DNA of 64,000 nucleotides from Marinicella marina (GTDB lineage Bacteria; Pseudomonadota; Gammaproteobacteria; Xanthomonadales; Marinicellaceae). Position 1 is the stretch's first letter. Each line of letters starts with the position of its first letter. Made by a program: the position numbers and the translations under genes. The stretch lies in NCBI RefSeq assembly GCF_030065545.1, contig NZ_JASJNC010000009.1, positions 1-64,000 of the forward strand, written 5' to 3'. Shown in pieces: positions 1 to 64,000 of this stretch. The notes under the pieces are model-generated. The model was not told where the DNA came from. It saw only the letters and a program-made list of their open reading frames with translations, and searched no databases.

Positions 1-201
1 CAGGTCAGCAGACAAAGGGTTGCTCGGTTGATGAAAGCTGCGAATATTCAGTCGAAAATAGTTAAGAAGTTCGTTATCACTACCAATTCAAGAAACACCA
101 AAGCACCTTCCCCTGATCGCCTAAAAAGGAACTTCAAGGCGTCTGAGTCCAACATCTCTTGTGTAATGACTTTAAGTTTGCAAGTATTTGTGGTAGTATA
201 A
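1..201 (+). pseudogene. IS3-family transposase (OrfB) remnant, cut by the window edge
   Basis: Frame 1 is open from the first base to a TAA at 199-201. The peptide contains VSRQRVARLMKAANIQSK and KKFVITTNSR, the HTH_21-like linker that precedes the DDE integrase core in OrfB of the IS3/IS150 group. Homology fades at ASESNISCVMTL, where the family reads roughly APNQVWVTDIT, so the first catalytic Asp and the whole rve domain are missing. The 3' part (about 150-205) still looks like degraded transposase DNA in shifted frames. Upstream sequence lies outside the window. This is a dead fragment, not a functional transposase. Confidence 0.8.
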
Positions 202-705
202 ATGGTTATGACAAAAGAAATAGAATGCCGAGCCGCGAGGTCTAAAGACGCCAAAGATATGATTACCGTTCAATTCAAAGCGGTTCAATCTATCTCCAAA
301 GAAGACTATGCCAAACAGGTTTTATCAGCATGGTCACCCAAACCAAACAGTCAAAGAATCCAGTGGTGGGCTGACTACATCAAAAACGACAATGTCCGCT
401 GTTATGTCGCTACCAATGAGAACAGTAAAGTGTTGGGCGTGGGGGTTTATTTGATCGCTGAACAGTCGATTAAATCGTTGTATGTTGATCCGAAACATTC
501 GGGCAAGGGTATTGGCTCACGTTTATTGAAACGAATGGAGCGGTTCGCTGACCGCAAAGATGCCGATAAACTTAAACTCAAAGCTTCGTTAAACTCAATT
601 TCGTTCTATAAAAATATGGGTTATAAGAAAATCAAAGAAGCCAAACAAATACTCAGCAACGGCAGTACCATGGATGCGATGTCTATGGAAAAGGCGATTA
701 ATTAG
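202..705 (+). CDS. GNAT-family N-acetyltransferase
   Basis: A single-domain GNAT protein of 167 aa, the usual length. The acetyl-CoA pyrophosphate-binding motif A is visible as YVDPKHSGKGIGSRLL (about residues 93-108), followed by the C-terminal NSISFYKNMGYKK segment (beta-6/alpha-4) typical of the fold. The substrate cannot be told from sequence; free amino acids, small amines or protein N-termini are all possible. The annotated ATG abuts the stop of the IS3 remnant; a second ATG at 208 is equally plausible, and neither has a clear Shine-Dalgarno sequence. The first codons may therefore derive from transposon DNA. No operon partner is seen; a 156-bp gap follows. Confidence 0.8.
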   Translation: MVMTKEIECRAARSKDAKDMITVQFKAVQSISKEDYAKQVLSAWSPKPNSQRIQWWADYIKNDNVRCYVATNENSKVLGVGVYLIAEQSIKSLYVDPKHSGKGIGSRLLKRMERFADRKDADKLKLKASLNSISFYKNMGYKKIKEAKQILSNGSTMDAMSMEKAIN

Positions 706-861
706 CTCCCTCTGATCCAGTAATTATGACAGCAATGTCTGCGCGCTCAGATAAAATGTAGCGCGATCTTGTTGCGCTCAAGAGGGCGTGATTTGCGCAG
801 CAGTGATGATTGGGCTAACATGCGTTTTTATTTTTATGACATTTTCCAAAGGAGTATAGGT

Positions 862-2043
862 ATGTCAAAAATCTGTCTGTTATTATTCCTGTTAATTCAG
901 CCTTTTTTCAGCACAGCCAAAGAGCCGGAGGTGCATGAGATCATTCCAATTGTGCAGATTGCGCCGCAGTATCCTCGTGTGGCCCTCATGGCCAGGATTG
1001 AGGGCGAGGTCAGTGTGGTCATGTCAATCAATGCCCAAGGTTCTGTTGACAGTGTTGAGGTTGCTGAAGCGCAGCCGCCCAGAATTTTTAATGATGCTGC
1101 AATCAACGCTGGTATGAAGTTTAAGTTCAAACCCAAAGTCATTGATGGGAAAGGGGTTCCCAGTCTGGCAAAAATTACATTTGTTTTTGAGTTACCAGAG
1201 CAACCAGCTGATGTTCATGTTGAAGCGGTGTTTGAATTATTAAAACCAAAACTCAATGAGATAAAGGTCCAGCCCAAGATGGTGGTGCTGGCCGATTCGG
1301 TGCAGATAAAGTCTACAATCAGACCCAAAAAAGTCAGTGAAGTACATGTGATGTTCGAGGATGATTTATTAGAACTCAAACCTCAACCACTGATCTGGGG
1401 AGGGGTAGATACTGCTGAGGAATTGGTACCTGATTTTGCGGAACAATTAGCCCTCAGAAAAGCTATGGTTGAGCAGCAGTATGCAGAACTGCCTGGGATG
1501 TACCAAAGGTTTCATCGCATTTACCACGCTAAAAGTCACCCACCAGTTTTGATTAACGCCGTTGATTCGGTGGATTTCACGCATATGGGTAATGGCTTTC
1601 CTGAAGAATACAGGTTAACCATTGATGAACAAGGTGATGTGATTAAATGGCGAGCTTTGCATAATAAGGTGATTAATAAAGCGCCAGCGATGGTTGAATT
1701 GGTTGATGAGTTCATGGCAACTCTGAAGTTTTTGCCGGCTTTGAAAAAACACCAAGCTGTAAAATCTAAAATTACTATTGGGTTTAACACGGTCTTAGCC
1801 ACTGAGTTTGATGTGCATCAATTTGCGCAAAAAAATAACCGTCAACACGTTGCAGAGCAACCATGGGTGAAATTAGCCGCCATCATCAACCCTGACGGCA
1901 CAGTGCATGCTGTGAAGGTGCTGGATTCATCTGAGCAAAGTTTTGAAGCCATGGCTGTTGAAGGACTTAAAGGTCAACTTTTTGGCAAAACAAAAGTCAA
2001 ATGGCAAATGCAGGAATTGGTGGAGTTTGCGCCGAAAAACTAG
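862..2043 (+). CDS. Secreted TonB C-terminal-domain protein
   Basis: The frame is open from 769, but the start at 862 is preferred: AAAGGAG lies about 8 nt upstream and the protein then begins with a signal peptide (MSKICLLLFLLIQPFFSTAK). The 393-aa product has a TonB_C-like module at about residues 30-110 with APQYPRVALMARIEGEVSV and a terminal ITFVFELP strand, as in TonB-family energy transducers. It lacks the N-terminal membrane anchor plus proline-rich linker of true TonB, so it is probably a periplasmic protein using a TonB-like fold. The C-terminal half (about 210-393) is unassigned, though residues around 330-385 (VKLAAIINPDGTVHAVKVL) could be a second, weaker TonB_C-like unit. It stands alone with no ExbB/ExbD neighbour. 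Confidence 0.65.
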   Translation: MSKICLLLFLLIQPFFSTAKEPEVHEIIPIVQIAPQYPRVALMARIEGEVSVVMSINAQGSVDSVEVAEAQPPRIFNDAAINAGMKFKFKPKVIDGKGVPSLAKITFVFELPEQPADVHVEAVFELLKPKLNEIKVQPKMVVLADSVQIKSTIRPKKVSEVHVMFEDDLLELKPQPLIWGGVDTAEELVPDFAEQLALRKAMVEQQYAELPGMYQRFHRIYHAKSHPPVLINAVDSVDFTHMGNGFPEEYRLTIDEQGDVIKWRALHNKVINKAPAMVELVDEFMATLKFLPALKKHQAVKSKITIGFNTVLATEFDVHQFAQKNNRQHVAEQPWVKLAAIINPDGTVHAVKVLDSSEQSFEAMAVEGLKGQLFGKTKVKWQMQELVEFAPKN

Positions 2044-2194
2044 GCATTGATTGTGTTGTGTTTTTCGGGGATGCCAATTAACACCGTACAGATGATCACG
2101 TTAATGAAGGGCGTGATGTTTATACAAGGTTATGGTCAATTCATGCCAAGTCCTCACGGCGGGTACTTCACTGAATGCATGAATGGTTTGATTT

Positions 2195-2232
2195 AAAAAA
2201 GCTTCGCAACTGGGTATTAAGTTGCGAAGCTT
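2195..2232 (-). terminator. Rho-independent terminator of the subtilase gene
   Basis: A perfect 12-bp stem (AAGCTTCGCAAC / GTTGCGAAGCTT, 2199-2210 with 2221-2232) with a 10-nt loop. On the minus strand it is followed by a run of six T. It lies 20 nt past the stop of the minus-strand protease gene. Confidence 0.85.
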
Positions 2233-2251
2233 ATGGTTAAGTACCGATTGC

Positions 2252-4576
2252 TTAAGGACAATCTCCTGAAATGCATACCTCTTCAGAATCCAGCGTTTTA
2301 CAACGCAAACCAAGTCCGGTAATAACTTCGTTGTTACCCTCATCTTCGATGTACACCACTAATTTGGTGGCCAATGAGTCACCAGGACAATAGGCGGGTG
2401 TGCGCCAATTATCATCACAGTTAGGACGTTCAAATGTAGTTGGGTTGGAAATTCGGGTTAAGGTGTTATCACTCTCAACACGGGTGCGGTAGAGTTTTAC
2501 GCCTTTGAGCCGGGTGTTGTTTTTGGTCTTGGAGTTACACACCGAGACACCACGGATGAACGTATCGTGTGAGGTGGTCAGTGTCGGTACAAACTTCTCC
2601 GAGCGACTGGTAGGGCCTCTGTTACCGCAGATGTCGATGTTGGCATGAGGTAACTCACGGGTGTTGTTAAGGATGTGGGCTTTTTCTGCTTGTATGAAGC
2701 AGGGGCGGTCACTGCGTTCGGCCATTTTGATGCGCTCAATGGCCAGAAACTCTCCTGCGGTGCCGATGGTTCGGGTGCGGTCGCCAGAAAAACCAGAGCG
2801 GGCCGGTACACTGTCCAACAAGTCCCCGTCCATGGATAAAACTACTTCCACCTCATAGCTGGAATCAGGGACGCCATCATTATCTGTGTCTTGAATTAAG
2901 GAAGGTTGAGCCGCTTCCTGCTGTAGCATGGCAGCCTTGATATCGGGCAGTGGTCCAATGCTGACACCTGCACCTTGTGGCGTGCCTGTTGATTTCAGCA
3001 GTTGGCCCATTTCATACCAATCCAGTGGTCCGCGTCCACGGGCCACCTGCCAGCCTTGGATGGCAGCCACAGCGCCTGCCACCACCGGTGTGGCGCTGGA
3101 GGTTCCATTGAAAGAGTTGGTGTACCATTGGATGTCGTCATTGCCATCAAAACGCAGGCCATTAGCACCATAACCCGTGGTGGTGACTGAATTACCATAG
3201 CCTTGAACATCCACTCGACTGCCATGGTTGGTCCAGCAAGTTGGGGTGTGGTTGTTATTTGGATCACCAGCGCCGATGAACAGGGCGCCTGAATCACGCA
3301 CGTTGCGGTCAAAGCGGTCCTTATAACGACTGTTATCGAGGTTAACACTGCCATTTCCTGCTGCTTCTGCAACTATGATGCCGGCAGCTGATGCGGCATT
3401 GATCATGTCAAATTCTGCCTGCCAATATTCCATGGCAATGTAACCACATTGATCTTCATTGCAGTCACAATTGACATTGCCGGGTCCTTTGGCGTGTTGT
3501 TCAATCAACATCACATCACCTTCTGACATGTTAACCAGTCCCACAAAAACAGCCTCAGCGACATCATAATGCCCCCAAATGCCTTGGCCGCGACGTACTG
3601 AAACCACGCCACCAGAAGCATTAGGTACGATTCCGGTGACACCGGAGCCGTCCTCTTTGGCCAGCATGACGCCCATTACAGCGGTACCATGTTGGCCTTT
3701 ATCGCCGGTTCGAATTCGACCATCAGTGATGAACATGGACGGTAAGTCTTCATGGTTCAGGTTCCAGCCACTTTCTATATCAACTATTTTTATTAACTCA
3801 CCTTTGCCACCAGGCTGGTTCCAGGCATAAAGGGCATCGATTCCTTGTGGTGCTGGGTTCAGATAAGTTTGGCTGCCCTGCAAATTAGGCGTGGGCGGTG
3901 CCACATCGGCGTTTTCAGGCACTGGTGGTAGGTAAGCAATTTCGACAACATCTAAGGCGTTCAATCGATTGACCAGCTCAACCGCTGATGCCGTGTCTTT
4001 TACTTGTGCCCAATAATAATTGGCCAGATCAGCGCTTTGTTTGCGGGTCACGAACTCGGTGTTCTTCCGCAAACGTGAGAGCAGTTTGGTATCGTTTCCA
4101 AACAGCTTTCCAAAACCGACCAGTGGTGACTGGCTTAGGTGCTTTCTGGCCGCAGTGAGTTGTTTTCTTAACTTTCTGACCGACATTTTTTTCTGTTTAA
4201 TCAGGTGTTGGTCGTATTCGTCATGCAAGCGATCCATCAAGACTGTCTTACTGATGCGGTCATTGATGGTTTTTATTTTCTGGTCGTTGTGTTCAATCCC
4301 AGGCATTGGTTTGATTCTGATTTTTGGCCCATCAATGAATTTAATCACCACCCGTTGTTTTTGTAGGCCTTCGCGATACAGACTCAATTTGGGCTTAATC
4401 ACCGCAGCCTTTGGTTTGAGCTTGATGCGCTTTGTGGCTGGTAGCTTATTGGCTTTGAGCTTTTCTGTGACTGGAATTCGATCTATTTGGTTGGCTTGTG
4501 TGAAGCCACTGATGAACATCAATAAGATCAGTATCATGCTGTGATGGATGAATTCCCCTTGCTTTAAAAACTTCAT
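2252..4576 (-). CDS. Secreted subtilisin-like serine protease (S8) with C-terminal accessory domain
   Basis: An exported endopeptidase of 774 aa. A signal peptide occupies about residues 1-29 (MILILLMFISGFTQA core), followed by a basic prodomain region to about 230. The catalytic domain runs about 240-540: Asp266 in KIVDIESGWNLNHEDL, His296 in GQHGTAVMG, oxyanion Asn408 in AEAAGNGS and Ser493 in FNGTSSATPVVAG. The Asp motif DIESGW departs from the common DTG form but keeps the acidic residue. Residues about 590-774 form a Cys-containing module (CFIQAEKAH, SVCNSKTKNNTR, GLRCKTLD) of unknown function. The start is fixed by AAGGAG 7 nt upstream of the ATG. The role is probably extracellular or surface protein degradation; substrate unknown. 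Confidence 0.88.
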   Translation of the reverse strand: MKFLKQGEFIHHSMILILLMFISGFTQANQIDRIPVTEKLKANKLPATKRIKLKPKAAVIKPKLSLYREGLQKQRVVIKFIDGPKIRIKPMPGIEHNDQKIKTINDRISKTVLMDRLHDEYDQHLIKQKKMSVRKLRKQLTAARKHLSQSPLVGFGKLFGNDTKLLSRLRKNTEFVTRKQSADLANYYWAQVKDTASAVELVNRLNALDVVEIAYLPPVPENADVAPPTPNLQGSQTYLNPAPQGIDALYAWNQPGGKGELIKIVDIESGWNLNHEDLPSMFITDGRIRTGDKGQHGTAVMGVMLAKEDGSGVTGIVPNASGGVVSVRRGQGIWGHYDVAEAVFVGLVNMSEGDVMLIEQHAKGPGNVNCDCNEDQCGYIAMEYWQAEFDMINAASAAGIIVAEAAGNGSVNLDNSRYKDRFDRNVRDSGALFIGAGDPNNNHTPTCWTNHGSRVDVQGYGNSVTTTGYGANGLRFDGNDDIQWYTNSFNGTSSATPVVAGAVAAIQGWQVARGRGPLDWYEMGQLLKSTGTPQGAGVSIGPLPDIKAAMLQQEAAQPSLIQDTDNDGVPDSSYEVEVVLSMDGDLLDSVPARSGFSGDRTRTIGTAGEFLAIERIKMAERSDRPCFIQAEKAHILNNTRELPHANIDICGNRGPTSRSEKFVPTLTTSHDTFIRGVSVCNSKTKNNTRLKGVKLYRTRVESDNTLTRISNPTTFERPNCDDNWRTPAYCPGDSLATKLVVYIEDEGNNEVITGLGLRCKTLDSEEVCISGDCP

Positions 4577-4706
4577 GTTTTTTCTCCTTTTTTATGTTGA
4601 TGCTGCAGCTCCAGTCCAGCAACCCTGCTGGTTTAATTCAGCAGTTTAAATTAATGCCACTGAATGGTTTCATTGGTGCCACAGTCACTTTCAGATTAGG
4701 GGAAAG

Positions 4707-4747
4707 TGTTATGAAAAACATGAAAAAGTTATGAAATAAACATGAAA
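4707..4747. repeat. Imperfect tandem repeat (20 and 21 bp)
   Basis: GTTATGAAAAACATGAAAAA is followed directly by a copy differing by an inserted base and a substitution (GTTATGAAATAAACATGAAAA). It lies about 130-170 bp upstream of the subtilase start and could be paired operator sites; that role is conjecture. Confidence 0.55.
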
Positions 4748-4878
4748 ATTAGATTTATATGTACAATTTAAATGCCTTAAGGCAGGTAAACATGCTGGTT
4801 TTGTAGTTTGATTGACTTAACCGCGGTTGTATTCAGCCATGAAGTGCAGGGTGAGGTGAGGCGTCAGCTTTAACAGGG

Positions 4879-4912
4879 TAACCAAAGCCGATACAGTCAT
4901 CGGCTTTGGTTA
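4879..4912. terminator. Strong hairpin downstream of the BNR protein gene
   Basis: A perfect 14-bp stem (TAACCAAAGCCGAT / ATCGGCTTTGGTTA) with a 6-nt loop, 15 nt beyond the stop of the minus-strand gene. No T run follows on the minus strand, so it is either an atypical terminator or an mRNA 3'-end stabiliser. Confidence 0.55.
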
Positions 4913-4926
4913 AGTTTAACTTGAAC

Positions 4927-7900
4927 TTACTTATTACCCAAGGAAGGCAGACGACCTGGTGTCCAGGGTGCACCGTATTCGCCCAGTTCTTCTTCGAACA
5001 TCCTTAAGTCTGTTTCCAGCATGTGCATGGTTTTCAGTGCGGTTGAGAGCTGACCCGCTGCAATGCGCATGGAATCTTTGTAGTTGCCTGGGATGTCGGC
5101 TTGAGACTCAATCAAACCACCATACAAACTGCCCACACGTTGTGAGATGGACCAGGGCACGGCTTCTTGTCTAGATGCGATGGTGCTGTCACCCCACATT
5201 TTGACTTTTAAGTCTTGGACCCTTCCGGCCAAATATCTGGCAGTTTGGGCATGCTCCTCGGTAGCGGCTGTGGTCAGGTCTACGGCTTTGTACAGGTGTT
5301 TCAGGCGGTTATCCATTTCACGGAGTTTACCGCTGGCACCATCGGTTTTTCTTTGTAGTTCTGCCAGTTGTTTTTTGAAAGCCAATACAGCTTCAGGGTT
5401 GGCTGAAATTTCAGGGCTGTTGTCCATTGATTTTAAGCGGAAAGGCATGGCTTCACTCAAAGCACTTAATTCACCGCCTTGGCGTTTCATTAGCGTGGCG
5501 CGGTATTCACCCGGGATGGCCAAAGGGCCCATGGGTGGAGAGACCCAATAAGGCACGAAACCTGGTTTTCTCAAGCTAACCGCATCTGGTGCAGGGTAGC
5601 GCATGTCCCATTGAACCCGTTGAAAACCTTTGCTGTTTTTGGCCGGAACCCGACTGACCACATTGCCTTTGTCATCTTCGATCAGAACAAACACGCTGGG
5701 TGCTTCTTCGTTGTCCTCAGCACGTAACGCATCCCAAGAAGGATAGGGTGTGTTTTCGCCGGCTTTTTCTTTTTTAATTTCAGCACTGCGACGTTGTTTC
5801 TTCAACGACTTGAATGCGTCTTTCAAATGGTAAGAAATGGTGGCACCACCGGGTGGGTTAGGTGCGGTAAAGAAATCACTGCCGGATGAGCCTTTTTCAC
5901 GGTCATCAAACTGATCACCTTCAATGTACAACCAAGCGTCTTTAACTGGGAAGACTGTGGCAGTCTCATTCAAGCTATCGGCTGCTGTTCTTAACGGCGT
6001 GTAGTCATCTAGGATATAAACACCACGTCCAAAAGTGCCAACGACCAAGTCGTTTTCACGCTGCTGAATGGCCAAATCACGCACCGCGATGGTAGGTAAT
6101 TGTTTCAGCTCTACCCATGAATCGCCATCGTTTTGGCTGAAAAACACACCAAATTCAGTGCCCACAAACAATAAGCCTGGCTTCACATGATCCTCAACAA
6201 TGGTGTGCGCTGAGCCTCGTTCAGGTAGGTTGTTGCTGATCAGTTTCCAGGATTTGCCTTGGTCGGTTGTTTTCAAAACATAAGGTTTATAGTCACCGCG
6301 TTTGTGGTTGCCTATGGTGGCATAAGCCACATCGGCGCTGTGGTGAGAAAACAGCACGTCTGAAACATAAGACATGTCAGGCACACCTCTGAATGATTTC
6401 ACAGAACGCCAATTTTCACCGCCATCAGCAGAGACACTGATCACACCATCATCGCTGCCCGTCATCAGTAAGTCTGCTTGGACTGGGCTTTCGGTGATAC
6501 CGATCAAACTGCCGTATTTCGAGGTTGAGACGTTTTTGGCAATGGTATCAACACTCCAAACACGATCCATTACTTCCAGTTCGTTGCGATCGATTTGTTG
6601 GGTCAGGTCAGGGCTGATGATTTGCCATGAGTCACCACGATCATCAGAGCGGAACAGTTTTTCAGCACCATAATACAAGCGGGTGCTGTTGTGCGGGCTG
6701 AGCAGCAGCGGTGCGTTCCAGTTCCATTTGTATGCCGGTTCATCAGCACCAGGGTGTGGGGCGATATAAACCCGCTCCATGGTGCGGCGGTCGTATCTGG
6801 CCAAGCCACCGTATTGGTATTGGGCATAAATGATATTGGGGTCATTGGGATCGAACTGGGGTTCATAGCCATCACCGCCCAGAATGATGTGCCAGTCGGC
6901 ATTGGTGATGCCGTGGATGTCGTTGGTGCGAGAAGGCGCACACAGCGAGTTGTTGTCCTGGGTGCCGCCACAGACATTATAAAATGGTTCGGCATTGTCG
7001 GGTTCGATGCGGTAGAACTGTGCGATTGGCAGGTTTTGGACGTGGCGCCATGTTTGGCCGCGGTCCCAAGTTTCGTAAATACCACCATCACCACCGATGT
7101 ATAAATGTTCGGTGTTATCTGGGTCAATCCACAAGGCATGATCATCCACGTGCCTGAATTTCAAAGACAAAGGCTTCCAGGTTTTACCGCCATCCTCGGT
7201 GATGTTGGTGAAGGTGTTCATGGAATAAACCCGGTCTGGATTATGTGGGTCTACAATCAGTTCATTGTAGTATTGGGGGCTGTTGGTCATATAACTGGAC
7301 TGCTTGTGCCAGTTCTGGCCAAAATCCAGTGAGCGGTATACGCCTTTTTCTTTGTCATTTGCCTCGATGATGGCGTAAACGGTTTTGGGGCTGGATGGCG
7401 CGTTGGCCAGACCAATGCGACCCATGTTGTCTTTGGGTAAGCCAGCGGTGATTTCAGTCCAGGTTTCGCCGCCATCGGTGGTTTTATGGATGCCGCTGCC
7501 AGGTCCACCATTGATTAGGGTCCAGACATGGCGTCGGCGTTGGTATGAACTGGCTATGATGTGATCGAAATTATCAGGATCAATTACGAATTCATTGACA
7601 CCGGTATATTTGTCGATTTCTAGGATGCGGTCCCAACTCTCGCCACCATCGGTGGTTTTATACAGGCCGCGATCACCGCCGTTACTCCACAGAGGGCCTT
7701 GTGCTGCCACCAGCACGGTGTCTGAATCTTCTGGATGAATCCATATTTGGGAAATGTGGTTGGAGTTTTTTAAACCCATGTTTTTCCAGGTTTTACCGCC
7801 ATCAGTGGTTTTATAAACGCCATCACCATAGGCGACACTGCGTTGCGAGTTGTTTTCGCCTGAACCGACCCAAATAATCAGCGGGTTATTTTGGTCAATT

Positions 7901-8205
7901 TCAATGGTGCCCAAAGAATAAGAGCCCTGGTGTTCAAAGATGGGTTCCCAAGTGATGGTGTTGTTGCTGGTTTTCCATAAGTTACCAGAGGATGTGGCGA
8001 CGTAAAACTCATGTTTCTTGGTTGGGTGAAAAGCAAATTCTGAGATGCGCCCAGATATCATCGCCGGTCCAATGTTGCGCAGTGGCATGTTGGCCAGTGG
8101 GTGCGTTGTTTCTTTGGCTTTGGCTTTGGCTTGGGTCAGGGTAGGTAGACCACTGATGAACACCATGGCCACGCTCAGCCACAATACATGAATTATTTTA
8201 TTCAT
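4927..8205 (-). CDS. Secreted BNR/sortilin-type beta-propeller protein
   Basis: A 1092-aa exported protein related to the VPS10/sortilin and WD40/YVTN/BNR-like family often labelled glycosyl hydrolase. The frame extends to 8223, but GAGG lies about 6 nt before the ATG at 8205, which also begins a clean signal peptide (MNKIIHVLWLSVAMVFISG...). About ten Asp-box motifs (S/TxDxGxxW) are visible, for example KTTDGGKTWKNM, KTTDGGESWDRI, ITEDGGKTWKPL, RSDDRGDSWQII and VSADGGENWRSV, spread over residues about 40-720, enough for two propellers. The C-terminal 370 aa include an FnIII-like stretch and a helical end (LAELQRKTDGASGKLREMDN). No sialidase catalytic set is recognised, so enzymatic activity is not claimed. 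It is divergent from the CadC-like regulator, which may control it. Confidence 0.8.
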   Translation of the reverse strand: MNKIIHVLWLSVAMVFISGLPTLTQAKAKAKETTHPLANMPLRNIGPAMISGRISEFAFHPTKKHEFYVATSSGNLWKTSNNTITWEPIFEHQGSYSLGTIEIDQNNPLIIWVGSGENNSQRSVAYGDGVYKTTDGGKTWKNMGLKNSNHISQIWIHPEDSDTVLVAAQGPLWSNGGDRGLYKTTDGGESWDRILEIDKYTGVNEFVIDPDNFDHIIASSYQRRRHVWTLINGGPGSGIHKTTDGGETWTEITAGLPKDNMGRIGLANAPSSPKTVYAIIEANDKEKGVYRSLDFGQNWHKQSSYMTNSPQYYNELIVDPHNPDRVYSMNTFTNITEDGGKTWKPLSLKFRHVDDHALWIDPDNTEHLYIGGDGGIYETWDRGQTWRHVQNLPIAQFYRIEPDNAEPFYNVCGGTQDNNSLCAPSRTNDIHGITNADWHIILGGDGYEPQFDPNDPNIIYAQYQYGGLARYDRRTMERVYIAPHPGADEPAYKWNWNAPLLLSPHNSTRLYYGAEKLFRSDDRGDSWQIISPDLTQQIDRNELEVMDRVWSVDTIAKNVSTSKYGSLIGITESPVQADLLMTGSDDGVISVSADGGENWRSVKSFRGVPDMSYVSDVLFSHHSADVAYATIGNHKRGDYKPYVLKTTDQGKSWKLISNNLPERGSAHTIVEDHVKPGLLFVGTEFGVFFSQNDGDSWVELKQLPTIAVRDLAIQQRENDLVVGTFGRGVYILDDYTPLRTAADSLNETATVFPVKDAWLYIEGDQFDDREKGSSGSDFFTAPNPPGGATISYHLKDAFKSLKKQRRSAEIKKEKAGENTPYPSWDALRAEDNEEAPSVFVLIEDDKGNVVSRVPAKNSKGFQRVQWDMRYPAPDAVSLRKPGFVPYWVSPPMGPLAIPGEYRATLMKRQGGELSALSEAMPFRLKSMDNSPEISANPEAVLAFKKQLAELQRKTDGASGKLREMDNRLKHLYKAVDLTTAATEEHAQTARYLAGRVQDLKVKMWGDSTIASRQEAVPWSISQRVGSLYGGLIESQADIPGNYKDSMRIAAGQLSTALKTMHMLETDLRMFEEELGEYGAPWTPGRLPSLGNK

Positions 8206-8336
8206 AGGAATCCTCTTTGTCATGGTTGTTTTAACAGTAATCTATCATAACTCAAATTCGACTTAATCTGCTAGCAGTCACCACAGACAAGCCCAAAAAT
8301 ATCAAGTCATTGATTACTTTCCCAATGGGGTAAAAA

Positions 8337-8366
8337 TTGTTCTGAAAATCATGCCATTCATAGTAT
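8337..8366 (+). promoter_or_regulatory. Candidate sigma-70 promoter of the CadC-like gene
   Basis: TTGTTC, an 18-nt spacer, then TAGTAT (8361-8366). The predicted transcription start (about 8373) is only some 4 nt before the ATG at 8377, and no SD exists, so the mRNA would be nearly leaderless. Confidence 0.45.
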
Positions 8367-8376
8367 TATTTATTTC

Positions 8377-10332
8377 ATGGCAATTTATTCGTTTGGTTCA
8401 TTCCAACTCAACACCGAGACCATCAAGCTAAATCGTGGCAATCAAGAAATTGAGCTTGAGCCACAAGTATTCAATGCCTTGTTGTACTTGATTGAAAATC
8501 ATCGGCGGGTGGTTACCAAAGATGAGCTGTTTGATGAATTGTGGCAAGGTCGAACCTTGACCGATAATGTGATTACCAGGATCATTTATGAATTGAGAAA
8601 AGCCATTGATGATAAAGCAAACAAAGATTCTGTCATCAGAACAGTCAGGGGCAAGGGGTATCAGTTTGTTGCAGCGGTCACTGAAGTTGAGTCCAGTGAT
8701 GCTGTGGTTCCAGCAACGTCATCTGGCTTGAAAGCCAAAACATGGACTGCACCTATTTTTTCATTAGCAGCTTTGGGTGTCTTGGTGTTTGGTTATTGGG
8801 CGCTTTATGCTGAAAAGGATGGCATCAATAAATCAGAACAATCAAGTGCTGGGGCGCTTTCAATCAATACCAAAAACCAGGCCTATCAAATTCTGTCTGT
8901 GCTGCCGATAGAAATCAATTCAGGCAATGATGAATTGGAGATGCTGGTGCAATCGTTGATTGATTATTTGATTCATCAGTTGGGTCAAAATTTTAATATG
9001 AAAGTCATCCACCCTGACAGCTTGGTCAGTATGGGTGAACAAGTGGAAGACTTATACGCCATACAAGAGGCCACCCGGTCTAATTTTCTGATTCAGGGGT
9101 TCATTGAATCCAACAGTGCCAAAATCGTAAATTTACATTTGACCTTGCACAAATTGAATCAAGACGGCACCCTAACGCCGTTTCCTTTGGGTGCTTTTGA
9201 ATTTCCTTATCCCAATGATGTAAAGGAGCTGAATGCCTTGTATAAACAACGCAAAGTGACCGTCAGGAGTATTGTCGAAATCATCAAGCCAGGCTTAACG
9301 CTTAATCAAGACGATCATTTTGAGACTGATGACCCCGAAGCTTATCGATTGGTGATAGCGGCACACCACATGTCGCGCTCGGATCAATGCGATGACATGA
9401 AACGGGCCGAAGAATTGTTACTCAAAGCGGTAGCAAGGGACGATGAATTTGTGTATGCCTATTTGCAGTTGTTCATGAATTACTACAAAAGGGTTTGGAT
9501 ATGTGGCGAATCAACTGACTACCATGCCAAAGGCTTGGTGATGGCTGCGGTGGTGGATCGATTGGCACCAGATAAATTCCAAGCCATGGACATGCGCCGA
9601 AGCACCATTTTGGTTGAGTCTAACCAAGTCGAAGAAGCCTATGAGTTTTCCAAGCAAGCTGACTGGAATAACCCCAGCGACATTTACGACATGTCATACA
9701 GCCTGCGCTATGCTGGATTTTTGGACATGTCGAGTGAAAATATAGACAGAATTCTTCAGCTGGATCCGTTTTTCTTCAGTGAAAAGCCCATTCAACATGC
9801 ACCTAATACTTTGCTGTACCAAAACCGATTCAGTGAGCATTTGGCCTTGTTGGCGGAACCCGGTAGTGCCTATCATGATTATTTTCGTGCCTTGAATTTA
9901 TACCTCAATGATGAATCGAAGCAAGCCCAAAAAATTCTAGAGGGCGTAGTCAAAAGAACACCGGAAGATTTATTCGGCCGTTATTCGCAAGCCCTGTTGT
10001 ATGTGGTCGTTGCGGATCATGCGGCAGCAGTAGCTACCATTGATGGCATCAATCAGCTCAGAACGACACAAAAACACACCGATGGTGAAATGACTTATAA
10101 GTTAGCACAGCTCTATGCCATGGCTGGATCAACCGAGCAAGCCATAAAGCAGTTTCAACAGGCTGTTGATCAAGGTTTTTTTCCAATGAATTACTTTTTG
10201 ATAGACCCAGCTTTGATGTCACTTCGTGATCACCACCAATTCAACCCAATCATCAAACAAGCAACCCAGCGGCACCTGGCCTTTGCTCAGCGCTTTGGCT
10301 TAACTCCTGAGGCTGCCAAGGCAAACAAATAA
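8377..10332 (+). CDS. Membrane-anchored CadC/ToxR-like transcriptional regulator with TPR periplasmic domain
   Basis: A 651-aa one-component regulator. Residues 1-100 are an OmpR/PhoB-type winged helix (ELEPQVFNALLYLIE, TKDELFDELW, NVITRIIYELRKAIDD, IRTVRGKGYQF). A single membrane segment lies at about 123-145 (APIFSLAALGVLVFGYWAL), so the remainder is periplasmic. That part contains a region resembling a TolB/adenylate-cyclase-associated fold (about 165-300) followed by TPR-like helices (about 310-640). No receiver or kinase domain is present, so signal transfer would be direct through the membrane. It is divergent from the BNR protein gene and followed by two exported repeat proteins; these neighbours are likely but unproven targets. 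An ORF at 9694-9876 on the other strand is a shadow. Confidence 0.82.
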   Translation: MAIYSFGSFQLNTETIKLNRGNQEIELEPQVFNALLYLIENHRRVVTKDELFDELWQGRTLTDNVITRIIYELRKAIDDKANKDSVIRTVRGKGYQFVAAVTEVESSDAVVPATSSGLKAKTWTAPIFSLAALGVLVFGYWALYAEKDGINKSEQSSAGALSINTKNQAYQILSVLPIEINSGNDELEMLVQSLIDYLIHQLGQNFNMKVIHPDSLVSMGEQVEDLYAIQEATRSNFLIQGFIESNSAKIVNLHLTLHKLNQDGTLTPFPLGAFEFPYPNDVKELNALYKQRKVTVRSIVEIIKPGLTLNQDDHFETDDPEAYRLVIAAHHMSRSDQCDDMKRAEELLLKAVARDDEFVYAYLQLFMNYYKRVWICGESTDYHAKGLVMAAVVDRLAPDKFQAMDMRRSTILVESNQVEEAYEFSKQADWNNPSDIYDMSYSLRYAGFLDMSSENIDRILQLDPFFFSEKPIQHAPNTLLYQNRFSEHLALLAEPGSAYHDYFRALNLYLNDESKQAQKILEGVVKRTPEDLFGRYSQALLYVVVADHAAAVATIDGINQLRTTQKHTDGEMTYKLAQLYAMAGSTEQAIKQFQQAVDQGFFPMNYFLIDPALMSLRDHHQFNPIIKQATQRHLAFAQRFGLTPEAAKANK

Positions 10333-10510
10333 TTCACTCAATGCTGAAAATTCAATGGATGTTAAAAATTCATTGGATAAGACATCCTCAAGTTTTCATC
10401 ACCAAACCATGAGCCCAGCATCATTTTTATCAGCACTGTAATTCCTAACATATACACAGGTTTGAAAAACCCATGTTCAATTTTGTTTTATTTATTTGAA
10501 AGGAATTATT

Positions 10511-12160
10511 ATGAAAAAGAGACCGCAGACAGCAGGGTTGTTGACCGTACTTTTAATTGGCGCTCTGGCTGGCCAAAACACCCATGCAACGAAAACCCAA
10601 CACAATGCAATCAAAGCCATTGAGGGATCGAATTTTTTGGACTTGGATACTGTAATCAGCATTTATGCAACAGCAGAGGATGATGAGTTTGGGTATGCTT
10701 TGGCCAATGGTGATTATGACAATGATGGTTATGATGATCTGGCTGTGGGGATTCCACGATATGACTTAGAGGTTTTGGGTACACCCATTGAGAACACGGG
10801 TGCTGTCATGATCATTTATGGTACGGCTGGCGGGTTGGGCAGCAGAACCCAGCTCATTTATCAAAGCTTTGATCAAGCGCAAGATGGTATAGAGGAAAAC
10901 GATTTATTTGGTCGCGCCCTGACCACCGGTGATTTCAATGGTGATGACATTGATGACTTAGCTGTTGGGGTACCATTTGAAGACGTGTTCAGTGTATCGC
11001 CAGTTCTCAATGCAGGTGTGGTGAATGTGTTTTATGGCGCCAAATCTGGTTTTGGTAATGAGTCGTTGTTGATTCGACCCGGGTTACCAGGACAACCTTC
11101 TGTGGGGGTTGAGAGCAATGATCAATTTGGTACCGCACTGGCAGCTGGTGATTTTGATGCCGATGGCTTTGATGATTTGGTGGTGGGTGTGCCCTTGGAA
11201 GATTTTGGCACAGACAATGACATCGATAATGCCGGTTCAGTGGTCATTTATTATGGTTCAGCAGCCGGTGTAGACTTAGACAGCAGGCAGGGTTATAGTC
11301 AAAACACAGCATCAATTGAAGACAGTGTGCAGGAGGGTGATCTATTTGGCTGGAGTTTGGCTACTGGGTATTTTGATAACGACCAGTATGCGGATTTGGC
11401 TATTGGTGTGCCGGGTGAGGACATTGATGGTGAATTCAATGCAGGCATTGTGCAAATTATTGAAGGCTCGGCGTCTGGCCTGACCTCTAATGATTATATC
11501 CGCTCGCAAGAAGGTCCAGTCAGCGGTATTTTTGAGGCTGGCGATGAGTTTGGCCATGCTTTGTCAGCTGGTGACATCAATAACGATGGCTTTGATGATT
11601 TGGCGGTTGGGGTTTGGCGTGAGGATGCCAATGCCAGTGGCTTGGTTGATATTGGCGGGGTCAACATCCTCTATGGAGACACCAATTCGCTATCTGAAGA
11701 AGGCAGCCAATTTATTTCACAAAATAACAGCAGTGTTTTGGGTACTGCAGCCAATAGCGATGAATTTGGTTCTGCTGTCTTGTTGGTCGATCTAAATGAT
11801 GATGGTTTTGCTGACTTGGTGGTTGGTACACCGGAGGACATCAGTTTCAATGACGATGCTGTGGTGGACAATGCTGGCAGCATCAATATCTTGTATGGTA
11901 ACGCCGCAGGCATCAGCCTCAATGGTGATGAATACCGCCAGTCTCGTGACGTGGATTCAAGTCAAAACATAGGTAGCTTGTATGGCAGGGCGCTGACAGC
12001 CGGTCAATTCAATGGCTTCGTTGGGCTGGCAGTTGGTGTGCCAGGTTGGCAGTCTGGTGATGGTGATGTTGAGGCTGGCGCCGTCGATGTGCTTGATTTT
12101 ACCCGTGCTGATTTGATTTTTGCAGATGGCTTCGAAGACACATCGTTTTCAGCAGAATGA
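10511..12160 (+). CDS. Exported FG-GAP repeat (integrin alpha-like propeller) protein with C-terminal IFADGFE tag
   Basis: The frame opens at a TTG at 10496, but the ATG at 10511 has AAAGGA about 7 nt upstream and starts a signal peptide (MKKRPQTAGLLTVLLIGALA), giving 549 aa. Seven FG-GAP repeats of about 60-70 aa are visible, each with FGxALxxGDxxxDGxDDLxVG, for example FGYALANGDYDNDGYDDLAV and FGRALTTGDFNGDDIDDLAV. The DxDxDG-type loops are Ca2+-binding in integrin alpha propellers. The seventh (YGRALTAGQFNGFVGLAVG) lacks the calcium ligands. The protein ends ADLIFADGFEDTSFSAE, a tag shared in part with the next gene. The likely role is extracellular adhesion or matrix; no enzymatic domain is seen. 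Confidence 0.82.
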   Translation: MKKRPQTAGLLTVLLIGALAGQNTHATKTQHNAIKAIEGSNFLDLDTVISIYATAEDDEFGYALANGDYDNDGYDDLAVGIPRYDLEVLGTPIENTGAVMIIYGTAGGLGSRTQLIYQSFDQAQDGIEENDLFGRALTTGDFNGDDIDDLAVGVPFEDVFSVSPVLNAGVVNVFYGAKSGFGNESLLIRPGLPGQPSVGVESNDQFGTALAAGDFDADGFDDLVVGVPLEDFGTDNDIDNAGSVVIYYGSAAGVDLDSRQGYSQNTASIEDSVQEGDLFGWSLATGYFDNDQYADLAIGVPGEDIDGEFNAGIVQIIEGSASGLTSNDYIRSQEGPVSGIFEAGDEFGHALSAGDINNDGFDDLAVGVWREDANASGLVDIGGVNILYGDTNSLSEEGSQFISQNNSSVLGTAANSDEFGSAVLLVDLNDDGFADLVVGTPEDISFNDDAVVDNAGSINILYGNAAGISLNGDEYRQSRDVDSSQNIGSLYGRALTAGQFNGFVGLAVGVPGWQSGDGDVEAGAVDVLDFTRADLIFADGFEDTSFSAE

Positions 12161-12241
12161 GTAGAGAGCCAGTGAACAGCTCTCAGTATAACTATAAAGT
12201 GAGGGCTGTTTTGCTGGGTGATTCAATCAAATGAGGAAGTT

Positions 12242-14185
12242 ATGATGATGAAAGATTCAACCCTAAAAGTTCCGGTAAATATACCATTCGTTCACTTCGG
12301 TTCATTGTTGTTGTCGTTGTTATTATTAATGTTTTGCCCCTTGGTAGCTGTTGCTAAAAGCAAACAATTCAGCAATAAATTGAATCAAGACATACTCAAA
12401 TCACAAAGTTTTGATCAATTGAGTACAGTGATTGCAACCAGGCCTGCGGGCGAATTCATCAGCCTGGGCGCTGATGGGGACTGTGAATTGAATGTGGCAT
12501 CAAGCAGCCTCCAGCAGGCGATTGATACCGGAGTGGCAGAAATCAGGGTGGCATCAAATGGTACTTACCTTGAGAACATCTCAATCGATAACCAAAGCGT
12601 GGTAATCAGAGGTGGGTTTACTGATTGTGCCGCAGCCAACAGCAACAGCCAAACAAGCAATGATTTAACGGTTATTGATGGAGCCAATATGACCGCCCCA
12701 GTGATTCACATCTCAGGTGTTACCAAAGGCCAAAGACAGGTGGTTAGGTTAGAAAACTTGAGGTTAGAAAATGGGACCTCCTCCAATGCGGTTAACGGCG
12801 GTGGTTTATCTTTGGATGAAACTGATTTGGAGTTACAGCTGTTGCGGGTTTTAATCATTAACAATGATGGAACTTTTGGTGCTGGGATGAATGTGGATGG
12901 CGGCATTGGTGTGAATGCCGCTGAACTTGATGTTTTTGGTCAAGATGTGGTGGTTGTCGAAAACACATCCAGTGCAAGTGCAGGCGGCCTTTTATGTATC
13001 GGTTTAGCAGATGTAACCTTCACAGGTATGAGTTTGGTGGTGAATAATTCAGCAGTCAATTCAGCGGCTGGCATTTCTATGCGGAATGGTTGTGAAATCA
13101 GTTTCTACAGTGAGCTGTTTGCGGGCTCCTTAACCGGATTTGCTGGCATCATTGGCAATTCTGCTAACAACGATGCCGGTGGTGTATTTGCTACTTTGGG
13201 GGCGAAGCTCTATTTATTCGGTCAAAAAATGTGTGTTGATGACAATTGTTTAGGCTCTAATCAACAACCAATCACTGTTATTAATAATGTGGCTGATGAG
13301 GATGATAATGCTGACGGTGATGGTGGTGGGATATACCTGCAAGAATCTGGCTTTCAAACTGAAGCGTATGGCAACGGTGTGGTGATTGATGGCAATACAG
13401 CTGGTGGTCATGGTGGAGGCGTTTTTATTGGTGGCAATGCCAAGTTCACGGTTGAAAGACAAGTGGGAGGGTGTTGGAATAAAGACCGATGTAACCACAT
13501 CATAGCCAATACATCGGGCGATGATTCTGGCCGAGGAGGTGCTTTTTATGTATCTGATGGAGGCGTGTTAAATATCAGACAAAGTTATTTAGAGGAGAAT
13601 CGTGCTGATTTTGGCACAGCCATTTATGCCACAGGTCAAACAGCAGCCGTGTTTGTTGAAAGCAGTATTTTTAATGACAATGGCGATGGGGGCATTGACG
13701 GCTTTTCAGATTTTGGGGTGATCAGTGCTTTTGATGGTGCTGCCACAGATCTGCGTCACGTTACCATTGCAGACAATGAATCAGCCAGCAGTGTGTTTGG
13801 TGTTGGTCCGACCGGTGATTCCTCTTTAACTTTATTGAATTCGATTGTTCATGATCCCGGTTCTGGTAACTTATTTGGTCCAGATAATGGCCCCATATCT
13901 ATCAATTGTTTGATCGCTCATGAGGCCAATTCATACCTTGGTGGTCAAGTTTCTGTGCTTGATCCAGGTTTTGTCGATCGTTTGGCTGGTGACTTTCACC
14001 TCAGTTCTGATTCATTTGCGATTGATCTGTGCGATGGTATTGCTTTGACTCAGCTATTGGACATAGATGTTGAAGCCAGAGGCTGGGATGACCCAACGCA
14101 AATCAATGCCAGTGGCACGCATGTATTAGATGCAGGTGCTGATGAAAGTTACGCCAATGACATCATTTTTGCGGACAGTTTTTAA
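12242..14185 (+). CDS. Exported parallel beta-helix, choice-of-anchor-Q-type protein
   Basis: GAGGAAG precedes a triple ATG (12242/12245/12248); the frame extends to a GTG at 12218 but the SD favours 12242. The 647-aa product has an N-terminal hydrophobic segment (FGSLLLSLLLLMFCPLVAVA) and then right-handed beta-helix repeats rich in G-N-V-A (for example GGHGGGVFIGGNAKFTV, NNDAGGVFATLGAKLYLFG). The C-terminal region DPGFVDRLAGDFHLSSDSFA ... HVLDAGADE is the recognisable choice-of-anchor Q motif, and the last residues are DIIFADSF. It is transcribed after the FG-GAP gene with an 81-bp gap and is probably co-expressed. The likely function is a surface or extracellular structural protein; pectinase-type catalytic residues were not identified. 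Confidence 0.78.
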   Translation: MMMKDSTLKVPVNIPFVHFGSLLLSLLLLMFCPLVAVAKSKQFSNKLNQDILKSQSFDQLSTVIATRPAGEFISLGADGDCELNVASSSLQQAIDTGVAEIRVASNGTYLENISIDNQSVVIRGGFTDCAAANSNSQTSNDLTVIDGANMTAPVIHISGVTKGQRQVVRLENLRLENGTSSNAVNGGGLSLDETDLELQLLRVLIINNDGTFGAGMNVDGGIGVNAAELDVFGQDVVVVENTSSASAGGLLCIGLADVTFTGMSLVVNNSAVNSAAGISMRNGCEISFYSELFAGSLTGFAGIIGNSANNDAGGVFATLGAKLYLFGQKMCVDDNCLGSNQQPITVINNVADEDDNADGDGGGIYLQESGFQTEAYGNGVVIDGNTAGGHGGGVFIGGNAKFTVERQVGGCWNKDRCNHIIANTSGDDSGRGGAFYVSDGGVLNIRQSYLEENRADFGTAIYATGQTAAVFVESSIFNDNGDGGIDGFSDFGVISAFDGAATDLRHVTIADNESASSVFGVGPTGDSSLTLLNSIVHDPGSGNLFGPDNGPISINCLIAHEANSYLGGQVSVLDPGFVDRLAGDFHLSSDSFAIDLCDGIALTQLLDIDVEARGWDDPTQINASGTHVLDAGADESYANDIIFADSF

Positions 14186-14196
14186 TTTGAAAGCAT

Positions 14197-14219
14197 AAAA
14201 AAACCCTGCTTGAGCAGGG
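14197..14219 (-). terminator. Terminator of the symporter operon
   Basis: Stem CCCTGCT/AGCAGGG (14204-14210 with 14213-14219) followed on the minus strand by seven T (14203-14197). It lies about 50 nt beyond the symporter stop, at the very end of the convergent beta-helix gene. Confidence 0.75.
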
Positions 14220-14230
14220 CTTGGGGAGAC

Positions 14231-14258
14231 GTGGCTGGTTCAAACCAGCCACTTTTTT
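14231..14258 (+). terminator. Terminator of the beta-helix gene
   Basis: Stem GTGGCTGG/CCAGCCAC (14231-14238 with 14245-14252), 6-nt loop, then six T on the plus strand. It forms a back-to-back pair with the minus-strand terminator at 14197-14219. Confidence 0.85.
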
Positions 14259-14268
14259 ACCTCGGTCC

Positions 14269-16011
14269 TTAAGTGGTTGCTTTTGGAATCCTGATTGATT
14301 CAACCAACTCTTGGATTTCTGCTGGTGGTGGGGCAGTGACTTTACTGACCACAAAGGCCACCACAAAGTTAAGGATCATACCCAAAGTACCTATGCCCTC
14401 AGGTGAGATACCAAACCACCAATGTTCGGCGTTGTTCAACTCTACGTTCAGGGTTTTGAAGTAGATGATATAACTCAAAGTGAAGACAATACCAACAACC
14501 ATGCCAGCAATCGCACCGGCTTTGTTGGCTCGTTTGGAGAAAATGCCCATCAAGATAGCAGGGAATAGGGATGAGGCTGCCAAGCCAAAAGCCAATGCCA
14601 CCACTTGGGCCACAAAGCCTGGCGGATTGGCGCCCAAGTAACCGGCCACGATAATGGCAAATGCGGCAGCAACACGTCCCACCATCAGTTCTTTCTTCTC
14701 TGAGATGCTTGGCATCAACATGCCTTTGACCAAATCATGAGAAATGGCTGCTGAAATTACCAGCAATAATCCCGCAGCGGTTGACAGCGCGGCGGCAATA
14801 CCACCAGCAGCAATCAATGCAATGACCCAGTTGGGTAATTGGGCAATTTCTGGATTGGCCAATACCATGATGTCGCGATCCACTTTTAATTCATTGCCTT
14901 GCCAGCCATAACTTTCAGCGGTGGCTTTGAAGTCTTGGTTTTTGTCGTTGTAGTACTGAATGCGGCCATCGCCATTTTTATCATCAAATGCCAACAAGCC
15001 CGTTTTTTCCCAAGTGGCGAACCAGTCGGGTTTTTTACTGTATTCCAAATTGCCAGCCACTGAGCCCACAGCGCCCGGTTGAATGGTTTCAATCAAGTTC
15101 ATGCGGCCCAAAGCGCCCACAGCTGGAGCGGTGGTATAAAGGATGGTGATGAAGAACAGGGCCCAAAAAGCCGATTTTCTGGCATCAGCCACCTTAGGCA
15201 CAGTAAAGAACCTAACAATCACATGCGGCAGACCAGCAGTACCAACCATCAATGCGGCAGTAATAAAAAACATGTCTACAGTACTCTTAGCACCATCGGT
15301 GTAGGCAGTAAAGCCCAAGGATTGAACCACATTATCTAGTTTAGTCAGTAAATACATGCCTTCACCAGTCATTTCGCTGCCAAAAGCAAGTTGTGGTACT
15401 GGGTTACCCGTGGCTTGGATGGAGATGAATATGGCTGGTACCATGTAGGCAAAAATCAACACACAGTATTGTGCCACTTGGGTGTAAGTGATGCCCTTCA
15501 TGCCGCCTAAAACCGCATAGAAAAACACAATGCCCATACCAATGATCAAACCAGTGACAATTTCTACTTCTAAAAAGCGTGAGAACACAATACCCACGCC
15601 GCGCATTTGGCCAGCTACGTAGGTGAATGAGATGATGATCAAACAAATCACTGCCACTATCCGCGCCGTTTTTGAATAATACCGATCACCAATGAATTGT
15701 GGTACCGTGAATTTTCCAAACTTACGTAAGTAGGGTGCCAATAACAGCGCCAGCAGCACATAACCGCCGGTCCAACCCATCAAATAAACCGAGGCATCAT
15801 AACCAGCAAAAGCGATGATACCTGCCATTGAGATGAACGATGCGGCTGACATCCAATCGGCCGCAGTGGCCATGCCGTTGGCAATCGGGTTAACACCTTT
15901 GCCAGCAATGTAAAAATCACCGGTGCTTTTGGCCTTTGACCAAATCGCAATGGCGATGTACAAAGCGAAAGAGAGAACAACAACGGTTATGGTTAAAGTC
16001 TTTAATTCCAT
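14269..16011 (-). CDS. actP: Sodium:solute symporter, ActP/VC_2705-type (probable acetate/monocarboxylate uptake)
   Basis: A 580-aa inner-membrane SSS-family transporter with about 13 membrane segments. Typical SSS stretches are KSTGDFYIAGKGVNPIANGM (about 29-48), AADWMSAASFISMAG and GMKGITYTQVAQY. A soluble insertion around residues 310-375 contains DDKNGDGRIQYY, an EF-hand-like acidic loop, ahead of LPNWVIALIAAGGIAAALST. The gene lies 2 nt after the DUF4212 small-subunit gene, the arrangement of the two-gene symporters next to crbS in other gammaproteobacteria. Acetate is the likely substrate from its place beside crbS and acs; other short-chain carboxylates remain possible. The symbol actP is used in the family sense. 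A CrbR-type box lies upstream of the operon. Confidence 0.85.
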   Translation of the reverse strand: MELKTLTITVVVLSFALYIAIAIWSKAKSTGDFYIAGKGVNPIANGMATAADWMSAASFISMAGIIAFAGYDASVYLMGWTGGYVLLALLLAPYLRKFGKFTVPQFIGDRYYSKTARIVAVICLIIISFTYVAGQMRGVGIVFSRFLEVEIVTGLIIGMGIVFFYAVLGGMKGITYTQVAQYCVLIFAYMVPAIFISIQATGNPVPQLAFGSEMTGEGMYLLTKLDNVVQSLGFTAYTDGAKSTVDMFFITAALMVGTAGLPHVIVRFFTVPKVADARKSAFWALFFITILYTTAPAVGALGRMNLIETIQPGAVGSVAGNLEYSKKPDWFATWEKTGLLAFDDKNGDGRIQYYNDKNQDFKATAESYGWQGNELKVDRDIMVLANPEIAQLPNWVIALIAAGGIAAALSTAAGLLLVISAAISHDLVKGMLMPSISEKKELMVGRVAAAFAIIVAGYLGANPPGFVAQVVALAFGLAASSLFPAILMGIFSKRANKAGAIAGMVVGIVFTLSYIIYFKTLNVELNNAEHWWFGISPEGIGTLGMILNFVVAFVVSKVTAPPPAEIQELVESIRIPKATT

Positions 16012-16013
16012 GA

Positions 16014-16271
16014 TTATTCCTCCACCCCAAATTTCTTATCGAGCTTGTTCATGCCCCTGACATAAACTGCAATAAGAATTAAAAAGACATAGAGTGCACC
16101 TTGTTGTGCCATCCAGAAGCCCAATTTGAAGCCAGCGAATTGAATTTGGTTGAGTTCATCAACAAAAACAATGCCGCACAAAAACGAAACAATGAACCAA
16201 ATGGATAACAACAACCCCATCAATTTGAGGTTGGCTTTCCAGTAGTTAGCATGATTGCTATTTGTAGACAT
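16014..16271 (-). CDS. DUF4212 small subunit of the sodium:solute symporter
   Basis: An 85-aa membrane protein with two transmembrane helices (LMGLLLSIWFIVSFLCGIVF and GALYVFLILIAVYVRGM) joined by FVDELNQIQFAGFKLGFWMAQQ, the conserved DUF4212 centre. It ends in a short charged cytoplasmic tail. Family members are always encoded just upstream of a VC_2705-type symporter and are thought to be an accessory subunit. The SD AGAGGATC precedes the ATG. It is first gene of a two-gene operon. Confidence 0.88.
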   Translation of the reverse strand: MSTNSNHANYWKANLKLMGLLLSIWFIVSFLCGIVFVDELNQIQFAGFKLGFWMAQQGALYVFLILIAVYVRGMNKLDKKFGVEE

Positions 16272-16329
16272 GTGATCCTCTTTTTAAATGAATTAGACCT
16301 AATGTAACAAAAGCACTGAACAATTAAAC

Positions 16330-16344
16330 TTAGACTTTGGTCTA
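16330..16344. promoter_or_regulatory. Candidate CrbR-binding box, symporter/crbS intergenic region
   Basis: TTAGACTTTGGTCTA, with perfect palindromic core TAGAC-TTTG-GTCTA. It lies 58 bp upstream of the DUF4212 gene, and on the minus strand TACATT (a possible -10) begins exactly 23 nt past it. Near-identical boxes sit at the same spacing before acs and the porin gene. Confidence 0.65.
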
Positions 16345-16500
16345 CGTGCTGCGGGCAGGATATCGTACTTGATCATTATTTTTTTGCTGGCGATTGTGCT
16401 GCCATGTATTTTATTTTGGTTTTTTCGCTCAAAAGCATCTTTACTTGATAGAATAATCTCATGAAATCAGCTGCTTGCCTGAATAAGCTCAACCAAAATC

Positions 16501-19500
16501 ATGTTCACTGAATATGCGGTTTACATCATATTGGTGCTGTATATGGCACTGATGTATGGCATTGCCCGTTGGGGTGATGGGCTGAACATACAGCACAAAC
16601 CTCGTTTGCGCAGTTGGGTTTACGGTTTATCCTTAGGGGTTTATTGCACCTCATGGACGTTTTTCGGTGCTGTGGGTACGGCTGCCAGTAAGGGCTGGGA
16701 TTTTTTGCCGATATACCTTGGGCCGCTGATTTTGTTTACAGTCGGCTGGCCATTGGTGGTGAAAATCATCACCTTAAGTAAAGCCAACAACATCACTTCA
16801 GTGGCTGATTTCATTGCCAGTTTGTATGGCAAATCTCGGCGGGTGGCGGTGTTGGTGACAATCACTGCAGTGGTGGCTTCTATTCCATACATTGCTTTGC
16901 AGTTAGAGGCCATTACCGCCAGCATCGACGTCATCAGTGAACAAGCTGATCACAGTGGCTCAAATGATTTTTACAGTGCTTTATTAATCACGGTGTTGTT
17001 GGCATTTTTTTCCACCATATTTGGTACCCGCAAGTTGGATGTGACTGAACACCACCGCGGTTTGATGCTCTCCATAGCTTTTGAATCGGCTTTGAAATTG
17101 TTGGCGTTTGTGGCAGTTGGGTTGTTTGTGGTGTTTGTGTTGTTCAAGGAGCCCCAAGCAGTCATCGCGCACGGCATGGCAGACCCTAAAGTAGCCGGTG
17201 GGCCAGTCCTTTCAATCAATTTTATGGCTCAGTCGATGTTGGCATTGATGGTGTTTATGTGTTTACCGAGACAGTTCCATGTCACCGTGATTGAAAATGA
17301 GAGCCGAACAGATTTGGGTAAAGCCAGATTGATTTTTATCCTTTATTTACTGTTGTTTACCCTGTTTGTGATACCCATCGCCTTGGCAGGTAGTGAATTT
17401 TTGGGTCAAAGTAGCCGGGCTGATTTGTATGTGTTGCAGCTACCGATGTATTACCAACAATCAGGTCTGACCTTGTTGGTGTTTTTAGGTGGTCTGGCGG
17501 CTGCCACAGGCATGGTCATCATCGCCACCATCGCTTTGAGTACCATGGTCAGTAACGATTTGATTTTGCCGCTGTATTTGCGTTTCAATCATTATCACTT
17601 GAAACACAAAGACGGCCTGCAACGGGTGGTGCTGTGGTCCCGCAGGGTCAGTATATTTGCCATCAGTTTCGCAGCTTTGGTGTTTTATGGCTTGGCGCAT
17701 GATAATGTGCCCCTGGCGGCCATGGGTAATTTATCCTTTTTATTGATGGTGCAATTTGCGCCAGCCATATTGTTGGGCATTTACTGGCAAAGGTCGAATA
17801 AACAAGCCGCTTTCATGGGCATGTTGGCGGGCGTTTGTGCTTGGTTTGTGATGGTCTTCTTTCCGGCGCCCATGGTTGGGGTTGCACAGACTGAATACGG
17901 TATTTTAACCAGCATGCTCCAACTGACCAGTGATCAACCGCCTATTTTTAAATTGTTTGGTGTGTCGGTATTGAGCAACATCGCCATGCACGTAGTTTAT
18001 GCTTTTATTTCTGGGTGGCTAAAACAGCCGCGGCGAGTGAATCGAACTGTGGATGCTGCCGCTGTCAGAGATGACTTGATTGTGGCTGATTTGAAGCAAC
18101 TGGTTGCTCGCTTGGTTGGGGAAGGTTTTGCCAATATATCATTCAATGAATTTGCGCAAGATTTGAACCATGAGCTCAGTGATGAAGAGACTGCCAGCCC
18201 ACAGCTGATTCAATTCACCGAGACTTTACTGGCAGGATCAATCGGTTCATCATCTGCACGAGCCGTGATGACCGCAATGTTACAAAGTAAAGGTTTGGCG
18301 GTGAATGAAATACTTGGACTTTTGGATCAGACCACCCAAGCGATTCAATTCAATCGCTCCCTGACTGAGGCGACATTGGATAATATCTCCCAAGGTGTCA
18401 GTGTGGTCGATGATAATTTGCGGTTGATTGCTTGGAATAAGCAGTACATTGAATTGCTAGAATATCCTGCAGATTTTATCAAGCGAGGTATGCCAATTGA
18501 ACATGTGTTGCGGTATAACCTCAAACGCGGCCTGATGCCTGCCGCAGAGAGTCAGCAGGAAATTGAAAAACGTTTGGTGTTGTTGCGACAAAGGCGCAGT
18601 TATCAAACAGAACGTGCCTTCGATAATGGCAGGGTGTTACAAATTGAGGGTCACCCCATGCCCAATGGCGGTTACGTTACCACATACAGCGATGTGACCC
18701 AATACAAGGCAGCCCAAGAAAAATTGATTGAAAGCCAAAAACAGATCCAACTTTACACCGATAATTCACCGGCGATGTTGGCTTACTTGAGTAAGCAACA
18801 ACGCATCATGTTCGTTAATAAGGCCTATGAACAGTTTATGGGACGTGAGCGCACCGAGTTGGTTGGGTCATCCTTAGCTGAGTTATTTGATGAAACGGAA
18901 TTGGCCAAACGTGAGCCCTATCTGCGCGCTGCTTTCGGCGGTGAAACCATGAGCTTTGAGATGTCCTTGGCTGATTATCAGGGTCAAGAGCACTTTATTC
19001 TGGGTACTTATGTACCTGATTGGCAACAAGACCAAGTTAATGGGGTGTTTGTGATCATGCAAGACATAAGCACCAGGCGCAAGGCAGAACTTGAGTTGAA
19101 ACAAGCCAAAGTTAATTTGGAGCAGCGAGTAGAACAGCGAACTGAAGCTTTGTCCATTGCAACAGAGCAAGCACAACAAGCCAATTTAAGCAAAACCAAG
19201 TTCATCGCAGATGCCAGCCATGATTTGTTACAACCATTCAATGCAGCCCGCTTATTCACCTCAATTTTGCGCGAACAAAGTGACCAACTGGAACCTGATG
19301 TGGCTGAGACTGTCTATAACCTAGATCATTCGCTGCGAGCAGCGGAAAACATGCTCAGTGCGTTGTTGGATATTGCGCAGTTTGATGCTGGGGGTGTGCA
19401 GATCAATCAAACCGATTTCTCACTGAATCAGCTGCTACAACAGTTGGCCGCTCAGTATCACCCCAGGGCGGCCAAAAAAGGACTTGATCTGCGGGTACAT

Positions 19501-20280
19501 GAGGTTGATTTTTGGCTCAAAACCGATGAAAAGTTACTTTATCGGGTGTTACAAAACTTAGTCAGTAATGCCATTCGTTATACTGAAAAGGGCGGGGTGT
19601 TGGTTACGGCTCGGCGACACCAAGGGCAAATACAATTGTGGGTGATTGATACCGGTGTCGGTTTGAATGATGATGAGCAAATTGAAATATTTAATGAATT
19701 CAAGCGTTTAAACAAAGTTGCTCAGGAACAGGACAAAGGATTGGGTCTGGGTTTGAGCATTGTTGATCGCATCGTCAAACAACTGGGTTTAGCTTTGACC
19801 ATCAGGTCAGTTCCTGGGCGTGGTTCATCTTTTGTGGTCACACTAGAGGAAGCAGTAGCACAGCAGTCCGGTGAGTTGGAGCCAACCAATGTGGCGACGT
19901 CTGGGCCTGTGGTGGCGGCGCAAAAACAAGTTTTGTGCATAGATAATGAACCTCAAATCCTCAAAGGCATGCAGCAGCTGTTAACCGGATGGGGAATGGG
20001 TGTGCAGTGTGTTGAGGGCTCGGTCGGGGCGATGGCTTTACTTGAGGCGGGCATGCGGCCAGATTTGTTGTTGGTTGATTATCAGTTGAATGATGAATTG
20101 GGTACCGATGTGGCCTCATCGTTGTTGCAACAGTTGCAATTAAATTGTCCGGTTGTTTTAATCACCGCTAACCATTCAGAGGCGCTGAAAACAGCAGCCA
20201 AGCAGGCTGGTTATCACTTGCTATTAAAACCGATCAAACCCATCAAACTCAGGCAAATGATCAATCAATTATTGCATTGA
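16501..20280 (+). CDS. crbS: CrbS-type hybrid sensor histidine kinase with SSS transporter-like sensor domain
   Basis: A 1259-aa inner-membrane sensor of the acetate switch. Residues about 1-500 form a 13-helix SSS domain (SWTFFGAVGTAASKGWDFLP; FHVTVIENESRTDLGKARLI). About 515-620 matches the STAC linker of such kinases. PAS domains follow at about 620-740 (LDNISQGVSVVDDNLRLIAW) and 740-860, then a short coiled coil. HisKA has phospho-acceptor His907 in IADASHDLLQPFNAARLF, HATPase_c has DKGLGLGLSIVDRI, and a C-terminal receiver (about 1140-1259) has Asp1193 in LLLVDYQLNDE. CrbS phosphorylates CrbR to activate acs in Vibrio and Pseudomonas. The gene is divergent from the symporter pair and convergent with crbR. 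The ATG lacks an obvious SD. Confidence 0.9.
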   Translation: MFTEYAVYIILVLYMALMYGIARWGDGLNIQHKPRLRSWVYGLSLGVYCTSWTFFGAVGTAASKGWDFLPIYLGPLILFTVGWPLVVKIITLSKANNITSVADFIASLYGKSRRVAVLVTITAVVASIPYIALQLEAITASIDVISEQADHSGSNDFYSALLITVLLAFFSTIFGTRKLDVTEHHRGLMLSIAFESALKLLAFVAVGLFVVFVLFKEPQAVIAHGMADPKVAGGPVLSINFMAQSMLALMVFMCLPRQFHVTVIENESRTDLGKARLIFILYLLLFTLFVIPIALAGSEFLGQSSRADLYVLQLPMYYQQSGLTLLVFLGGLAAATGMVIIATIALSTMVSNDLILPLYLRFNHYHLKHKDGLQRVVLWSRRVSIFAISFAALVFYGLAHDNVPLAAMGNLSFLLMVQFAPAILLGIYWQRSNKQAAFMGMLAGVCAWFVMVFFPAPMVGVAQTEYGILTSMLQLTSDQPPIFKLFGVSVLSNIAMHVVYAFISGWLKQPRRVNRTVDAAAVRDDLIVADLKQLVARLVGEGFANISFNEFAQDLNHELSDEETASPQLIQFTETLLAGSIGSSSARAVMTAMLQSKGLAVNEILGLLDQTTQAIQFNRSLTEATLDNISQGVSVVDDNLRLIAWNKQYIELLEYPADFIKRGMPIEHVLRYNLKRGLMPAAESQQEIEKRLVLLRQRRSYQTERAFDNGRVLQIEGHPMPNGGYVTTYSDVTQYKAAQEKLIESQKQIQLYTDNSPAMLAYLSKQQRIMFVNKAYEQFMGRERTELVGSSLAELFDETELAKREPYLRAAFGGETMSFEMSLADYQGQEHFILGTYVPDWQQDQVNGVFVIMQDISTRRKAELELKQAKVNLEQRVEQRTEALSIATEQAQQANLSKTKFIADASHDLLQPFNAARLFTSILREQSDQLEPDVAETVYNLDHSLRAAENMLSALLDIAQFDAGGVQINQTDFSLNQLLQQLAAQYHPRAAKKGLDLRVHEVDFWLKTDEKLLYRVLQNLVSNAIRYTEKGGVLVTARRHQGQIQLWVIDTGVGLNDDEQIEIFNEFKRLNKVAQEQDKGLGLGLSIVDRIVKQLGLALTIRSVPGRGSSFVVTLEEAVAQQSGELEPTNVATSGPVVAAQKQVLCIDNEPQILKGMQQLLTGWGMGVQCVEGSVGAMALLEAGMRPDLLLVDYQLNDELGTDVASSLLQQLQLNCPVVLITANHSEALKTAAKQAGYHLLLKPIKPIKLRQMINQLLH

Positions 20281-20285
20281 GCCAT

Positions 20286-20957
20286 TCATGCATCGCCCAT
20301 ATCAATGTTAGCCACTTTCATCACCGCTTGGGTGCGGTTATTGACCTCGAGTTTTCGCATGATGGCGGTCACATGGGCCTTGACTGTGGCTTCTGAAATG
20401 TCTAAATCATAAGCAATTTGTTTGTTCAGCAGGCCTTGTTTGATCATGCCCAATACTTTGAGTTGTTGGGGCGTTAATTCAGCCACTTGGCGCGTGGTCT
20501 CAGCAATGCCCTCATCTTGTGTGATGTAGGCTTGTTCGTTGAATTGGTATGGGAAGTAAATATCGCCTTTCAGTACAGTATTTAAACCTTTTCTGATGTC
20601 TTCTATACTGGCTGACTTGCTGACGAAACCCAATGCGCCGAAGTGTTTGGCATGCATGATGGTTTCTGGTTTATCGTTGGCTGAAATCATGATAATGGGC
20701 AAATCAGGATATTTCTTTTGCACAAATGCCAAAGCGGAAAACCCTTCAACCCCAGGCATATTTAGATCCAGTATCAATAAGTCAGCATCGTGGTGTTCAC
20801 GTAATTCAACGCGCAGCGTATCAGATGATTCAGCTTCAATGATTTGGCAACCATTTTGTTCCAAGTTCAGAGCGCCTCTGAGCGCATTCCTGAACATCGG
20901 ATGGTCATCGGCAATGATGATTTTATCAACGGCTATGTTATCAATGTCCCAATTCAT
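20286..20957 (-). CDS. crbR: CrbR-type response regulator (LuxR/NarL family)
   Basis: A 223-aa response regulator with a receiver domain at residues 11-130 (KIIIADDHPMFRNAL; phospho-acceptor Asp64 in LLILDLNMPGVEG; Lys in FVSKSAS) and a LuxR-type HTH at about 155-220 (LTPQQLKVLGMIKQGLLNKQ, EATVKAHVTAIMRKLEVNNR). In Vibrio and Pseudomonas this protein activates acs expression in response to CrbS. It starts 11 nt after the acs stop and is thus cotranscribed with acs, giving positive feedback. Its stop faces that of crbS with a 5-nt gap. It is the obvious candidate to bind the 15-bp boxes at 16330, 22973 and 28017. Confidence 0.9.
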   Translation of the reverse strand: MNWDIDNIAVDKIIIADDHPMFRNALRGALNLEQNGCQIIEAESSDTLRVELREHHDADLLILDLNMPGVEGFSALAFVQKKYPDLPIIMISANDKPETIMHAKHFGALGFVSKSASIEDIRKGLNTVLKGDIYFPYQFNEQAYITQDEGIAETTRQVAELTPQQLKVLGMIKQGLLNKQIAYDLDISEATVKAHVTAIMRKLEVNNRTQAVMKVANIDMGDA

Positions 20958-20968
20958 CGTTTGTTGTT

Positions 20969-22921
20969 TTACTTGTTTAGTCTGTTGTTGGTGAGGTGAA
21001 CCACCACTTCAGGTTCGGCCAAGGTCGAAGTATCACCCAATTGGTCATGTTCATTGGCCGCGATTTTGCGCAAGATGCGACGCATGATTTTACCTGAGCG
21101 AGTTTTAGGCAAGCCAGGGGCCCATTGGATTTTGTCCGGTGTGGCTATTGGGCCGATTTCTTTGCGTACCCATTTGACCAATTCCATGCGTAAGTCATCA
21201 GACTCACTGACACCACTGTTCAAAGTGACATAGGCGTAGATGCCTTGGCCCTTGATGTCATGGGGGTAACCCACCACAGCCGCCTCTGCCACGGCGTCAT
21301 GCGCCACCAAGGCACTCTCGACCTCAGCAGTACCCATGCGATGACCAGAAACATTCAGCACATCATCTGTACGACCTGTGATCCAATAAAAGCCATCGGC
21401 ATCTCGTTTGGCACCATCGCCGGTGGTATAAACACCATCAAAAGCAGAAAAATAAGTGGTGTAAAAACGGGCATGATCACCGAACACTGTGCGCATCTGT
21501 CCAGGCCATGAATCGGTGATGACTAAATTGCCACTGGCTTCACCAAATAATTCATTGCCGTCATTATCTAGCAGGGCAGGCATCACGCCGAAGAAGGGGC
21601 GGGTGGCTGAACCTGGTTTCAAATCGGTTGCGCCTGGTAAGGGTGTGATCATGATGCCGCCAGTTTCGGTTTGCCACCAGGTATCAACAATCGGGCAGCG
21701 TTCATCGCCAACCACTTCATAATACCATTTCCAAGCTTCTGGATTGATCGGCTCGCCAACAGAACCTAACACCCGCAAAGACTTTCTGGATGTGGCATTG
21801 ACTGGTTCATCGCCTTCTTTCATCAAAGCACGAATAGCAGTGGGGGCGGTATAACAGACGTTGACTTGGTGTTTGTCACAGACTTGCCAGAAACGACTGA
21901 AGTCCGGGTAATTGGGCACGCCTTCAAACATCAAGGTGGTGGCGCCATTGGCAAGGGGACCATATACCACATAGCTGTGACCAGTGATCCAGCCAATATC
22001 AGCGGTGCACCAATAGGTATCGCCTGGGTGGATGTCAAACACATACTCGTGGGTCATTGAGGCATAGACCAGATAACCACCTGAAGTGTGTAACACCCCT
22101 TTGGGTTGGCCCGTGGAACCAGAGGTATACAGAATGAACAAGGGGTCTTCTGCATTCATGATTTCGGGCTCACACTGGCTGCCTACGCCTTCACTGGCCT
22201 CATGGTACCAATGGTCATGAGCCTGCCAATTAACGGCTTCATCAGATGTCTTGATTACCAACACCGATTCCAAGTAATCTTTAACGCCAGGTTTTTCAGC
22301 GGCTTTATCCACGTTGGCTTTAAGCGGTATGGACTTGCTGCCACGCACGCCACGGTCGGCCGTGATGACTAACTTGGATTTACAGTTAATGATGCGGTCA
22401 CCCAGTGCATCGGGTGAAAAGCCACCAAACACCACCGAATGTATGGCACCAATGCGGGCACAGGCCAGCATGGCATAGGCCGCCTCAGGAACCATTGGCA
22501 TGTATAAAGTGACTCGATCACCTTTGCTGACACCGAGTTTTTTTAAGGTGTTAGCAAATACGCACACCTGCTTATGCAGCTGGGCATAAGTGATGTGTTT
22601 TGACTCATCGGGGTTATCTCCTTCCCATATGATGGCAGTTTGATCAGCCTTTTCCGGTAGGTGTCTATCGATGCAGTTGTAGGATACATTGAGTTCACCA
22701 TCAGCAAACCATTTGATGTGCAGGTCATCTTTGGCAAATGAAACATCTTTTACTTGGGTGTAAGGTTTATACCAATCAAGGCGTTGACCATGTTCAGCCC
22801 AAAAGCCTTCATTGTCCTCAATGCTTTGCTGATACATGGCTGAGTATTTTTCATTGTCACAAATCGCCTTTGCGGCAAACTCAGGATTAACTGGATACAG
22901 ATTTTTCATGGCAGAACTCAT
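20969..22921 (-). CDS. acs: Acetyl-CoA synthetase (AMP-forming)
   Basis: A 650-aa cytoplasmic enzyme that makes acetyl-CoA from acetate, ATP and CoA, full length for the family. Seen are the adenylate-forming P-loop [47 protein letters not shown] and the C-terminal catalytic Lys611 in [16 protein letters not shown], the residue acetylated for control in homologues. Start [10 protein letters not shown] is taken; the fifth codon is another ATG, and no strong SD separates the two. It heads the acs-crbR operon, with a candidate CrbR box 52 bp upstream and a poor -35, as expected of an activator-dependent promoter. Confidence 0.97.
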
Positions 22922-22972
22922 ATGGTTTTTTGCTTAAAAGCTTACTATGACATTGTTCGGTTTTTTATGGCA

Positions 22973-22987
22973 TTAGACCTTGGTCGT
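22973..22987. promoter_or_regulatory. Candidate CrbR-binding box upstream of acs
   Basis: TTAGACCTTGGTCGT, 13 of 15 positions identical to the box at 16330. On the minus strand CATAGT, a possible -10, begins exactly 23 nt past it, which would put the box at about -50 to -36. Confidence 0.65.
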
Positions 22988-23016
22988 AGGCAGCAGTCTT
23001 GTCACTGTTTTATGCA

Positions 23017-23430
23017 TCACTGCATGCCTGGAAAAGAGCTGACTTTTTTGACTTCAATGTCGGGAAATGAATCCACTACCTGGACTTTGAAATCAGGGAA
23101 CGAGTCAACTTCTTGCCATTGGCCGCAGTCATCAGGAAACGAGGAAACAAACTCAACATGAATGTCGGCAAAGGAGCTGACGTATTTGATTTTAAGATCA
23201 GGGAAAGAGTCGACGAATTGGACCTTGCCTTTGAGCTCGATGCCATTGTGATAACAAGATTTTTGTCGTGATTGGGAGGTGGTTTGTGTTGATGATTTAT
23301 TGGATTTCTGATGGCTGCTTTGTACCGGCATGACAGAATGCCTGGCACCGATGGGGCCTGAGTCCTCAAACAAGGCAATAAGTATGATGATGCTGATGAT
23401 AACAATCGCAATTTTCAAATCTTTGTCCAT
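23017..23430 (-). CDS. Membrane-anchored 7(1) septoil-knot-type repeat protein
   Basis: A 137-aa protein with an N-terminal membrane helix (about residues 6-22, IAIVIISIIILIALF), a Ser/Thr/Gln-rich linker to about 58, and a C-terminal domain of about 78 residues made of short repeats. Six units carry VDSFPD or variants (VQFVDSFPDLKI, KYVSSFADIHV, EFVSSFPDDCG, QEVDSFPDFKV, QVVDSFPDIEV, KKVSSFPG), and CYHNGIELKGK before them could be a seventh. Size and VDSFPD periodicity match my recollection of the septoil-knot (Septknot) family, described as a small 7(1)-knotted beta fold of unknown function. Two Cys (CYHN, DDCGQW) are present. No partner is evident; it sits alone between acs and the exonuclease gene. 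Confidence 0.7.
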   Translation of the reverse strand: MDKDLKIAIVIISIIILIALFEDSGPIGARHSVMPVQSSHQKSNKSSTQTTSQSRQKSCYHNGIELKGKVQFVDSFPDLKIKYVSSFADIHVEFVSSFPDDCGQWQEVDSFPDFKVQVVDSFPDIEVKKVSSFPGMQ

Positions 23431-23512
23431 GATGCCGCTCTTTTGTTGGTGTCTATTTATTTTATAAGTTTTAACGGTGACTGTCGATGAGAGATTTTCA
23501 GGGCATGTTGAA

Positions 23513-24202
23513 TTAACTGGTGATGTCTTTGAGTTTTACCGCTTTGTGCTGTTGTTGTCGGTGGCAGATTTGCGCCAGTAGCAATTCTGCCGTGGCGATG
23601 GCATCTTCCATCGCATTGTGAGCATGGTAACGCGGCAAGTTATAGTCGTTGCGCAAATTAAACAGGCGCAATTGATTGGCACCTATGGGGCGAAACAGCC
23701 GTTGCAGTTTTCTTCGTTCTATTTGTAGGGTATCGACCATCACCATAGGCAAGGCATGACCATACAGTTGTTCACTGATGCGTTGGATGAAGTTGTATTC
23801 TATGCTTTGGTAATGTGCCACCACCGCTTTACCAGCCATGTGTTGTAGTAATAAGTTCATCATGGCTTTGATGCCGATGCCTTGACTGACCTCATCATCA
23901 GTGATTTGGTGGATGCTGACATTGTCACTTTCGAGTTTTTTTTCAGTTTTGACCAAATGGTGTTGACTGCGATTGAGTTGCACCCGACCTTGACTGATTT
24001 CGGTGAAGCCGATACTGATGATATGGTCTCTTTGGTCATCCAAACCAGTGGTTTCAAAATCCAGCACCAAATAATCAACAGATAAGGCCGGTAGATTCAG
24101 GTCAACCAATGGCGTCATTAAATAATTTTTCAATTGACCCATTGGGTTCAGGCGCAGGGCACGATCAATCAGCTTTTGGTTTTTATTATTCCAGAACATC
24201 AA
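23513..24202 (-). CDS. DEDDh 3'-5' exonuclease (DnaQ/PolC-epsilon-like)
   Basis: A 229-aa cytoplasmic exonuclease. Exo I is LVLDFETTGL (Asp48, Glu50), Exo II is in VVAHYQSIEYNFI (an atypical motif in which the usual N-x3-F/YD form is replaced), and Exo III is HNAMEDAIATAELLL with the His and Asp of the DEDDh class. The N-terminal 40 residues precede the fold and are probably a linker. It starts 6 nt after the DUF294 gene and is cotranscribed with it, a pairing found beside acetate symporter genes in other gammaproteobacteria. The physiological substrate is unknown; it is too divergent to be the replicative epsilon subunit. Confidence 0.85.
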   Translation of the reverse strand: MMFWNNKNQKLIDRALRLNPMGQLKNYLMTPLVDLNLPALSVDYLVLDFETTGLDDQRDHIISIGFTEISQGRVQLNRSQHHLVKTEKKLESDNVSIHQITDDEVSQGIGIKAMMNLLLQHMAGKAVVAHYQSIEYNFIQRISEQLYGHALPMVMVDTLQIERRKLQRLFRPIGANQLRLFNLRNDYNLPRYHAHNAMEDAIATAELLLAQICHRQQQHKAVKLKDITS

Positions 24203-24208
24203 CTGCGC

Positions 24209-26068
24209 TTACATTTGGCCTTGGTTGTATTTCTTTGATAACACGTCTTGATAGGTGCTGATCAATTCAAATGCATCTTTCAGGTGCCGGCGTTCCAGCG
24301 AGGAGAGTTCGTTGGGATCAACATAGTTATCAGCGGCTTTGCCCAGTTTGATGTTTTTGACTTGGTGCTGCAGTCGCACCATGCTGAGAAATTCAAAACT
24401 GTCGACTAAATCTTCTGCAGCCTCCTGTGAAATAATACCAGCTGCTTCAGCGCTGCTTAACCGGTCGGCGGTATTAATCACTTCGGTACCGGCATCCAAA
24501 GCAAAAACCCGGGCAATATCAGTACAAGGCATGATGCCGCGTTTTTTCATGTCTAGGGCTTTGTTTTCTGCCCCATGTGATTCCAAGACGAAGCGACGAA
24601 ACAAACCCAAAGGTGGTTTGTTCTGCTGTGCATTGGCGGCCATGTATGCCAGAAAAATGCGGTTGTTTTTAATCATGGCGTGCACTTGTTGTTGCAGTGA
24701 TTGAAACAAACTCACATCGCCGTAAACACAGCGCAAATCGAAAAAGATACTGGAATACATCAAAGCCTTGGGCTCGGGTTGGTTGATCCAGCGATTGAAG
24801 TAAGACACCCATTGTTGCAGTGGCTGACGCCATTGGCTGTTGCTGGCCATAACATCTCCTGGGCACAACACATAACCACATTGGTTCAAGTCATTGGAAA
24901 CTGCCGCCGCGAGTTGTTCAAAATAGCTGCCATGAAGTTGTTCATCATACTCATCCGAAAGCAACAAGCCATTGTCTTGATCAGAGTGTGCTGTTTGGTC
25001 ATTGCGAGCCAATGAGCCGGCGACCATATAAGCGAAAGGAACGGGTGCCTTACCGAGTTTTTTCAGATTAAGTTTGATGACTTTTTGAATGATGGCACGC
25101 CCAATGGAACTGATCGAATAAGCGATGTCGTTGGCATTTAAATCAGCATCGACCATCTTGCATAAAGCCGTAGGCAGCTGAGCGCTGAGTTGTATCAATG
25201 TTTTTTGGTCATCGGCTTTGTGAATTTGATTAACCAGGTAAATGGGGTTGTGACTTTGGTGGTGAATCAAGTCAGTGGCAGTGATCATGCCCAGTAGTTT
25301 TTGGTCTTGAACCACGGGTAGATGCCTGACGTTCAAGCGTGTCATCAATAACATGGCCTCCAAGCCTGTTTGTTGTGGGCCAATGGTGATCACATCTTGG
25401 GTCATGATTTCACTGATGGCCACCTCAGTGTCCAGGGCTTGGGTCACCACTTTGGTACAAAAGACTCGGTCAGTTACTATGCCTTTGAGTCTGTTTTGTT
25501 CAGTGATCAAGGCAGCTGTTTGGTTGCTGTCACGCATCATAAGGGCAGTCTTACGGATACTGGTATTGGCAGGGATTCTCAAGGGTTGGTGGTGTAAGAA
25601 GTCGGCCACTCTGGATTTTATCAGGATGTTTTCTTGGCCAGTTTTGAGTTCGTTGATAGCGCTTTTCAGGCGTTGGTTTTTCTGTTGGCTGAAGTAGTTT
25701 TTGAAGTCATTGTTGCTGATCATCAGCTGCTGATAAACTGCATTGGGTATCAAGTAAAATAAACTGTCCTCTAGGGCAACTACTTTGTTTTTGATCAGGC
25801 CGCCGCGTTCCAGCGCTTTGTGGCCGAAAAAGTCCTGGCTACTGAACTGGGCCACCAAACCGTCCTGGTGGTCGGTTCTTTTCACGGCCCCTGAACGAAT
25901 CAGATAAAGCCATTGGTTCTGTGTTTCTGGTTCAAGAATGGTCTCACCACGGGCAGTGTAGGCTATTTCGATGGCCGCGGTTAACTGCTTCAATTCATCA
26001 GCGGTCAGTTTGTTCAATGGGTGGGTGTTTTGCAGAAAATCGTGAATTTCAAGTTGTTCTATTTCCAT
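24209..26068 (-). CDS. DUF294 protein: cNMP-binding, CBS pair and nucleotidyltransferase-like domains
   Basis: A 619-aa cytoplasmic protein in the order: cyclic-nucleotide-binding-like domain (about 10-130; GETILEPETQNQWLYLIRSG), two CBS domains (about 150-285; VTDRVFCTKVV, IMTQDVITIGPQQTGLEAML), DUF294 nucleotidyltransferase-like domain (about 300-430; GSLARNDQTAHSDQDNGLL, carrying the GS and acidic pair), and the DUF294 C-terminal substrate-binding-like helical domain (about 470-615). CBS and cNMP modules suggest adenylate sensing; homologues are thought to act like GlnD/GlnE-type signal transferases, but no reaction is established. It overlaps the preceding small membrane gene by 1 nt and is followed at 6 nt by the exonuclease gene. 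Confidence 0.88.
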   Translation of the reverse strand: MEIEQLEIHDFLQNTHPLNKLTADELKQLTAAIEIAYTARGETILEPETQNQWLYLIRSGAVKRTDHQDGLVAQFSSQDFFGHKALERGGLIKNKVVALEDSLFYLIPNAVYQQLMISNNDFKNYFSQQKNQRLKSAINELKTGQENILIKSRVADFLHHQPLRIPANTSIRKTALMMRDSNQTAALITEQNRLKGIVTDRVFCTKVVTQALDTEVAISEIMTQDVITIGPQQTGLEAMLLMTRLNVRHLPVVQDQKLLGMITATDLIHHQSHNPIYLVNQIHKADDQKTLIQLSAQLPTALCKMVDADLNANDIAYSISSIGRAIIQKVIKLNLKKLGKAPVPFAYMVAGSLARNDQTAHSDQDNGLLLSDEYDEQLHGSYFEQLAAAVSNDLNQCGYVLCPGDVMASNSQWRQPLQQWVSYFNRWINQPEPKALMYSSIFFDLRCVYGDVSLFQSLQQQVHAMIKNNRIFLAYMAANAQQNKPPLGLFRRFVLESHGAENKALDMKKRGIMPCTDIARVFALDAGTEVINTADRLSSAEAAGIISQEAAEDLVDSFEFLSMVRLQHQVKNIKLGKAADNYVDPNELSSLERRHLKDAFELISTYQDVLSKKYNQGQM

Positions 26069-26517
26069 CAGAATCTAACCTCTGACTCGGCAAAATAACC
26101 TTTGCCTTGGTATGAAAAAGCAATGCGAATGTGCTTGTATTTAGCAATGATATCATTGGGCTGCAGTTTAATTTGCCAGTATTTGTTGTCATCAGATTTC
26201 ATCATTTGGAATTGTCTGAATGGTTGTTTGTTATCAGTGAAAGCCTCTGCCATGCCTAAAGTTAAATGCTTAACTGGCTGGGTTGTTATCAGGGCCAGTT
26301 GTTGTTGTCCTTGTTGTTCATTGCTGATCAATTTCAGTTCAACAGCAGGGGATATAAACACACAAGCATTTTCTGTCGGTAAACAAGAGCCAGCCAGCTG
26401 CAGTTGGCCATATGTCTCATCGGCCTGTTTTGATGAAATGAAATAGCCAGCGCCTATGTATCCAGCAATGGCCAGCAATGGGGCGATAAAAAATGCAGTT
26501 TTTAAATGTCTGTTCAT
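26068..26517 (-). CDS. Conserved-type membrane-anchored periplasmic protein, unknown function
   Basis: A 149-aa protein not recognised as a named family. One N-terminal membrane helix (about residues 8-27, AFFIAPLLAIAGYIGAGYFI) is followed by a beta-rich periplasmic domain with two Cys (SCLPTENACVF) that could form a disulfide. Its stop overlaps the DUF294 start (ATG within the TGA context), so it is first gene of the DUF294-exonuclease operon. Two small ORFs on the opposite strand are shadows. Confidence 0.65.
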   Translation of the reverse strand: MNRHLKTAFFIAPLLAIAGYIGAGYFISSKQADETYGQLQLAGSCLPTENACVFISPAVELKLISNEQQGQQQLALITTQPVKHLTLGMAEAFTDNKQPFRQFQMMKSDDNKYWQIKLQPNDIIAKYKHIRIAFSYQGKGYFAESEVRF

Positions 26518-26557
26518 GTTTTGGCTTTTCTTTTGATTATACTTTTTTTAAACGCCA

Positions 26558-26579
26558 ACAGGGGCTTGATTGCCCCTGT
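26558..26579 (-). terminator. Hairpin downstream of the porin gene
   Basis: Stem ACAGGGGC/GCCCCTGT (8 bp), 6-nt loop, 24 nt past the porin stop. On the minus strand only three T occur some 5 nt after the stem, so it is a weak or atypical terminator. Confidence 0.5.
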
Positions 26580-26602
26580 GATTTCACTTTGATTGATGCA
26601 GT

Positions 26603-27943
26603 TTAAAAAGCATACTTGGCGCTGAAGATTAAGCGGTTTAATTCACCATCGGTGCCACTTTCAATTTCACGTTTACCATGCAAATAACCCATGCCCAGTG
26701 TTAACTTGGGTGCTGGTGAATACAACAGGTTAATTTGTGCACTTTGAGATGACTTGGTGACACCACCGCCGGTGTAATCAGCATCGTTATCGATGTCTAT
26801 GCGAGATAAGATGAAGTTTGAGCGCCATTGGTCGCTCCAATGGTGTCGATAAGCCACTGCCACTGCGGTTGAATCAATGGTGTCGAGTGAGCCGTTGTCT
26901 GTAACAACTGCGGCGTTGGCTGTGTTCAATGCCACATAGCGTCCCATGCCTGCACCAGAGGCCACGTTGAATCGAATGTCATCGCGATTGCCGAGCTTGT
27001 ATTTACCAGTCAGACTTAAGCCATAGGCGGCCTCACTGGTGTCATCACCGACGTTATCCAGTTCTAAGTAACGGAACAAGCCGGCCACTGCCAGATGCCC
27101 CCAGCCTGCTTTGTGGGTGTATTTAGCCACAAAGTCAGGTGCGCCGTTGTCGTCAGAGACAATGCGACCACCGCCGCCAAATGGGGTGAGGGTGGTTTCA
27201 GGGTTTTCCAAAGCCAATGACCATGGGCCTTTGCTGTACCTGACCATCGCTTGACGTTCAAATACGATGCCATCAGAGGCGGCCAAAAAGTCAGCAGATT
27301 CAGGTAGTGCGCCAACGTCTTGGAAAGTCGACCAAGTTTGGCCAAACAACCAGTCGTTGTAGGTAATGAATGCGTGCCTGATTCTGGGTTGGTAGGAGTT
27401 ACTGACTCGCTCGTTGCCGCTGGGTGCCAGTAAAAAATCCAACTCAATGAAAGTACCAATGTCATCACCATTGGCTAATTTGTGAGTGGTTTTCAAATTA
27501 AACCTGGTTTCTTTGGCATGAAAATCAAAGTCAGTGCCTTCCCCTTCGCCACCCACTGGAGTGGTGCCTGGGATATAGAAGTCTCGACCCACTGATCCAG
27601 CGGCCAAGTCACCATCACTGTAGGCTGAGAATGATGCGGTGGTTTTGACAAAGCCTCCGAATTTATAAGTGCTTTGAGGTGCTGCTGACTTTGCTTCTGC
27701 CTCAGCAGCTTTCGCTTCCGCCATTTCTTGGGCGGCTTTTTGTGCCTGAGCGGCTTGCATTTTCTCGGCTTTTTGTTCGGCTTGATCTTTTTCAGCCAAC
27801 TCTGCTTTTAAAGACATGAGCATGGTTTCCAAAGCGGTGATTTTGTCTTCTAATCTTTGAAATTCATCGCCTGAAGCGGCTGCATTGCCTGAAAACAAGG
27901 CCGTTGAGATGGCTGCAATCAGTAGTTTCTTTCTGGTTTTCAT
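26603..27943 (-). CDS. DcaP-type trimeric outer-membrane porin
   Basis: A 446-aa outer-membrane channel. The frame extends to 27955, but GGAGG precedes the ATG at 27943 by about 6 nt and MKTRKKLLIAAISTALFSGNAAAS is a clean signal peptide. Residues about 25-65 are a coiled coil (RLEDKITALETMLMSLKAEL) leading to an Ala/Glu/Gln-rich linker, as in DcaP homologues where the N-terminal helix trimerises. The barrel starts near YKFGGFVKTTASFSAYSDG and ends in the typical terminal Phe (FSAKYAF). DcaP-type porins admit small carboxylic acids. A candidate CrbR box 74 bp upstream suggests it serves acetate or related substrate entry, which is inference. Confidence 0.82.
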   Translation of the reverse strand: MKTRKKLLIAAISTALFSGNAAASGDEFQRLEDKITALETMLMSLKAELAEKDQAEQKAEKMQAAQAQKAAQEMAEAKAAEAEAKSAAPQSTYKFGGFVKTTASFSAYSDGDLAAGSVGRDFYIPGTTPVGGEGEGTDFDFHAKETRFNLKTTHKLANGDDIGTFIELDFLLAPSGNERVSNSYQPRIRHAFITYNDWLFGQTWSTFQDVGALPESADFLAASDGIVFERQAMVRYSKGPWSLALENPETTLTPFGGGGRIVSDDNGAPDFVAKYTHKAGWGHLAVAGLFRYLELDNVGDDTSEAAYGLSLTGKYKLGNRDDIRFNVASGAGMGRYVALNTANAAVVTDNGSLDTIDSTAVAVAYRHHWSDQWRSNFILSRIDIDNDADYTGGGVTKSSQSAQINLLYSPAPKLTLGMGYLHGKREIESGTDGELNRLIFSAKYAF

Positions 27944-28016
27944 TAACACCTCCAATATAAATGATGGTGTTATGATATTTAATAAATGGCATACAAGGTA
28001 TTAGCCATTGGTAGAT

Positions 28017-28031
28017 ACGACTAAAGTCTAA
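28017..28031. promoter_or_regulatory. Candidate CrbR-binding box upstream of the porin gene
   Basis: On the minus strand TTAGACTTTAGTCGT, 12 to 13 of 15 positions matching each of the boxes at 16330 and 22973. TATGCC begins 23 nt past it, the same distance as in the two other promoters, although that hexamer is a poor -10. Confidence 0.6.
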
Positions 28032-28046
28032 TAAAGTAAAACAGTG

Positions 28047-28340
28047 TTATTTTTTCATCACCATCACTGCCAAAGAAAAGACGTAAGCAGCCAGTATTTT
28101 TTCATCAAGTAATAAAGTCCTGCCATCTAACATCTGCATGGTGTCAGAGACGGTTTGAATGACCCCGCCCATCAATACCAGCATGGCTGCGGTGTGGGCT
28201 TTTTGTCGATTGATTTCTTTTTCGCCGATTCGATATGTTTTGTTCGATTGTTGTTGCAAGGCCAGTTTGAGACCCGTACCAGCCACAATCAATGACATGA
28301 ACAAGCTCAGGTATTCGCTGTAAAAGGGCAGTGCATCCAT
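28047..28340 (-). CDS. Small two-helix membrane protein, unknown
   Basis: The frame is open to 28550, but that would cover the SdpR gene and its promoter, so the ATG at 28340 (97 aa, MDALPFYSEYLSLFMSLIVA) is preferred. There are two predicted membrane segments: about 8-24 and 52-70, with a third hydrophobic end (ILAAYVFSLAVMVM). The middle has a basic stretch (NKTYRIGEKEINRQKAH). No family is recognised. It is divergent from the SdpR/SdpI operon with a 73-bp shared intergenic region. No SD is apparent. Its stop lies just beyond the porin promoter region. Confidence 0.5.
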   Translation of the reverse strand: MDALPFYSEYLSLFMSLIVAGTGLKLALQQQSNKTYRIGEKEINRQKAHTAAMLVLMGGVIQTVSDTMQMLDGRTLLLDEKILAAYVFSLAVMVMKK

Positions 28341-28378
28341 AGGTGATTGAATTTGAAAATAGGAGATTATAGACCATC

Positions 28379-28407
28379 TTGACAAATAGATAATTAGATG
28401 ATAATCT
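28379..28407 (+). promoter_or_regulatory. Sigma-70 promoter of sdpR with overlapping candidate operator
   Basis: A consensus -35 TTGACA (28379-28384), 17-nt spacer and -10 TAATCT (28402-28407). The predicted start is at or within a base of the ATG at 28414, so the mRNA is leaderless. The imperfect inverted repeat AGATAA ... TAATCT spans the promoter and could be the SdpR autoregulatory operator. Confidence 0.7.
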
Positions 28408-28413
28408 AAATAT

Positions 28414-28707
28414 ATGAATGAGTCTAACCAACAAGCGTCGCTATTTACTGCCATTGCAGATGTGCAGCGACGCAAAATATTGGCCATACTTAAAGAACAG
28501 GAACTGTCAGTGGCAGACATCAAATCACATTTTGATTTCAGTGGCGCCACTTTGTCGCATCATTTAAGTATTCTTAAAAAAGCTGAATTGGTCAGGGTCA
28601 GAAGACAAGGACAACAACGCATTTACACCTTGAATTTAAGTGTGGCTGAGGAGTTGTTGTTGATAATGAAACAATTATTTAACAGAGAAAATGATGAAAT
28701 TGAATAA
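28414..28707 (+). CDS. ArsR-family autorepressor, SdpR type
   Basis: A 97-aa winged-helix repressor. The recognition region is SVADIKSHFDFSGATLSHHLS, followed by the wing VRVRRQGQQRIYTL. No metal-binding Cys is present, matching the SdpR subgroup, which is governed through its membrane partner SdpI rather than by metal. It overlaps the next gene by 17 nt, a translationally coupled sdpR-sdpI pair. The start lies 7 nt from a consensus -10, so translation probably begins on a leaderless mRNA. SdpR represses its own operon in Bacillus subtilis. Confidence 0.88.
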   Translation: MNESNQQASLFTAIADVQRRKILAILKEQELSVADIKSHFDFSGATLSHHLSILKKAELVRVRRQGQQRIYTLNLSVAEELLLIMKQLFNRENDEIE

Positions 28708-29341
28708 ACTTTTTATCTCGGTCGTAACTGTATTGATTGTCACTTGGGTGGTGGCAATTATGTATGAGCCCAAACTACCTGAACAAATTCCAACCCACTG
28801 GAACATCAAAGGTGAGGTGGATGACTACACCAGTAAGCCATGGGGTGTTTATATGTTGCCGTTAATTTCTACAATCACCAATTTATTGTTGTTCTTTCTG
28901 CCTAAAATAGCGCCGAAAGGATTTAAGTTAGAAGCCGCAAAAAAAGTCTATGAAATATTGATCATGGTGATGGCCGTTTTTATGTTGGCTGTGATGGTGT
29001 TGATGTTTGAGGCTGCTTTGAATAATGACATTGACATGAACAAGTGGATATTGGGTGGTGTTGGTTTGTTGTTTGTTATTATTGGAAACTACCTCAGTAA
29101 AGTCCCTAAAAACTTCTTTTTAGGCATCAGAACACCATGGACCTTGGCCTCAGATGAAGTGTGGTTCAAAACCCATAAATTGGGCGCTTGGGCTTTTGTG
29201 ATTTGTGGCTTATTGGTCATGATTGGAGCACTGTTGTCTTGGCCTGTTTGGCTAATGACGGGTTTGTTGATGGCAGCCGGATTCGTACCAGTGATTTATT
29301 CTCTGATTGTTTATAAGAAAATTGAAGGATTTTCAGACTGA
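28691..29341 (+). CDS. SdpI-family membrane protein
   Basis: A 216-aa membrane protein with about six helices. The N-terminal DUF1648 motif is visible as LPEQIPTHWNIKGEVDDYTSK, and the SdpI signature as NYLSKVPKNFFLGIRTPWTL followed by DEVWFKTHKLGAWAFVICG. In B. subtilis, SdpI gives immunity to the SdpC toxin and sequesters SdpR at the membrane. No sdpC-like toxin gene is seen here, so the pair may sense an external membrane-active compound. Two consecutive ATG codons (28691, 28694) are possible starts within the end of sdpR. Confidence 0.88.
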   Translation: MMKLNKLFISVVTVLIVTWVVAIMYEPKLPEQIPTHWNIKGEVDDYTSKPWGVYMLPLISTITNLLLFFLPKIAPKGFKLEAAKKVYEILIMVMAVFMLAVMVLMFEAALNNDIDMNKWILGGVGLLFVIIGNYLSKVPKNFFLGIRTPWTLASDEVWFKTHKLGAWAFVICGLLVMIGALLSWPVWLMTGLLMAAGFVPVIYSLIVYKKIEGFSD

Positions 29342-29509
29342 ATGTTTAACCACCATAAAAATATCTAATCCGTTAAAGGGGTTGCTTCTGGCACTGTTTT
29401 AGCACTGTGCATTTGCTAAAATGTACATCACTGGAGTTAAATGAGGCGTCTTTATGTGTGGAAATATTTTTTTGGACTTTGCCTGTATGGCAGATAACAA
29501 CCTACAACC

Positions 29510-30007
29510 ATGAACATATTTAAGTTGGTTTTAGCATTTTTAAGTACAGCTGCAGTGAGTTTGATACTGTACTATCTGGTTTATAAACAATACGGCACAG
29601 ACTCATTGGATGACACCAAAGATAACAAGGCCTTGAACAAAAAAGTGAAGAACGAGGATTGGTCCATTCAGCATGTTTTGATGTCAAAGTGGATGTCATT
29701 TGGTGGAGGTTTTTATGGCGTGATTGCGGTACTGACCTATGTGGTGGTTGAGTTCAGGGAAATTTATGACTTTTTAACCAGTGAAGGCAGTCTGATTGAA
29801 ACCATCACTTCGATTGGGGTGGGTGATTTGGTGAATCTGTTCGTTAATTCAATCATGAATTTTGTTACAGCCATCGCTTGGCCAGCTTATTGGTTGAATA
29901 AAATAGAGGGCTATTCAGTTTGGGTTTGGTTTGTGGTTGTATACTCGGGGTTTTTGGCCGGACAGTTTTGTGCCAAAAATGTCATCAACCCGTATCAAGA
30001 AGATTAA
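29510..30007 (+). CDS. Predicted membrane protein, unknown
   Basis: 165 aa with about three membrane segments: 5-23 (KLVLAFLSTAAVSLILYYLV), about 68-85 (FYGVIAVLTYVVVEF), and 100-158 as one or two helices (LVNLFVNSIMNFVTAIAWPA, WVWFVVVYSGFLAG). A charged loop (KDNKALNKKVKNEDW) lies between the first two. I recognise no family. Its end overlaps the start of the next gene by 29 nt, so the two are probably cotranslated. There is no convincing SD. Confidence 0.6.
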   Translation: MNIFKLVLAFLSTAAVSLILYYLVYKQYGTDSLDDTKDNKALNKKVKNEDWSIQHVLMSKWMSFGGGFYGVIAVLTYVVVEFREIYDFLTSEGSLIETITSIGVGDLVNLFVNSIMNFVTAIAWPAYWLNKIEGYSVWVWFVVVYSGFLAGQFCAKNVINPYQED

Positions 30008-30806
30008 AACACGCTTTACTTCAGTTTTTTGCCTGCTGTTGTTCGTCCTCAATTGCGTTCATGCCGAAAAACAAAATGCTGTCATGGATGCCGAGACAGC
30101 ACAACCCTTTGAGTTGAATGGTTTTCAGGCAATGATTAACCAAATCAATGGTGTCGTTTATACCGAAAAAACCCATTTTAAAACCAGAAACAAAGACGGA
30201 TCACCAAAATACCTGCATCAGTTGGCTGATGATGTGTATGAAATGACAGTTTCATCGCCGGGCGAGTACAGCCTGACGCTAAAACCTGAAACATGGTTTA
30301 AAATCACCCAGGTCGATGGCAACGCCTTTCAAGTAAAAATCGTTAATTTAATCGACATGTGGGAGCAGCATAAGACGGATGAATTTAACATCACCTGGCA
30401 GGTCGATAAAAATGTCTATTGTGATGACTGTAAAGTCACTCGGATAAAAACCCGAGACGGTAATCAGCCGGGATTGATGCGCCAAACCCAACCTTTTGAA
30501 TTATTGGGTTTTGCGGTGATGATGAAACAATTGTATGGCGTTGAGGCGGTTGAGGACACAGCAAAAAACGAGCGCAAAGCCAACGGAGCCCCAATGTATT
30601 TGCACCAAATTGAGGATGAGGTTTACACCTTAAAAGTCTCTGAACCAGGGAATTATGACTTGATTTTAACGCCTGAAGAATGGTTTGAAATCAATCAGCT
30701 CAAAGGTGATGTGTTCGAAGTAAAAATTATCAACCCCAGTAAAATCAGGTCTGAGGAACATGATGAGTCATTCACGGTTGATTGGCGATTGGAGACAGTC
30801 GACTGA
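29979..30806 (+). CDS. Secreted protein made of two tandem homologous domains, unknown
   Basis: The frame extends to 29931, but the ATG at 29979 starts a signal peptide (RFTSVFCLLLFVLNCVHA) and gives 275 aa. Two domains of about 100 aa are clearly related: residues 42-145 and 171-275 share QPFEL-GF, YLHQ--D-VY, SPG-Y-L-L-PE-WF-I and VKI-N. They are joined by a short Cys-containing linker (VYCDDCKVTR) that may form a CxxC disulfide or metal site. I do not recognise the family. It overlaps the upstream membrane-protein gene by 29 nt, suggesting a membrane/periplasm pair. Confidence 0.65.
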   Translation: MSSTRIKKIKTRFTSVFCLLLFVLNCVHAEKQNAVMDAETAQPFELNGFQAMINQINGVVYTEKTHFKTRNKDGSPKYLHQLADDVYEMTVSSPGEYSLTLKPETWFKITQVDGNAFQVKIVNLIDMWEQHKTDEFNITWQVDKNVYCDDCKVTRIKTRDGNQPGLMRQTQPFELLGFAVMMKQLYGVEAVEDTAKNERKANGAPMYLHQIEDEVYTLKVSEPGNYDLILTPEEWFEINQLKGDVFEVKIINPSKIRSEEHDESFTVDWRLETVD

Positions 30807-30827
30807 TTAGAAATCAATAAGCAGTCT

Positions 30828-30855
30828 TTGGTTGTTGTCGGATGTGGTTTATACT
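30828..30855 (+). promoter_or_regulatory. Candidate promoter of the S9 peptidase gene
   Basis: TTGGTT, 16-nt spacer, TATACT (30850-30855), followed by a leader of roughly 25 nt to the ATG at 30885. Confidence 0.4.
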
Positions 30856-30884
30856 GATGTGTCACCCATTAAGAACAACACACC

Positions 30885-32912
30885 ATGAAATTTATCGCAT
30901 CCTTATTGTTGCTGGTGCTGTTTTCAAACAGCATATTCGCAGAAAAAAACCAACACCTTGAACTGCTTGATGTGTTCAATTTAGAGTACGTCTCAGACCC
31001 GCAAATATCACCCAACGGCAAACAAATCATTTATACCCGCCACTTCAAAGACGTGATGACCGACAAAAATCACAGTAACTTGTGGATCATTGATTTTGAT
31101 GGTAAGAACAACAGGCCGTTGACCACCGGTAATCACAGTGCCCGAGCAGCCAAATGGTCTCATGATGGGAAAAAAATTGTCTACCTTTCTGATCATGCCG
31201 ATGACAAAACCAAGTTGTATGTGATGTGGATGGACTCCAGAGATTCAGCACCCTTGACCAACTCCAAGTACCCACCAGCACAAGTTTCATGGTCTAGGGA
31301 TGATAAGCATTTGGTGTTTACTCAGTTTGTACCCAAAGCCAAAAAATCATTGGTACAAATGCCAACCAAGCCCAAAGGGGCGCAATGGAACAAACCACCT
31401 ATTTATATTGATGACATGAACTACCGTGCTGATGGCCGTGGCTTTCTGCCTGCCGGTAATCGACAAATTTTCAGTTTGCCGATTGATGGTGGTACGCCGC
31501 GTCAGTTGACTGATTCAGCACATAACCACCAAAGCCCCATTTTCTCTGCTGATAAAAAGTCGGTGTTCTTTACTGCTAATTTGCATGAGGATCATGAGTT
31601 TGAACCACTCAATGCTGAAATTTACCGCTTGGACTTGACTGACTTAAGCATCAAAGCCTTAACCAGCCGATTTGGCCCTGATGGCAATGCGCAATTGTCT
31701 CCTGATGGAAAAAAACTGGCTTATGTTGGTTTTGATGATACCTTCCAGGGACACACTGTCAGAAAGCTTTATGTGATGGATGCTGACGGTAATAACCAAA
31801 AACTCATCTCAAGTGAGTTGGATCGTTCGGTGCAGTCCATGGCATGGGCGGCTAACTCAAAAGGGCTGTACGTACAGTATACCGATCGTGGTGATGGTAA
31901 GTTGGCCTTGGTAAAACTCAATGGCTCAATCACTGATGTGGCTGAGAAAATGGGTGGTTTGTCACTGGGACGTCCATACAACGCAGCGGCATTTTCTGTG
32001 GCTGAAAATAACCGCGTGGCTTTCACTTATGGTGGCACGGAACATCCGGCAGACCTGGCTGTTGTTAATAACAAAAAAGTGCGTCGTTTGACCCAAGTGA
32101 ATGCCGATTTGTTTGATCACAAAGCTTTGGGAGAAGTTGAAGAGTTGTGGTGGCAATCATCAATTGACCAACGACAGGTGCAGGGCTGGCTGGTGAAGCC
32201 GCCTCATTTTGATCCCAATAAAAAGTATCCTTTGATCTTAGAAATTCATGGTGGACCCTTTGCCAGTTATGGTTCGGTGTTTTCTGCTGAAGTGCAGCTA
32301 TTTGCTGCAGCTGGTTATGTGGTGCTGTATGCCAATCCACGGGGCAGTACGGGGTATGGTCAGGAATTTGCAAATTTAATTCATCATGATTATCCCAACA
32401 ATGATTACCATGATTTGATGTCTGGGGTGGATAAGGCGATTGAGTCGGGCTATGTGGATGCAGATCAGTTATTTGTTACTGGTGGCAGCGGCGGTGGGGT
32501 ATTGACTGCTTGGATAGTCGGTCACACCGATCGTTTTAAAGCGGCTGTGGTGGCCAAGCCAGTGATTAATTGGATCAGCTTTGTGTTGTATGCGGATAAT
32601 CCGGGTTTTTTCTACAAGTATTGGTTTCCTAATAAGCCATGGGAAGACACTGAAAACTATTTGAAACGCTCGCCCTTGTCATATGTTGGTAATGTCACCA
32701 CGCCCACCATGTTACTCACTGGTGAAGAGGATTTTCGCACACCCATTGCTGAGTCTGAACAGTATTATTCAGCTTTGAAGTTACAGAAAGTGGAATCGGC
32801 CATGGTCAGAATCCCTGGTGCCAGTCACGGCATTGCCAGCCGTCCCAGTAATTTGGTCGCTAAAGTAGCTAGTATTTTGGCCTGGTTTGAAAAATACCGA
32901 ACAGCTGAATAA
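30885..32912 (+). CDS. Secreted S9-family prolyl-oligopeptidase-like peptidase
   Basis: A 675-aa exported serine peptidase of the dipeptidyl-peptidase/acylaminoacyl-peptidase type. The signal peptide is MKFIASLLLLVLFSNSIFAE. Residues about 25-400 form a propeller with TolB-like repeats (ISPNGKQIIYTRH, LSPDGKKLAYVGF). The alpha/beta-hydrolase domain starts near LILEIHGGPFASYG, with nucleophile Ser535 in VTGGSGGGVL (the family form is GxSxGG), Asp616 in GEEDFRTP and His648 in GASHGIA. It most likely trims peptides in the periplasm for nutrition. It is followed by a convergent Nudix gene; the shared region has an inverted repeat at 32924-32961. Confidence 0.92.
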   Translation: MKFIASLLLLVLFSNSIFAEKNQHLELLDVFNLEYVSDPQISPNGKQIIYTRHFKDVMTDKNHSNLWIIDFDGKNNRPLTTGNHSARAAKWSHDGKKIVYLSDHADDKTKLYVMWMDSRDSAPLTNSKYPPAQVSWSRDDKHLVFTQFVPKAKKSLVQMPTKPKGAQWNKPPIYIDDMNYRADGRGFLPAGNRQIFSLPIDGGTPRQLTDSAHNHQSPIFSADKKSVFFTANLHEDHEFEPLNAEIYRLDLTDLSIKALTSRFGPDGNAQLSPDGKKLAYVGFDDTFQGHTVRKLYVMDADGNNQKLISSELDRSVQSMAWAANSKGLYVQYTDRGDGKLALVKLNGSITDVAEKMGGLSLGRPYNAAAFSVAENNRVAFTYGGTEHPADLAVVNNKKVRRLTQVNADLFDHKALGEVEELWWQSSIDQRQVQGWLVKPPHFDPNKKYPLILEIHGGPFASYGSVFSAEVQLFAAAGYVVLYANPRGSTGYGQEFANLIHHDYPNNDYHDLMSGVDKAIESGYVDADQLFVTGGSGGGVLTAWIVGHTDRFKAAVVAKPVINWISFVLYADNPGFFYKYWFPNKPWEDTENYLKRSPLSYVGNVTTPTMLLTGEEDFRTPIAESEQYYSALKLQKVESAMVRIPGASHGIASRPSNLVAKVASILAWFEKYRTAE

Positions 32913-32923
32913 AGGTTTAATGT

Positions 32924-32961
32924 CACACCCCTCAACCCGTTACTATGGGCAAAGGGGTGTG
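32924..32961. repeat. Inverted repeat between convergent genes
   Basis: CACACCCCT and AGGGGTGTG (9 bp) separated by 20 nt. No T run follows on either strand, so a terminator role for the S9 gene is possible but weak. Confidence 0.35.
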
Positions 32962-32996
32962 CATGCTTCATCATCGAATGGCTTTACCAAAACGAA

Positions 32997-33584
32997 TTAT
33001 AGGCCATTTACAATGTGTTCACTCCAATTTTCCATTGCTTCATCTAACGCCTTGATGGCATCCAGCTCAAACAAGCCCAAAACCTTGATTTGATCTTCGT
33101 TGCTGCGCACTTCAGGGCTGGCCAGTTCCCAGCGCTCGACCACGCCAATGTGGACCCGACCGACCGGGTTGCTGTTATCTAATATATAGCCCAAGTGGGT
33201 TTTGCTGATGATTTCTGAAACTATCAGTTCTTCATCAATCTCTCTTTGTGCCGAAGTTTCTATGGTTTTATCCAAATTGATTACGCCTTGTGTGTCATAG
33301 GCCAAATCAAAGGCATCAATGTGGCCACCAAAACCAATGGAGTTGAGGTTGTGTAGGCGGCTTTCACCGCCTTTTTTGGTGCGTTGGTAAACCGCAATTT
33401 TGCCTTGGTATGAAAGGATCACATAGGGAATGATTTGCTTGAAATTCTCGTCCTCCTCAAGGTGGGGGCGAGGGCCAATCCACAGTTGGTTTAAATCAAA
33501 TATTTGTTCATTGGTTTTGATGAATCCGTCACCTTTGATTTTGGTTGAAACCAGTTCGCTGGCGGTGCAAATGATGTGTTGCAT
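32997..33584 (-). CDS. Nudix-domain protein
   Basis: 195 aa. The Nudix box is recognisable as IGFGGHID ... TSAQREIDEELIV (about residues 84-122), with the REIDEEL core of REUxEExGU and a longer than usual insertion between the Gly and RE segments. The preceding VILSYQGKIAVYQRTKKGGE strand and the later VHIGVVERWEL fit the fold. The substrate is not predictable. Nudix hydrolases cleave nucleoside-diphosphate-linked compounds; the enlarged N-terminal half may bind substrate. It stands as a single gene convergent with the peptidase gene. Shadows on the plus strand at 32887-33093 are not genes. Confidence 0.75.
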   Translation of the reverse strand: MQHIICTASELVSTKIKGDGFIKTNEQIFDLNQLWIGPRPHLEEDENFKQIIPYVILSYQGKIAVYQRTKKGGESRLHNLNSIGFGGHIDAFDLAYDTQGVINLDKTIETSAQREIDEELIVSEIISKTHLGYILDNSNPVGRVHIGVVERWELASPEVRSNEDQIKVLGLFELDAIKALDEAMENWSEHIVNGL

Positions 33585-33640
33585 AGTATCCTAAGTCATG
33601 AAAAAGATGAATTCTATCACCCAATGGCAGTGCTGTGCTT

Positions 33641-34243
33641 TTAGTTTGTTTCTTGCATCGACTTGAGGGCGTTGTATTTGACTTGGTAGCGGTTGGTTGT
33701 CTTTATGGTGTGGGCGTTCTTCATCGCCATTTCCATCGCTGTGAGGGCCTGATCAATGCGACCTAATTTAAAATTAGCGGCGGCTATACCGGCATAGGGT
33801 TGGTGCAAATAGTCCGCTTTTTCAATGGCTTTCTCATAAAATCTTATTGATTTTCTTAAGTTGTCAGCGGCCAGTTCTTCATCCGCCAAATCCAGCCACC
33901 TGAAAGGGTCTGGATTGTCATAGCTGGCAATCACCGTGGCCACCTGTTCTGCTTCAGAGTGGCGCCCATTTGTGATGAGTAAGTTGTGGTAGTTGTTAAG
34001 TAATTCTAAATGGTCGCCTTTCAATGACAGGCCATATAGGTAACTGTTTTCAGCCCACTGCTGGTGACCCGTCCGGTGATAAAGTACACCCAGTATGTTC
34101 ACAGCTATGAGGTTGTTTGATTTAATGTTCAAAGCTTCTTTGATGTTGGCATAAGCCGCATCATACTCACCTTTGAGCATGTGTTCCGCGGCTTTGTTAC
34201 TGTAATGCAGCGAATAAAACTCATTGGTTTTTACTTTTCTCAA
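33641..34243 (-). CDS. TPR protein, probably the 3' part of a frameshifted transglutaminase/TPR gene
   Basis: 200 aa of tetratricopeptide repeats: AAEHMLKGEYDAAYANIKEA, AVNILGVLYHRTGHQQWAEN, PYAGIAAANFKLGRIDQALT. The only available start is TTG at 34243, whose bases overlap the TGA of the upstream transglutaminase-like frame. In a recognisable gammaproteobacterial lipoprotein family the transglutaminase-like domain leads directly into such TPRs beginning with an NEFYSLHYSN-type segment, so this is likely the C-terminal domain of the same gene, separated by a one-base loss in a T run (CACTTTGAG). Independent translation by coupling is possible, not proven. Confidence 0.55.
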   Translation of the reverse strand: MRKVKTNEFYSLHYSNKAAEHMLKGEYDAAYANIKEALNIKSNNLIAVNILGVLYHRTGHQQWAENSYLYGLSLKGDHLELLNNYHNLLITNGRHSEAEQVATVIASYDNPDPFRWLDLADEELAADNLRKSIRFYEKAIEKADYLHQPYAGIAAANFKLGRIDQALTAMEMAMKNAHTIKTTNRYQVKYNALKSMQETN

Positions 34244-34826
34244 AGTGCGTGAACCGGTGTGGAAAAATAATCAACTTTAACCCGGTCATTGGGCTTAACA
34301 AATTGTTTGGTGCTTTTGGTGGTTTTGTTATAAACCTCAGCCCGGATGTGCTGCGAGGACAGTTCATAATTGTTTTCACGCTGAAACACCGGAGGTGTTC
34401 TGGCCAACTCATAACTGATGCCCACGTGAGTGAGTTTGGATAATGCTTTGGTCAACAAGGCCAGTGACATGCAGTTACCGGCGTTTTGGGACAATGATTC
34501 TGAGGCTGTGAGCGTCTCTGAGTGGAAATAAAATGCTCAAGGTGGTTTTTTAAATACTCGAAGACCCTTTGCGAATCTGACAAATCGCGGTATTCATTAC
34601 TGTGAAATTTACTTTTGAAATGCGCTTCTTGTTCAGGGGTGAGGGCAAATACTTGATCCAATGGTTGGATTGTGAATGAGGTATCAAATAAATGGTCTTG
34701 AAAAATGTCCTTAGCAGCAATGTTATTATTGTGCTTCAACCGAGTGGGTGAGCCGCACGCAGATAACATAACCACTGTGGCGATGAGTGGCAAACAGGAA
34801 TAGAGTATTGCCAAAACTTTATGCAT
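34240..34826 (-). pseudogene. Frameshifted transglutaminase-like lipoprotein (N-terminal part)
   Basis: Frame 1 from 34826 encodes MHKVLAILYSC with lipobox LSAC (Cys24), then a helical region to YLKNHLEHF. There the reading frame must change by one base (at the A run 34530-34533, minus-strand TTTT) to continue as FYFHSETLTASES then NAGNCMSLALLTKALSKL, a transglutaminase-like Cys motif, and finally ...FSTPVHAL followed by TGA at 34240. A third frame then carries the TPR part. The uncorrected first frame stops at 34452. A -10 (TATAAT, 34838-34833 on the minus strand) lies 6 nt before the ATG, so this too could be leaderless. Sequencing error in homopolymers cannot be excluded. Confidence 0.75.
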
Positions 34827-34872
34827 AATATGATTATAAATTAAATTTAACGGTAACTGAAGTTTTTGTAAT

Positions 34873-35316
34873 TTATTTATCAGGGTTGATAATTTTCAAT
34901 GACGATTCGCTGATTTGGTCTTTGGCGTGCTCAATGCCACCAATTTTCTTATCTTTACCCAATGTATAGAGTTGGTAGCCACCTCTTTCTGGGTAGTTCT
35001 GGTAATGGTAATATTCTCCCCAGGGGTCAATGAGGTCTTTTACTTTGATATAAGGTCCCATCCACATGGGGTGATTTTCTACGTGTAAGTCCTTTAGACT
35101 GTCAGGGTAATTGTTTGAATCCAGTTTGTATTCTGCAAGCGATTGATCCAATCTCAGCAACTCAATTTTTGCGCTATTTTGTTTTGAGTGACTTTCATCA
35201 ATGCCATCCGGAATGACGGACAATGTCATGATTATGAAAAAAACACCACTAAGAGAAAGGACTGTAATCAGACCAGTCAAAAGGAATTTAATAATCTGTT
35301 TTGAATTCAAGCCCAT
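34873..35316 (-). CDS. GspG-like (pseudopilin C-terminal-domain) membrane protein
   Basis: 147 aa with one N-terminal membrane helix (about 8-30, LLTGLITVLSLSGVFFIIMT) and a C-terminal domain resembling the major pseudopilin of type II secretion: LDQSLAEYKLDSNNYPDSLK, then GPYIKVKDLIDPWGEYYHYQ and YQLYTLGKDKKIGG, including the Asp residues that bind Ca2+ in GspG. It lacks the G-F-T-L-I-E prepilin peptidase motif, so it is not a canonical pseudopilin. No other secretion genes are nearby. It lies upstream of the broken lipoprotein gene on the same strand. The start ATG has only a weak SD. Confidence 0.6.
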   Translation of the reverse strand: MGLNSKQIIKFLLTGLITVLSLSGVFFIIMTLSVIPDGIDESHSKQNSAKIELLRLDQSLAEYKLDSNNYPDSLKDLHVENHPMWMGPYIKVKDLIDPWGEYYHYQNYPERGGYQLYTLGKDKKIGGIEHAKDQISESSLKIINPDK

Positions 35317-35465
35317 TGAAATTTTTACTGTGACAAGATGCTTGTATATGACTCAAACAACTTAAAATAGTTCGTTTTTTAAACTCAGTAGAAGGCTTAA
35401 AATCTGCTGTTGCTGATATTCAGGTCAATGCTGAAACAAGTTAATAATTGGTTAGTTATGGCAGA

Positions 35466-37319
35466 TCACAACAACCCGTGTTGCAGACAAAATTCTTTCA
35501 ATGATTGCAGCAGTACATCCACATCCACTTCAGGTGAAAGGGAAACCCTGACCACATAGTCTTTGTCAGCCTCCTTGGTGGTACCTTGGGTTGACGTGGC
35601 AGGGATGGTCCAATAACTGCCTTTGAGTTGACCATAACTGACACAATTTTTACAATCATCCGGGTGTCTGTTGATCATGAACTCAATCAGTTTTTTGTTC
35701 ATCTGTTTTTGTAGGGCTTGTCGTTCTTCATTCGATTCGGCATGAACCGGCAAATCCAAAGAGAACACAGAAGGGGTGAAACCACGTCGGGCAATCTCAT
35801 CAGTGACATAAAAGGTTTTTGAATTCGGCAGCATGAGTTTTACCTGATCGACCATTTCTCGGGTTTTTTCATATGCTTGTGCAATCCTTTCAGGCATTGA
35901 TGGCATGGTTTCTGCCAAAATGTTCATCTGATTGTCATCAGCGACGTTATCCGACAGCAACAAATGTGATTCTATCAGCGGCATCAAAGCTGTGGCCGCT
36001 TGGTTGGCAGCACAGTAGCCAGCAATACAGCGCCCGCCACTGGGGAATTTTGAACCGCTGGAAAACGATATGGTCTTTACGCCGTCTAATTCGCTTTGTT
36101 GATGCAGTAACTTGACGTTGGGGCAGAAGGTTTGATCCACTATGAACACCGCCGGAATAGCCGTTTTCTCATCCGGTGTTTGACGCACTGTGGTCAACGT
36201 TTCACCCAGCAACAGCATATCGGGTACTTCGACCCGTGGATTGGTGGGAATTTCGGCCAACACCAAGGGCACGCCATCGATTTCTGCCACTTGTCTCAAT
36301 ATCCCTTCTAGGCTGGTGACCAAATCTGCACCACCATCAACCAACAAGTCCATGATTTCAACTTCTGGGATCAGCGCGGCGACACGTCGCGATTGATCAT
36401 TGGTGCCGCCGTAACAGTTAGGCGGTAGAATGATGCGTATCGGTTTCTCCGGATATTCGGTTTTGGCATGTTCAATCAGGCCCATCAAAATGGCGTATTG
36501 AATTGAAAGGCCGCTTGATGCCACCAATGGCTGGCTTTGACTACCGGTGTTTTTATTGATGCATTGAGCCACGGTCAAGGCGGCTTTTTCACTCAACTTA
36601 ATTGATTCGCTCTCGGCGCCAACCATGGTTTTTAACACGTGTAGACAGTGTTTGGGCGACATCGCAGTGGTCTCACGTCTTCTAACGTGTTGCACAGCAT
36701 CTACTGTCGCTGAGTGGTTGCCCCCATGGATGATGACATAAGCACCATATGTTGGATTGATGTTGATGGTGGCATCGATGTGATCAGCGTGAGGCAAGGG
36801 CTGTTCGAATGGTTGCTGTGTGACAAATACTTGGGTGGTGTCGGGTATTGCGGGTACCTCTTCAAGGCGATTCACTTGGGTCAGTTGATACTGGTAACCG
36901 TATACTTGGTGTAACCGGGCCTCATCAAGCAGGGGTGCGTGTGCGCCATCATAGTAGATGTGGGTGGTTTGATTGGCCAATTTGTTGCTGCGCAATAAAG
37001 CCAACAGCGGCATGGTGGATGAGGCGAAGGAAATGACCTGATCAGGTGAAACTTGGTTGATGTCAGCCAAAACCCATTCAAGTACACTGGATAATTGGTG
37101 CCCCAAACGGATGTAATCATAGGCTGTAGGCAGTTGAGCCAGCGACTTGGTTGCTGTATCGCCACTGGCCAATAACGTCTGCATGCCCTCGAGGAATTCG
37201 GTTTTGGCTGCTGCCTCGTTGTAAATATCGAGTCGATGCGTGGTCAGCTCAATCCAATCTTGTGGTATGTTTTCTAGCAGTGTTTTCAATGATTCAAGCA
37301 TGGCTGTATTGGCTTTCAA
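35466..37319 (-). CDS. PLP-dependent enzyme of the trans-sulfuration (Cys/Met metabolism) family, extended form
   Basis: A 617-aa enzyme, about 200 aa longer than cystathionine gamma-synthase or beta-lyase. The PLP lysine is Lys424 in TISFSSGSKFPSGGRCIAGY, with the Cys_Met_Meta_PP core over residues about 220-610 (LVASSGLSIQYAILMGLIEH, PAVFIVDQTFCPN). The N-terminal 200 aa (TAYDYIRLGHQLSSVLEWVL ...) are not a family I recognise. The frame starts with a TTG at 37319, and AGGAG 6 nt before it supports that start over the ATG at 37301. The substrate is unknown; an amino-acid elimination or replacement reaction is inferred from the fold. It is the next minus-strand gene after the nad operon, 133 bp downstream of nadD. 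Confidence 0.7.
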   Translation of the reverse strand: MKANTAMLESLKTLLENIPQDWIELTTHRLDIYNEAAAKTEFLEGMQTLLASGDTATKSLAQLPTAYDYIRLGHQLSSVLEWVLADINQVSPDQVISFASSTMPLLALLRSNKLANQTTHIYYDGAHAPLLDEARLHQVYGYQYQLTQVNRLEEVPAIPDTTQVFVTQQPFEQPLPHADHIDATININPTYGAYVIIHGGNHSATVDAVQHVRRRETTAMSPKHCLHVLKTMVGAESESIKLSEKAALTVAQCINKNTGSQSQPLVASSGLSIQYAILMGLIEHAKTEYPEKPIRIILPPNCYGGTNDQSRRVAALIPEVEIMDLLVDGGADLVTSLEGILRQVAEIDGVPLVLAEIPTNPRVEVPDMLLLGETLTTVRQTPDEKTAIPAVFIVDQTFCPNVKLLHQQSELDGVKTISFSSGSKFPSGGRCIAGYCAANQAATALMPLIESHLLLSDNVADDNQMNILAETMPSMPERIAQAYEKTREMVDQVKLMLPNSKTFYVTDEIARRGFTPSVFSLDLPVHAESNEERQALQKQMNKKLIEFMINRHPDDCKNCVSYGQLKGSYWTIPATSTQGTTKEADKDYVVRVSLSPEVDVDVLLQSLKEFCLQHGLL

Positions 37320-37452
37320 TTGGTTCTCCTGTCACCGGTATTTACTTCATCGGTGACGTAAATTCTTTGTTCTGAAACGAGATTGATAAGTGGGGTCTTT
37401 TGGCCCTGGTTCAATCAGTTTTTGTGCATGGTACCCAGCCAGCTTTGATCGT

Positions 37453-38106
37453 TTAATAAATTTCATGGGATTCTATGAAAGCCTTAACTGCCTCATCAAG
37501 GTGACTGATCGTGTCAATCGGCTGGCTTTTTAGTTTGGCCCTCAACTCGGTCGATGAAACATCAATTTGCGGCAGGCCTTCAACCACATGTATCGCCGGG
37601 TTGATGGTTTTTAATTGTTGGATGAAACTGGCGTTGATGCCATGGCCAGGTCTTTGGTGAATCATTAAACCATTCTCTTTAACCAGCCGCTGCCACTGGT
37701 GCCATTTTCTGAACTTAGGCCAACGGCCAGAAAAATGATCGGCACTGAGTACGAACAATTTGTGCTTAACTTCAGTGGCATGCAGGGTGTCATAGCTGTA
37801 GCTTTTAACGCCATTTAAATCATAAAGTTGTTTTTCTATATCAGTCACATACACTGGTAATTTTAAGTTTTTTCTGATGCCTTCGGCGACCAATTCACAC
37901 ATTTCAAAGCGGGCCCTGAATGCGCTTTGTGGTTGGCTTTTACCAGCGATTAAGTTGGGTTGGTATGTGGGGATCAGCAGCAGTTGTTCAATCTGAATGC
38001 CGTTGTTCTTGGCGAACTCAAAACTGTTGAGTATTACTTGTTCGTGGCCTTTGTGGATTGGATCAGCTGTCAATCCAAACAACAAAGTGTGCATCGCCAT
38101 ACTCAT
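37453..38106 (-). CDS. nadD: NadD-like nicotinate-nucleotide adenylyltransferase
   Basis: A 217-aa nucleotidyltransferase that would make deamido-NAD from nicotinate mononucleotide and ATP. The ATP-binding motif is FGLTADPIHKGH, a variant of GGTFDPxHxGH that keeps HxGH. FVLSADHFSGRWPKFRKWHQ and IHQRPGH correspond to the GxDxxxxxxxW and C/xRPG regions, and VSSTELRAKL is the ISSTxIR motif. Its start overlaps the nadE stop (ATGA), so it is last gene of a nadC-nadE-nadD operon. The motif differences make a paralogue with altered nucleotide preference possible, but the context strongly favours NAD synthesis. Confidence 0.8.
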   Translation of the reverse strand: MSMAMHTLLFGLTADPIHKGHEQVILNSFEFAKNNGIQIEQLLLIPTYQPNLIAGKSQPQSAFRARFEMCELVAEGIRKNLKLPVYVTDIEKQLYDLNGVKSYSYDTLHATEVKHKLFVLSADHFSGRWPKFRKWHQWQRLVKENGLMIHQRPGHGINASFIQQLKTINPAIHVVEGLPQIDVSSTELRAKLKSQPIDTISHLDEAVKAFIESHEIY

Positions 38107-39764
38107 TCAGCGTGGTGCACATAGCCGTTGGTGATGGGCATCCTGCGGTCTTTGCCAAAGGCCATTTGTGTGACCCGTGGACCGGGTGCGGCTTGTTGGC
38201 GTTTGTATTCGTTGCGATCAACCATTTTCAGTACCCTCACCACCAAAGCCATGTCTTGTTCGGTGGTTTTGGCTATTTGTTCCGCATCTTTGTGATCATG
38301 CAGGTACAACTCAAGGATGTGATCTAACACCTCATACTCGGGCAATGAGTCAGAGTCTTTCTGATCAGGTCTTAATTCCGCTGATGGTGGTTTGGTGATG
38401 GTATTCAATGGTATCACCGGCCCCGCAGGATCGATGCTGTTGCGGTATTCACACAAGGCATAAACTTGCAGTTTGAATAAGTCTTTGATGGGTGCAAACC
38501 CTCCAGCCATGTCACCATACAACGTGGTGTAACCCACGGCGGTCTCGCTTTTGTTGCTGGTGCACAAAAGGATGGCATTGCTGTTATTGGAAAAGGCCAT
38601 CAATAACACCCCTCGAATACGTGCTTGGATATTTTCATCGGTTTGTCGATGGAAATAATCATCGTAGTGGGTGTTGAATAAAGGCTCTAAAAATTGGTGG
38701 AATTCATTGTGCATCGGCTTGATGGGTACCACATGACTGTGCATACCCAATGTATCTGCCAATAGTTGGGCATCCTCGACTGAATGGTTTGATGAATATT
38801 TAGAGGGCATCAAAACACCTGTGACATTTTCAGCACCGATGGCATCAGCGGCTACCACCGCAGTCAAAGCAGAGTCAATGCCACCTGATAATCCCAACAC
38901 CGCTTTGGTGAAACCGTTTTTTTGAAAATAATCACGGGTACATGTCACCACTGCATCATACAACTCAGCCAATGGTGCTTCGGGTGTGGTGATGTGGGTA
39001 TTGGGCTGACTGAAATTAAAACAGATGAAGGCTGCATCAAAAGAGGGCGCCAACACCTTTAATTCACCGGCAGCATCAATGGCACAGCTGGTGCCGTCAA
39101 AAATCAATTCGTCTTGACCTCCGACTAAATTACAATATACCAGTGGCGTGGCAAAGCGTTTGGCGCGCCGTTGCAACATGGCAACCCGTGAACTGATTTT
39201 ATTCCTGGCATAGGGTGATGCAGAAATGTTAACCAATAAATCGACACCTTGCTGGGCCTGATGAACCACTGGTTCAGCTTCATACCAGATGTCTTCACAG
39301 ATGGTGATGCCGATTTTAATCTGTTGATCATTGAGGGTTATTTCAGCAATGCCATCATGTTGTCCCGGTGTGAAATAACGTTTTTCATCAAAAACCAGAT
39401 AATTGGGTAGCTTGTGCTTGTCATAAATCATTTTGATGTCGCCATCTTGAATCAAAGCCGCTGAGTTATAAAGTAATTCAGGTTCGTTGGGGTGATTGCG
39501 GGGGAAGCCAAGGACCACAGCAATGTCATCAGTGTGATCTGCTATTTTTTTTATGCTGTTGTGGCAATCATCTAAAAACTGTTGGTGTAACAACAAATCC
39601 TCAGGTGGGTAACCACAAACACTCAGCTCCGTGAATACCAATAATTCAACTTGTTCATTCTTGGCTTCTTGGATGGCATCCAGTATCAATCTTTGGTTGC
39701 CAACCAAATCACCAACTTTGATGTTCAATTGTGACAATGCGATTTTTACATTGGGTTTTTTCAT
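38103..39764 (-). CDS. nadE: Glutamine-dependent NAD+ synthetase
   Basis: 553 aa, full length for the two-domain enzyme that amidates deamido-NAD using ammonia from glutamine. The nitrilase-type amidotransferase domain (about 1-265) has the triad Glu46 (FTELSVCGYP), Lys118 (YDKHKLPNY) and Cys156 (ITICEDIWYE). The NAD synthetase domain has the ATP-pyrophosphatase motif at 293-298 (VLGLSGGIDSALTAVVAADA), plus LLCTSNKSETAVGYTTLYGD and the C-terminal KRQQAAPGPRVT segment. It lies 4 nt after nadC and overlaps nadD by 4 nt. Confidence 0.96.
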   Translation of the reverse strand: MKKPNVKIALSQLNIKVGDLVGNQRLILDAIQEAKNEQVELLVFTELSVCGYPPEDLLLHQQFLDDCHNSIKKIADHTDDIAVVLGFPRNHPNEPELLYNSAALIQDGDIKMIYDKHKLPNYLVFDEKRYFTPGQHDGIAEITLNDQQIKIGITICEDIWYEAEPVVHQAQQGVDLLVNISASPYARNKISSRVAMLQRRAKRFATPLVYCNLVGGQDELIFDGTSCAIDAAGELKVLAPSFDAAFICFNFSQPNTHITTPEAPLAELYDAVVTCTRDYFQKNGFTKAVLGLSGGIDSALTAVVAADAIGAENVTGVLMPSKYSSNHSVEDAQLLADTLGMHSHVVPIKPMHNEFHQFLEPLFNTHYDDYFHRQTDENIQARIRGVLLMAFSNNSNAILLCTSNKSETAVGYTTLYGDMAGGFAPIKDLFKLQVYALCEYRNSIDPAGPVIPLNTITKPPSAELRPDQKDSDSLPEYEVLDHILELYLHDHKDAEQIAKTTEQDMALVVRVLKMVDRNEYKRQQAAPGPRVTQMAFGKDRRMPITNGYVHHAE

Positions 39765-39768
39765 AGTT

Positions 39769-40611
39769 TTATACCACCAATAAACTGTAATCCATGGCTT
39801 TGACAGAATGGGTCAAAGCACCAATTGAAACATAATCAACCCCGGTCAGAGATATCCCTTCAATGGTGTCTAAATTAACATTTCCTGAGGCTTCTAAATC
39901 AATTTTATCTGCAGTTATTTTGACTGCTTCAGCCATGGTTTCATTGTCCATGTTGTCTAACATGATGCGATCGACCGGACAATCTAAAGCCTCCTTAAGT
40001 TCGGTGAGGTTGGTGACCTCAACTTCAATGGGGCGTTGGTGGTTGTCATATTCCAGTAATTGATTCACAGCCTGAGTGATGCCGCCTGCAGCTTTGATGT
40101 GGTTCTCTTTCAGCATGGCCATGTCATACAAGCCATGGCGGTGATTGACCCCACCACCTAAAGTAACGGCCCACTTATCTAAAACCCTTAGATTAGGTGC
40201 AGTTTTTCTGGTGTCCAAAATCTTGCACTTGCCTTGTGCTTTTTGGACAAATTGATGGGTCAAAGTGGCGATGCCACTCATGCGTTGAAGTAAGTTCAGT
40301 GCCACCCGTTCTGCGCCCAACACGGATAAGACAGGCCCATTGATTTTGGCAATCACATCACGGTCAGCACACTGTTCACCGTCAGCAAACAACAATTCAA
40401 CTTCAATGCTTGAATCAAACAGCAGGAAGGTTTCCTTGAATACTTCAATGCCTGCAACTGTGCCTGCTTGTTTGGCGATTAATTGAGCTGTACAAAGCTG
40501 CTCTGGTGGGAAAATGGCTTCACTGGTCAAGTCGCCAGACTGAATGTCTTCAAGCAAGGCACTGGCAATGATGGGACGATAATGGATTGGATTCATAAAT
40601 ACCTGAGGCAT
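39769..40611 (-). CDS. nadC: Carboxylating nicotinate-nucleotide diphosphorylase (quinolinate phosphoribosyltransferase)
   Basis: 280 aa, the usual length; converts quinolinate and PRPP to nicotinate mononucleotide in de novo NAD synthesis. Seen are LLEDIQSGDLTSEAIFPPEQ, ALNLLQRMSGIATLTHQFV, ILDTRKTAPNLRVLDKWAV, the GGGVNHRHGLYDMAMLKENH loop, EVEVTNLTEL and DRIMLDNMDNE, all family motifs. Two starts are possible, 40611 and 40596; neither SD is decisive. It heads the nadC-nadE-nadD operon and is divergent from ribD across 75 bp, so both cofactor operons share a promoter region. Confidence 0.96.
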   Translation of the reverse strand: MPQVFMNPIHYRPIIASALLEDIQSGDLTSEAIFPPEQLCTAQLIAKQAGTVAGIEVFKETFLLFDSSIEVELLFADGEQCADRDVIAKINGPVLSVLGAERVALNLLQRMSGIATLTHQFVQKAQGKCKILDTRKTAPNLRVLDKWAVTLGGGVNHRHGLYDMAMLKENHIKAAGGITQAVNQLLEYDNHQRPIEVEVTNLTELKEALDCPVDRIMLDNMDNETMAEAVKITADKIDLEASGNVNLDTIEGISLTGVDYVSIGALTHSVKAMDYSLLVV

Positions 40612-40686
40612 TTTCTCGCAGCATTTTCACAAGGCTGGTAAAATGGCCTGATTATTAAACAAGCCAACATTATCAATAACCCACCC

Positions 40687-41814
40687 ATGAAGCACAAGAG
40701 CCCACAGCATAAATTCATGAAAAAGGCATTGGCCCAAGCCAAACATGGCCTGTTTTCAACCGGTGCCAACCCACGTGTGGGCTGTGTTTTGGTTAAAGAT
40801 GGCCAGGTCATTGCTCAGGCTTATCACCAACAAGTGGGAGGGCCGCATGCCGAGGCATTGGCACTCAAACAAGCCGGTGATCAGGCCAAAGGTTGCACGG
40901 CTTATGTGACGCTGGAGCCATGCAGCCACGTCGGCAAAAACCCACCCTGTGCTGATGCTTTAATCGCTGCTGGTGTGAGTGAGGTGGTGGTTTGTAATGA
41001 TGACCCTAACCCACTGGTGGCCGGCGCTGGTTACCGTAAGTTAATGGCGGCGGGTATTGCCGTGACTCGAGACGTTTTGATTGATGAAGGCACGGCATTG
41101 AATCAGGGTTTTTTGCATCGCATGCACACAGGCTTGCCTTGGGTGCGCACCAAGTCGGCGCAATCCATAGATGGACGCACGGCCATGGCCAGTGGTGAAA
41201 GTGTCTGGATTACAGGGCCACAAGCCAGGGCTGATGTGCAGTATTGGCGTGGCCGCAGTGGCGCCATCATCACGGGTATTGAAACCGTACTCAATGATGA
41301 TTGTCGACTTAATTTCCGAGCTGATGATTTACCCAAAAAACAACAAAAATATGCACATAAATCAAGCATCAAACAACCTGTGCGGGTGGTGGTTGACAGC
41401 CAACTGAGAACACCTTTTGACGCCAAAATCTTGACCGATACCCAATCGGTACTCATAGTCACTGCAAACACAGATAAAGATCAGCACAAACCTTTTACCG
41501 ATCGAGGCATTGACGTGCAATCGATGCCTGGAATTGATGGGCGGGTTGACTTGAAAGCGTTGGTCAGCTACTTGGGAAGGCAACAAATCAATGAAGTTTT
41601 GGTTGAGAGTGGGGCGCAATTATCAGGTGCTTTTGTGGCCGCAGGATTGGTCAATGAGCTGATCATTTACACGGCACCTGTGCTGATGGGATCAACCGGT
41701 CGTCCCTTGTTTGAATTAAACATTGAAGAAATGAACAATCGACACCATATAAAAGTCACTTCAATCAAAGCCGTTGGCAATGACTGGCGCATTCGTGGGC
41801 TGATCAATCAATAA
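40687..41814 (+). CDS. ribD: Bifunctional riboflavin biosynthesis protein RibD (deaminase/reductase)
   Basis: 375 aa carrying both steps that turn the GTP cyclohydrolase product into 5-amino-6-ribitylamino-uracil phosphate. The deaminase (about 1-145) has Zn ligands His54 and catalytic Glu56 in GGPHAEALAL, Cys79 in TLEPCSHVG and Cys88 in NPPCADAL. The reductase (about 150-372) starts WVRTKSAQSIDGRTAMASGE and contains VVDSQLRTPFD and LVESGAQLSGAFV. It is first gene of ribD-ribE-ribBX-ribH-ribA with a 2-nt gap to ribE. No FMN riboswitch is visible in the 75-bp leader region. Confidence 0.96.
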   Translation: MKHKSPQHKFMKKALAQAKHGLFSTGANPRVGCVLVKDGQVIAQAYHQQVGGPHAEALALKQAGDQAKGCTAYVTLEPCSHVGKNPPCADALIAAGVSEVVVCNDDPNPLVAGAGYRKLMAAGIAVTRDVLIDEGTALNQGFLHRMHTGLPWVRTKSAQSIDGRTAMASGESVWITGPQARADVQYWRGRSGAIITGIETVLNDDCRLNFRADDLPKKQQKYAHKSSIKQPVRVVVDSQLRTPFDAKILTDTQSVLIVTANTDKDQHKPFTDRGIDVQSMPGIDGRVDLKALVSYLGRQQINEVLVESGAQLSGAFVAAGLVNELIIYTAPVLMGSTGRPLFELNIEEMNNRHHIKVTSIKAVGNDWRIRGLINQ

Positions 41815-41816
41815 TT

Positions 41817-42428
41817 ATGTTTACAGGAATCATACAAACCATAGGTCAAGTTACTGATAAAAAAGAAAAATCAGGCGACTTAAGCTTCAAGATTAAAACC
41901 AATTTTTCGCAGCCAGAACAGATTAAATTGGGTGACTCGATTGCCATGGATGGGGTGTGTCTGACGGTCACTGCCAAGGCTGATGATGAGGTCAATGTTG
42001 ATGTGTCAGTTGAGACGGTCAATAAAACCACCGTTAATCAGTGGCAAACAGGCACCGCCTTAAACCTGGAACCAGCGATGACTTTGCAGGACCAGTTAGG
42101 TGGTCACATTGTATCCGGCCACGTCGATGCTGTGGGTCAATGTATCAGCAGAGAACCTTCTGCACGTTCAGAAATTTTTGAATTTGAAATCCCACACGAT
42201 TTGATGAAGTTTGTGGTGGTCAAAGGCTCCATCACCATTAATGGTGTGAGTTTGACTGTCAATACCGTTGAAGACAACAGACTTTCGGTTAATCTGGTGC
42301 CACACACCATGCAACATACCAATTTGGGCGGTCTCACTGCAGGTGATGCAGTCAATATTGAAATTGACACCATTGCGCGGTATGTTGAGAAAATGCTGCA
42401 ACCCCACTTATTAAATAAAACGGCTTAA
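41817..42428 (+). CDS. ribE: Riboflavin synthase, alpha subunit
   Basis: 203 aa, the normal size; dismutates two 6,7-dimethyl-8-ribityllumazine to riboflavin. The N-terminal MFTGIIQTIGQV and the two homologous lumazine-binding halves are clear: GDSIAMDGVCLTVTAK with LGGHIVSGHVDAVG in the first half boundary, and GSITINGVSLTVNTVEDN with VNLVPHTMQHTNLGG in the second. It starts 2 nt after ribD and ends 13 nt before the ATG of ribBX. Confidence 0.96.
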   Translation: MFTGIIQTIGQVTDKKEKSGDLSFKIKTNFSQPEQIKLGDSIAMDGVCLTVTAKADDEVNVDVSVETVNKTTVNQWQTGTALNLEPAMTLQDQLGGHIVSGHVDAVGQCISREPSARSEIFEFEIPHDLMKFVVVKGSITINGVSLTVNTVEDNRLSVNLVPHTMQHTNLGGLTAGDAVNIEIDTIARYVEKMLQPHLLNKTA

Positions 42429-42441
42429 CTTGGAGCGCCCA

Positions 42442-43554
42442 ATGAAAGTAGTAGAGCAACAATCTAATTTGGCATTGAACACAACGGAAGAATTGATCGC
42501 AGACATCAAGGCCGGGAAAATGGTCATTATGATGGATGACGAGGACCGAGAGAACGAAGGTGACTTGGTCATAGCAGCCAATGCGGTTACCCCAGAGGTG
42601 ATTAATTTTATGGCCAAGTACGCACGCGGTCTGTTGTGCTTGACCTTGATGCCAGATCAATGTAAAAAATTAGAACTGCCTTTGATGGTTGATAACAACA
42701 CCGCACAGTTGGCCACCAATTTCACGGTATCAATTGATGCTGCTGAAGGCATCACCACCGGTATATCAGCTTATGATCGTTATAAGACAGTGGTCGATGC
42801 GGTTCAAGTCAATGCCAAACCAGCTGACATTGTTGTACCTGGCCATATTTTTCCTTTGATGGCGCAGCAAGGTGGTGTGTTATCGCGTGCTGGCCACACA
42901 GAAGCGGGTTGTGACATCGCGATGTTAGCCGGGCGTACAGCAGCGGCAGTGATTGTTGAGATCATGAATGATGATGGCAGCATGGCCAGACGCGAAGATT
43001 TAATGGAGTTTGCCAAACAGCATGATTTGAAAATTGGTACCATTGCAGACTTGATTGAATACCGCATGATGAATGAAACCACCGTTTCTGTATCTGATGA
43101 ATTCACCTATGACACGCAGTGGGGCACATTTGAGGTGAAAAAATTCATTGATCAGATCACTGAAACTGAGCATTTGGCCTTTTATATGGGTGATCTAGAA
43201 CCAGAAACAGCTGTGCCTGTCAGGGTTCAATACGGTCATTTTTTCCGTGAATTACGTGGTTTAGATTCCAAAGACGGCTATTGGACTGCTCAGCGTGCGA
43301 TGAAAACCATTGCTGAAAACGGCAGTGGTGTCATGGTTGTGCTGAATTCCAACGAGTCGGTGCCCATTGAGATTGATGAAGTGGGCGGCAAGAAAAGCAA
43401 AGAAAGTTATGCCTACCAAAATGTCGGTATTGGTTCCCAAATTCTGAAACAATTGGGTGTTGGTAAAATGTATTTGATGAGTCCTGAAATTCGCTTTCCA
43501 GCTTTGTCAGGTTTTGGTTTGGAAATCTCAAAATTCATATCTTACGAAGGATAA
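42442..43554 (+). CDS. ribB: RibBX: DHBP synthase fused to a degenerate GTP cyclohydrolase II-like domain
   Basis: 370 aa from the ATG at 42442, chosen because GGAG lies 6 nt upstream (a TTG at 42430 opens the frame). Residues about 12-210 are 3,4-dihydroxy-2-butanone-4-phosphate synthase: MDDEDRENEGDLVIAA, SRAGHTEAGCDIAMLAG. Residues about 215-370 resemble GTP cyclohydrolase II (HLAFYMGDLEPETAVPVRVQ, YAYQNVGIGSQILKQLGVGK) but lack the three zinc cysteines and catalytic segments. A complete RibA is encoded two genes later, so this is the RibBX form known in Shewanella-type gammaproteobacteria. Only the RibB reaction is expected. Confidence 0.9.
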   Translation: MKVVEQQSNLALNTTEELIADIKAGKMVIMMDDEDRENEGDLVIAANAVTPEVINFMAKYARGLLCLTLMPDQCKKLELPLMVDNNTAQLATNFTVSIDAAEGITTGISAYDRYKTVVDAVQVNAKPADIVVPGHIFPLMAQQGGVLSRAGHTEAGCDIAMLAGRTAAAVIVEIMNDDGSMARREDLMEFAKQHDLKIGTIADLIEYRMMNETTVSVSDEFTYDTQWGTFEVKKFIDQITETEHLAFYMGDLEPETAVPVRVQYGHFFRELRGLDSKDGYWTAQRAMKTIAENGSGVMVVLNSNESVPIEIDEVGGKKSKESYAYQNVGIGSQILKQLGVGKMYLMSPEIRFPALSGFGLEISKFISYEG

Positions 43555-43557
43555 TCG

Positions 43558-43992
43558 ATGAAAATAGCTATCATAACCGCACCGTTTTACCGCCACATCA
43601 ATGATGGCCTGTATCAAGGTGCTGTCAATTACCTCAACCGTGAAAACATCGAACACCAGCGTTTCGATGTGCCAGGTGCGCTGGAAGTTCCCTTGGCTTG
43701 TCAGTATTTGGTGCAAACCAATCACTTTGATGCAATCGTTGCTCTGGGTGCAGTGATTCGGGGTGAAACAGCTCATTTTGATCACGTTTGTGAACAAAGC
43801 TCACGTGGTATCATGAATGTTTCATTGCAACACAACATCCCCATAGGCAATGGCATCATCACTGTGGAAAATGAAAAACAAGCTTTGGCTAGAAGCAGTG
43901 TAGATGAATCCATGGGTAAAGAGAACAAAGGCAAGGAAGCCGCTCAAGCGGCAGTGGCATTGTTGCGCATGCGCAAAGAAATATTTCAATGA
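43558..43992 (+). CDS. ribH: 6,7-dimethyl-8-ribityllumazine synthase
   Basis: 144 aa. MKIAIITAPFYRHINDGLYQ, the VPGALEVPLA substrate loop, DAIVALGAVIRGETAHFDHV with the conserved His, and NGIITVENEKQALARS are family signatures. It condenses the RibB and RibD products to the lumazine. The start is 3 nt after ribBX, and its stop overlaps the ribA start (ATGA), indicating coupling. Confidence 0.95.
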   Translation: MKIAIITAPFYRHINDGLYQGAVNYLNRENIEHQRFDVPGALEVPLACQYLVQTNHFDAIVALGAVIRGETAHFDHVCEQSSRGIMNVSLQHNIPIGNGIITVENEKQALARSSVDESMGKENKGKEAAQAAVALLRMRKEIFQ

Positions 43993-44576
43993 ACAATAAA
44001 CAAACGCAATTTATCACAAAAGCCAAACTGCCTACCAGTTACGGTGAGTTCGAAATTTATGTGTTTGAACATCAGGGCCAAGAACATTTGGTTTTGACTC
44101 AAGGTGAATTCACCACAGATGATGTGATTTTAACCCGGGTACACTCTGAATGTTTGACCGGTGACGGTTTATTCTCTTTGCGTTGTGACTGTGGTCCACA
44201 GTTGGCCTTTGCCATGGATCAAATCGCCAAAGCAGGTAAGGGCATGATTGTATATTTGCGTCAAGAAGGCCGAGGCATTGGACTGACTGAAAAAATCAAA
44301 GCCTATCACCTGCAGGACCAAGGGTTCGATACATTCGATGCCAATGTTCAGCTGGGCCACCTGCCAGATGGGCGCAACTACGACATGTTGGAGGCCGTAT
44401 TTGAGCACATGGGTGTCAGCCAGATTAAACTCATGACTAACAATCCCGATAAAATCAGTGCGATAGAATCACAAGGCGTTAAAGTGGTCGATCGGATGCC
44501 GGTTAAAGTAGGGCATAACCCGCATAATCAAAACTACTTAAACACCAAAAGAGAGAAGTTTTTGCATTTGGACTGA
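43989..44576 (+). CDS. ribA: GTP cyclohydrolase II
   Basis: 195 aa, complete stand-alone enzyme for the first step of riboflavin synthesis. The zinc ligands are Cys55, Cys66 and Cys68 in VHSECLTGDGLFSLRCDCG. YLRQEGRGIGLTEKIKAYHL carries the catalytic Tyr/Arg region, and MTNNPDKISAIESQGV the GTP-contacting end. It overlaps ribH by 4 nt. Its presence explains why the RibBX fusion partner could lose activity. Confidence 0.96.
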   Translation: MNNKQTQFITKAKLPTSYGEFEIYVFEHQGQEHLVLTQGEFTTDDVILTRVHSECLTGDGLFSLRCDCGPQLAFAMDQIAKAGKGMIVYLRQEGRGIGLTEKIKAYHLQDQGFDTFDANVQLGHLPDGRNYDMLEAVFEHMGVSQIKLMTNNPDKISAIESQGVKVVDRMPVKVGHNPHNQNYLNTKREKFLHLD

Positions 44577-44581
44577 TCCTC

Positions 44582-44989
44582 ATGACTGTCTTGTTTGTTT
44601 TAGCAGTATTCATGATTGATATGGTTGTTCATTACTACACCATACAGTGGTGGGGATGGCTGCAGACCTTTTGGGTGAACTTACTGGTCATCTTTATTGG
44701 GTGGCTGTTGTTTATGTGGCGAAAGCCCTCACTCAAATTTCAACGAGGCAAGGAACTACACAGTCAATATTCAAAAAAGAAAATAAAAAAATTGGATCAT
44801 ATCAGCAAGAATAACCCTGATAAACTCACTGCCCAAGACAAAGAATATATTTCCATTGGTACGAGTATGGCTCTGGCATCATTTGGCTTTGTGTTGGTGT
44901 TGTTCCCTGGCTTATTAAGTGGCTTCATTGGCATGGTACTTATGATTGTTGGCTTCATTGGTGCACAGGTATTGCCTCCGTCCGAATGA
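44582..44989 (+). CDS. Small membrane protein, unknown
   Basis: 135 aa, starting 5 nt after ribA and so probably in the rib transcript. Hydrophobic segments lie at about 3-20 (VLFVLAVFMIDMVVHYY), 27-46 (LQTFWVNLLVIFIGWLLFMW) and 98-130 (GFVLVLFPGLLSGFIGMVLM). Between them is a basic, probably cytoplasmic stretch (SQYSKKKIKKLDHISKNN). The PGLLSGFIG segment faintly recalls FxsA proteins, but similarity is too low to name it. No link with flavin metabolism beyond position. Confidence 0.6.
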   Translation: MTVLFVLAVFMIDMVVHYYTIQWWGWLQTFWVNLLVIFIGWLLFMWRKPSLKFQRGKELHSQYSKKKIKKLDHISKNNPDKLTAQDKEYISIGTSMALASFGFVLVLFPGLLSGFIGMVLMIVGFIGAQVLPPSE

Positions 44990-45014
44990 TTTTTCTATTC
45001 TGAATCAGTTCTTC

Positions 45015-46472
45015 TTAACCACCCCATTTAAGTAGATTCAAATACTCTCGCCGTGTTTTGGGTCCGTATGTATTAAAATGCGGGTTGGGATCATTCAGGT
45101 AGTTTTGTTTGGCCGCAGTTAAAGCATCTTTGGCAATGAATCGATTCACTTCCTCGGCGCTGATTTGGTAGGGTTTGGTGGCGTTAAGGCCGAATATTTT
45201 GGCTTTGAGTTGTGGCATGATGGTTTGGTAGCCGTATTTTTCTTGGAATTCTTGTCCAATTTGAAAAGTTCTGAATGCTTGAATTTGATCTTGCGGTGAG
45301 CCATACCAGATGGAATCTGTGCCCCACAGCACATTATCTTCACCTACGTACTTGATGAGTTTTGCCATCACATGAGCGGCTTGATTGGGGTCTCGCATCA
45401 AGAAGCGCCAGGTACTTCCCAGTTCGGCGTAGACGTTGCTGTTTGGTTTGACCTGATGCTTTAACACCGAGTGAATCAATGAATCCACGCCTCGATTGGC
45501 ATTGTCCGGCTGATAAGCCTGCTCCTGATAATTCATGTCATAGCCGGAATGGTAGATGATGAAGTTCATCTCAGGGTACAGTTTCGCTACTTGGCCCACA
45601 TCATCAGACAAGCTGTGCTCAAATGACTGCTGCCCAAATGGTATGCCTTTGTGGATGCATATGTTTCTCACGCCTAACTTTTGGGCTTTTTCAATCATGG
45701 CCAAACCCACATCATCACTCAACCAATAACCGATGCCATCAGGTCCAAACTGGGTGTAGGTTTTAAAAGCGGCCACCTGCCATTCCTCTGCCAATGCGTC
45801 CATACCTTCCAAATCACCTGATTGGTTTGGGTTAACGCGTCCATGCAGTAACAGGCGATGGTTACCGTCCATTTGGTCAATAATGGCCCTGGTTGCAGCT
45901 GCTTCTTGAATGGTTAACGGTTCATTGTCGGCAGCAGAAGGCACAAAGGAGAGCACCATTAAATCAGTGTCAGAGTCCATAAAGACATCTTTGATGAATT
46001 CTTCGCTGCCCAGGCAATTGAGGTAATTGCGGTTGGATTGATTGGTGGCTAAATCACATTGTGCCTTTGGCATAAAGGCCAATGGTTTGGCGGTTTCAGG
46101 TAATTTTTTCAGCCAATCACCGTTGGGGTTAACAAAATGACCTTGCACATCAAAAATAAATTCATTGCCATCCACTTGGTACTTGGCCAATTGAGGGTCT
46201 TTGCTGGCATCGGCCGATAATTGGTAAAAGCCTCCGGTCATTCCGAATTTGGCAAAAGCTGAATTGAAAGCCAATAAAGTAGAAGCGACTCCACAGCTTG
46301 ATTTGAGAAATTGTCGGCGGTTGCTGTTGGTGGCTTTGGCATCAGCAGCTGTGCTTTCTTTGGCTAAATCATTAGCGAGGCATTGTGGCGGCGCCAAGGG
46401 CACTGGGATGAACTCACCATTGCTGGTTGAATCGAGTTTAATCGGTAGTTTCAGGTGGTCTTCAGTGGCCAT
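45015..46472 (-). CDS. Tat-exported metal-dependent amidohydrolase (Amidohydro_2 type)
   Basis: 485 aa. A twin-arginine signal lies unusually far in (Arg52-Arg53 in NSNRRQFLKSSCGV), followed by a hydrophobic segment. The TIM-barrel domain has FDVQGHFVNP, where the first His of the usual HxH is Gln, then LLHGRVNPNQ, ICIHKGIPFG, NFIIYHSGYD and LWGTDSIWYGSP with the catalytic-type Asp. It belongs to the Amidohydro_2 superfamily; hydrolase or decarboxylase chemistry is possible and the substrate is unknown. GAGGAACGACC before the ATG supports the start. It is divergent from the RND efflux pair across 320 bp. Confidence 0.8.
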   Translation of the reverse strand: MATEDHLKLPIKLDSTSNGEFIPVPLAPPQCLANDLAKESTAADAKATNSNRRQFLKSSCGVASTLLAFNSAFAKFGMTGGFYQLSADASKDPQLAKYQVDGNEFIFDVQGHFVNPNGDWLKKLPETAKPLAFMPKAQCDLATNQSNRNYLNCLGSEEFIKDVFMDSDTDLMVLSFVPSAADNEPLTIQEAAATRAIIDQMDGNHRLLLHGRVNPNQSGDLEGMDALAEEWQVAAFKTYTQFGPDGIGYWLSDDVGLAMIEKAQKLGVRNICIHKGIPFGQQSFEHSLSDDVGQVAKLYPEMNFIIYHSGYDMNYQEQAYQPDNANRGVDSLIHSVLKHQVKPNSNVYAELGSTWRFLMRDPNQAAHVMAKLIKYVGEDNVLWGTDSIWYGSPQDQIQAFRTFQIGQEFQEKYGYQTIMPQLKAKIFGLNATKPYQISAEEVNRFIAKDALTAAKQNYLNDPNPHFNTYGPKTRREYLNLLKWGG

Positions 46473-46792
46473 GGTCGTTCCTCGTCTTTTAACCCTTATT
46501 ACTATATATCAAATGTCTTGATCTAGACCAGGGTATTAACAAGCATTAGTCCTGAACCATGACCAATGGCCTACGAATAATGCGGTATTTGGTGACCATT
46601 GGCCCATGCGATGAGGGTGTTTTACATGTTCAAATAATAATAGAACGCAAATAAGTGGATTTATTTCAACTTAATGATCAATGCAAAAATCACTTATATG
46701 CCAATAGTCATGAATGTTATTTATTTTGTAACTATCAGTTAATCGCTTCGTTCATTAGCCAAACAACAGTCGTCTTAAATGAGGAAAAAATT
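46473..46792. other. 320-bp divergent intergenic region with paired direct repeats
   Basis: No gene. Holds the promoters of the amidohydrolase and the RND pair. TGACCAATGGCC (46560-46571) and TGACCATTGGCC (46593-46604) are copies differing by one base and spaced 33 bp, about three helical turns, as for a dimeric or cooperatively binding regulator. The efflux gene frame is open from 46655 but only the part from 46793 looks coding. Confidence 0.5.
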
Positions 46793-47977
46793 GTGAAAAC
46801 TTTAGTCAAAATCATCGCGCCAATTTCAGTTTTAATCATCAGTTTTTATGTGGTACAAGCGCTGGCAGCCGCTAAACCAGAACCTGAGAAGAAAGAACCA
46901 ACTCAGCGTTTGATATCTTTGTATGTGGATGAAGTTAAATCTGAGACCATCACACCAGGGATAAAAACCCAAGGCGAAGTTAAACCTAAAACTGAAATTG
47001 ATTTAACAGCCAGGGTGTCTGGTGAAGTCATCAGTATCGCCGAATCATTTGCAGAGGGCGCCGAGTTTGCGCCCAACAGCACTTTGATAAAAATTGATGA
47101 CACTGACTACAAAGTAGCAGTGATTAGGGCAGAGGCTCAAGTGGCTGCAGCTCAGGTGGTGCTGGAGAAAGAATTGGCCAATGCCAAAATGAAAAAAGAC
47201 ACCTGGTTACAGAAAAATGGTTCTGTAAAGCCAACTGACTTTGCTTTGAACAAACCACAAGTGCAAGATGCTCAAGCCCAATTGCGTGCAGCCAAAGCCA
47301 ATTTGAAAGAAGCACGATTGAATGTAGCTCGAACCGAAATTACGGTACCATTCAAAGGCCGTGTGGTTGAAAAAATGGTGGGTATTGGTCAGTACATTGC
47401 AGCCGGTACGCAACTGGGCAAAGTGTTTGCCACTGATGTGGTAGAAGTGCGTTTGCCGTTGACTGATTTGCAGCTGACTGAATTGGATTTACCCATGGGT
47501 TATATGGCTGAGGCCGGTCAAGGTCCTGCAGTAGAATTCAGATCAAACATGGGTCGATCTCATCACAGCTGGCAAGGTCGTATTGTCAGAACCAATGCAT
47601 CCGTTGATCAACAAACTCGTTTGATTTACGCCATAGCAGAAGTACAAGACCCTTACGGTAAAGGTGCGGATTTTGGTGTACCTATGGCCGTGGGCATGTT
47701 TGTTGAGGCGAATATCGCTGGCATTGAATCAAAACAAGCCATGGTCATACCTCGCGATGCTTTACGCAATGCGGACAAGGTCTATGTGGTGGATGCAGAT
47801 AATAAATTGGACATCAGATCAGTAGAAGTGATGTCAACTTCAGCTGATCGCGTGTTGCTGTTAGGTGGTGTTGAAATTGGTGAGAAAGTGGCTGTTTCAA
47901 CCATCCCCAATGCCGCTCAAGGCATGTTAGTTGAACCCATCAGCAAACAACCAACTCAATTAGTCAGTCAACTTTAA
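46793..47977 (+). CDS. RND efflux periplasmic adaptor (HlyD/AcrA family)
   Basis: 394 aa. The start is a GTG at 46793 with GAGG 8 nt upstream; the longer frame from 46655 has no SD and a non-coding-like N-terminus. A membrane-anchoring segment follows (IIAPISVLIISFYVVQALAA). Then comes the lipoyl/barrel-sandwich half RVSGEVISIAESFAEGAEF, an alpha-helical hairpin (ALEKELANAKMKKDTWLQ type, about residues 110-190), TEITVPFKGRVVEKMVGIGQ, a beta-barrel domain and a membrane-proximal domain ending near QGMLVEPISKQ. It pairs with the permease 27 nt downstream. No outer-membrane factor is encoded nearby. Confidence 0.87.
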   Translation: MKTLVKIIAPISVLIISFYVVQALAAAKPEPEKKEPTQRLISLYVDEVKSETITPGIKTQGEVKPKTEIDLTARVSGEVISIAESFAEGAEFAPNSTLIKIDDTDYKVAVIRAEAQVAAAQVVLEKELANAKMKKDTWLQKNGSVKPTDFALNKPQVQDAQAQLRAAKANLKEARLNVARTEITVPFKGRVVEKMVGIGQYIAAGTQLGKVFATDVVEVRLPLTDLQLTELDLPMGYMAEAGQGPAVEFRSNMGRSHHSWQGRIVRTNASVDQQTRLIYAIAEVQDPYGKGADFGVPMAVGMFVEANIAGIESKQAMVIPRDALRNADKVYVVDADNKLDIRSVEVMSTSADRVLLLGGVEIGEKVAVSTIPNAAQGMLVEPISKQPTQLVSQL

Positions 47978-48004
47978 GTTTAAAACAACAAGAAGGAGGG
48001 TATT

Positions 48005-51000
48005 ATGAATCGATTGATCGCCTGGTGGGCAAAAAATTCCGTAGCAGCCAATTTATTGATGCTGGGTATTTTCATCGCTGGTTTCATTGGCTTTAATTCA
48101 CTTGAACGGGAAATGGATCCGCAGGTCAGGTTCCCTGGTTTAGAAATTTCAGTCTCATGGCCGGGTGCTTCGCCACAAGACGTGGAAGAGCAGTTGGTGG
48201 CAAGGATTGAAGAGTCTGTCAGCGATTTAGATGCCATAGAGTGGGTGCGTTCTACCTCCAGAGAGGGTTTTGGAGGGGTATATATCCTGGCAGAACAGCA
48301 GGTGGACTTCAATCAATTCATGAATGATGTCAAGATCAGAGTAGATGCGATATCAACCTTCCCAGGTGACATTGAACAGCCAGTGGTTAGACAATGGATC
48401 AATCGCGACGAATACATCCGGATTGCAGTGCATGGCGACATGACTGAACGTGAGTTGAAAAGGTTGGCTGAAAAATTGCGCCGTGAAGTGGCACAACTAC
48501 CGGCCATTACAGTGGTACAGCTCTTCGGAACCCGCGAAGAAGAAATTTCGATTGAAGTGGGTGAGGAGGCCTTGAAACGTTATGGCCTCACATTTTCAGA
48601 TGTGGCATCAGCCATCAGAAACTCTTCTATGAACCAGTCCTCTGGTACGGTCAGAACCCAAGTCGGTACTTACCAACTGAAAGTGCGCAGTCAAGCCGAT
48701 ACCGAAGCTGAATTTGCTGACATCATTATCAGGGAAACCGCCGATGGCGGCGTGATCAGAGTGGGCGATGTTGCCACGGTGATTGATGGTTTTGAAGACA
48801 ATCCCATTTTAGCGACTTTGAATGGTGAGCCTGGTGTTTTGATTCAAGTCATGACCACAGAAGTGATGGATATCGTTAAGGCCTCTGACTCGGTCAGAAA
48901 CTGGATTGCAGAACGCAAAGACACTTTACCTAATGGCGCCAAGCTGACCTTGTGGAATGATCAAGCAGAGGATTTCAAAGGACGCATGCAAACCATTGGT
49001 AGTTCGGCATTCATGGGGTTGATTCTGGTGTTGTTTGTGTTGATGCTGACGTTGCGCCCTAAAGTGGCGCTTTGGGTGGCTGTAGGTATCGCCACCGCCT
49101 ATGCCGGCGCCTTTGTGTTTTTGCCAACCGTTGGCGTGTCACTGAATATGTTATCAACCTTTGCCTTCTTGTTGGTGCTGGGTATCGTGGTGGATGATGC
49201 CATCGTAGTCGGCGAGGGCATTCACAGTGAATCCAATCGATTGGGCGGTGGCGTCAAATCAGCCGTCTCTGGTGCCAGTCTGGTAGCCAAACCGGTTATA
49301 TTTGGTGTACTGACCACCATCATGGCATTTATGCCTTGGTTGTTCCTCGGTGGTTCAACCAGTGAATTCACCCGCCACATCACCTGGGTGGTGATATTGG
49401 CTTTGGCTTTCTCATTGATCGAATCGTTGTTGATTTTGCCATCACATTTATCATCGATGAAACCACGCAAGGACCAAAACAGGTTTGGTCGAATGCAAAA
49501 AGCCATCTCTCACAGCATCATTAATTTTGCTCACAACCATTACCGGGGTATTGCCCAGTGGTCACTGAAAAACAGGTACTTAACCGCCAGTTTCTTTATT
49601 GGTATTTTGATTGTGGGCTTTGGTATGTTCAGCAACGGTCTGGTCAAGAAGAGTTTCATGCCAGATATTGAGTCAGATGAAATTATTGTTAATGTGGTTT
49701 TGCCAGAAGGTGCGCCTTACAGCAGGGCATTAGAAATATTGGCACAACTGCAAACGGCCGAAAAAGCCTTAGAAGATGAAATCAATGCCAAGACCGATGG
49801 CCAAGGTGGCTTGATTGAAAACTGGTATACCCGTTCAAGGCGTGACAGTGTCATTGCCATTGTTAAACTCACGCCACCTGAAGAGCGACCACTGGCGGTA
49901 CAAAATATGTCAGCGAAAGATGCCTCGGTGCGTTTGCGTGAACTGATGGGTGATGTGCCTGATGCCAAAGAAGTGTCTGTCCAATACACCCAAGGCAACA
50001 ATGATCCGGCTTATGAAGTTTCAATCAGACACCCTGATTTAGATGTATTGCGAGCAGCTACCAATGAATTAGAAGATCAATTGAGAACCTATGAAAATTT
50101 GTACGACGTCAGAAACAATTTAGAGGGCGCCTCAGAGGAAATCAGACTGACTTTGAAGCCCGGTGCGACTAAGTTAGGACTGACATTGGCTGAAGTCAAC
50201 CGACAAGTCCGACAAGCTTATTTTGGCGAGGAAGTACAAAGGGTGCCTCGCAACGGTCAAGATGTCAGGGTCAAAGTGCGCTATCCAGTAGAGTCAAGAC
50301 GTTCGATTGAGAGTTTGAATAACTTTTATGTCAGAACCATTGACGGTGCTGAAGTGCCTTTGCTGGCTGTGGCTGATTTAGAGTATGCTCCCGGTATCAA
50401 AAGCATTCAACGTTGGAATGGTAACCGAGCAGCACGCATAAGTGCTGATTTGAAAGATGATGTGCGAGAGGATATCAACAAAGATCTGGATGAAAATTTT
50501 TACCCAGCATGGGAAGCCAAATATCCTGGTATCATCCGTGGTTACGTCGGTCAAGCTGAGGGTCAAGCAAGGTTTGTCAAAGAAGTGATGGGCTTGTATG
50601 CCATCGCATTTTTTGCCATGTATTCTTTATTGGCTGTGGCTTTCAAGAGTTATTCTCAACCCATATTGATTTTGATTGCCATTCCTTTTGCCTTTGTTGG
50701 CGCGGTGGTAGGACATGCGACTATGGACATGACCATGGCCATATTCTCCTACTTTGGCATCGCTGCAGCGGCCGGGGTGGTGGTGAATGACAATTTGGTC
50801 TTGATGGATTACTGTAATCGACTGCGTGACCAAGGTATGGCTGCCAAGGAAGCCATTGTGGAGGCCGGCGTGGCCAGGTTCAGACCGATTCTGTTGACCT
50901 CAGTGACCACCATTGTTGGCTTGATTCCGATGATGATGGAGCGTTCAATTCAGGCGGCATTCTTACAGCCTATCGTGGTGTCGTTGGCCTTCGGTGTATT

Positions 51001-51154
51001 CATGGCCTTCTTTGTGACTTTGCTGATGGTGCCATCGTTGTATGGTATTGGCATAGACATCAAGTCAGGCGCCAAGCGTCTGTTCAGAAGAAAAGCAAAA
51101 AAGGTAAGCTCAGAAGAGCCGTATGATGACCCAAGCGTAACCACAGTTAACTGA
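48005..51154 (+). CDS. RND-family efflux permease (AcrB/MMPL superfamily)
   Basis: 1049 aa, complete, 12 membrane helices: TM1 VAANLLMLGIFIAGFIGF, TM4 LLVLGIVVDDAIVVGEGIHS with the proton-relay Asp pair, TM7 YLTASFFIGILIVGFGM and TM8-12 AIAFFAMYSLLAVAFKSYSQ onward. Large periplasmic porter loops lie between TM1-2 and TM7-8; MDPQVRFPGLEISVSWPGAS and DVEEQLVARIEE are typical. AAGGAGGG precedes the ATG. The exported substrates are unknown. It ends before a bidirectional terminator at 51177-51205. Confidence 0.92.
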   Translation: MNRLIAWWAKNSVAANLLMLGIFIAGFIGFNSLEREMDPQVRFPGLEISVSWPGASPQDVEEQLVARIEESVSDLDAIEWVRSTSREGFGGVYILAEQQVDFNQFMNDVKIRVDAISTFPGDIEQPVVRQWINRDEYIRIAVHGDMTERELKRLAEKLRREVAQLPAITVVQLFGTREEEISIEVGEEALKRYGLTFSDVASAIRNSSMNQSSGTVRTQVGTYQLKVRSQADTEAEFADIIIRETADGGVIRVGDVATVIDGFEDNPILATLNGEPGVLIQVMTTEVMDIVKASDSVRNWIAERKDTLPNGAKLTLWNDQAEDFKGRMQTIGSSAFMGLILVLFVLMLTLRPKVALWVAVGIATAYAGAFVFLPTVGVSLNMLSTFAFLLVLGIVVDDAIVVGEGIHSESNRLGGGVKSAVSGASLVAKPVIFGVLTTIMAFMPWLFLGGSTSEFTRHITWVVILALAFSLIESLLILPSHLSSMKPRKDQNRFGRMQKAISHSIINFAHNHYRGIAQWSLKNRYLTASFFIGILIVGFGMFSNGLVKKSFMPDIESDEIIVNVVLPEGAPYSRALEILAQLQTAEKALEDEINAKTDGQGGLIENWYTRSRRDSVIAIVKLTPPEERPLAVQNMSAKDASVRLRELMGDVPDAKEVSVQYTQGNNDPAYEVSIRHPDLDVLRAATNELEDQLRTYENLYDVRNNLEGASEEIRLTLKPGATKLGLTLAEVNRQVRQAYFGEEVQRVPRNGQDVRVKVRYPVESRRSIESLNNFYVRTIDGAEVPLLAVADLEYAPGIKSIQRWNGNRAARISADLKDDVREDINKDLDENFYPAWEAKYPGIIRGYVGQAEGQARFVKEVMGLYAIAFFAMYSLLAVAFKSYSQPILILIAIPFAFVGAVVGHATMDMTMAIFSYFGIAAAAGVVVNDNLVLMDYCNRLRDQGMAAKEAIVEAGVARFRPILLTSVTTIVGLIPMMMERSIQAAFLQPIVVSLAFGVFMAFFVTLLMVPSLYGIGIDIKSGAKRLFRRKAKKVSSEEPYDDPSVTTVN

Positions 51155-51176
51155 GTCCAGTAAATTACAACAAATT

Positions 51177-51205
51177 AAAAAGCCGCACATTCAAGCGGCT
51201 TTTTT
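51177..51205. terminator. Bidirectional rho-independent terminator
   Basis: Stem AGCCGC/GCGGCT with an 8-nt loop (51181-51200), five T after it on the plus strand and a run of A before it that reads as T on the minus strand. It lies between the convergent RND and amino-acid permease genes. Confidence 0.82.
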
Positions 51206-51229
51206 ATCTTTAGGACTCATGTAGGTAAT

Positions 51230-52507
51230 TTATTTTAGATTGCTGTTTGAATGACTTCTTACCGCCATAAAATAGAGCGCTGTTCCAACAACGAAAATTA
51301 TTCCGAGCATTTTAAAGGCTTCTGCACTGGCTTGACTGGCCACCCATATGGTTGATAGTGCTGCGATGGCAGCAACTGGCAGGTGCCATGTGCTGGCGGT
51401 TGCATTATTTTTGTGGTTCAGAACCGGCAATGCCAAAGCCGAAAGTAGATACATCACCAAACGGGACAGGGTGCTGGCAACAGCCAACGTGGCAAAACCA
51501 GCCCATAAACTAAAAATAACTGCAAAGCCACCATAAAAAAGAATGGAGGCATCGGGAGTTTTGAATTTTTTAGAAACATGAGCAAATATTTTGGGTAAAT
51601 CACCCCGTTCAGCCATGCCAAAAGTCATTCTGGGGATAACAATACCACCGGATAATGTGTTGGCACCAATCGAAAAAGCCGCAGCCAGTGAAATGATGAT
51701 GACGCCAGCTTGGCCAGCCAGTTCATTGGCTGCTGCTGCCAATGCACTGGTGTCACCTGTCACTGTTGGATTGATGGCCAAATAAGTCCATATGACCAAC
51801 ATGTAGAACAAAGCAACCGCAGCCAAGGTGGTGATCAAAGCAAGTGGGATGTTCCTTTGGGGGTTGCGCAATTCACCCGCTGCAAAAGTACCGTTTTCAA
51901 AGGCCATGAAGGCGTAAAAAGTCAATAAAACCACACTTTCAAATTGGCTGAATTGAGGCAGGCTGAAGCCAACCATTGGATCATAAGTAAAAAGCCCCAA
52001 CACAATAAAAAACAGCAGTGGAGTGAGTTTAATCACAGTCATGACACCTAACGTGCGAACTGAACCGCGCATACCAATTAAGTTGATACCTGTGGTGAAA
52101 ATAATGAAACCAACCACAGTCAGCGAGCGCAGTGTGGGGTTTTCTAAAACGGGGAACAAGGCCGCTAAATAAGCCACGGCAACATGGGTGTTGGCGGCAA
52201 TCGCCACCACGCCAGAGGCATAGCGCATCCAACCGGATTGGAAACCAGCGAATGAACCAAAGGCTTCATGGGCATAGAGTACGGGACCACCATGACTGTC
52301 ATACCGTGTTGATAAAGCAGCAAAAACCAAAACCAGCGGCAGCATGATTAATGCGCCAACCAGCATCATCCATGGTGCAAAATTACCCACAGCTGCTACC
52401 ATGATGGCTGGTAAAGCGAAAATGCCAGAGCCAATCATGCCATTAACAGGTAATAATGCGGCGCCCCAAAATCCAACGGTTCGTGGTAGCTTTTCTGATT
52501 CGCTCAT
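51230..52507 (-). CDS. APC-superfamily amino acid permease
   Basis: 425 aa from the ATG at 52507, supported by AGAGGTG about 7 nt upstream; the frame runs on to 52546 without one. About 12 membrane helices. The APC signature in TM1 is ALLPVNGMIGSGIFALPAIM with the GSGIF unwound segment; the TM3 region reads GPVLYAHEAFGSFAGFQSGW, and TM6 FYAFMAFENGTFAAGELRNP has the FENGTFAAGE helix break. The substrate is an amino acid or polyamine, unspecified. It stands alone between two terminators. Confidence 0.88.
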   Translation of the reverse strand: MSESEKLPRTVGFWGAALLPVNGMIGSGIFALPAIMVAAVGNFAPWMMLVGALIMLPLVLVFAALSTRYDSHGGPVLYAHEAFGSFAGFQSGWMRYASGVVAIAANTHVAVAYLAALFPVLENPTLRSLTVVGFIIFTTGINLIGMRGSVRTLGVMTVIKLTPLLFFIVLGLFTYDPMVGFSLPQFSQFESVVLLTFYAFMAFENGTFAAGELRNPQRNIPLALITTLAAVALFYMLVIWTYLAINPTVTGDTSALAAAANELAGQAGVIIISLAAAFSIGANTLSGGIVIPRMTFGMAERGDLPKIFAHVSKKFKTPDASILFYGGFAVIFSLWAGFATLAVASTLSRLVMYLLSALALPVLNHKNNATASTWHLPVAAIAALSTIWVASQASAEAFKMLGIIFVVGTALYFMAVRSHSNSNLK

Positions 52508-52653
52508 GTTTTCACCTCTGTTTTTTTTCTCGAATAATCGCAACAACCTATGATGTACTATTTACTGACTCAGTGCAAACGCGATTGTTATTCAAAATTT
52601 GTTTAAACCTTAACTTCAGAAGGAAATTAATCTGTGTCCAACAAATTTCACAC

Positions 52654-52678
52654 AAAAAAAAGCCGCTCAGAAGCGGCT
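52654..52678 (-). terminator. Rho-independent terminator of sodB
   Basis: Stem AGCCGCT/AGCGGCT (52661-52667 with 52672-52678), 4-nt loop, followed on the minus strand by eight T. It lies about 25 nt past the sodB stop. Confidence 0.88.
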
Positions 52679-52702
52679 TTTCAATAAACGCTTGTGGATG
52701 GG

Positions 52703-53281
52703 TTATTTCAAATTACCAGCCACATAGTCCCAATTAACTATGTTCCAGAAATTTTTCAGGTAGCCGCCCCGGTCATTGCGGGTGTCGACGTAATAGGCGT
52801 GTTCCCATACATCACAAGTCAACAAAGGATGTTTGCCGTCGGTGATTGGGTTGCCAGCGTTTGAGGTGCTGACCACTTCTAAGTCACCAGCTTCATTTTG
52901 TACCAACCAAGCCCAGCCAGATCCAAATGTTGTCATGGCTGTTTGGTTGAATTTCTCAACAAATGCATCAAAGCTGCCAAAGGTTGCATTGATTTTTTCA
53001 GCTAAATCACCACTTGGTTGACCCCCGCCGTCAGGTGAAAAGCCATTAAAGTAAAAAGTGTGATTCCAGATTTGTGCTGCGTTGTTGAACACACCACCAT
53101 CTGATTTCTTGATGATGTCTTCCAACGAAAGACCTTCAAACTCAGTATCTTTGATCATGCCATTGAGGTTATTGACATAAGCATTGTGGTGCTTGCCATG
53201 ATGGTATTCCAGCGTTTCAGCAGAGATATGTGGTTCTAAAGCATTTTTTTCGTAAGGTAATTCTGGTAGTTCAAATGACAT
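52703..53281 (-). CDS. sodB: Iron superoxide dismutase
   Basis: 192 aa, typical Fe-SOD length. Metal ligands are His27 ([13 protein letters not shown]), His74 ([13 protein letters not shown]), Asp157 and His161 ([12 protein letters not shown]). The second-sphere Gln70 in AAQIWNH is the Fe-type position. Cytoplasmic; removes superoxide. The ATG has AGAGG 9 nt upstream. Its 5' region contains an inverted repeat TTGGGA ... TCCCAA (about 53336-53357), whose role is unknown. Confidence 0.97.
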
Positions 53282-53423
53282 ATAATAGCCTCTTTATAAT
53301 ATTAATTATTGATGTTCGAGTCCGATATGAGGATGTTGGGAGATAAATAAAGTCCCAATTTCAAGATTACACGTAACCTCCTAGATCGCGCTCATTTATA
53401 TAATGCATCTTAGGGGAATTGGT

Positions 53424-53972
53424 GTGAAGAAAGTGTCTGATATACTGGGTTTTTGGTTTAACGAAATTGAGCCCAAACAATGGTGGGTGAAAGATCCTGA
53501 GTTTGATGCAGTGATCCAACAACGATTCCTTGAAACATACCATGCCGCTACCAAAGGAGAACTCTACCAATGGCGCACAACTGCCACAGGCAGGTTGGCA
53601 GAAATCATTGTTTTGGACCAGTTTTCCCGCAATATGTTCAGGGACCAAGCAGCAGCATTTGCGCATGACTATGTGGCAGTGGCTTTGACCCAAGCTGCGA
53701 TAGACGTTGGGGCTGATAAAGAATTACTGCACAAGCCGCAGCAATTGGCTTTTATGTACATGCCATTGATGCACAGTGAATCACCTGTCATTCACCAACA
53801 AGCGGTTCATTGCTTTTCCCAGCCTGGCTTGGAAAATAACCTTGAATTTGAATTCAAGCATAAGGCAATCATTGACAAATTTGGTCGCTATCCACACCGC
53901 AATGAGATTTTGGGTCGGCAGTCGAGTGAAGCAGAAATTGAGTTTTTACAACAACCAGGCTCCAGTTTCTGA
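53424..53972 (+). CDS. DUF924 family protein
   Basis: 182 aa from a GTG at 53424. The upstream ATG at 53403 is rejected because a TATAAT -10 element (53399-53404) overlaps it, and AGGGGA lies 6 nt before the GTG. Family signatures: VSDILGFWFNEIEPKQWWVK, LAEIIVLDQFSRNMFRDQAA, LAFMYMPLMHSESPVIHQQA and the C-terminal RYPHRNEILGRQSSEAEIEF. The all-helical family resembles TPR folds; no biochemical activity is established. It is divergent from sodB. Confidence 0.9.
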   Translation: MKKVSDILGFWFNEIEPKQWWVKDPEFDAVIQQRFLETYHAATKGELYQWRTTATGRLAEIIVLDQFSRNMFRDQAAAFAHDYVAVALTQAAIDVGADKELLHKPQQLAFMYMPLMHSESPVIHQQAVHCFSQPGLENNLEFEFKHKAIIDKFGRYPHRNEILGRQSSEAEIEFLQQPGSSF

Positions 53973-54112
53973 TTGTTGGGCTTGGTTAATATTATAAAAT
54001 AACAATAAATATCAATTATTTGAACGTTTATTTTAAAAATTAATTCTAGTCTGCTCGCATCGTTTTTAGATGTGTCAAACAGTCGCTCTGAACAGAACAA
54101 ACCATCTACCTA

Positions 54113-54141
54113 TTCAATCTTCACTTATTTCCGCGTATAAT
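54113..54141 (+). promoter_or_regulatory. Sigma-70 promoter of fumC
   Basis: TTCAAT, 17-nt spacer, perfect -10 TATAAT (54136-54141). Predicted start about 54148, giving a leader of about 22 nt with no SD. Confidence 0.65.
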
Positions 54142-54169
54142 CGCTGCTCATTTTTTACTCATCATCACT

Positions 54170-55552
54170 ATGACTGAATTTCGAATTGAAAAAGACAGCA
54201 TGGGCGAACTGAAAGTGCCTGTGGATGCGTTGTATGGCGCACAAACGCAAAGAGCCATCAATAATTTCCCCATCAGCGGACTTACCATGCCGCGTGAATT
54301 CATCAAAGCGCTGGGCTTGATAAAAGCGGCTGCAGCAGCGGCCAATCAAACATTGGGTCATATGGATGATGCCGTTTGTCAGGCTGTCACAGTCGCAGCC
54401 AAGCGGGTTCAATCAGGTGAGGTTGATAGCCACTTCCCCATTGATGTTTTTCAAACCGGTTCAGGTACCAGTTCAAACATGAATTGCAATGAAGTGATTT
54501 CGCACCTGGCGAGCACTGAAGACTTATTCATTCACCCCAATGATCACGTTAATATGGGTCAAAGTTCTAACGATGTGATTCCAACAGCAATTGCGGTCAG
54601 TTGTGTTTTGAATGTCACCCATGCATTGATTCCTGCTTTGAGTGATTTTGTTTCGGTATGCAGAACCAAGGCTGATGAACTGGCCGGTGTGGTCAAAACT
54701 GGCCGCACGCATTTGATGGATGCCATGCCGGTGACTTTTGGGCAAGAGCTCAACACCTGGGCCAGCATTGTCGAAACCAACACCGAAAGACTTCAAGACA
54801 CTTTAATTAGAGTGGCTCAATTGCCACAAGGCGGTACAGCAGTAGGTACAGGTATCAATGCCGATGCAAAATTTGGTCAACTTTTTGCTGAAAAATTAAC
54901 CGCTGCTACCGGTGTTGAATTCACTTCTATGGCAAATAAATTTGATGGCATCAGTGCTCAAGATAACATTGTAGAGTTATCTGGACAGCTTAAAGTCATC
55001 GCATCGACCATGATGAAAGTCGCCAATGATTTGCGTTGGATGAATTCGGGTCCTTTGGCTGGTATCGGTGAGATTGAGCTACCATCGTTACAACCGGGCA
55101 GCAGTATCATGCCAGGCAAAGTCAATCCAGTTATTCCTGAGGCCATGGCCATGGTTTGTGCACAAGTTATTGGTAACGATACTACCGTTACAGTGGCAGG
55201 TCAGTCCGGTAATTTTCAGCTTAACGTTATGTTACCGGTTATTGCTTATAATGTATTGCAGAGCATACACATATTGAGTACTGCCAGCGAGCAATTGGCT
55301 CACCAAGCCATCAAAGAGTTCAAAGTCAATCATGAAGCAGTATCTGAAAATGTGGGTAAAAACCCCATATTAGTGACCGCTTTGAATGCGGTCATTGGTT
55401 ATGATTTGGGTGCTAAGATTGCCAAACAAGCCTACAAGGAAAAGCGTTCGGTTTTGGACGTCACCTTGGAAAACACAGATTTAACAGAACAAGAGATCAA
55501 GGAAATCTTAGATCCAATTAAACTTACCACAGGGGGTATTGAGGAAAAATGA
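54170..55552 (+). CDS. fumC: Class II fumarate hydratase
   Basis: 460 aa; the oxygen-stable, iron-independent fumarase of the TCA cycle. Signature GSSIMPGKVNPVIPEAMAMV, the GRTHLMDAMPVTFGQELNTW region with the catalytic His, TGSGTSSNMNCNEVISHLAS and HVNMGQSSNDVIPTAIAVSC are present. The promoter is at 54113-54141, but no SD precedes the ATG. Its stop overlaps the start of the next gene (ATGATG), so a hypothetical periplasmic protein is coupled to it, which is not a usual partner. Confidence 0.97.
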   Translation: MTEFRIEKDSMGELKVPVDALYGAQTQRAINNFPISGLTMPREFIKALGLIKAAAAAANQTLGHMDDAVCQAVTVAAKRVQSGEVDSHFPIDVFQTGSGTSSNMNCNEVISHLASTEDLFIHPNDHVNMGQSSNDVIPTAIAVSCVLNVTHALIPALSDFVSVCRTKADELAGVVKTGRTHLMDAMPVTFGQELNTWASIVETNTERLQDTLIRVAQLPQGGTAVGTGINADAKFGQLFAEKLTAATGVEFTSMANKFDGISAQDNIVELSGQLKVIASTMMKVANDLRWMNSGPLAGIGEIELPSLQPGSSIMPGKVNPVIPEAMAMVCAQVIGNDTTVTVAGQSGNFQLNVMLPVIAYNVLQSIHILSTASEQLAHQAIKEFKVNHEAVSENVGKNPILVTALNAVIGYDLGAKIAKQAYKEKRSVLDVTLENTDLTEQEIKEILDPIKLTTGGIEEK

Positions 55553-56763
55553 TGAATAAATTAATGACAGTGATAGCGACAAGCTTGATGATGATGACAC
55601 AATTGTCTTTGGCGGCAGAATTACCCTCATGGGGGTTGACTGAAAGCCAATACAAACTGCCAAATTTCAATAAAAGAATGGGTGAAATAGGCAAGCAAGC
55701 CTATGATAATAATTGGCAATTAAGGGTGACTGCACCAGCTGATTGGCACGGGAGCATCAGAAATGCTTTGACCAATATTGGCGAAAGAGATGTGCAGATG
55801 TCTTTTAAAGATTCTGTTTACCAAAGTATTTCAATCACCGCAGCGCCGGGCGCAAAGATCGCAAAAATCTCTCCATCATCTACCAGTAATACCACGGTGC
55901 AAAAACAAGTGGTGATAGACAAACCACAAATTGATACAGCTGTTGAAGCGCCTGATTTTGGCGAGACAGCCTTTGCAAGCAACACCGAAGACTTACTCGA
56001 CAATCTGCCAGAGATTGATTTAGGTGTACCTACCAGCACGCCTGCAACACCTGCAGTACAAAAACCAGTTGCACAAAAACCAGTTGCACAAAAACCAATT
56101 GCACAAAAACCAGTTGCACAAAAACCAGTTGCACAAAAACCAGTTGCACAAAAACCAACACCTGTTGCGGCTGTTCCAACATCAGCATCGGCTTTGTTGT
56201 CTGAAAATAGAGAATTTTTGCGAAAAAGACATGCCAGAGCTAAACGCGTTGAAAAAGAACTGAGTTATGCCAGTATCAACTCAAAAGATGAGTTGTTCAT
56301 TAGAGATTCAGTGGTATTGATTAAAAGGTTTGTTAATCAAGGTGTGGTGTTGTACTTTTGGATGAAAGAGTCTTATGATCCTGCGGTTCACAAATTGGTT
56401 GAAATGGGCAGTGGTAAATTTAAGAAAGACGCTGATGCAGTCTCTGGCGACCAACCTGAGAGCAAACCTGTAGTTGAAGTCAAGCAAGCTATTGACCCCA
56501 CCAACTTGAATTTTGTTGCCGTGGATACCATGGTTGAGGATCAAGATGAATTGAGACGTGAATACATCAGAAACAAACGTGTTGATTACACCATCTCGGC
56601 CAATCAATTGAAAAAAGGGGATATGCTTTATATTCAAAATCAAACGGTTCTGGTCGAGCGGAAATTGTCTCAAGCACAAAGCGCTTATTATTGGTTGGTT
56701 GGTGATACCACCATCACTCAAGAGCTTGAAACCAAAGGCGACAACTCTTTTGAAATCAAGTGA
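55549..56763 (+). CDS. Exported protein with QKPVA minisatellite and duplicated C-terminal module, unknown
   Basis: 404 aa with signal peptide (MTVIATSLMMMTQLSLAA). Residues about 25-110 form a domain (WQLRVTAPADWHGSIRNALT). Residues 170-204 are seven perfect or near-perfect QKPVA pentapeptides encoded by a 15-bp tandem repeat. The C-terminal part has two related units of about 55 aa: REFLRKRHARAKRVEKELSY ... ELFIRDSVVLIKRF and REYIRNKRVDYTISANQLKK ... MLYIQNQTVLVERK, each ending in YFWM or YYWL. No family recognised. The Pro/Lys-rich linker suggests spanning the periplasm. GAGG precedes either ATG (55549 or 55552). Confidence 0.7.
   Translation: MMNKLMTVIATSLMMMTQLSLAAELPSWGLTESQYKLPNFNKRMGEIGKQAYDNNWQLRVTAPADWHGSIRNALTNIGERDVQMSFKDSVYQSISITAAPGAKIAKISPSSTSNTTVQKQVVIDKPQIDTAVEAPDFGETAFASNTEDLLDNLPEIDLGVPTSTPATPAVQKPVAQKPVAQKPIAQKPVAQKPVAQKPVAQKPTPVAAVPTSASALLSENREFLRKRHARAKRVEKELSYASINSKDELFIRDSVVLIKRFVNQGVVLYFWMKESYDPAVHKLVEMGSGKFKKDADAVSGDQPESKPVVEVKQAIDPTNLNFVAVDTMVEDQDELRREYIRNKRVDYTISANQLKKGDMLYIQNQTVLVERKLSQAQSAYYWLVGDTTITQELETKGDNSFEIK
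56056..56160 (+). repeat. 15-bp coding minisatellite, seven units
   Basis: Seven 15-bp units of form GCACAAAAACCAGTT (first begins GTA, third ends ATT, last ends ACA), in frame, encoding QKPVA. High DNA-level identity, including codon choice, indicates recent slippage expansion. Confidence 0.92.
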
Positions 56764-56789
56764 GTTGAACTAACTGACCAATCAATAAC

Positions 56790-57917
56790 ATGGTCTATCG
56801 TTACTCACACATCAAGCTAATTAGACTGGCTGGGCTCATTATATGGCTCAGCCTTTCTATTTTATTGTTCATTGAATTCACTGATTTCACCCCAAATTTC
56901 AATGCCTACCTGATCTCTCACATTTTATTTGGTTTGGTGTTCTGGTTTGTTACCAATAACATTGGCCAAATGAGCTTCAAGCTCAAAGCGTGGCTGTCTG
57001 TGGTAATTTTAACCATGTTGGTTTTGGTGATTAACCACATCACGGACAGCGCGGCAGGGATATTCTATGCTTTGATTATTTCGGTTTTGCTGGCTTGGTT
57101 ATTTCCTGTCAAACAGAGCCTTTTGCTGTTGTTTGTCTGTAATTTATTGATTGGGTTACAGTTCAGTTATATTGGCAGCGATTTGGATAACCGCGCACAG
57201 TATTTTGTGTTGTTCTTCATTTATCTTGGGGTTTCGGTATTTTCTTACATCATTTCTCTGGTGGCATTCAAACAGCAAAATGCCAAGGAGGAGCTGCGTA
57301 TGTTGAATACCGAATTAAAAGCGACACAAGTGCTGTTGGCTGACAGTTCAAGAATCAACGAGCGTTTGCGGATTTCACGTGAGCTGCATGATTTAATCGG
57401 ACACCATTTAACCGCGCTGACTTTGAATCTAGAGGCGGCCACTCACATGACTGAGGGTAAACCACAGAGTTATGTGAAAAAGGCGCATTCAATAGCCAGG
57501 CTGCTGTTGTCTGATGTGCGAGAAGTAGTTGGTAGTTTCCGCCAATCAGGTACCTTGGATTTGGGTTTAGCCATCAGGGAATTGCTGTCTGGCTTACCCC
57601 GGTTGAAAGTGACTCAAGAAATACCTGATGAATTTTTGGTCGAAGATCCAAAACTAGCACAAACCATCCTGCGATGCGCACAAGAATTAATCACCAATAC
57701 CATGAAACATGCCCAGGCCACACATTTATTGGTCAAATTGGAGCGCACCGACGAGTTTATGGTTTTAATGGTCCAAGATAACGGTGTGGGTCTGGGTAAT
57801 TCCAAAATGGGTAATGGCATGACAGGGATGGCTGAACGTGTTAAATTATTGAACGGTGAATGTGATTACGTTTCACAAAATGGCTTAAAATGCACCCTAA
57901 CATTTCCAATTGGATAA
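56790..57917 (+). CDS. NarL/DesK-type sensor histidine kinase
   Basis: 375 aa. Six membrane segments fill residues about 10-160 (LAGLIIWLSLSILLFIEF, LISHILFGLVFWFV, VVILTMLVLVIN ...). A coiled stretch to 195 leads to the HisKA_3 H-box with His200 (RLRISRELHDLIGHHLTALT). HATPase_c follows (about 285-373): ELITNTMKHAQATHLLVKLE, VQDNGVGLGNSKMGNGMTGM. The membrane sensor without a large periplasmic loop suggests it detects a membrane or intramembrane signal. Followed 12 nt later by its response regulator, then miaE and a glycosyltransferase gene. Confidence 0.9.
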   Translation: MVYRYSHIKLIRLAGLIIWLSLSILLFIEFTDFTPNFNAYLISHILFGLVFWFVTNNIGQMSFKLKAWLSVVILTMLVLVINHITDSAAGIFYALIISVLLAWLFPVKQSLLLLFVCNLLIGLQFSYIGSDLDNRAQYFVLFFIYLGVSVFSYIISLVAFKQQNAKEELRMLNTELKATQVLLADSSRINERLRISRELHDLIGHHLTALTLNLEAATHMTEGKPQSYVKKAHSIARLLLSDVREVVGSFRQSGTLDLGLAIRELLSGLPRLKVTQEIPDEFLVEDPKLAQTILRCAQELITNTMKHAQATHLLVKLERTDEFMVLMVQDNGVGLGNSKMGNGMTGMAERVKLLNGECDYVSQNGLKCTLTFPIG

Positions 57918-57929
57918 ACTGAGACACAG

Positions 57930-58571
57930 ATGATAAAAGTTTTATTGGTTGATGACCAAAATTTAGTGAGACAAGGTGTACAAGCTTTGTTGGATATAGC
58001 TGATGACATTGAAGTTATTGGTGAAGCAAAATCCGGGCAAGAAGCTTTGGTTATGGTGCCAGAATTGAATCCGGATGTGGTGCTGTTGGATATGCGCATG
58101 CCAGGCATGTCTGGCTTAGATGTTTTGCATGAGTTATCACAAGCTGATCAATTGCCTCCGACCATCATCTTAACTACATTTGATGATGAAGAACTTATCT
58201 TGGCCGGGGTCAAGGCTGGAGCCAAAGGTTATTTACTCAAAGATGTGCCTTTAGAGGAGTTGGTTGAGGGCATCAAACAGGTGGCTGAGGGTAAAACCAT
58301 AGTCAGGCCACAGATTACCAAGCGCATACTGGAAAGCGTAGAAGGTCTGAAGAATGACTTCATCAGTTTTGAAAGACCAGATCCATTGACTAACCGAGAA
58401 ACTGAAATTTTACGCTTGATGGCTGGTGGTTACAGTAACAAAGAAATCGCTAACTCAATTTTTGTAGCCGAAGGAACGGTTAAGAATCATGTTTCGAATA
58501 TATTATCAAAGCTGGGTGTTCGTGATCGGACACGGGCTGTGTTGAAAGCATTGGAATTAGGGCTGATTTAA
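57930..58571 (+). CDS. NarL/LuxR-family response regulator
   Basis: 213 aa. The receiver has DDQNLVRQGVQALLD, phospho-acceptor Asp54 (VVLLDMRMPGMSG) and Lys in GYLLKDVPL. The LuxR-type HTH is at about 148-210 (LTNRETEILRLMAGGYSNKE, AEGTVKNHVSNILSKLGVRD). It is partnered with the kinase 12 nt upstream. Targets are unknown; its stop directly abuts the miaE start, so it is cotranscribed with a tRNA-modification gene. Confidence 0.93.
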   Translation: MIKVLLVDDQNLVRQGVQALLDIADDIEVIGEAKSGQEALVMVPELNPDVVLLDMRMPGMSGLDVLHELSQADQLPPTIILTTFDDEELILAGVKAGAKGYLLKDVPLEELVEGIKQVAEGKTIVRPQITKRILESVEGLKNDFISFERPDPLTNRETEILRLMAGGYSNKEIANSIFVAEGTVKNHVSNILSKLGVRDRTRAVLKALELGLI

Positions 58572-59156
58572 ATGAGCAACATGGAATATGAACTTCGGGT
58601 GGCAACATCACCCGAATGGGTTAAAGTGGCCAAAGCCAATTTTGATACTTTTTTAAAAGACCACGCTGCCTGTGAGCGTAAAGCGGCGGCACTGGCCATG
58701 TCTATGGTGCAGCATTATCCTGATAAGCCTGATTTGATCCGCGGTATGATTGATTTGGCCATGGAGGAAATGGCGCACTTTCGTGAAGTGATGAAAATCA
58801 TGCTTGATCGGGGCTTACAACAAGACAATGATGAGAAAGATCCTTATATCAAAGCGCTATTGGGCATGATAAGAAAAGATGGTCGCGTGTACTTACTGGA
58901 TCGTTTACTGATTTTTAGCATCGTGGAAAAACGCGGTCATGAGCGTTTCATGATGATGGGTGAGTCGTTAGAAGAGCCTAAAATGAAAGACTTTTATGTG
59001 CGATTGGCCAAAGCTGAATACCGTCATTACACCTTGTTTGTTAAATTGGCGCACCAATACTATGATTCAAGTGAAGTCCTTGAAAGGTTGGATGAATTAC
59101 TGGATGCAGAAGCAAAAATAGTTAAAAACTTGCCTTTTCGTGCTGCGGTGCATTGA
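58572..59156 (+). CDS. miaE: tRNA-(ms2io6A37)-hydroxylase MiaE
   Basis: 194 aa. A diiron monooxygenase that hydroxylates the isopentenyl group of ms2i6A37 in tRNAs reading UNN codons. Diiron ligands appear as Glu35 (CERKAAA), ExxH at 66-69 (MEEMAHFREVM), Glu119 (IVEKRGHERF) and ExxH at 149-152 (KAEYRHYTLF). The length is typical of the short MiaE form. The start follows the regulator stop with no gap. Oxygen dependence of this enzyme fits an aerobic host. Confidence 0.93.
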   Translation: MSNMEYELRVATSPEWVKVAKANFDTFLKDHAACERKAAALAMSMVQHYPDKPDLIRGMIDLAMEEMAHFREVMKIMLDRGLQQDNDEKDPYIKALLGMIRKDGRVYLLDRLLIFSIVEKRGHERFMMMGESLEEPKMKDFYVRLAKAEYRHYTLFVKLAHQYYDSSEVLERLDELLDAEAKIVKNLPFRAAVH

Positions 59157-60385
59157 AGCAAGCAACCAAGAAACAACTTCAAACCTATATAGACAAATTT
59201 TCTCGTGCGGTTGACTTGAGTGCATGGCCGCTTGATCAATCATGGCAAAACGTCATGATACTGCCTGTTTGTGCTGAATCTCATGAATCAGTGGTTGACG
59301 TTTTTCAACACCTCTCACAACCTTCGGTGTTGGTTATTTTGGTGCTCAACCGGCCTGAAAAACACCCCCAAACCAATGCTTGGTCAGAGCAAAACAATAA
59401 TTTCAAGCAAGCATTGTTGTCAGATTATAATAATGTTCAGCATATCAGTGCTGACCATTGTTTATTGACGGCTGGTACGTTACCAGATGTGTTGTTTTTG
59501 GACTTCAATCGATCTCCTTTCAATCACAATGAAGGTGTGGGTTTGGCCCGACGCATTGCAGCAGATACGGCATGCGCTTTGATTGGGCTTGATTGCATTA
59601 AAGCGCCATGGATTTTCAGTACAGATGCCGATGTCACTTTACCCAGTGGCTACTTTAAAGTGGTTGATGATTATCCAGATGCAGCTGCTTTGAGTTTAGG
59701 TTTTAACCACCACAGCAAAGACAAAACCATGGCTGCCCATCAACAAAAATATGATTTCAAATTGAAATACTATCAGCTGGGCGTTAAGTTCATCGGTGCC
59801 GCTTATGATTACATTCCATTGGGCAGTACATTGGTCATCAATGCAATTGCCTATGTCAAAGTGCGCGGCTTTCCGGTTCGCAGCGGCGGAGAAGATTTTT
59901 ATATATTGAATAAGTTAGCTAAAGTGGGAAACATCGAACAGCCCGCTGAACCCGTGGTGCAAATCAAGGTGCGCCAATCAGACCGGGTGCCCTTTGGTAC
60001 GGGTCCTGCCGTAAGGCAAATCGCAACAAATCAACAATCAGGTGTTGCAATGAATTACTACCATCCAATGATATTTGTGCGTTTAAAACAATGGCGCGAT
60101 GAATTATTTGCTTATTACAATAATAAGGCGCTACCTCAGGATAAGGCGTTGAATGATTACTGGGACATACAACAAGTGATTAATAAAGCTGAAAAGCAAA
60201 TTCAAACAGCAACCAGATGGCAACAATTCACTCACGAATGGTTGGATGCTTTCAGAATTTTAAAATCGGTGCATTTTTTGCAAGCATTTCATCCCAATCA
60301 AACCCGCCAGGAGTTGTCACAGCATGAGCGATTTATTGAAATAATGGCGGTGAGAGAGGGATTCGAACCCTCGATACGCTATTAA
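59153..60385 (+). CDS. Glycosyltransferase family 2-like protein
   Basis: 410 aa, no signal peptide. NVMILPVCAESHESVVDVFQ is a GT-A-type first strand; IFSTDADVTLPSGYFKVVDD contains the DxD-like nucleotide-sugar/metal motif; and FPVRSGGEDFYILNKLAKVG has the GGEDF acceptor/catalytic loop of family-2 and GalNAc-transferase-type enzymes. The start is TTG at 59153 sharing bases with the miaE stop (TTGA), a coupled start without an SD. The last 13 or so codons (AVREGFEPSIRY) are antisense to the 3' end of tRNA-Ser, so the natural C-terminus has probably been extended by loss of an earlier stop. Acceptor unknown. Confidence 0.72.
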   Translation: MKQATKKQLQTYIDKFSRAVDLSAWPLDQSWQNVMILPVCAESHESVVDVFQHLSQPSVLVILVLNRPEKHPQTNAWSEQNNNFKQALLSDYNNVQHISADHCLLTAGTLPDVLFLDFNRSPFNHNEGVGLARRIAADTACALIGLDCIKAPWIFSTDADVTLPSGYFKVVDDYPDAAALSLGFNHHSKDKTMAAHQQKYDFKLKYYQLGVKFIGAAYDYIPLGSTLVINAIAYVKVRGFPVRSGGEDFYILNKLAKVGNIEQPAEPVVQIKVRQSDRVPFGTGPAVRQIATNQQSGVAMNYYHPMIFVRLKQWRDELFAYYNNKALPQDKALNDYWDIQQVINKAEKQIQTATRWQQFTHEWLDAFRILKSVHFLQAFHPNQTRQELSQHERFIEIMAVREGFEPSIRY

Positions 60386-60435
60386 CGTATACCCGCTTTC
60401 CAGGCGAGCGCCTTCAACCACTCAGCCACCTCACC
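60345..60435 (-). tRNA. tRNA-Ser (anticodon GGA)
   Basis: Minus-strand sequence starts GGTGAGGTGGCTGAGTGG and ends CTCTCACCGCCA, 91 nt with encoded CCA. Acceptor stem GGTGAGG/TCTCACC, type II D-arm, anticodon loop CTGGAAA (GGA), a long variable arm (GTATACGTTAATAGCGTAT) typical of tRNA-Ser, and T-arm GAGGGTTCGAATCCCTC. Its last 41 nt overlap, antisense, the end of the glycosyltransferase ORF. It reads UCC and UCU codons. Confidence 0.95.
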
Positions 60436-60495
60436 GCACTGGGGTGTGGATTTTACCTGTTTTTGATTGGGAATGGAATCATTGAGTTTGTAATT

Positions 60496-60662
60496 GTGAG
60501 AGAGGGATTGATAAAATACGTCCTGTATTTTCCACTTCGTGCGCCTGCGGCGTCACTTTTGTTCCTGACGAAATTTTCGAACCCTCGATACGCTATTAAC
60601 GCCATAAAAATAACTTGGCCCGCTTTCCAGGCGAGCGCCTTCAACCACTCAGCCACCTCACC
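60496..60662 (-). pseudogene. Interrupted duplicate of tRNA-Ser(GGA)
   Basis: The 5' half (through anticodon and part of the variable arm) is identical to the intact gene at 60345-60435, and the approximately 45 bp of 5' flank are also duplicated. Relative to the intact copy there is a 17-nt replacement in the variable arm and a 68-nt insertion in the T-arm (60508-60575); the final acceptor bases and CCA are lost. It cannot fold to a tRNA. The rest of the 428-bp gap 60436-60863 has no gene. Confidence 0.85.
60508..60575. repeat. 68-nt structured insertion in the tRNA-Ser copy
   Basis: Contains a 7-bp hairpin AAAATAC-GTCCT-GTATTTT (60513-60531) and a GC-rich hairpin around GTGCGCC-TGC-GGCG (60540-60558). 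AT/GC-contrasted paired hairpins resemble REP/MITE-type palindromic elements. No second copy was noticed in this window. Confidence 0.5.
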
Positions 60663-60863
60663 GCACTGGGGTGTGGAATTTAACTGGTTTTTGGCGCGGA
60701 ATGGAATGTTTGAATTCCTAATTCTGCCAGATGAATGGTCTAAATGGCTATTGGCTTGTTTCTCATTGAAGAAGAAGGGTGTTTTGTTGCTTCAATTCCA
60801 ATTACCCTGCGCAGCCAAAAAGAAACTATAATGAACAATGATCCCAATAGAAAATTTATATAG

Positions 60864-62264
60864 ATGAACAAAAAAGTCAGCTTCTTACACGCATTCATGG
60901 TTTTTGTTGGCTTGTTGTTGTGTATCACCACTGGCATGTTCTTTTGGGGTGGGCAGTTGCATGTGGCTTTGTTCCTTGGTTTGATTTGGGTGGTGGTCAA
61001 TGCCACCGCTTTGGGTTATCGCTACCTGACCATCAGAGAGATGATGAACGGGGCCATCAGCAGGGCTTTACCAGCATTCTATATTTTTATGCTGATTGGT
61101 TTGGTGATCGCTGCTTTGATGAAAAGTGGCACTGTTGCGACGCTGATTTACTATGGCCTGGATTGGCTTTCACCCCAATGGTTTCTACCTGTGGGGTTTA
61201 TATTGTGTGCATTGATGTCAGTATTAACTGGCACTTCATGGGGTACCGTGGGCACGCTTGGTGTGGTTTTTATGGGGATGGCAGCGGCTTTAGAGATACC
61301 GCTATATTGGGCTGCAGGCATGGTGATCTCAGGCGCCACCTTTGGCGATAAAATGTCACCCATTTCTGATACCACCAATTTGGCCGCCATGAGCAGTGAC
61401 ACTGATTTATATGCCCATATTCGTTCAATGATGATGACCACCGTACCCACATTTGTGATTGTGTTGTTGTTATTTGCAGTCATCGGTTATCAGTTTGTTT
61501 TGAGTGATGACACTTTACAACAAGCACAAAACATGCAAATTACATTGGCTGAGGAATTTTACCTGAATCCATTGGTTACACTGCTGCCGGTGGTGGTGAT
61601 GGCTGTTTTGAGTTACCGCAGAATGCCTGCTGAAGTCAGCATGACCTCATGCGTTTTGGTGGCGGTGCTGATAGCTGTATTGGTTCAGCAGACGCCACTC
61701 ACAGTTGTGGTCAATGCGCTGTGGTCAAACACGCCTGCGACTACTGGTATTGATAGTTTAGATGCCTTGTTGGGTCGAGGGGGGCTGTATGCCATGGCTT
61801 GGACGCTGTTGCTGGCGATCATCGCTGTGGCTTTGGGCGGCGTGTTGCAAGGTGCGGGATTTGTTTTGGCGTTGTTGCGCGGGTTGATAGCGCGTATTCA
61901 ATCTACCGGGTCTCTGATTGCCAGTACCATCGTGACTGGTTTATTGAGCGTGATTGCGATGAGTGAGGCTTACATTGCCATCATCCTGAACAGTGAAATT
62001 TATAAAAAAGTATACCGTGAAAGAGGCATAGATACAGCCGTGTTGTCGAGGTCGGTCGAGGAGGGTACAACATTGATGGCGCCTTTGATTCCATGGTCGA
62101 CTGCAGGTGCTTTTTATGCGGCAACTTTGGGGGTCGCAGTGGTTGAATATGCACCTTTTGCCTTGTTGAATATTATCAATCCATTGTTAGCTATTTTATT
62201 TGCCTACTTAGGGCTGGCACTCATAAAAAGTAGCAAAAAAAACCGCCGTTCAATAAGTTTTTGA
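60864..62264 (+). CDS. NhaC-family Na+/H+ antiporter
   Basis: 466 aa, about 11-12 membrane helices, beginning KVSFLHAFMVFVGLLLCITT. Family regions are REMMNGAISRALPAFYIFML, MSVLTGTSWGTVGTLGVVFM and VISGATFGDKMSPISDTTNL, the last being the highly conserved NhaC substrate-path motif, and SRSVEEGTTLMAPLIPWSTA near the end. Exchanges Na+ (or carboxylates in some relatives) with protons. Some NhaC-type proteins transport malate/lactate, so a carboxylate exchanger is an alternative. The gene is monocistronic and convergent with tesB with a 7-nt gap. Confidence 0.88.
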   Translation: MNKKVSFLHAFMVFVGLLLCITTGMFFWGGQLHVALFLGLIWVVVNATALGYRYLTIREMMNGAISRALPAFYIFMLIGLVIAALMKSGTVATLIYYGLDWLSPQWFLPVGFILCALMSVLTGTSWGTVGTLGVVFMGMAAALEIPLYWAAGMVISGATFGDKMSPISDTTNLAAMSSDTDLYAHIRSMMMTTVPTFVIVLLLFAVIGYQFVLSDDTLQQAQNMQITLAEEFYLNPLVTLLPVVVMAVLSYRRMPAEVSMTSCVLVAVLIAVLVQQTPLTVVVNALWSNTPATTGIDSLDALLGRGGLYAMAWTLLLAIIAVALGGVLQGAGFVLALLRGLIARIQSTGSLIASTIVTGLLSVIAMSEAYIAIILNSEIYKKVYRERGIDTAVLSRSVEEGTTLMAPLIPWSTAGAFYAATLGVAVVEYAPFALLNIINPLLAILFAYLGLALIKSSKKNRRSISF

Positions 62265-62271
62265 ATTGGCT

Positions 62272-63138
62272 TTAATCTTTTGGTTTGTCCCACAATCGCA
62301 TCAAACCTTGTTGCGCGGTTGAGGCCACCAAATTGCCTTTGATGTCAAACACATGCCCAGTAGCAAAACCGCGAGACTCTGATGCGCTGGGACTGTCACA
62401 GTCATAAAGCAACCAATCATCTATTTGAAACGGGCGGTGAAACCACATGGCATGATCAAGGCTGGCAAATTGTAATTTGGGGTCTAAATAGGAAACGCCG
62501 TGAGGTAAGGTAGCGGTTGAAACCAAGTGGTAATCTGAGACAAAGGTAAGCAGCGTTCGATGCATGTCTTGATCTGCATCCAGTGGGTAGCGGGCTTTGA
62601 ACCAAATGCGTTTGATTGGTTCTTTGGGTTCACTGTCAAATGGGTCAACATCATCAACGAAACGAAACTCAAAAGGACCTTGGGTGGTTAATGTTCTTCT
62701 CATCCTTGGAGACAACTGTTTAATCTTATCGCCTGGTATCAAGGTTTTTTCAGTTAATTCATTCGGCAATGGTATATCTGGCATGGGTTTTTGGTGTTCC
62801 ATACCTTGTTCAAACTTCTGAAAAGAACAAGCCAGTATCAAAATAGGTTTGCCATTTTGTATGGCAGAAACACGGCGGTTTGAAAAAGTCCTGCCATCTC
62901 GAGCACGTTCCACTTGGTAAATGACTGGTTTGTTGCAATCACCTTCACGCAAGAAATAAGCATGCAGAGAATGAACTTGGTGCGCTTCAGTAGTTAAGTA
63001 AGCGGCTTTAAGTGCTTGTGATAAAGCCTGGCCACCAAAGATTCTGCCCGTTCCGATGTCCAGAGATTGACCCCTGAATAAATTAACCTCCAGGTGTTCA
63101 AGATCGAAGTATTTAAGTAACTTTTCTAATTCATTCAT
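62272..63138 (-). CDS. tesB: Acyl-CoA thioesterase II
   Basis: 288 aa from the ATG at 63138, matching family length; the frame is open to 63249 but the extra residues overlap the amidase gene. Double hot-dog fold: LFRGQSLDIGTGRIFGGQAL in the first half, and in the second LPHGVSYLDPKLQFASLDHA, MWFHRPFQIDDWLLYDCDSP and the catalytic-type FDIKGNLVASTAQQGLMR end. Cleaves medium- to long-chain acyl-CoA. Its start overlaps the amidase stop by 8 nt, so translation is coupled. Confidence 0.93.
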   Translation of the reverse strand: MNELEKLLKYFDLEHLEVNLFRGQSLDIGTGRIFGGQALSQALKAAYLTTEAHQVHSLHAYFLREGDCNKPVIYQVERARDGRTFSNRRVSAIQNGKPILILACSFQKFEQGMEHQKPMPDIPLPNELTEKTLIPGDKIKQLSPRMRRTLTTQGPFEFRFVDDVDPFDSEPKEPIKRIWFKARYPLDADQDMHRTLLTFVSDYHLVSTATLPHGVSYLDPKLQFASLDHAMWFHRPFQIDDWLLYDCDSPSASESRGFATGHVFDIKGNLVASTAQQGLMRLWDKPKD

Positions 63139-63700
63139 ATTTTTTTGCCGTGCTGCCGATGTTAATAAGTTGTGTTTTTTGGGTGATGTATTGCCACGGA
63201 AAGAGTGGGCCTGGATCAATTTTTCTGCGTACTTTAATGGCAGGGTCATTGCTCGCAGTGACTCTGCTTTGGTCTAAATCCTCATGTCCTGTGATGTGAT
63301 TCAGGCTGGGTATGGTGCGATGTAGATGATTAATCAGTGCAATCAGTTGATCTATCTGCTCATCAGGATAAGCTTCGTCAGGTTCTTGGTTGTTGCTATT
63401 GAGCCAATCGGGGTACCTGCCGGTATTGACTAATTCTACGCCAATCGACTGTTTGTTGTGGCCTTTGACATGGTGGGCTATTTTTTCCGGCTTGACCCAC
63501 TGTTCAATGGAGCCATCTCGATCGATGTAAAAGTGACCAGAGTTACCGGTGCCACTGGGATACAAGATTTTTTCACCGTAGGTTCGGGCTGTCGTTAAGT
63601 CAGGTAATTCAGTGCAGTGGATGACCAATAATTGAACTTGTTCGATGGGTCTGGAATCTAATTTTTCTTCATATTCCAGTGGTTGTTTATTGATTTGCAA
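63131..63700 (-). CDS. N-acetylmuramoyl-L-alanine amidase, AmpD-like
   Basis: 189 aa Amidase_2 domain without signal peptide. LLVIHCTELPD contains the first zinc His; SGHFYIDRDGSIEQWVKPEK and IAHHVKGHNKQSIGVELVNT are typical strands, the latter with the catalytic-side Glu. The later ITGHEDLDQSRVTASNDPAI is an AmpD-like ITGHxDI region and the DPGPLFPW end is diagnostic. Likely cytoplasmic recycling of anhydro-muropeptides. It overlaps tesB by 8 nt. Confidence 0.87.
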   Translation of the reverse strand: MQINKQPLEYEEKLDSRPIEQVQLLVIHCTELPDLTTARTYGEKILYPSGTGNSGHFYIDRDGSIEQWVKPEKIAHHVKGHNKQSIGVELVNTGRYPDWLNSNNQEPDEAYPDEQIDQLIALINHLHRTIPSLNHITGHEDLDQSRVTASNDPAIKVRRKIDPGPLFPWQYITQKTQLINIGSTAKKYE

Positions 63701-63865
63701 GTCAGTTCACGTCTAGTTGATTGATGGCTATGATAACAAACCCAATGGTGATTTAAAATCATTGCAATAAGCCTTCTTAACCTGGCAGTGAATTTTGCTG
63801 GTATTTTTCGATATTATTTTCATCTCCATGGCCTTATAATTATTAACAATTAACGTGTAAATTGG

Positions 63866-63894
63866 TTTGCAATCAAAAGCTAAAACCTTTAGAA
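63866..63894 (+). promoter_or_regulatory. Sigma-70 promoter of yceD
   Basis: TTGCAA, 17-nt spacer, TAGAAT (63889-63894). The predicted start (about 63901) leaves a leader of about 4 nt before the ATG. Confidence 0.55.
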
Positions 63895-63904
63895 TTCGCC
63901 GGCT

Positions 63905-64000
63905 ATGGCTAAATCACTACCAGAATCTATTGATTTGAATGCAGCTGTTAGAAAAGAATGGCAGTTAAGTGGTGAATTATTACTTTCAGATTTGGACAGG
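63905..64000 (+). CDS. yceD: YceD/DUF177 family protein (N-terminal 32 codons, runs off the window)
   Basis: The frame is open from the ATG at 63905 to the window end. MAKSLPESIDLNAAVRKEWQ then LSGELLLSDLDR matches the N-terminus of YceD proteins from gammaproteobacteria (MxxxxPxxxD ... xGxLxLxxLxR). YceD normally precedes rpmF and the fab genes and is linked to 23S rRNA accumulation, so those genes are expected just beyond the window. It is too short to check the rest of the protein. Confidence 0.7.
   Translation, partial: MAKSLPESIDLNAAVRKEWQLSGELLLSDLDR

Follow-up and report, generated by a model that had tools for sequence, protein, structure and literature searches.

The ACTU motif, named and published in 2017, is a CrbR-dependent imperfect inverted repeat that covers positions -52 to -36 of the Pseudomonas fluorescens acs promoter (Sepulveda and Lupas 2017, PMC5715377). 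In that paper the motif ends at -36, immediately upstream of an RpoD promoter, its matches are of the type TACTACCATCGTCGAAT or TACGACTAAAGTCTAAA, and mutating the box abolishes activation by CrbR in E. coli. ACTU motifs are also borne by PFLU5625 homologues in many species (Table 3 of PMC5715377). In the MxtR/ErdR system of P. putida KT2440, ErdR shifts several target promoters, and does so more strongly if phosphorylated (PMC8402216); the accessible text of that study contains no ACTU motif, no acsA-I shift and no mention of a porin, in which it differs from the present analysis. Porins of the DcaP family are described from Acinetobacter (PMC12338516; PDB 6eus), where they handle di- and tricarboxylic acids, and the available portion of PMC12338516 mentions neither acetate nor CrbR. 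A link between a DcaP porin and CrbR was not found in the searchable open-access literature. The nearest is a review (PMC12997753) which describes a P. putida ped-cluster porin thought to carry short-chain alcohols, as well as a proposal that, in P. aeruginosa, CrbRS acts upstream of some ped regulators and activates them. In the searchable text of three CrbS/R papers the word "porin" occurs once, in the reference list of PMC5715377.

The window analyzed here, a stretch of 64,000 nucleotides from Marinicella marina, encodes a CrbS/R system together with its likely targets. The CrbS-type hybrid kinase (16501-20280, plus strand) combines an SLC5 (SSF) domain with PAS, HisKA, HATPase and receiver domains, the fusion by which CrbS is recognized; a general Pfam-domain search gave no match to the STAC linker domain in this protein. 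The acs gene (20969-22921, minus strand) encodes an acetate-CoA ligase that scores above the TIGR02188 cut-off and, judged from the starts of its relatives, may begin at the Met at residue 5. Immediately behind acs lies the gene of a response regulator (20286-20957, minus strand) with the receiver and LuxR (GerE) domains of CrbR/ErdR. Its best NCBIfam model is ErdR NF041830, with a score of 225.7 bits that is under the model's cut-off of 390, and the regulator is therefore named CrbR-type and kept out of NF041830. A DUF4212 / sodium-substrate symporter small subunit (16017-16271, minus strand; PF13937, and TIGR03647 above cut-off) is followed by the large subunit, a VC_2705-family sodium/solute symporter (14269-16011, minus strand; TIGR03648, 868.8 bits, above cut-off), on which the ActP models score below their own cut-offs in the NCBIfam comparison.

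The outer-membrane porin (26603-27943, minus strand) belongs to the DcaP family: it matches PF19577 with E=9.6e-25 and 87.9 bits against a gathering score of 27, over model positions 42-410 of 410, and the DcaP-like structure 6eus with E=1.3e-18. It shares with the Acinetobacter porins the Pfam family and a putative connection to carboxylic acid use. The porin gene heads a putative operon in which it is followed by a 149-aa protein of unknown family (26068-26517, minus strand), with no match in Pfam or NCBIfam, a cNMP-binding/CBS/DUF294 protein (24209-26068, minus strand) and, as the last gene, an RNase_T/DnaQ-type exonuclease (23513-24202, minus strand; PF00929). The third protein has the domain set reported for PFLU5625 (PMC5715377), which is already known to be a target of CrbR. 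The DUF4212, acs and porin genes are all on the minus strand.

Compared with the ACTU/CrbR (ErdR) regulon of Pseudomonas and other Gammaproteobacteria, as far as the accessible text of PMC5715377 describes it, the locus has the same inverted repeat, here at about -50 to -36, and kinds of target in common, namely: acs; an acetate-type symporter with a small partner; and a PFLU5625-like gene. Unlike in that regulon, a DcaP-family porin heads the PFLU5625-like operon here, and its promoter has a GGC-type proximal box and, 16 bp upstream, a second one in reversed orientation. The motif itself is not new, since the boxes are the published ACTU motif, and CrbR was already known as well; the DcaP porin is a new predicted target of CrbR, and a well-supported one. 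Very probably, four ACTU sites at three promoters let CrbR switch the porin operon together with acetate uptake and activation.

An earlier note on this DNA had reported three boxes 50-75 bp before the DUF4212, acs and porin genes, at 16330-16344 (TTAGACTTTGGTCTA on the plus strand), 22973-22987 (TTAGACCTTGGTCGT on the plus strand) and 28017-28031 (TTAGACTTTAGTCGT, minus strand). All three are exact in sequence and coordinates, and 58, 51 and 73 nt, respectively, separate the box end from the start codon. Measured on the gene strand (minus in all cases), the distance from each box to its presumed -10 hexamer, TACATT (16301-16306), CATAGT (22944-22949) or TATGCC (27988-27993), is exactly 23 nt, as claimed; the first two hexamers are TGn-extended. 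Two of the boxes had been given on the plus strand, although all three genes are on the minus strand. In the direction of their genes, the acs and DUF4212 boxes read ACGACCAAGGTCTAA and TAGACCAAAGTCTAA, so that the porin box at 28017-28031 points the opposite way. A further box, TCTACCAATGGCTAA, lies at 28001-28015 (minus strand) in the same orientation as the acs and DUF4212 boxes, with the hexamer TATCAT (27972-27977, minus strand) 23 nt after it; we refer to it as the proximal porin box, and to the reversed box 16 bp upstream as the distal one. The earlier note contained neither this fourth box nor the 2017 publication of the motif, nor the PFLU5625-like gene behind the porin promoter.

The boxes are imperfect inverted repeats that match the published type, and the reverse complement of the distal porin box occurs letter for letter within a computer-predicted match at PFLU0447 (PMC5715377). 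Their position also agrees with that of the ACTU motif: at acs, DUF4212 and the proximal porin box, 23 nt lead to a conserved hexamer, and with start sites deduced from these hexamers the spacing fits the class II-like placement, about -50 to -36, that had been proposed. On the crbS-facing (plus-strand) side of the 16330 box, the hexamer at 23 nt is CTTGAT rather than xAxxxT, and there is therefore no support for crbS regulating itself through this site.

Several tests of chance occurrence were carried out. The consensus with up to three mismatches has 19 matches in the window versus 9.3 expected, a number reached in 1 of 100 shuffles. Exact matches to TAGACYWTRGTCKW in the 3.46-Mb genome are confined to the three reported boxes, a weak test since the pattern was derived from those sites, and with up to two mismatches it is not enriched genome-wide (223 matches versus 863 for the reversed control). 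No genes of the locus were found in nine stretches of the genome around approximate TAGACYWTRGTCKW matches (L065-L073). Likewise, KACYAWDGKCKAA is not enriched genome-wide, with 14 exact matches versus 17 for the reversed control. Four of these are in the locus, all intergenic; the other ten were rejected as regulon members, each being inside an ORF of more than 120 codons, and two of them also have xAxxxT at 23 nt. Weaker members of the regulon may exist among one-mismatch sites elsewhere in the genome. Two matrices were built, with and without genome G000, the latter being trained on 24 acs and DUF4212 boxes from other genomes and used to score all 15-mers on both strands. It ranks the DUF4212 box (24.1 bits), the distal porin box (20.1 bits) and the acs box (17.4 bits) first to third in the window, while the best score among 20 random Markov windows is 17.1 bits. 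The proximal porin box ranks fourth with 14.0 bits, which is unexceptional per window (mean best score of the random windows, 13.0), and its support therefore comes from position and conservation.

To follow the boxes in related genomes, as the earlier note had suggested, we scanned 25 of 29 porin matches, 30 of 66 acs matches (those with a retrieved locus) and all 20 DUF4212 matches, counting spacings only in promoters with a best score of at least 9. The four porin loci left out are the weakest matches; with up to two mismatches allowed, L034-L036 gave no box and L031 a weak one. Among CrbR-bearing Marinicella-family genomes, xAxxxT is found at exactly 23 nt in 7/8 scored acs and 8/8 scored DUF4212 promoters, and elsewhere in the order in 6/6 scored DUF4212 promoters. 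The TG of the extended -10, which played no part in selection, stands at one exact place in 8/9 acs and 8/8 DUF4212 promoters of the Marinicella family that have the box. All eight CrbR-bearing genomes of the family with DUF4212 have the DUF4212 box, which is absent in G012, a genome with DUF4212 and no close CrbR; overall, the box is missing at 6/20 DUF4212 loci (G012, G039, G041, G042, G049 and G054).

That CrbR is the likely binder, as the earlier note held, is indicated by the match to a published CrbR-dependent motif and its position, and also by co-occurrence. In the 21 Marinicella-family genomes with an available acs promoter, the acs box is present in 8/9 with a close CrbR vs. 1/12 without, and the porin in 9/10 genomes of the family that encode a close CrbR (E<1e-50) vs. 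0/23 that do not; as the locus genes are linked, these counts may reflect loss or gain of a block. G016 has an Acs that is 90% identical, yet no acs box, and has no close CrbR. The exceptions are G004 (CrbR and porin box, no acs box), G018 (CrbR and CrbS, no porin), G029 (74% complete; acs box, no CrbR found) and, at the order level, G047 (98% complete; DUF4212 box, neither CrbR nor CrbS found). The boxes of G029 and G047 would suit a different LuxR-type regulator as the binder, and the M. marina genome does encode a second NarL-type regulator (57933-58559), 28% identical. However, counterparts of this protein occur in box-less genomes of the family (e.g. G001, G002 and G006), and the acs box follows CrbR, which makes another binder highly improbable.

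At the porin promoter, a held-out test with the matrix approach trained on acs and DUF4212 promoters only finds a proximal-type, gene-oriented box in all nine porin-bearing Marinicella-family genomes, its end 55-62 nt from the ATG. xAxxxT lies at exactly 23 nt from it in eight, and the ninth has TAACAT at 24. Among 20,000 random 300-nt windows, the lowest porin-box score of the family is equalled or exceeded in 1.3%, and in 0.09% when such a hexamer is also required. The porin was originally proposed to be activated from the distal box with TATGCC as its -10, in favour of which are the higher score of this box and its exact spacing. Its orientation, however, is opposite to that of the acs and DUF4212 boxes, and it is present in 6/9 family promoters, being absent in three relatives that retain the proximal box. 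The hexamers 23 nt from it in the six genomes (TATGCC, CATATT, ACTTCA, TCTTCA, TCACCT and TCTCTC) are not conserved, with xAxxxT in one only, and TATGCC was rejected as the porin -10. Activation from the distal box with TATGCC is thus very unlikely. The inclusion of the porin in the regulon holds, on conservation and neighbourhood; the conserved pair is 28001-28015 with TATCAT. The proximal box is most likely the candidate CrbR site that activates the porin promoter, and the distal box is probably an auxiliary one. A reversed partner at -16 is also seen in two promoters of other genes, that of acs in G030 (17.0 bits) and, with a weak score of 9.9 bits, that of DUF4212 in G004.

In 16/23 scored porin promoters the box carries GGC where the motif has GTC, and CrbR may therefore bind it with low affinity. 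In other families, xAxxxT was seen at exactly 23 nt in only 8 of the 16 porin loci scanned; there, a single intergenic region mostly serves both porin and acs, and boxes are therefore not always assignable. Outside the order, only 1/7 porin-bearing genomes has a box that faces the porin and is combined with a -10-like hexamer.

Since the two porin boxes together form an inverted repeat, they could also be read as an RNA hairpin or terminator of a short upstream ORF that ends at 28047. RNA folding z-scores are good in G004 (-5.2) and G014 (-3.8) and less so in G007 (-2.4), G017 (-2.0) and G009 (-1.8), but the fold is ordinary in the window (-1.2) and there is none in G003 (+1.3) or G028 (-0.4), and the hairpin was rejected on these grounds. 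Moreover, G003, G028 and G030 lack the upper arm and keep the lower one, no U run follows the putative hairpin, and both arms score with the matrix derived from acs and DUF4212. Taken together, this reading is scarcely credible, and regulator sites remain the preferred interpretation of the two boxes.

The 149-aa gene is found 3′ of the porin in 8/9 porin-bearing Marinicella-family genomes, and the contig of the ninth (G009) stops 86 bases beyond the porin. With the PFLU5625-like gene two genes downstream, and given the ACTU motifs of PFLU5625 homologues, the promoter might serve this gene, the porin being a passenger in front; in G042, porin, DUF4212 and symporter are followed on the same strand by a gene of weak similarity (23% identity). 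However, G007 has the porin, the boxes and the 149-aa gene, and a PFLU5625-like gene was not found there. Among 14 genomes from other families, the examined stretch carries such a gene in three (G042, G045 and G054), never directly behind the porin. We consider the passenger reading unlikely and the porin itself a probable target.

In the mechanism we favour, a dimer of phosphorylated CrbR would probably occupy positions from about -50 to -36, beside a weak -35 region, and recruit RNA polymerase as a class II activator. The acs and DUF4212 promoters would pair a presumably strong box (GTC right half) with a weak TGn-extended -10, whereas the porin operon would combine a weaker box in gene orientation (28001-28015, right half GGC) with the better -10 TATCAT, and the reversed box 16 bp upstream would probably bring a second CrbR dimer to the promoter. 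The putative operon of porin, 149-aa protein, PFLU5625-like protein and exonuclease would then be turned on alongside acetate uptake and activation. The two conserved pairings, GTC boxes with weak extended -10s vs. GGC boxes with better -10s, offer a testable case of one activator setting different outputs.

There is an about even chance that a DcaP porin group, in Marinicella's order and some other Gammaproteobacteria, is the outer-membrane gate for acetate, driven by CrbR through a dedicated and tuned GGC-type ACTU box that in Marinicella is often reinforced by the reversed box 16 bp upstream. In that case a single regulator would govern the entry, uptake and activation of acetate. If true, a conserved CrbR-controlled porin would be the outer-membrane step for acetate use, and the role of the DcaP family would extend past di- and tricarboxylates. 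Acetate is suggested as the cargo because the porin genes of this group are neighbours of acs or of the DUF4212 symporter. In other families of the order, leaving out the weak porin match of G047, the porin is divergent from acs in 12/14 examined porin-bearing genomes, and porin, DUF4212 and symporter genes are consecutive in G042 and G054, as well as in G097, a genome outside the order.

In the direction of transcription, the DUF4212-symporter has the box TAGACCAAAGTCTAA (16330-16344), acs has ACGACCAAGGTCTAA (22973-22987) and the porin has TTAGACTTTAGTCGT (28017-28031). The three boxes and their three 23-nt spacings to a presumed -10 hexamer are exact in the sequence, as the earlier note had stated. 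It had quoted them on differing strands; all three genes lie on the minus strand, and on that strand the porin box is thus reversed relative to the other two. A scoring matrix built from 24 acs and DUF4212 promoter boxes, with the window's genome excluded, ranks as its top four sites in the window 16330, 28017, 22973 and 28001-28015, in that order. The fourth, TCTACCAATGGCTAA, is a gene-oriented box proximal to the porin, 23 nt before TATCAT (27972-27977). Its 14.0 bits are not above the best scores of random windows (mean 13.0, highest 17.1), so the case for it rests on place and conservation.

Given the match to the ACTU motif and the published CrbR/ErdR data, both the motif and its regulator are already known. 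Sepulveda and Lupas (2017; PMC5715377) describe ACTU as an imperfect inverted repeat at -52 to -36 of the P. fluorescens acs gene. They report it in 91 of 112 promoters, which represent four target families and 31 species, and show that CrbR-dependent activation requires it, E. coli included. The complement of the distal porin box at 28017-28031 is contained, letter for letter, in the match predicted but not tested there for PFLU0447, TACGACTAAAGTCTAAA. ErdR is the CrbR of P. putida, for which gel shifts are reported (PMC8402216).

The spacing counts cover acs and DUF4212 promoters scoring at least 9. Within the Marinicella family, a hexamer of the form xAxxxT lies exactly 23 nt from the box in 7 of 8 acs and 8 of 8 DUF4212 promoters, bearing out the earlier note, and likewise in 6/6 DUF4212 promoters of other families. 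An extended -10, with TG one base upstream of the hexamer, is found in 8/9 family acs promoters (G029 counted) and 8/8 family DUF4212 promoters, and at none of four neighbouring offsets; it is rarer elsewhere in the order (acs 0/3, DUF4212 3/6). At spacing 17, the -35 regions of the window's three promoters match at 1-2 of 6 bases; acs of the window has a 4/6-base match at spacing 18.

The porin was found at E<=1e-10 in 24 of 61 genomes searched, including 9 of the 33 Marinicella-family genomes, and close porins occur in the named records Marinicella meishanensis and M. sediminis. All nine family porin promoters carry a gene-oriented box ending 55-62 nt upstream of the start codon, with xAxxxT at exactly 23 nt in eight and at 24 nt in the ninth. 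Among 20,000 random 300-nt windows drawn from the window's genome and three relatives, 1.3% score at least as high as the lowest porin box, and 0.09% when the hexamer is included. The predicted promoter map of the porin is corrected to the proximal box and TATCAT. The distal box, which had been proposed as the activator site, is present in 6/9 family genomes, always reversed and 16 bp further up; the hexamer 23 nt from it is not conserved, with xAxxxT standing there in one of those six. TATGCC (27988-27993) was rejected as the porin -10 on this ground. A reversed partner at -16 is also present before the acs gene of G030 (17.0 bits), and a weak one (9.9 bits) before DUF4212 of G004, which favours the distal box being a real second site.

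All 12 acs boxes and all 14 DUF4212 boxes have GTC or GTA as their right half, a uniformity partly built in because the matrix was trained on them. The 23 porin boxes have GGC (16), GGT (2), GAC (1), GAA (1) or GTC (3). Family porin promoters have TATCAT, TAACAT, TAATAT, TAGAAT or TATTAT, i.e. better -10s beside a weaker-scoring box, with an extended -10 TG in 1/9 and a reversed second box in 6/9. We infer that the GGC-type porin box with a better -10, versus the GTC boxes, may represent tuning.

Both porin and boxes largely track CrbR (20286-20957). A close CrbR (E<1e-50) is present in 10 of 33 family genomes; the porin occurs in 9 of these 10 and in 0 of the remaining 23 (Fisher 2.6e-7, uncorrected for kinship between genomes). 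Across 21 family acs promoters, the box is found in 8/9 genomes with CrbR and 1/12 without (p 0.0004). The DUF4212 box is present in 14 of 20 promoters; a close CrbR (E<1e-40) accompanies it in 13 of these genomes, G047 being the one without. Of the six boxless cases, four have no close CrbR (G012, G039, G041 and G049); in the other two, G042 and G054, the DUF4212 gene is placed after the porin. The exceptions are G047, G004 (CrbR, no acs box), G029 (74% complete; acs box, CrbR not found) and G018 (CrbR, no porin). The kinase CrbS (16501-20280) occurs in the same family genomes as CrbR, except for the fragmented G014. In G047 (98% complete), where neither CrbR nor CrbS was found with 48 of 75 CrbR candidates scored, the DUF4212 promoter (locus L117) keeps the box and TAGATT at 23 nt.

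The gene order of the window is porin, 149-aa protein, cNMP-CBS-DUF294 protein, exonuclease, 137-aa protein, acs, crbR, then crbS and DUF4212-symporter; G003, G004 and G017 match it over the fetched stretch. The DUF294 protein shares the domain set described for PFLU5625, which is among the known targets of CrbR (PMC5715377). G007 has the porin, boxes and 149-aa gene, and no PFLU5625-like protein was found; on its record CALDFB010000023.1 (L037, 1674-2657), this gene and the exonuclease gene are absent between the 149-aa and 137-aa genes. In the order's other families, neighbours were examined in 14 of 15 porin-bearing genomes, 12 of which have porin and acs divergently arranged around a single short intergenic region. 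In the remaining two, the porin precedes the DUF4212-symporter (G042) or sits near a CrbS-type kinase, ~7 kb from acs (G051). A porin-DUF4212-symporter row divergent from acs is found in G054 and, outside the order, in G097. Among 16 porin loci scanned in these other families of the order, a porin-facing site of at least 10 bits was found in 14 and a hexamer at exactly 23 nt in 8; the two siteless loci, in G044 and G055, carry second copies of the porin, and the stretch fetched contains no acs. Outside the order, 143 genomes were searched at E<=1e-25 and 7 bear the porin: acs lies within the 1.5-kb flank in 4/7, and a porin-facing box with the 23-nt hexamer is present in one (G097). The second porin copy of G198 has a site and lacks that hexamer.

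As PMC5715377 and PMC8402216 describe, CrbS responds to acetate, or to a signal related to it, and works via CrbR. CrbR is predicted to occupy about -50 to -36 and would activate acs-crbR, the DUF4212-symporter and the putative porin operon, making the porin a new, broadly conserved predicted target of a regulator and motif already known. A literature search restricted to open access found no DcaP porin tied to CrbR. The porin belongs to the DcaP family (PF19577; match to PDB 6eus). Since Acinetobacter requires its DcaP porins for di- and tricarboxylic acids (PMC12338516), this one may carry something other than acetate.

Several neighbouring genes were also noted. Eight of the 9 porin-bearing family genomes, G007 among them, have the 149-aa protein (26068-26517, minus strand; no family match) behind the porin; the ninth contig stops there. 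The 137-aa protein before acs (23017-23430, minus strand) has repeated V-x-SFPD motifs and no Pfam or NCBIfam match, and its place is kept in G003, G004, G007 and G017. Upstream of the porin, on the opposite strand, an ArsR-type regulator and an SdpI-like membrane protein (together 28414-29341, plus strand) have the same position in four relatives, G003, G004, G014 and G017. A second NarL-type response regulator (57933-58559, plus strand) shares 28% identity with CrbR, and many family genomes have similar regulators. In the ORF list, two secreted-looking proteins (10496-14185, plus strand) have similar C-terminal tails, IFADGFED and IIFADSF.
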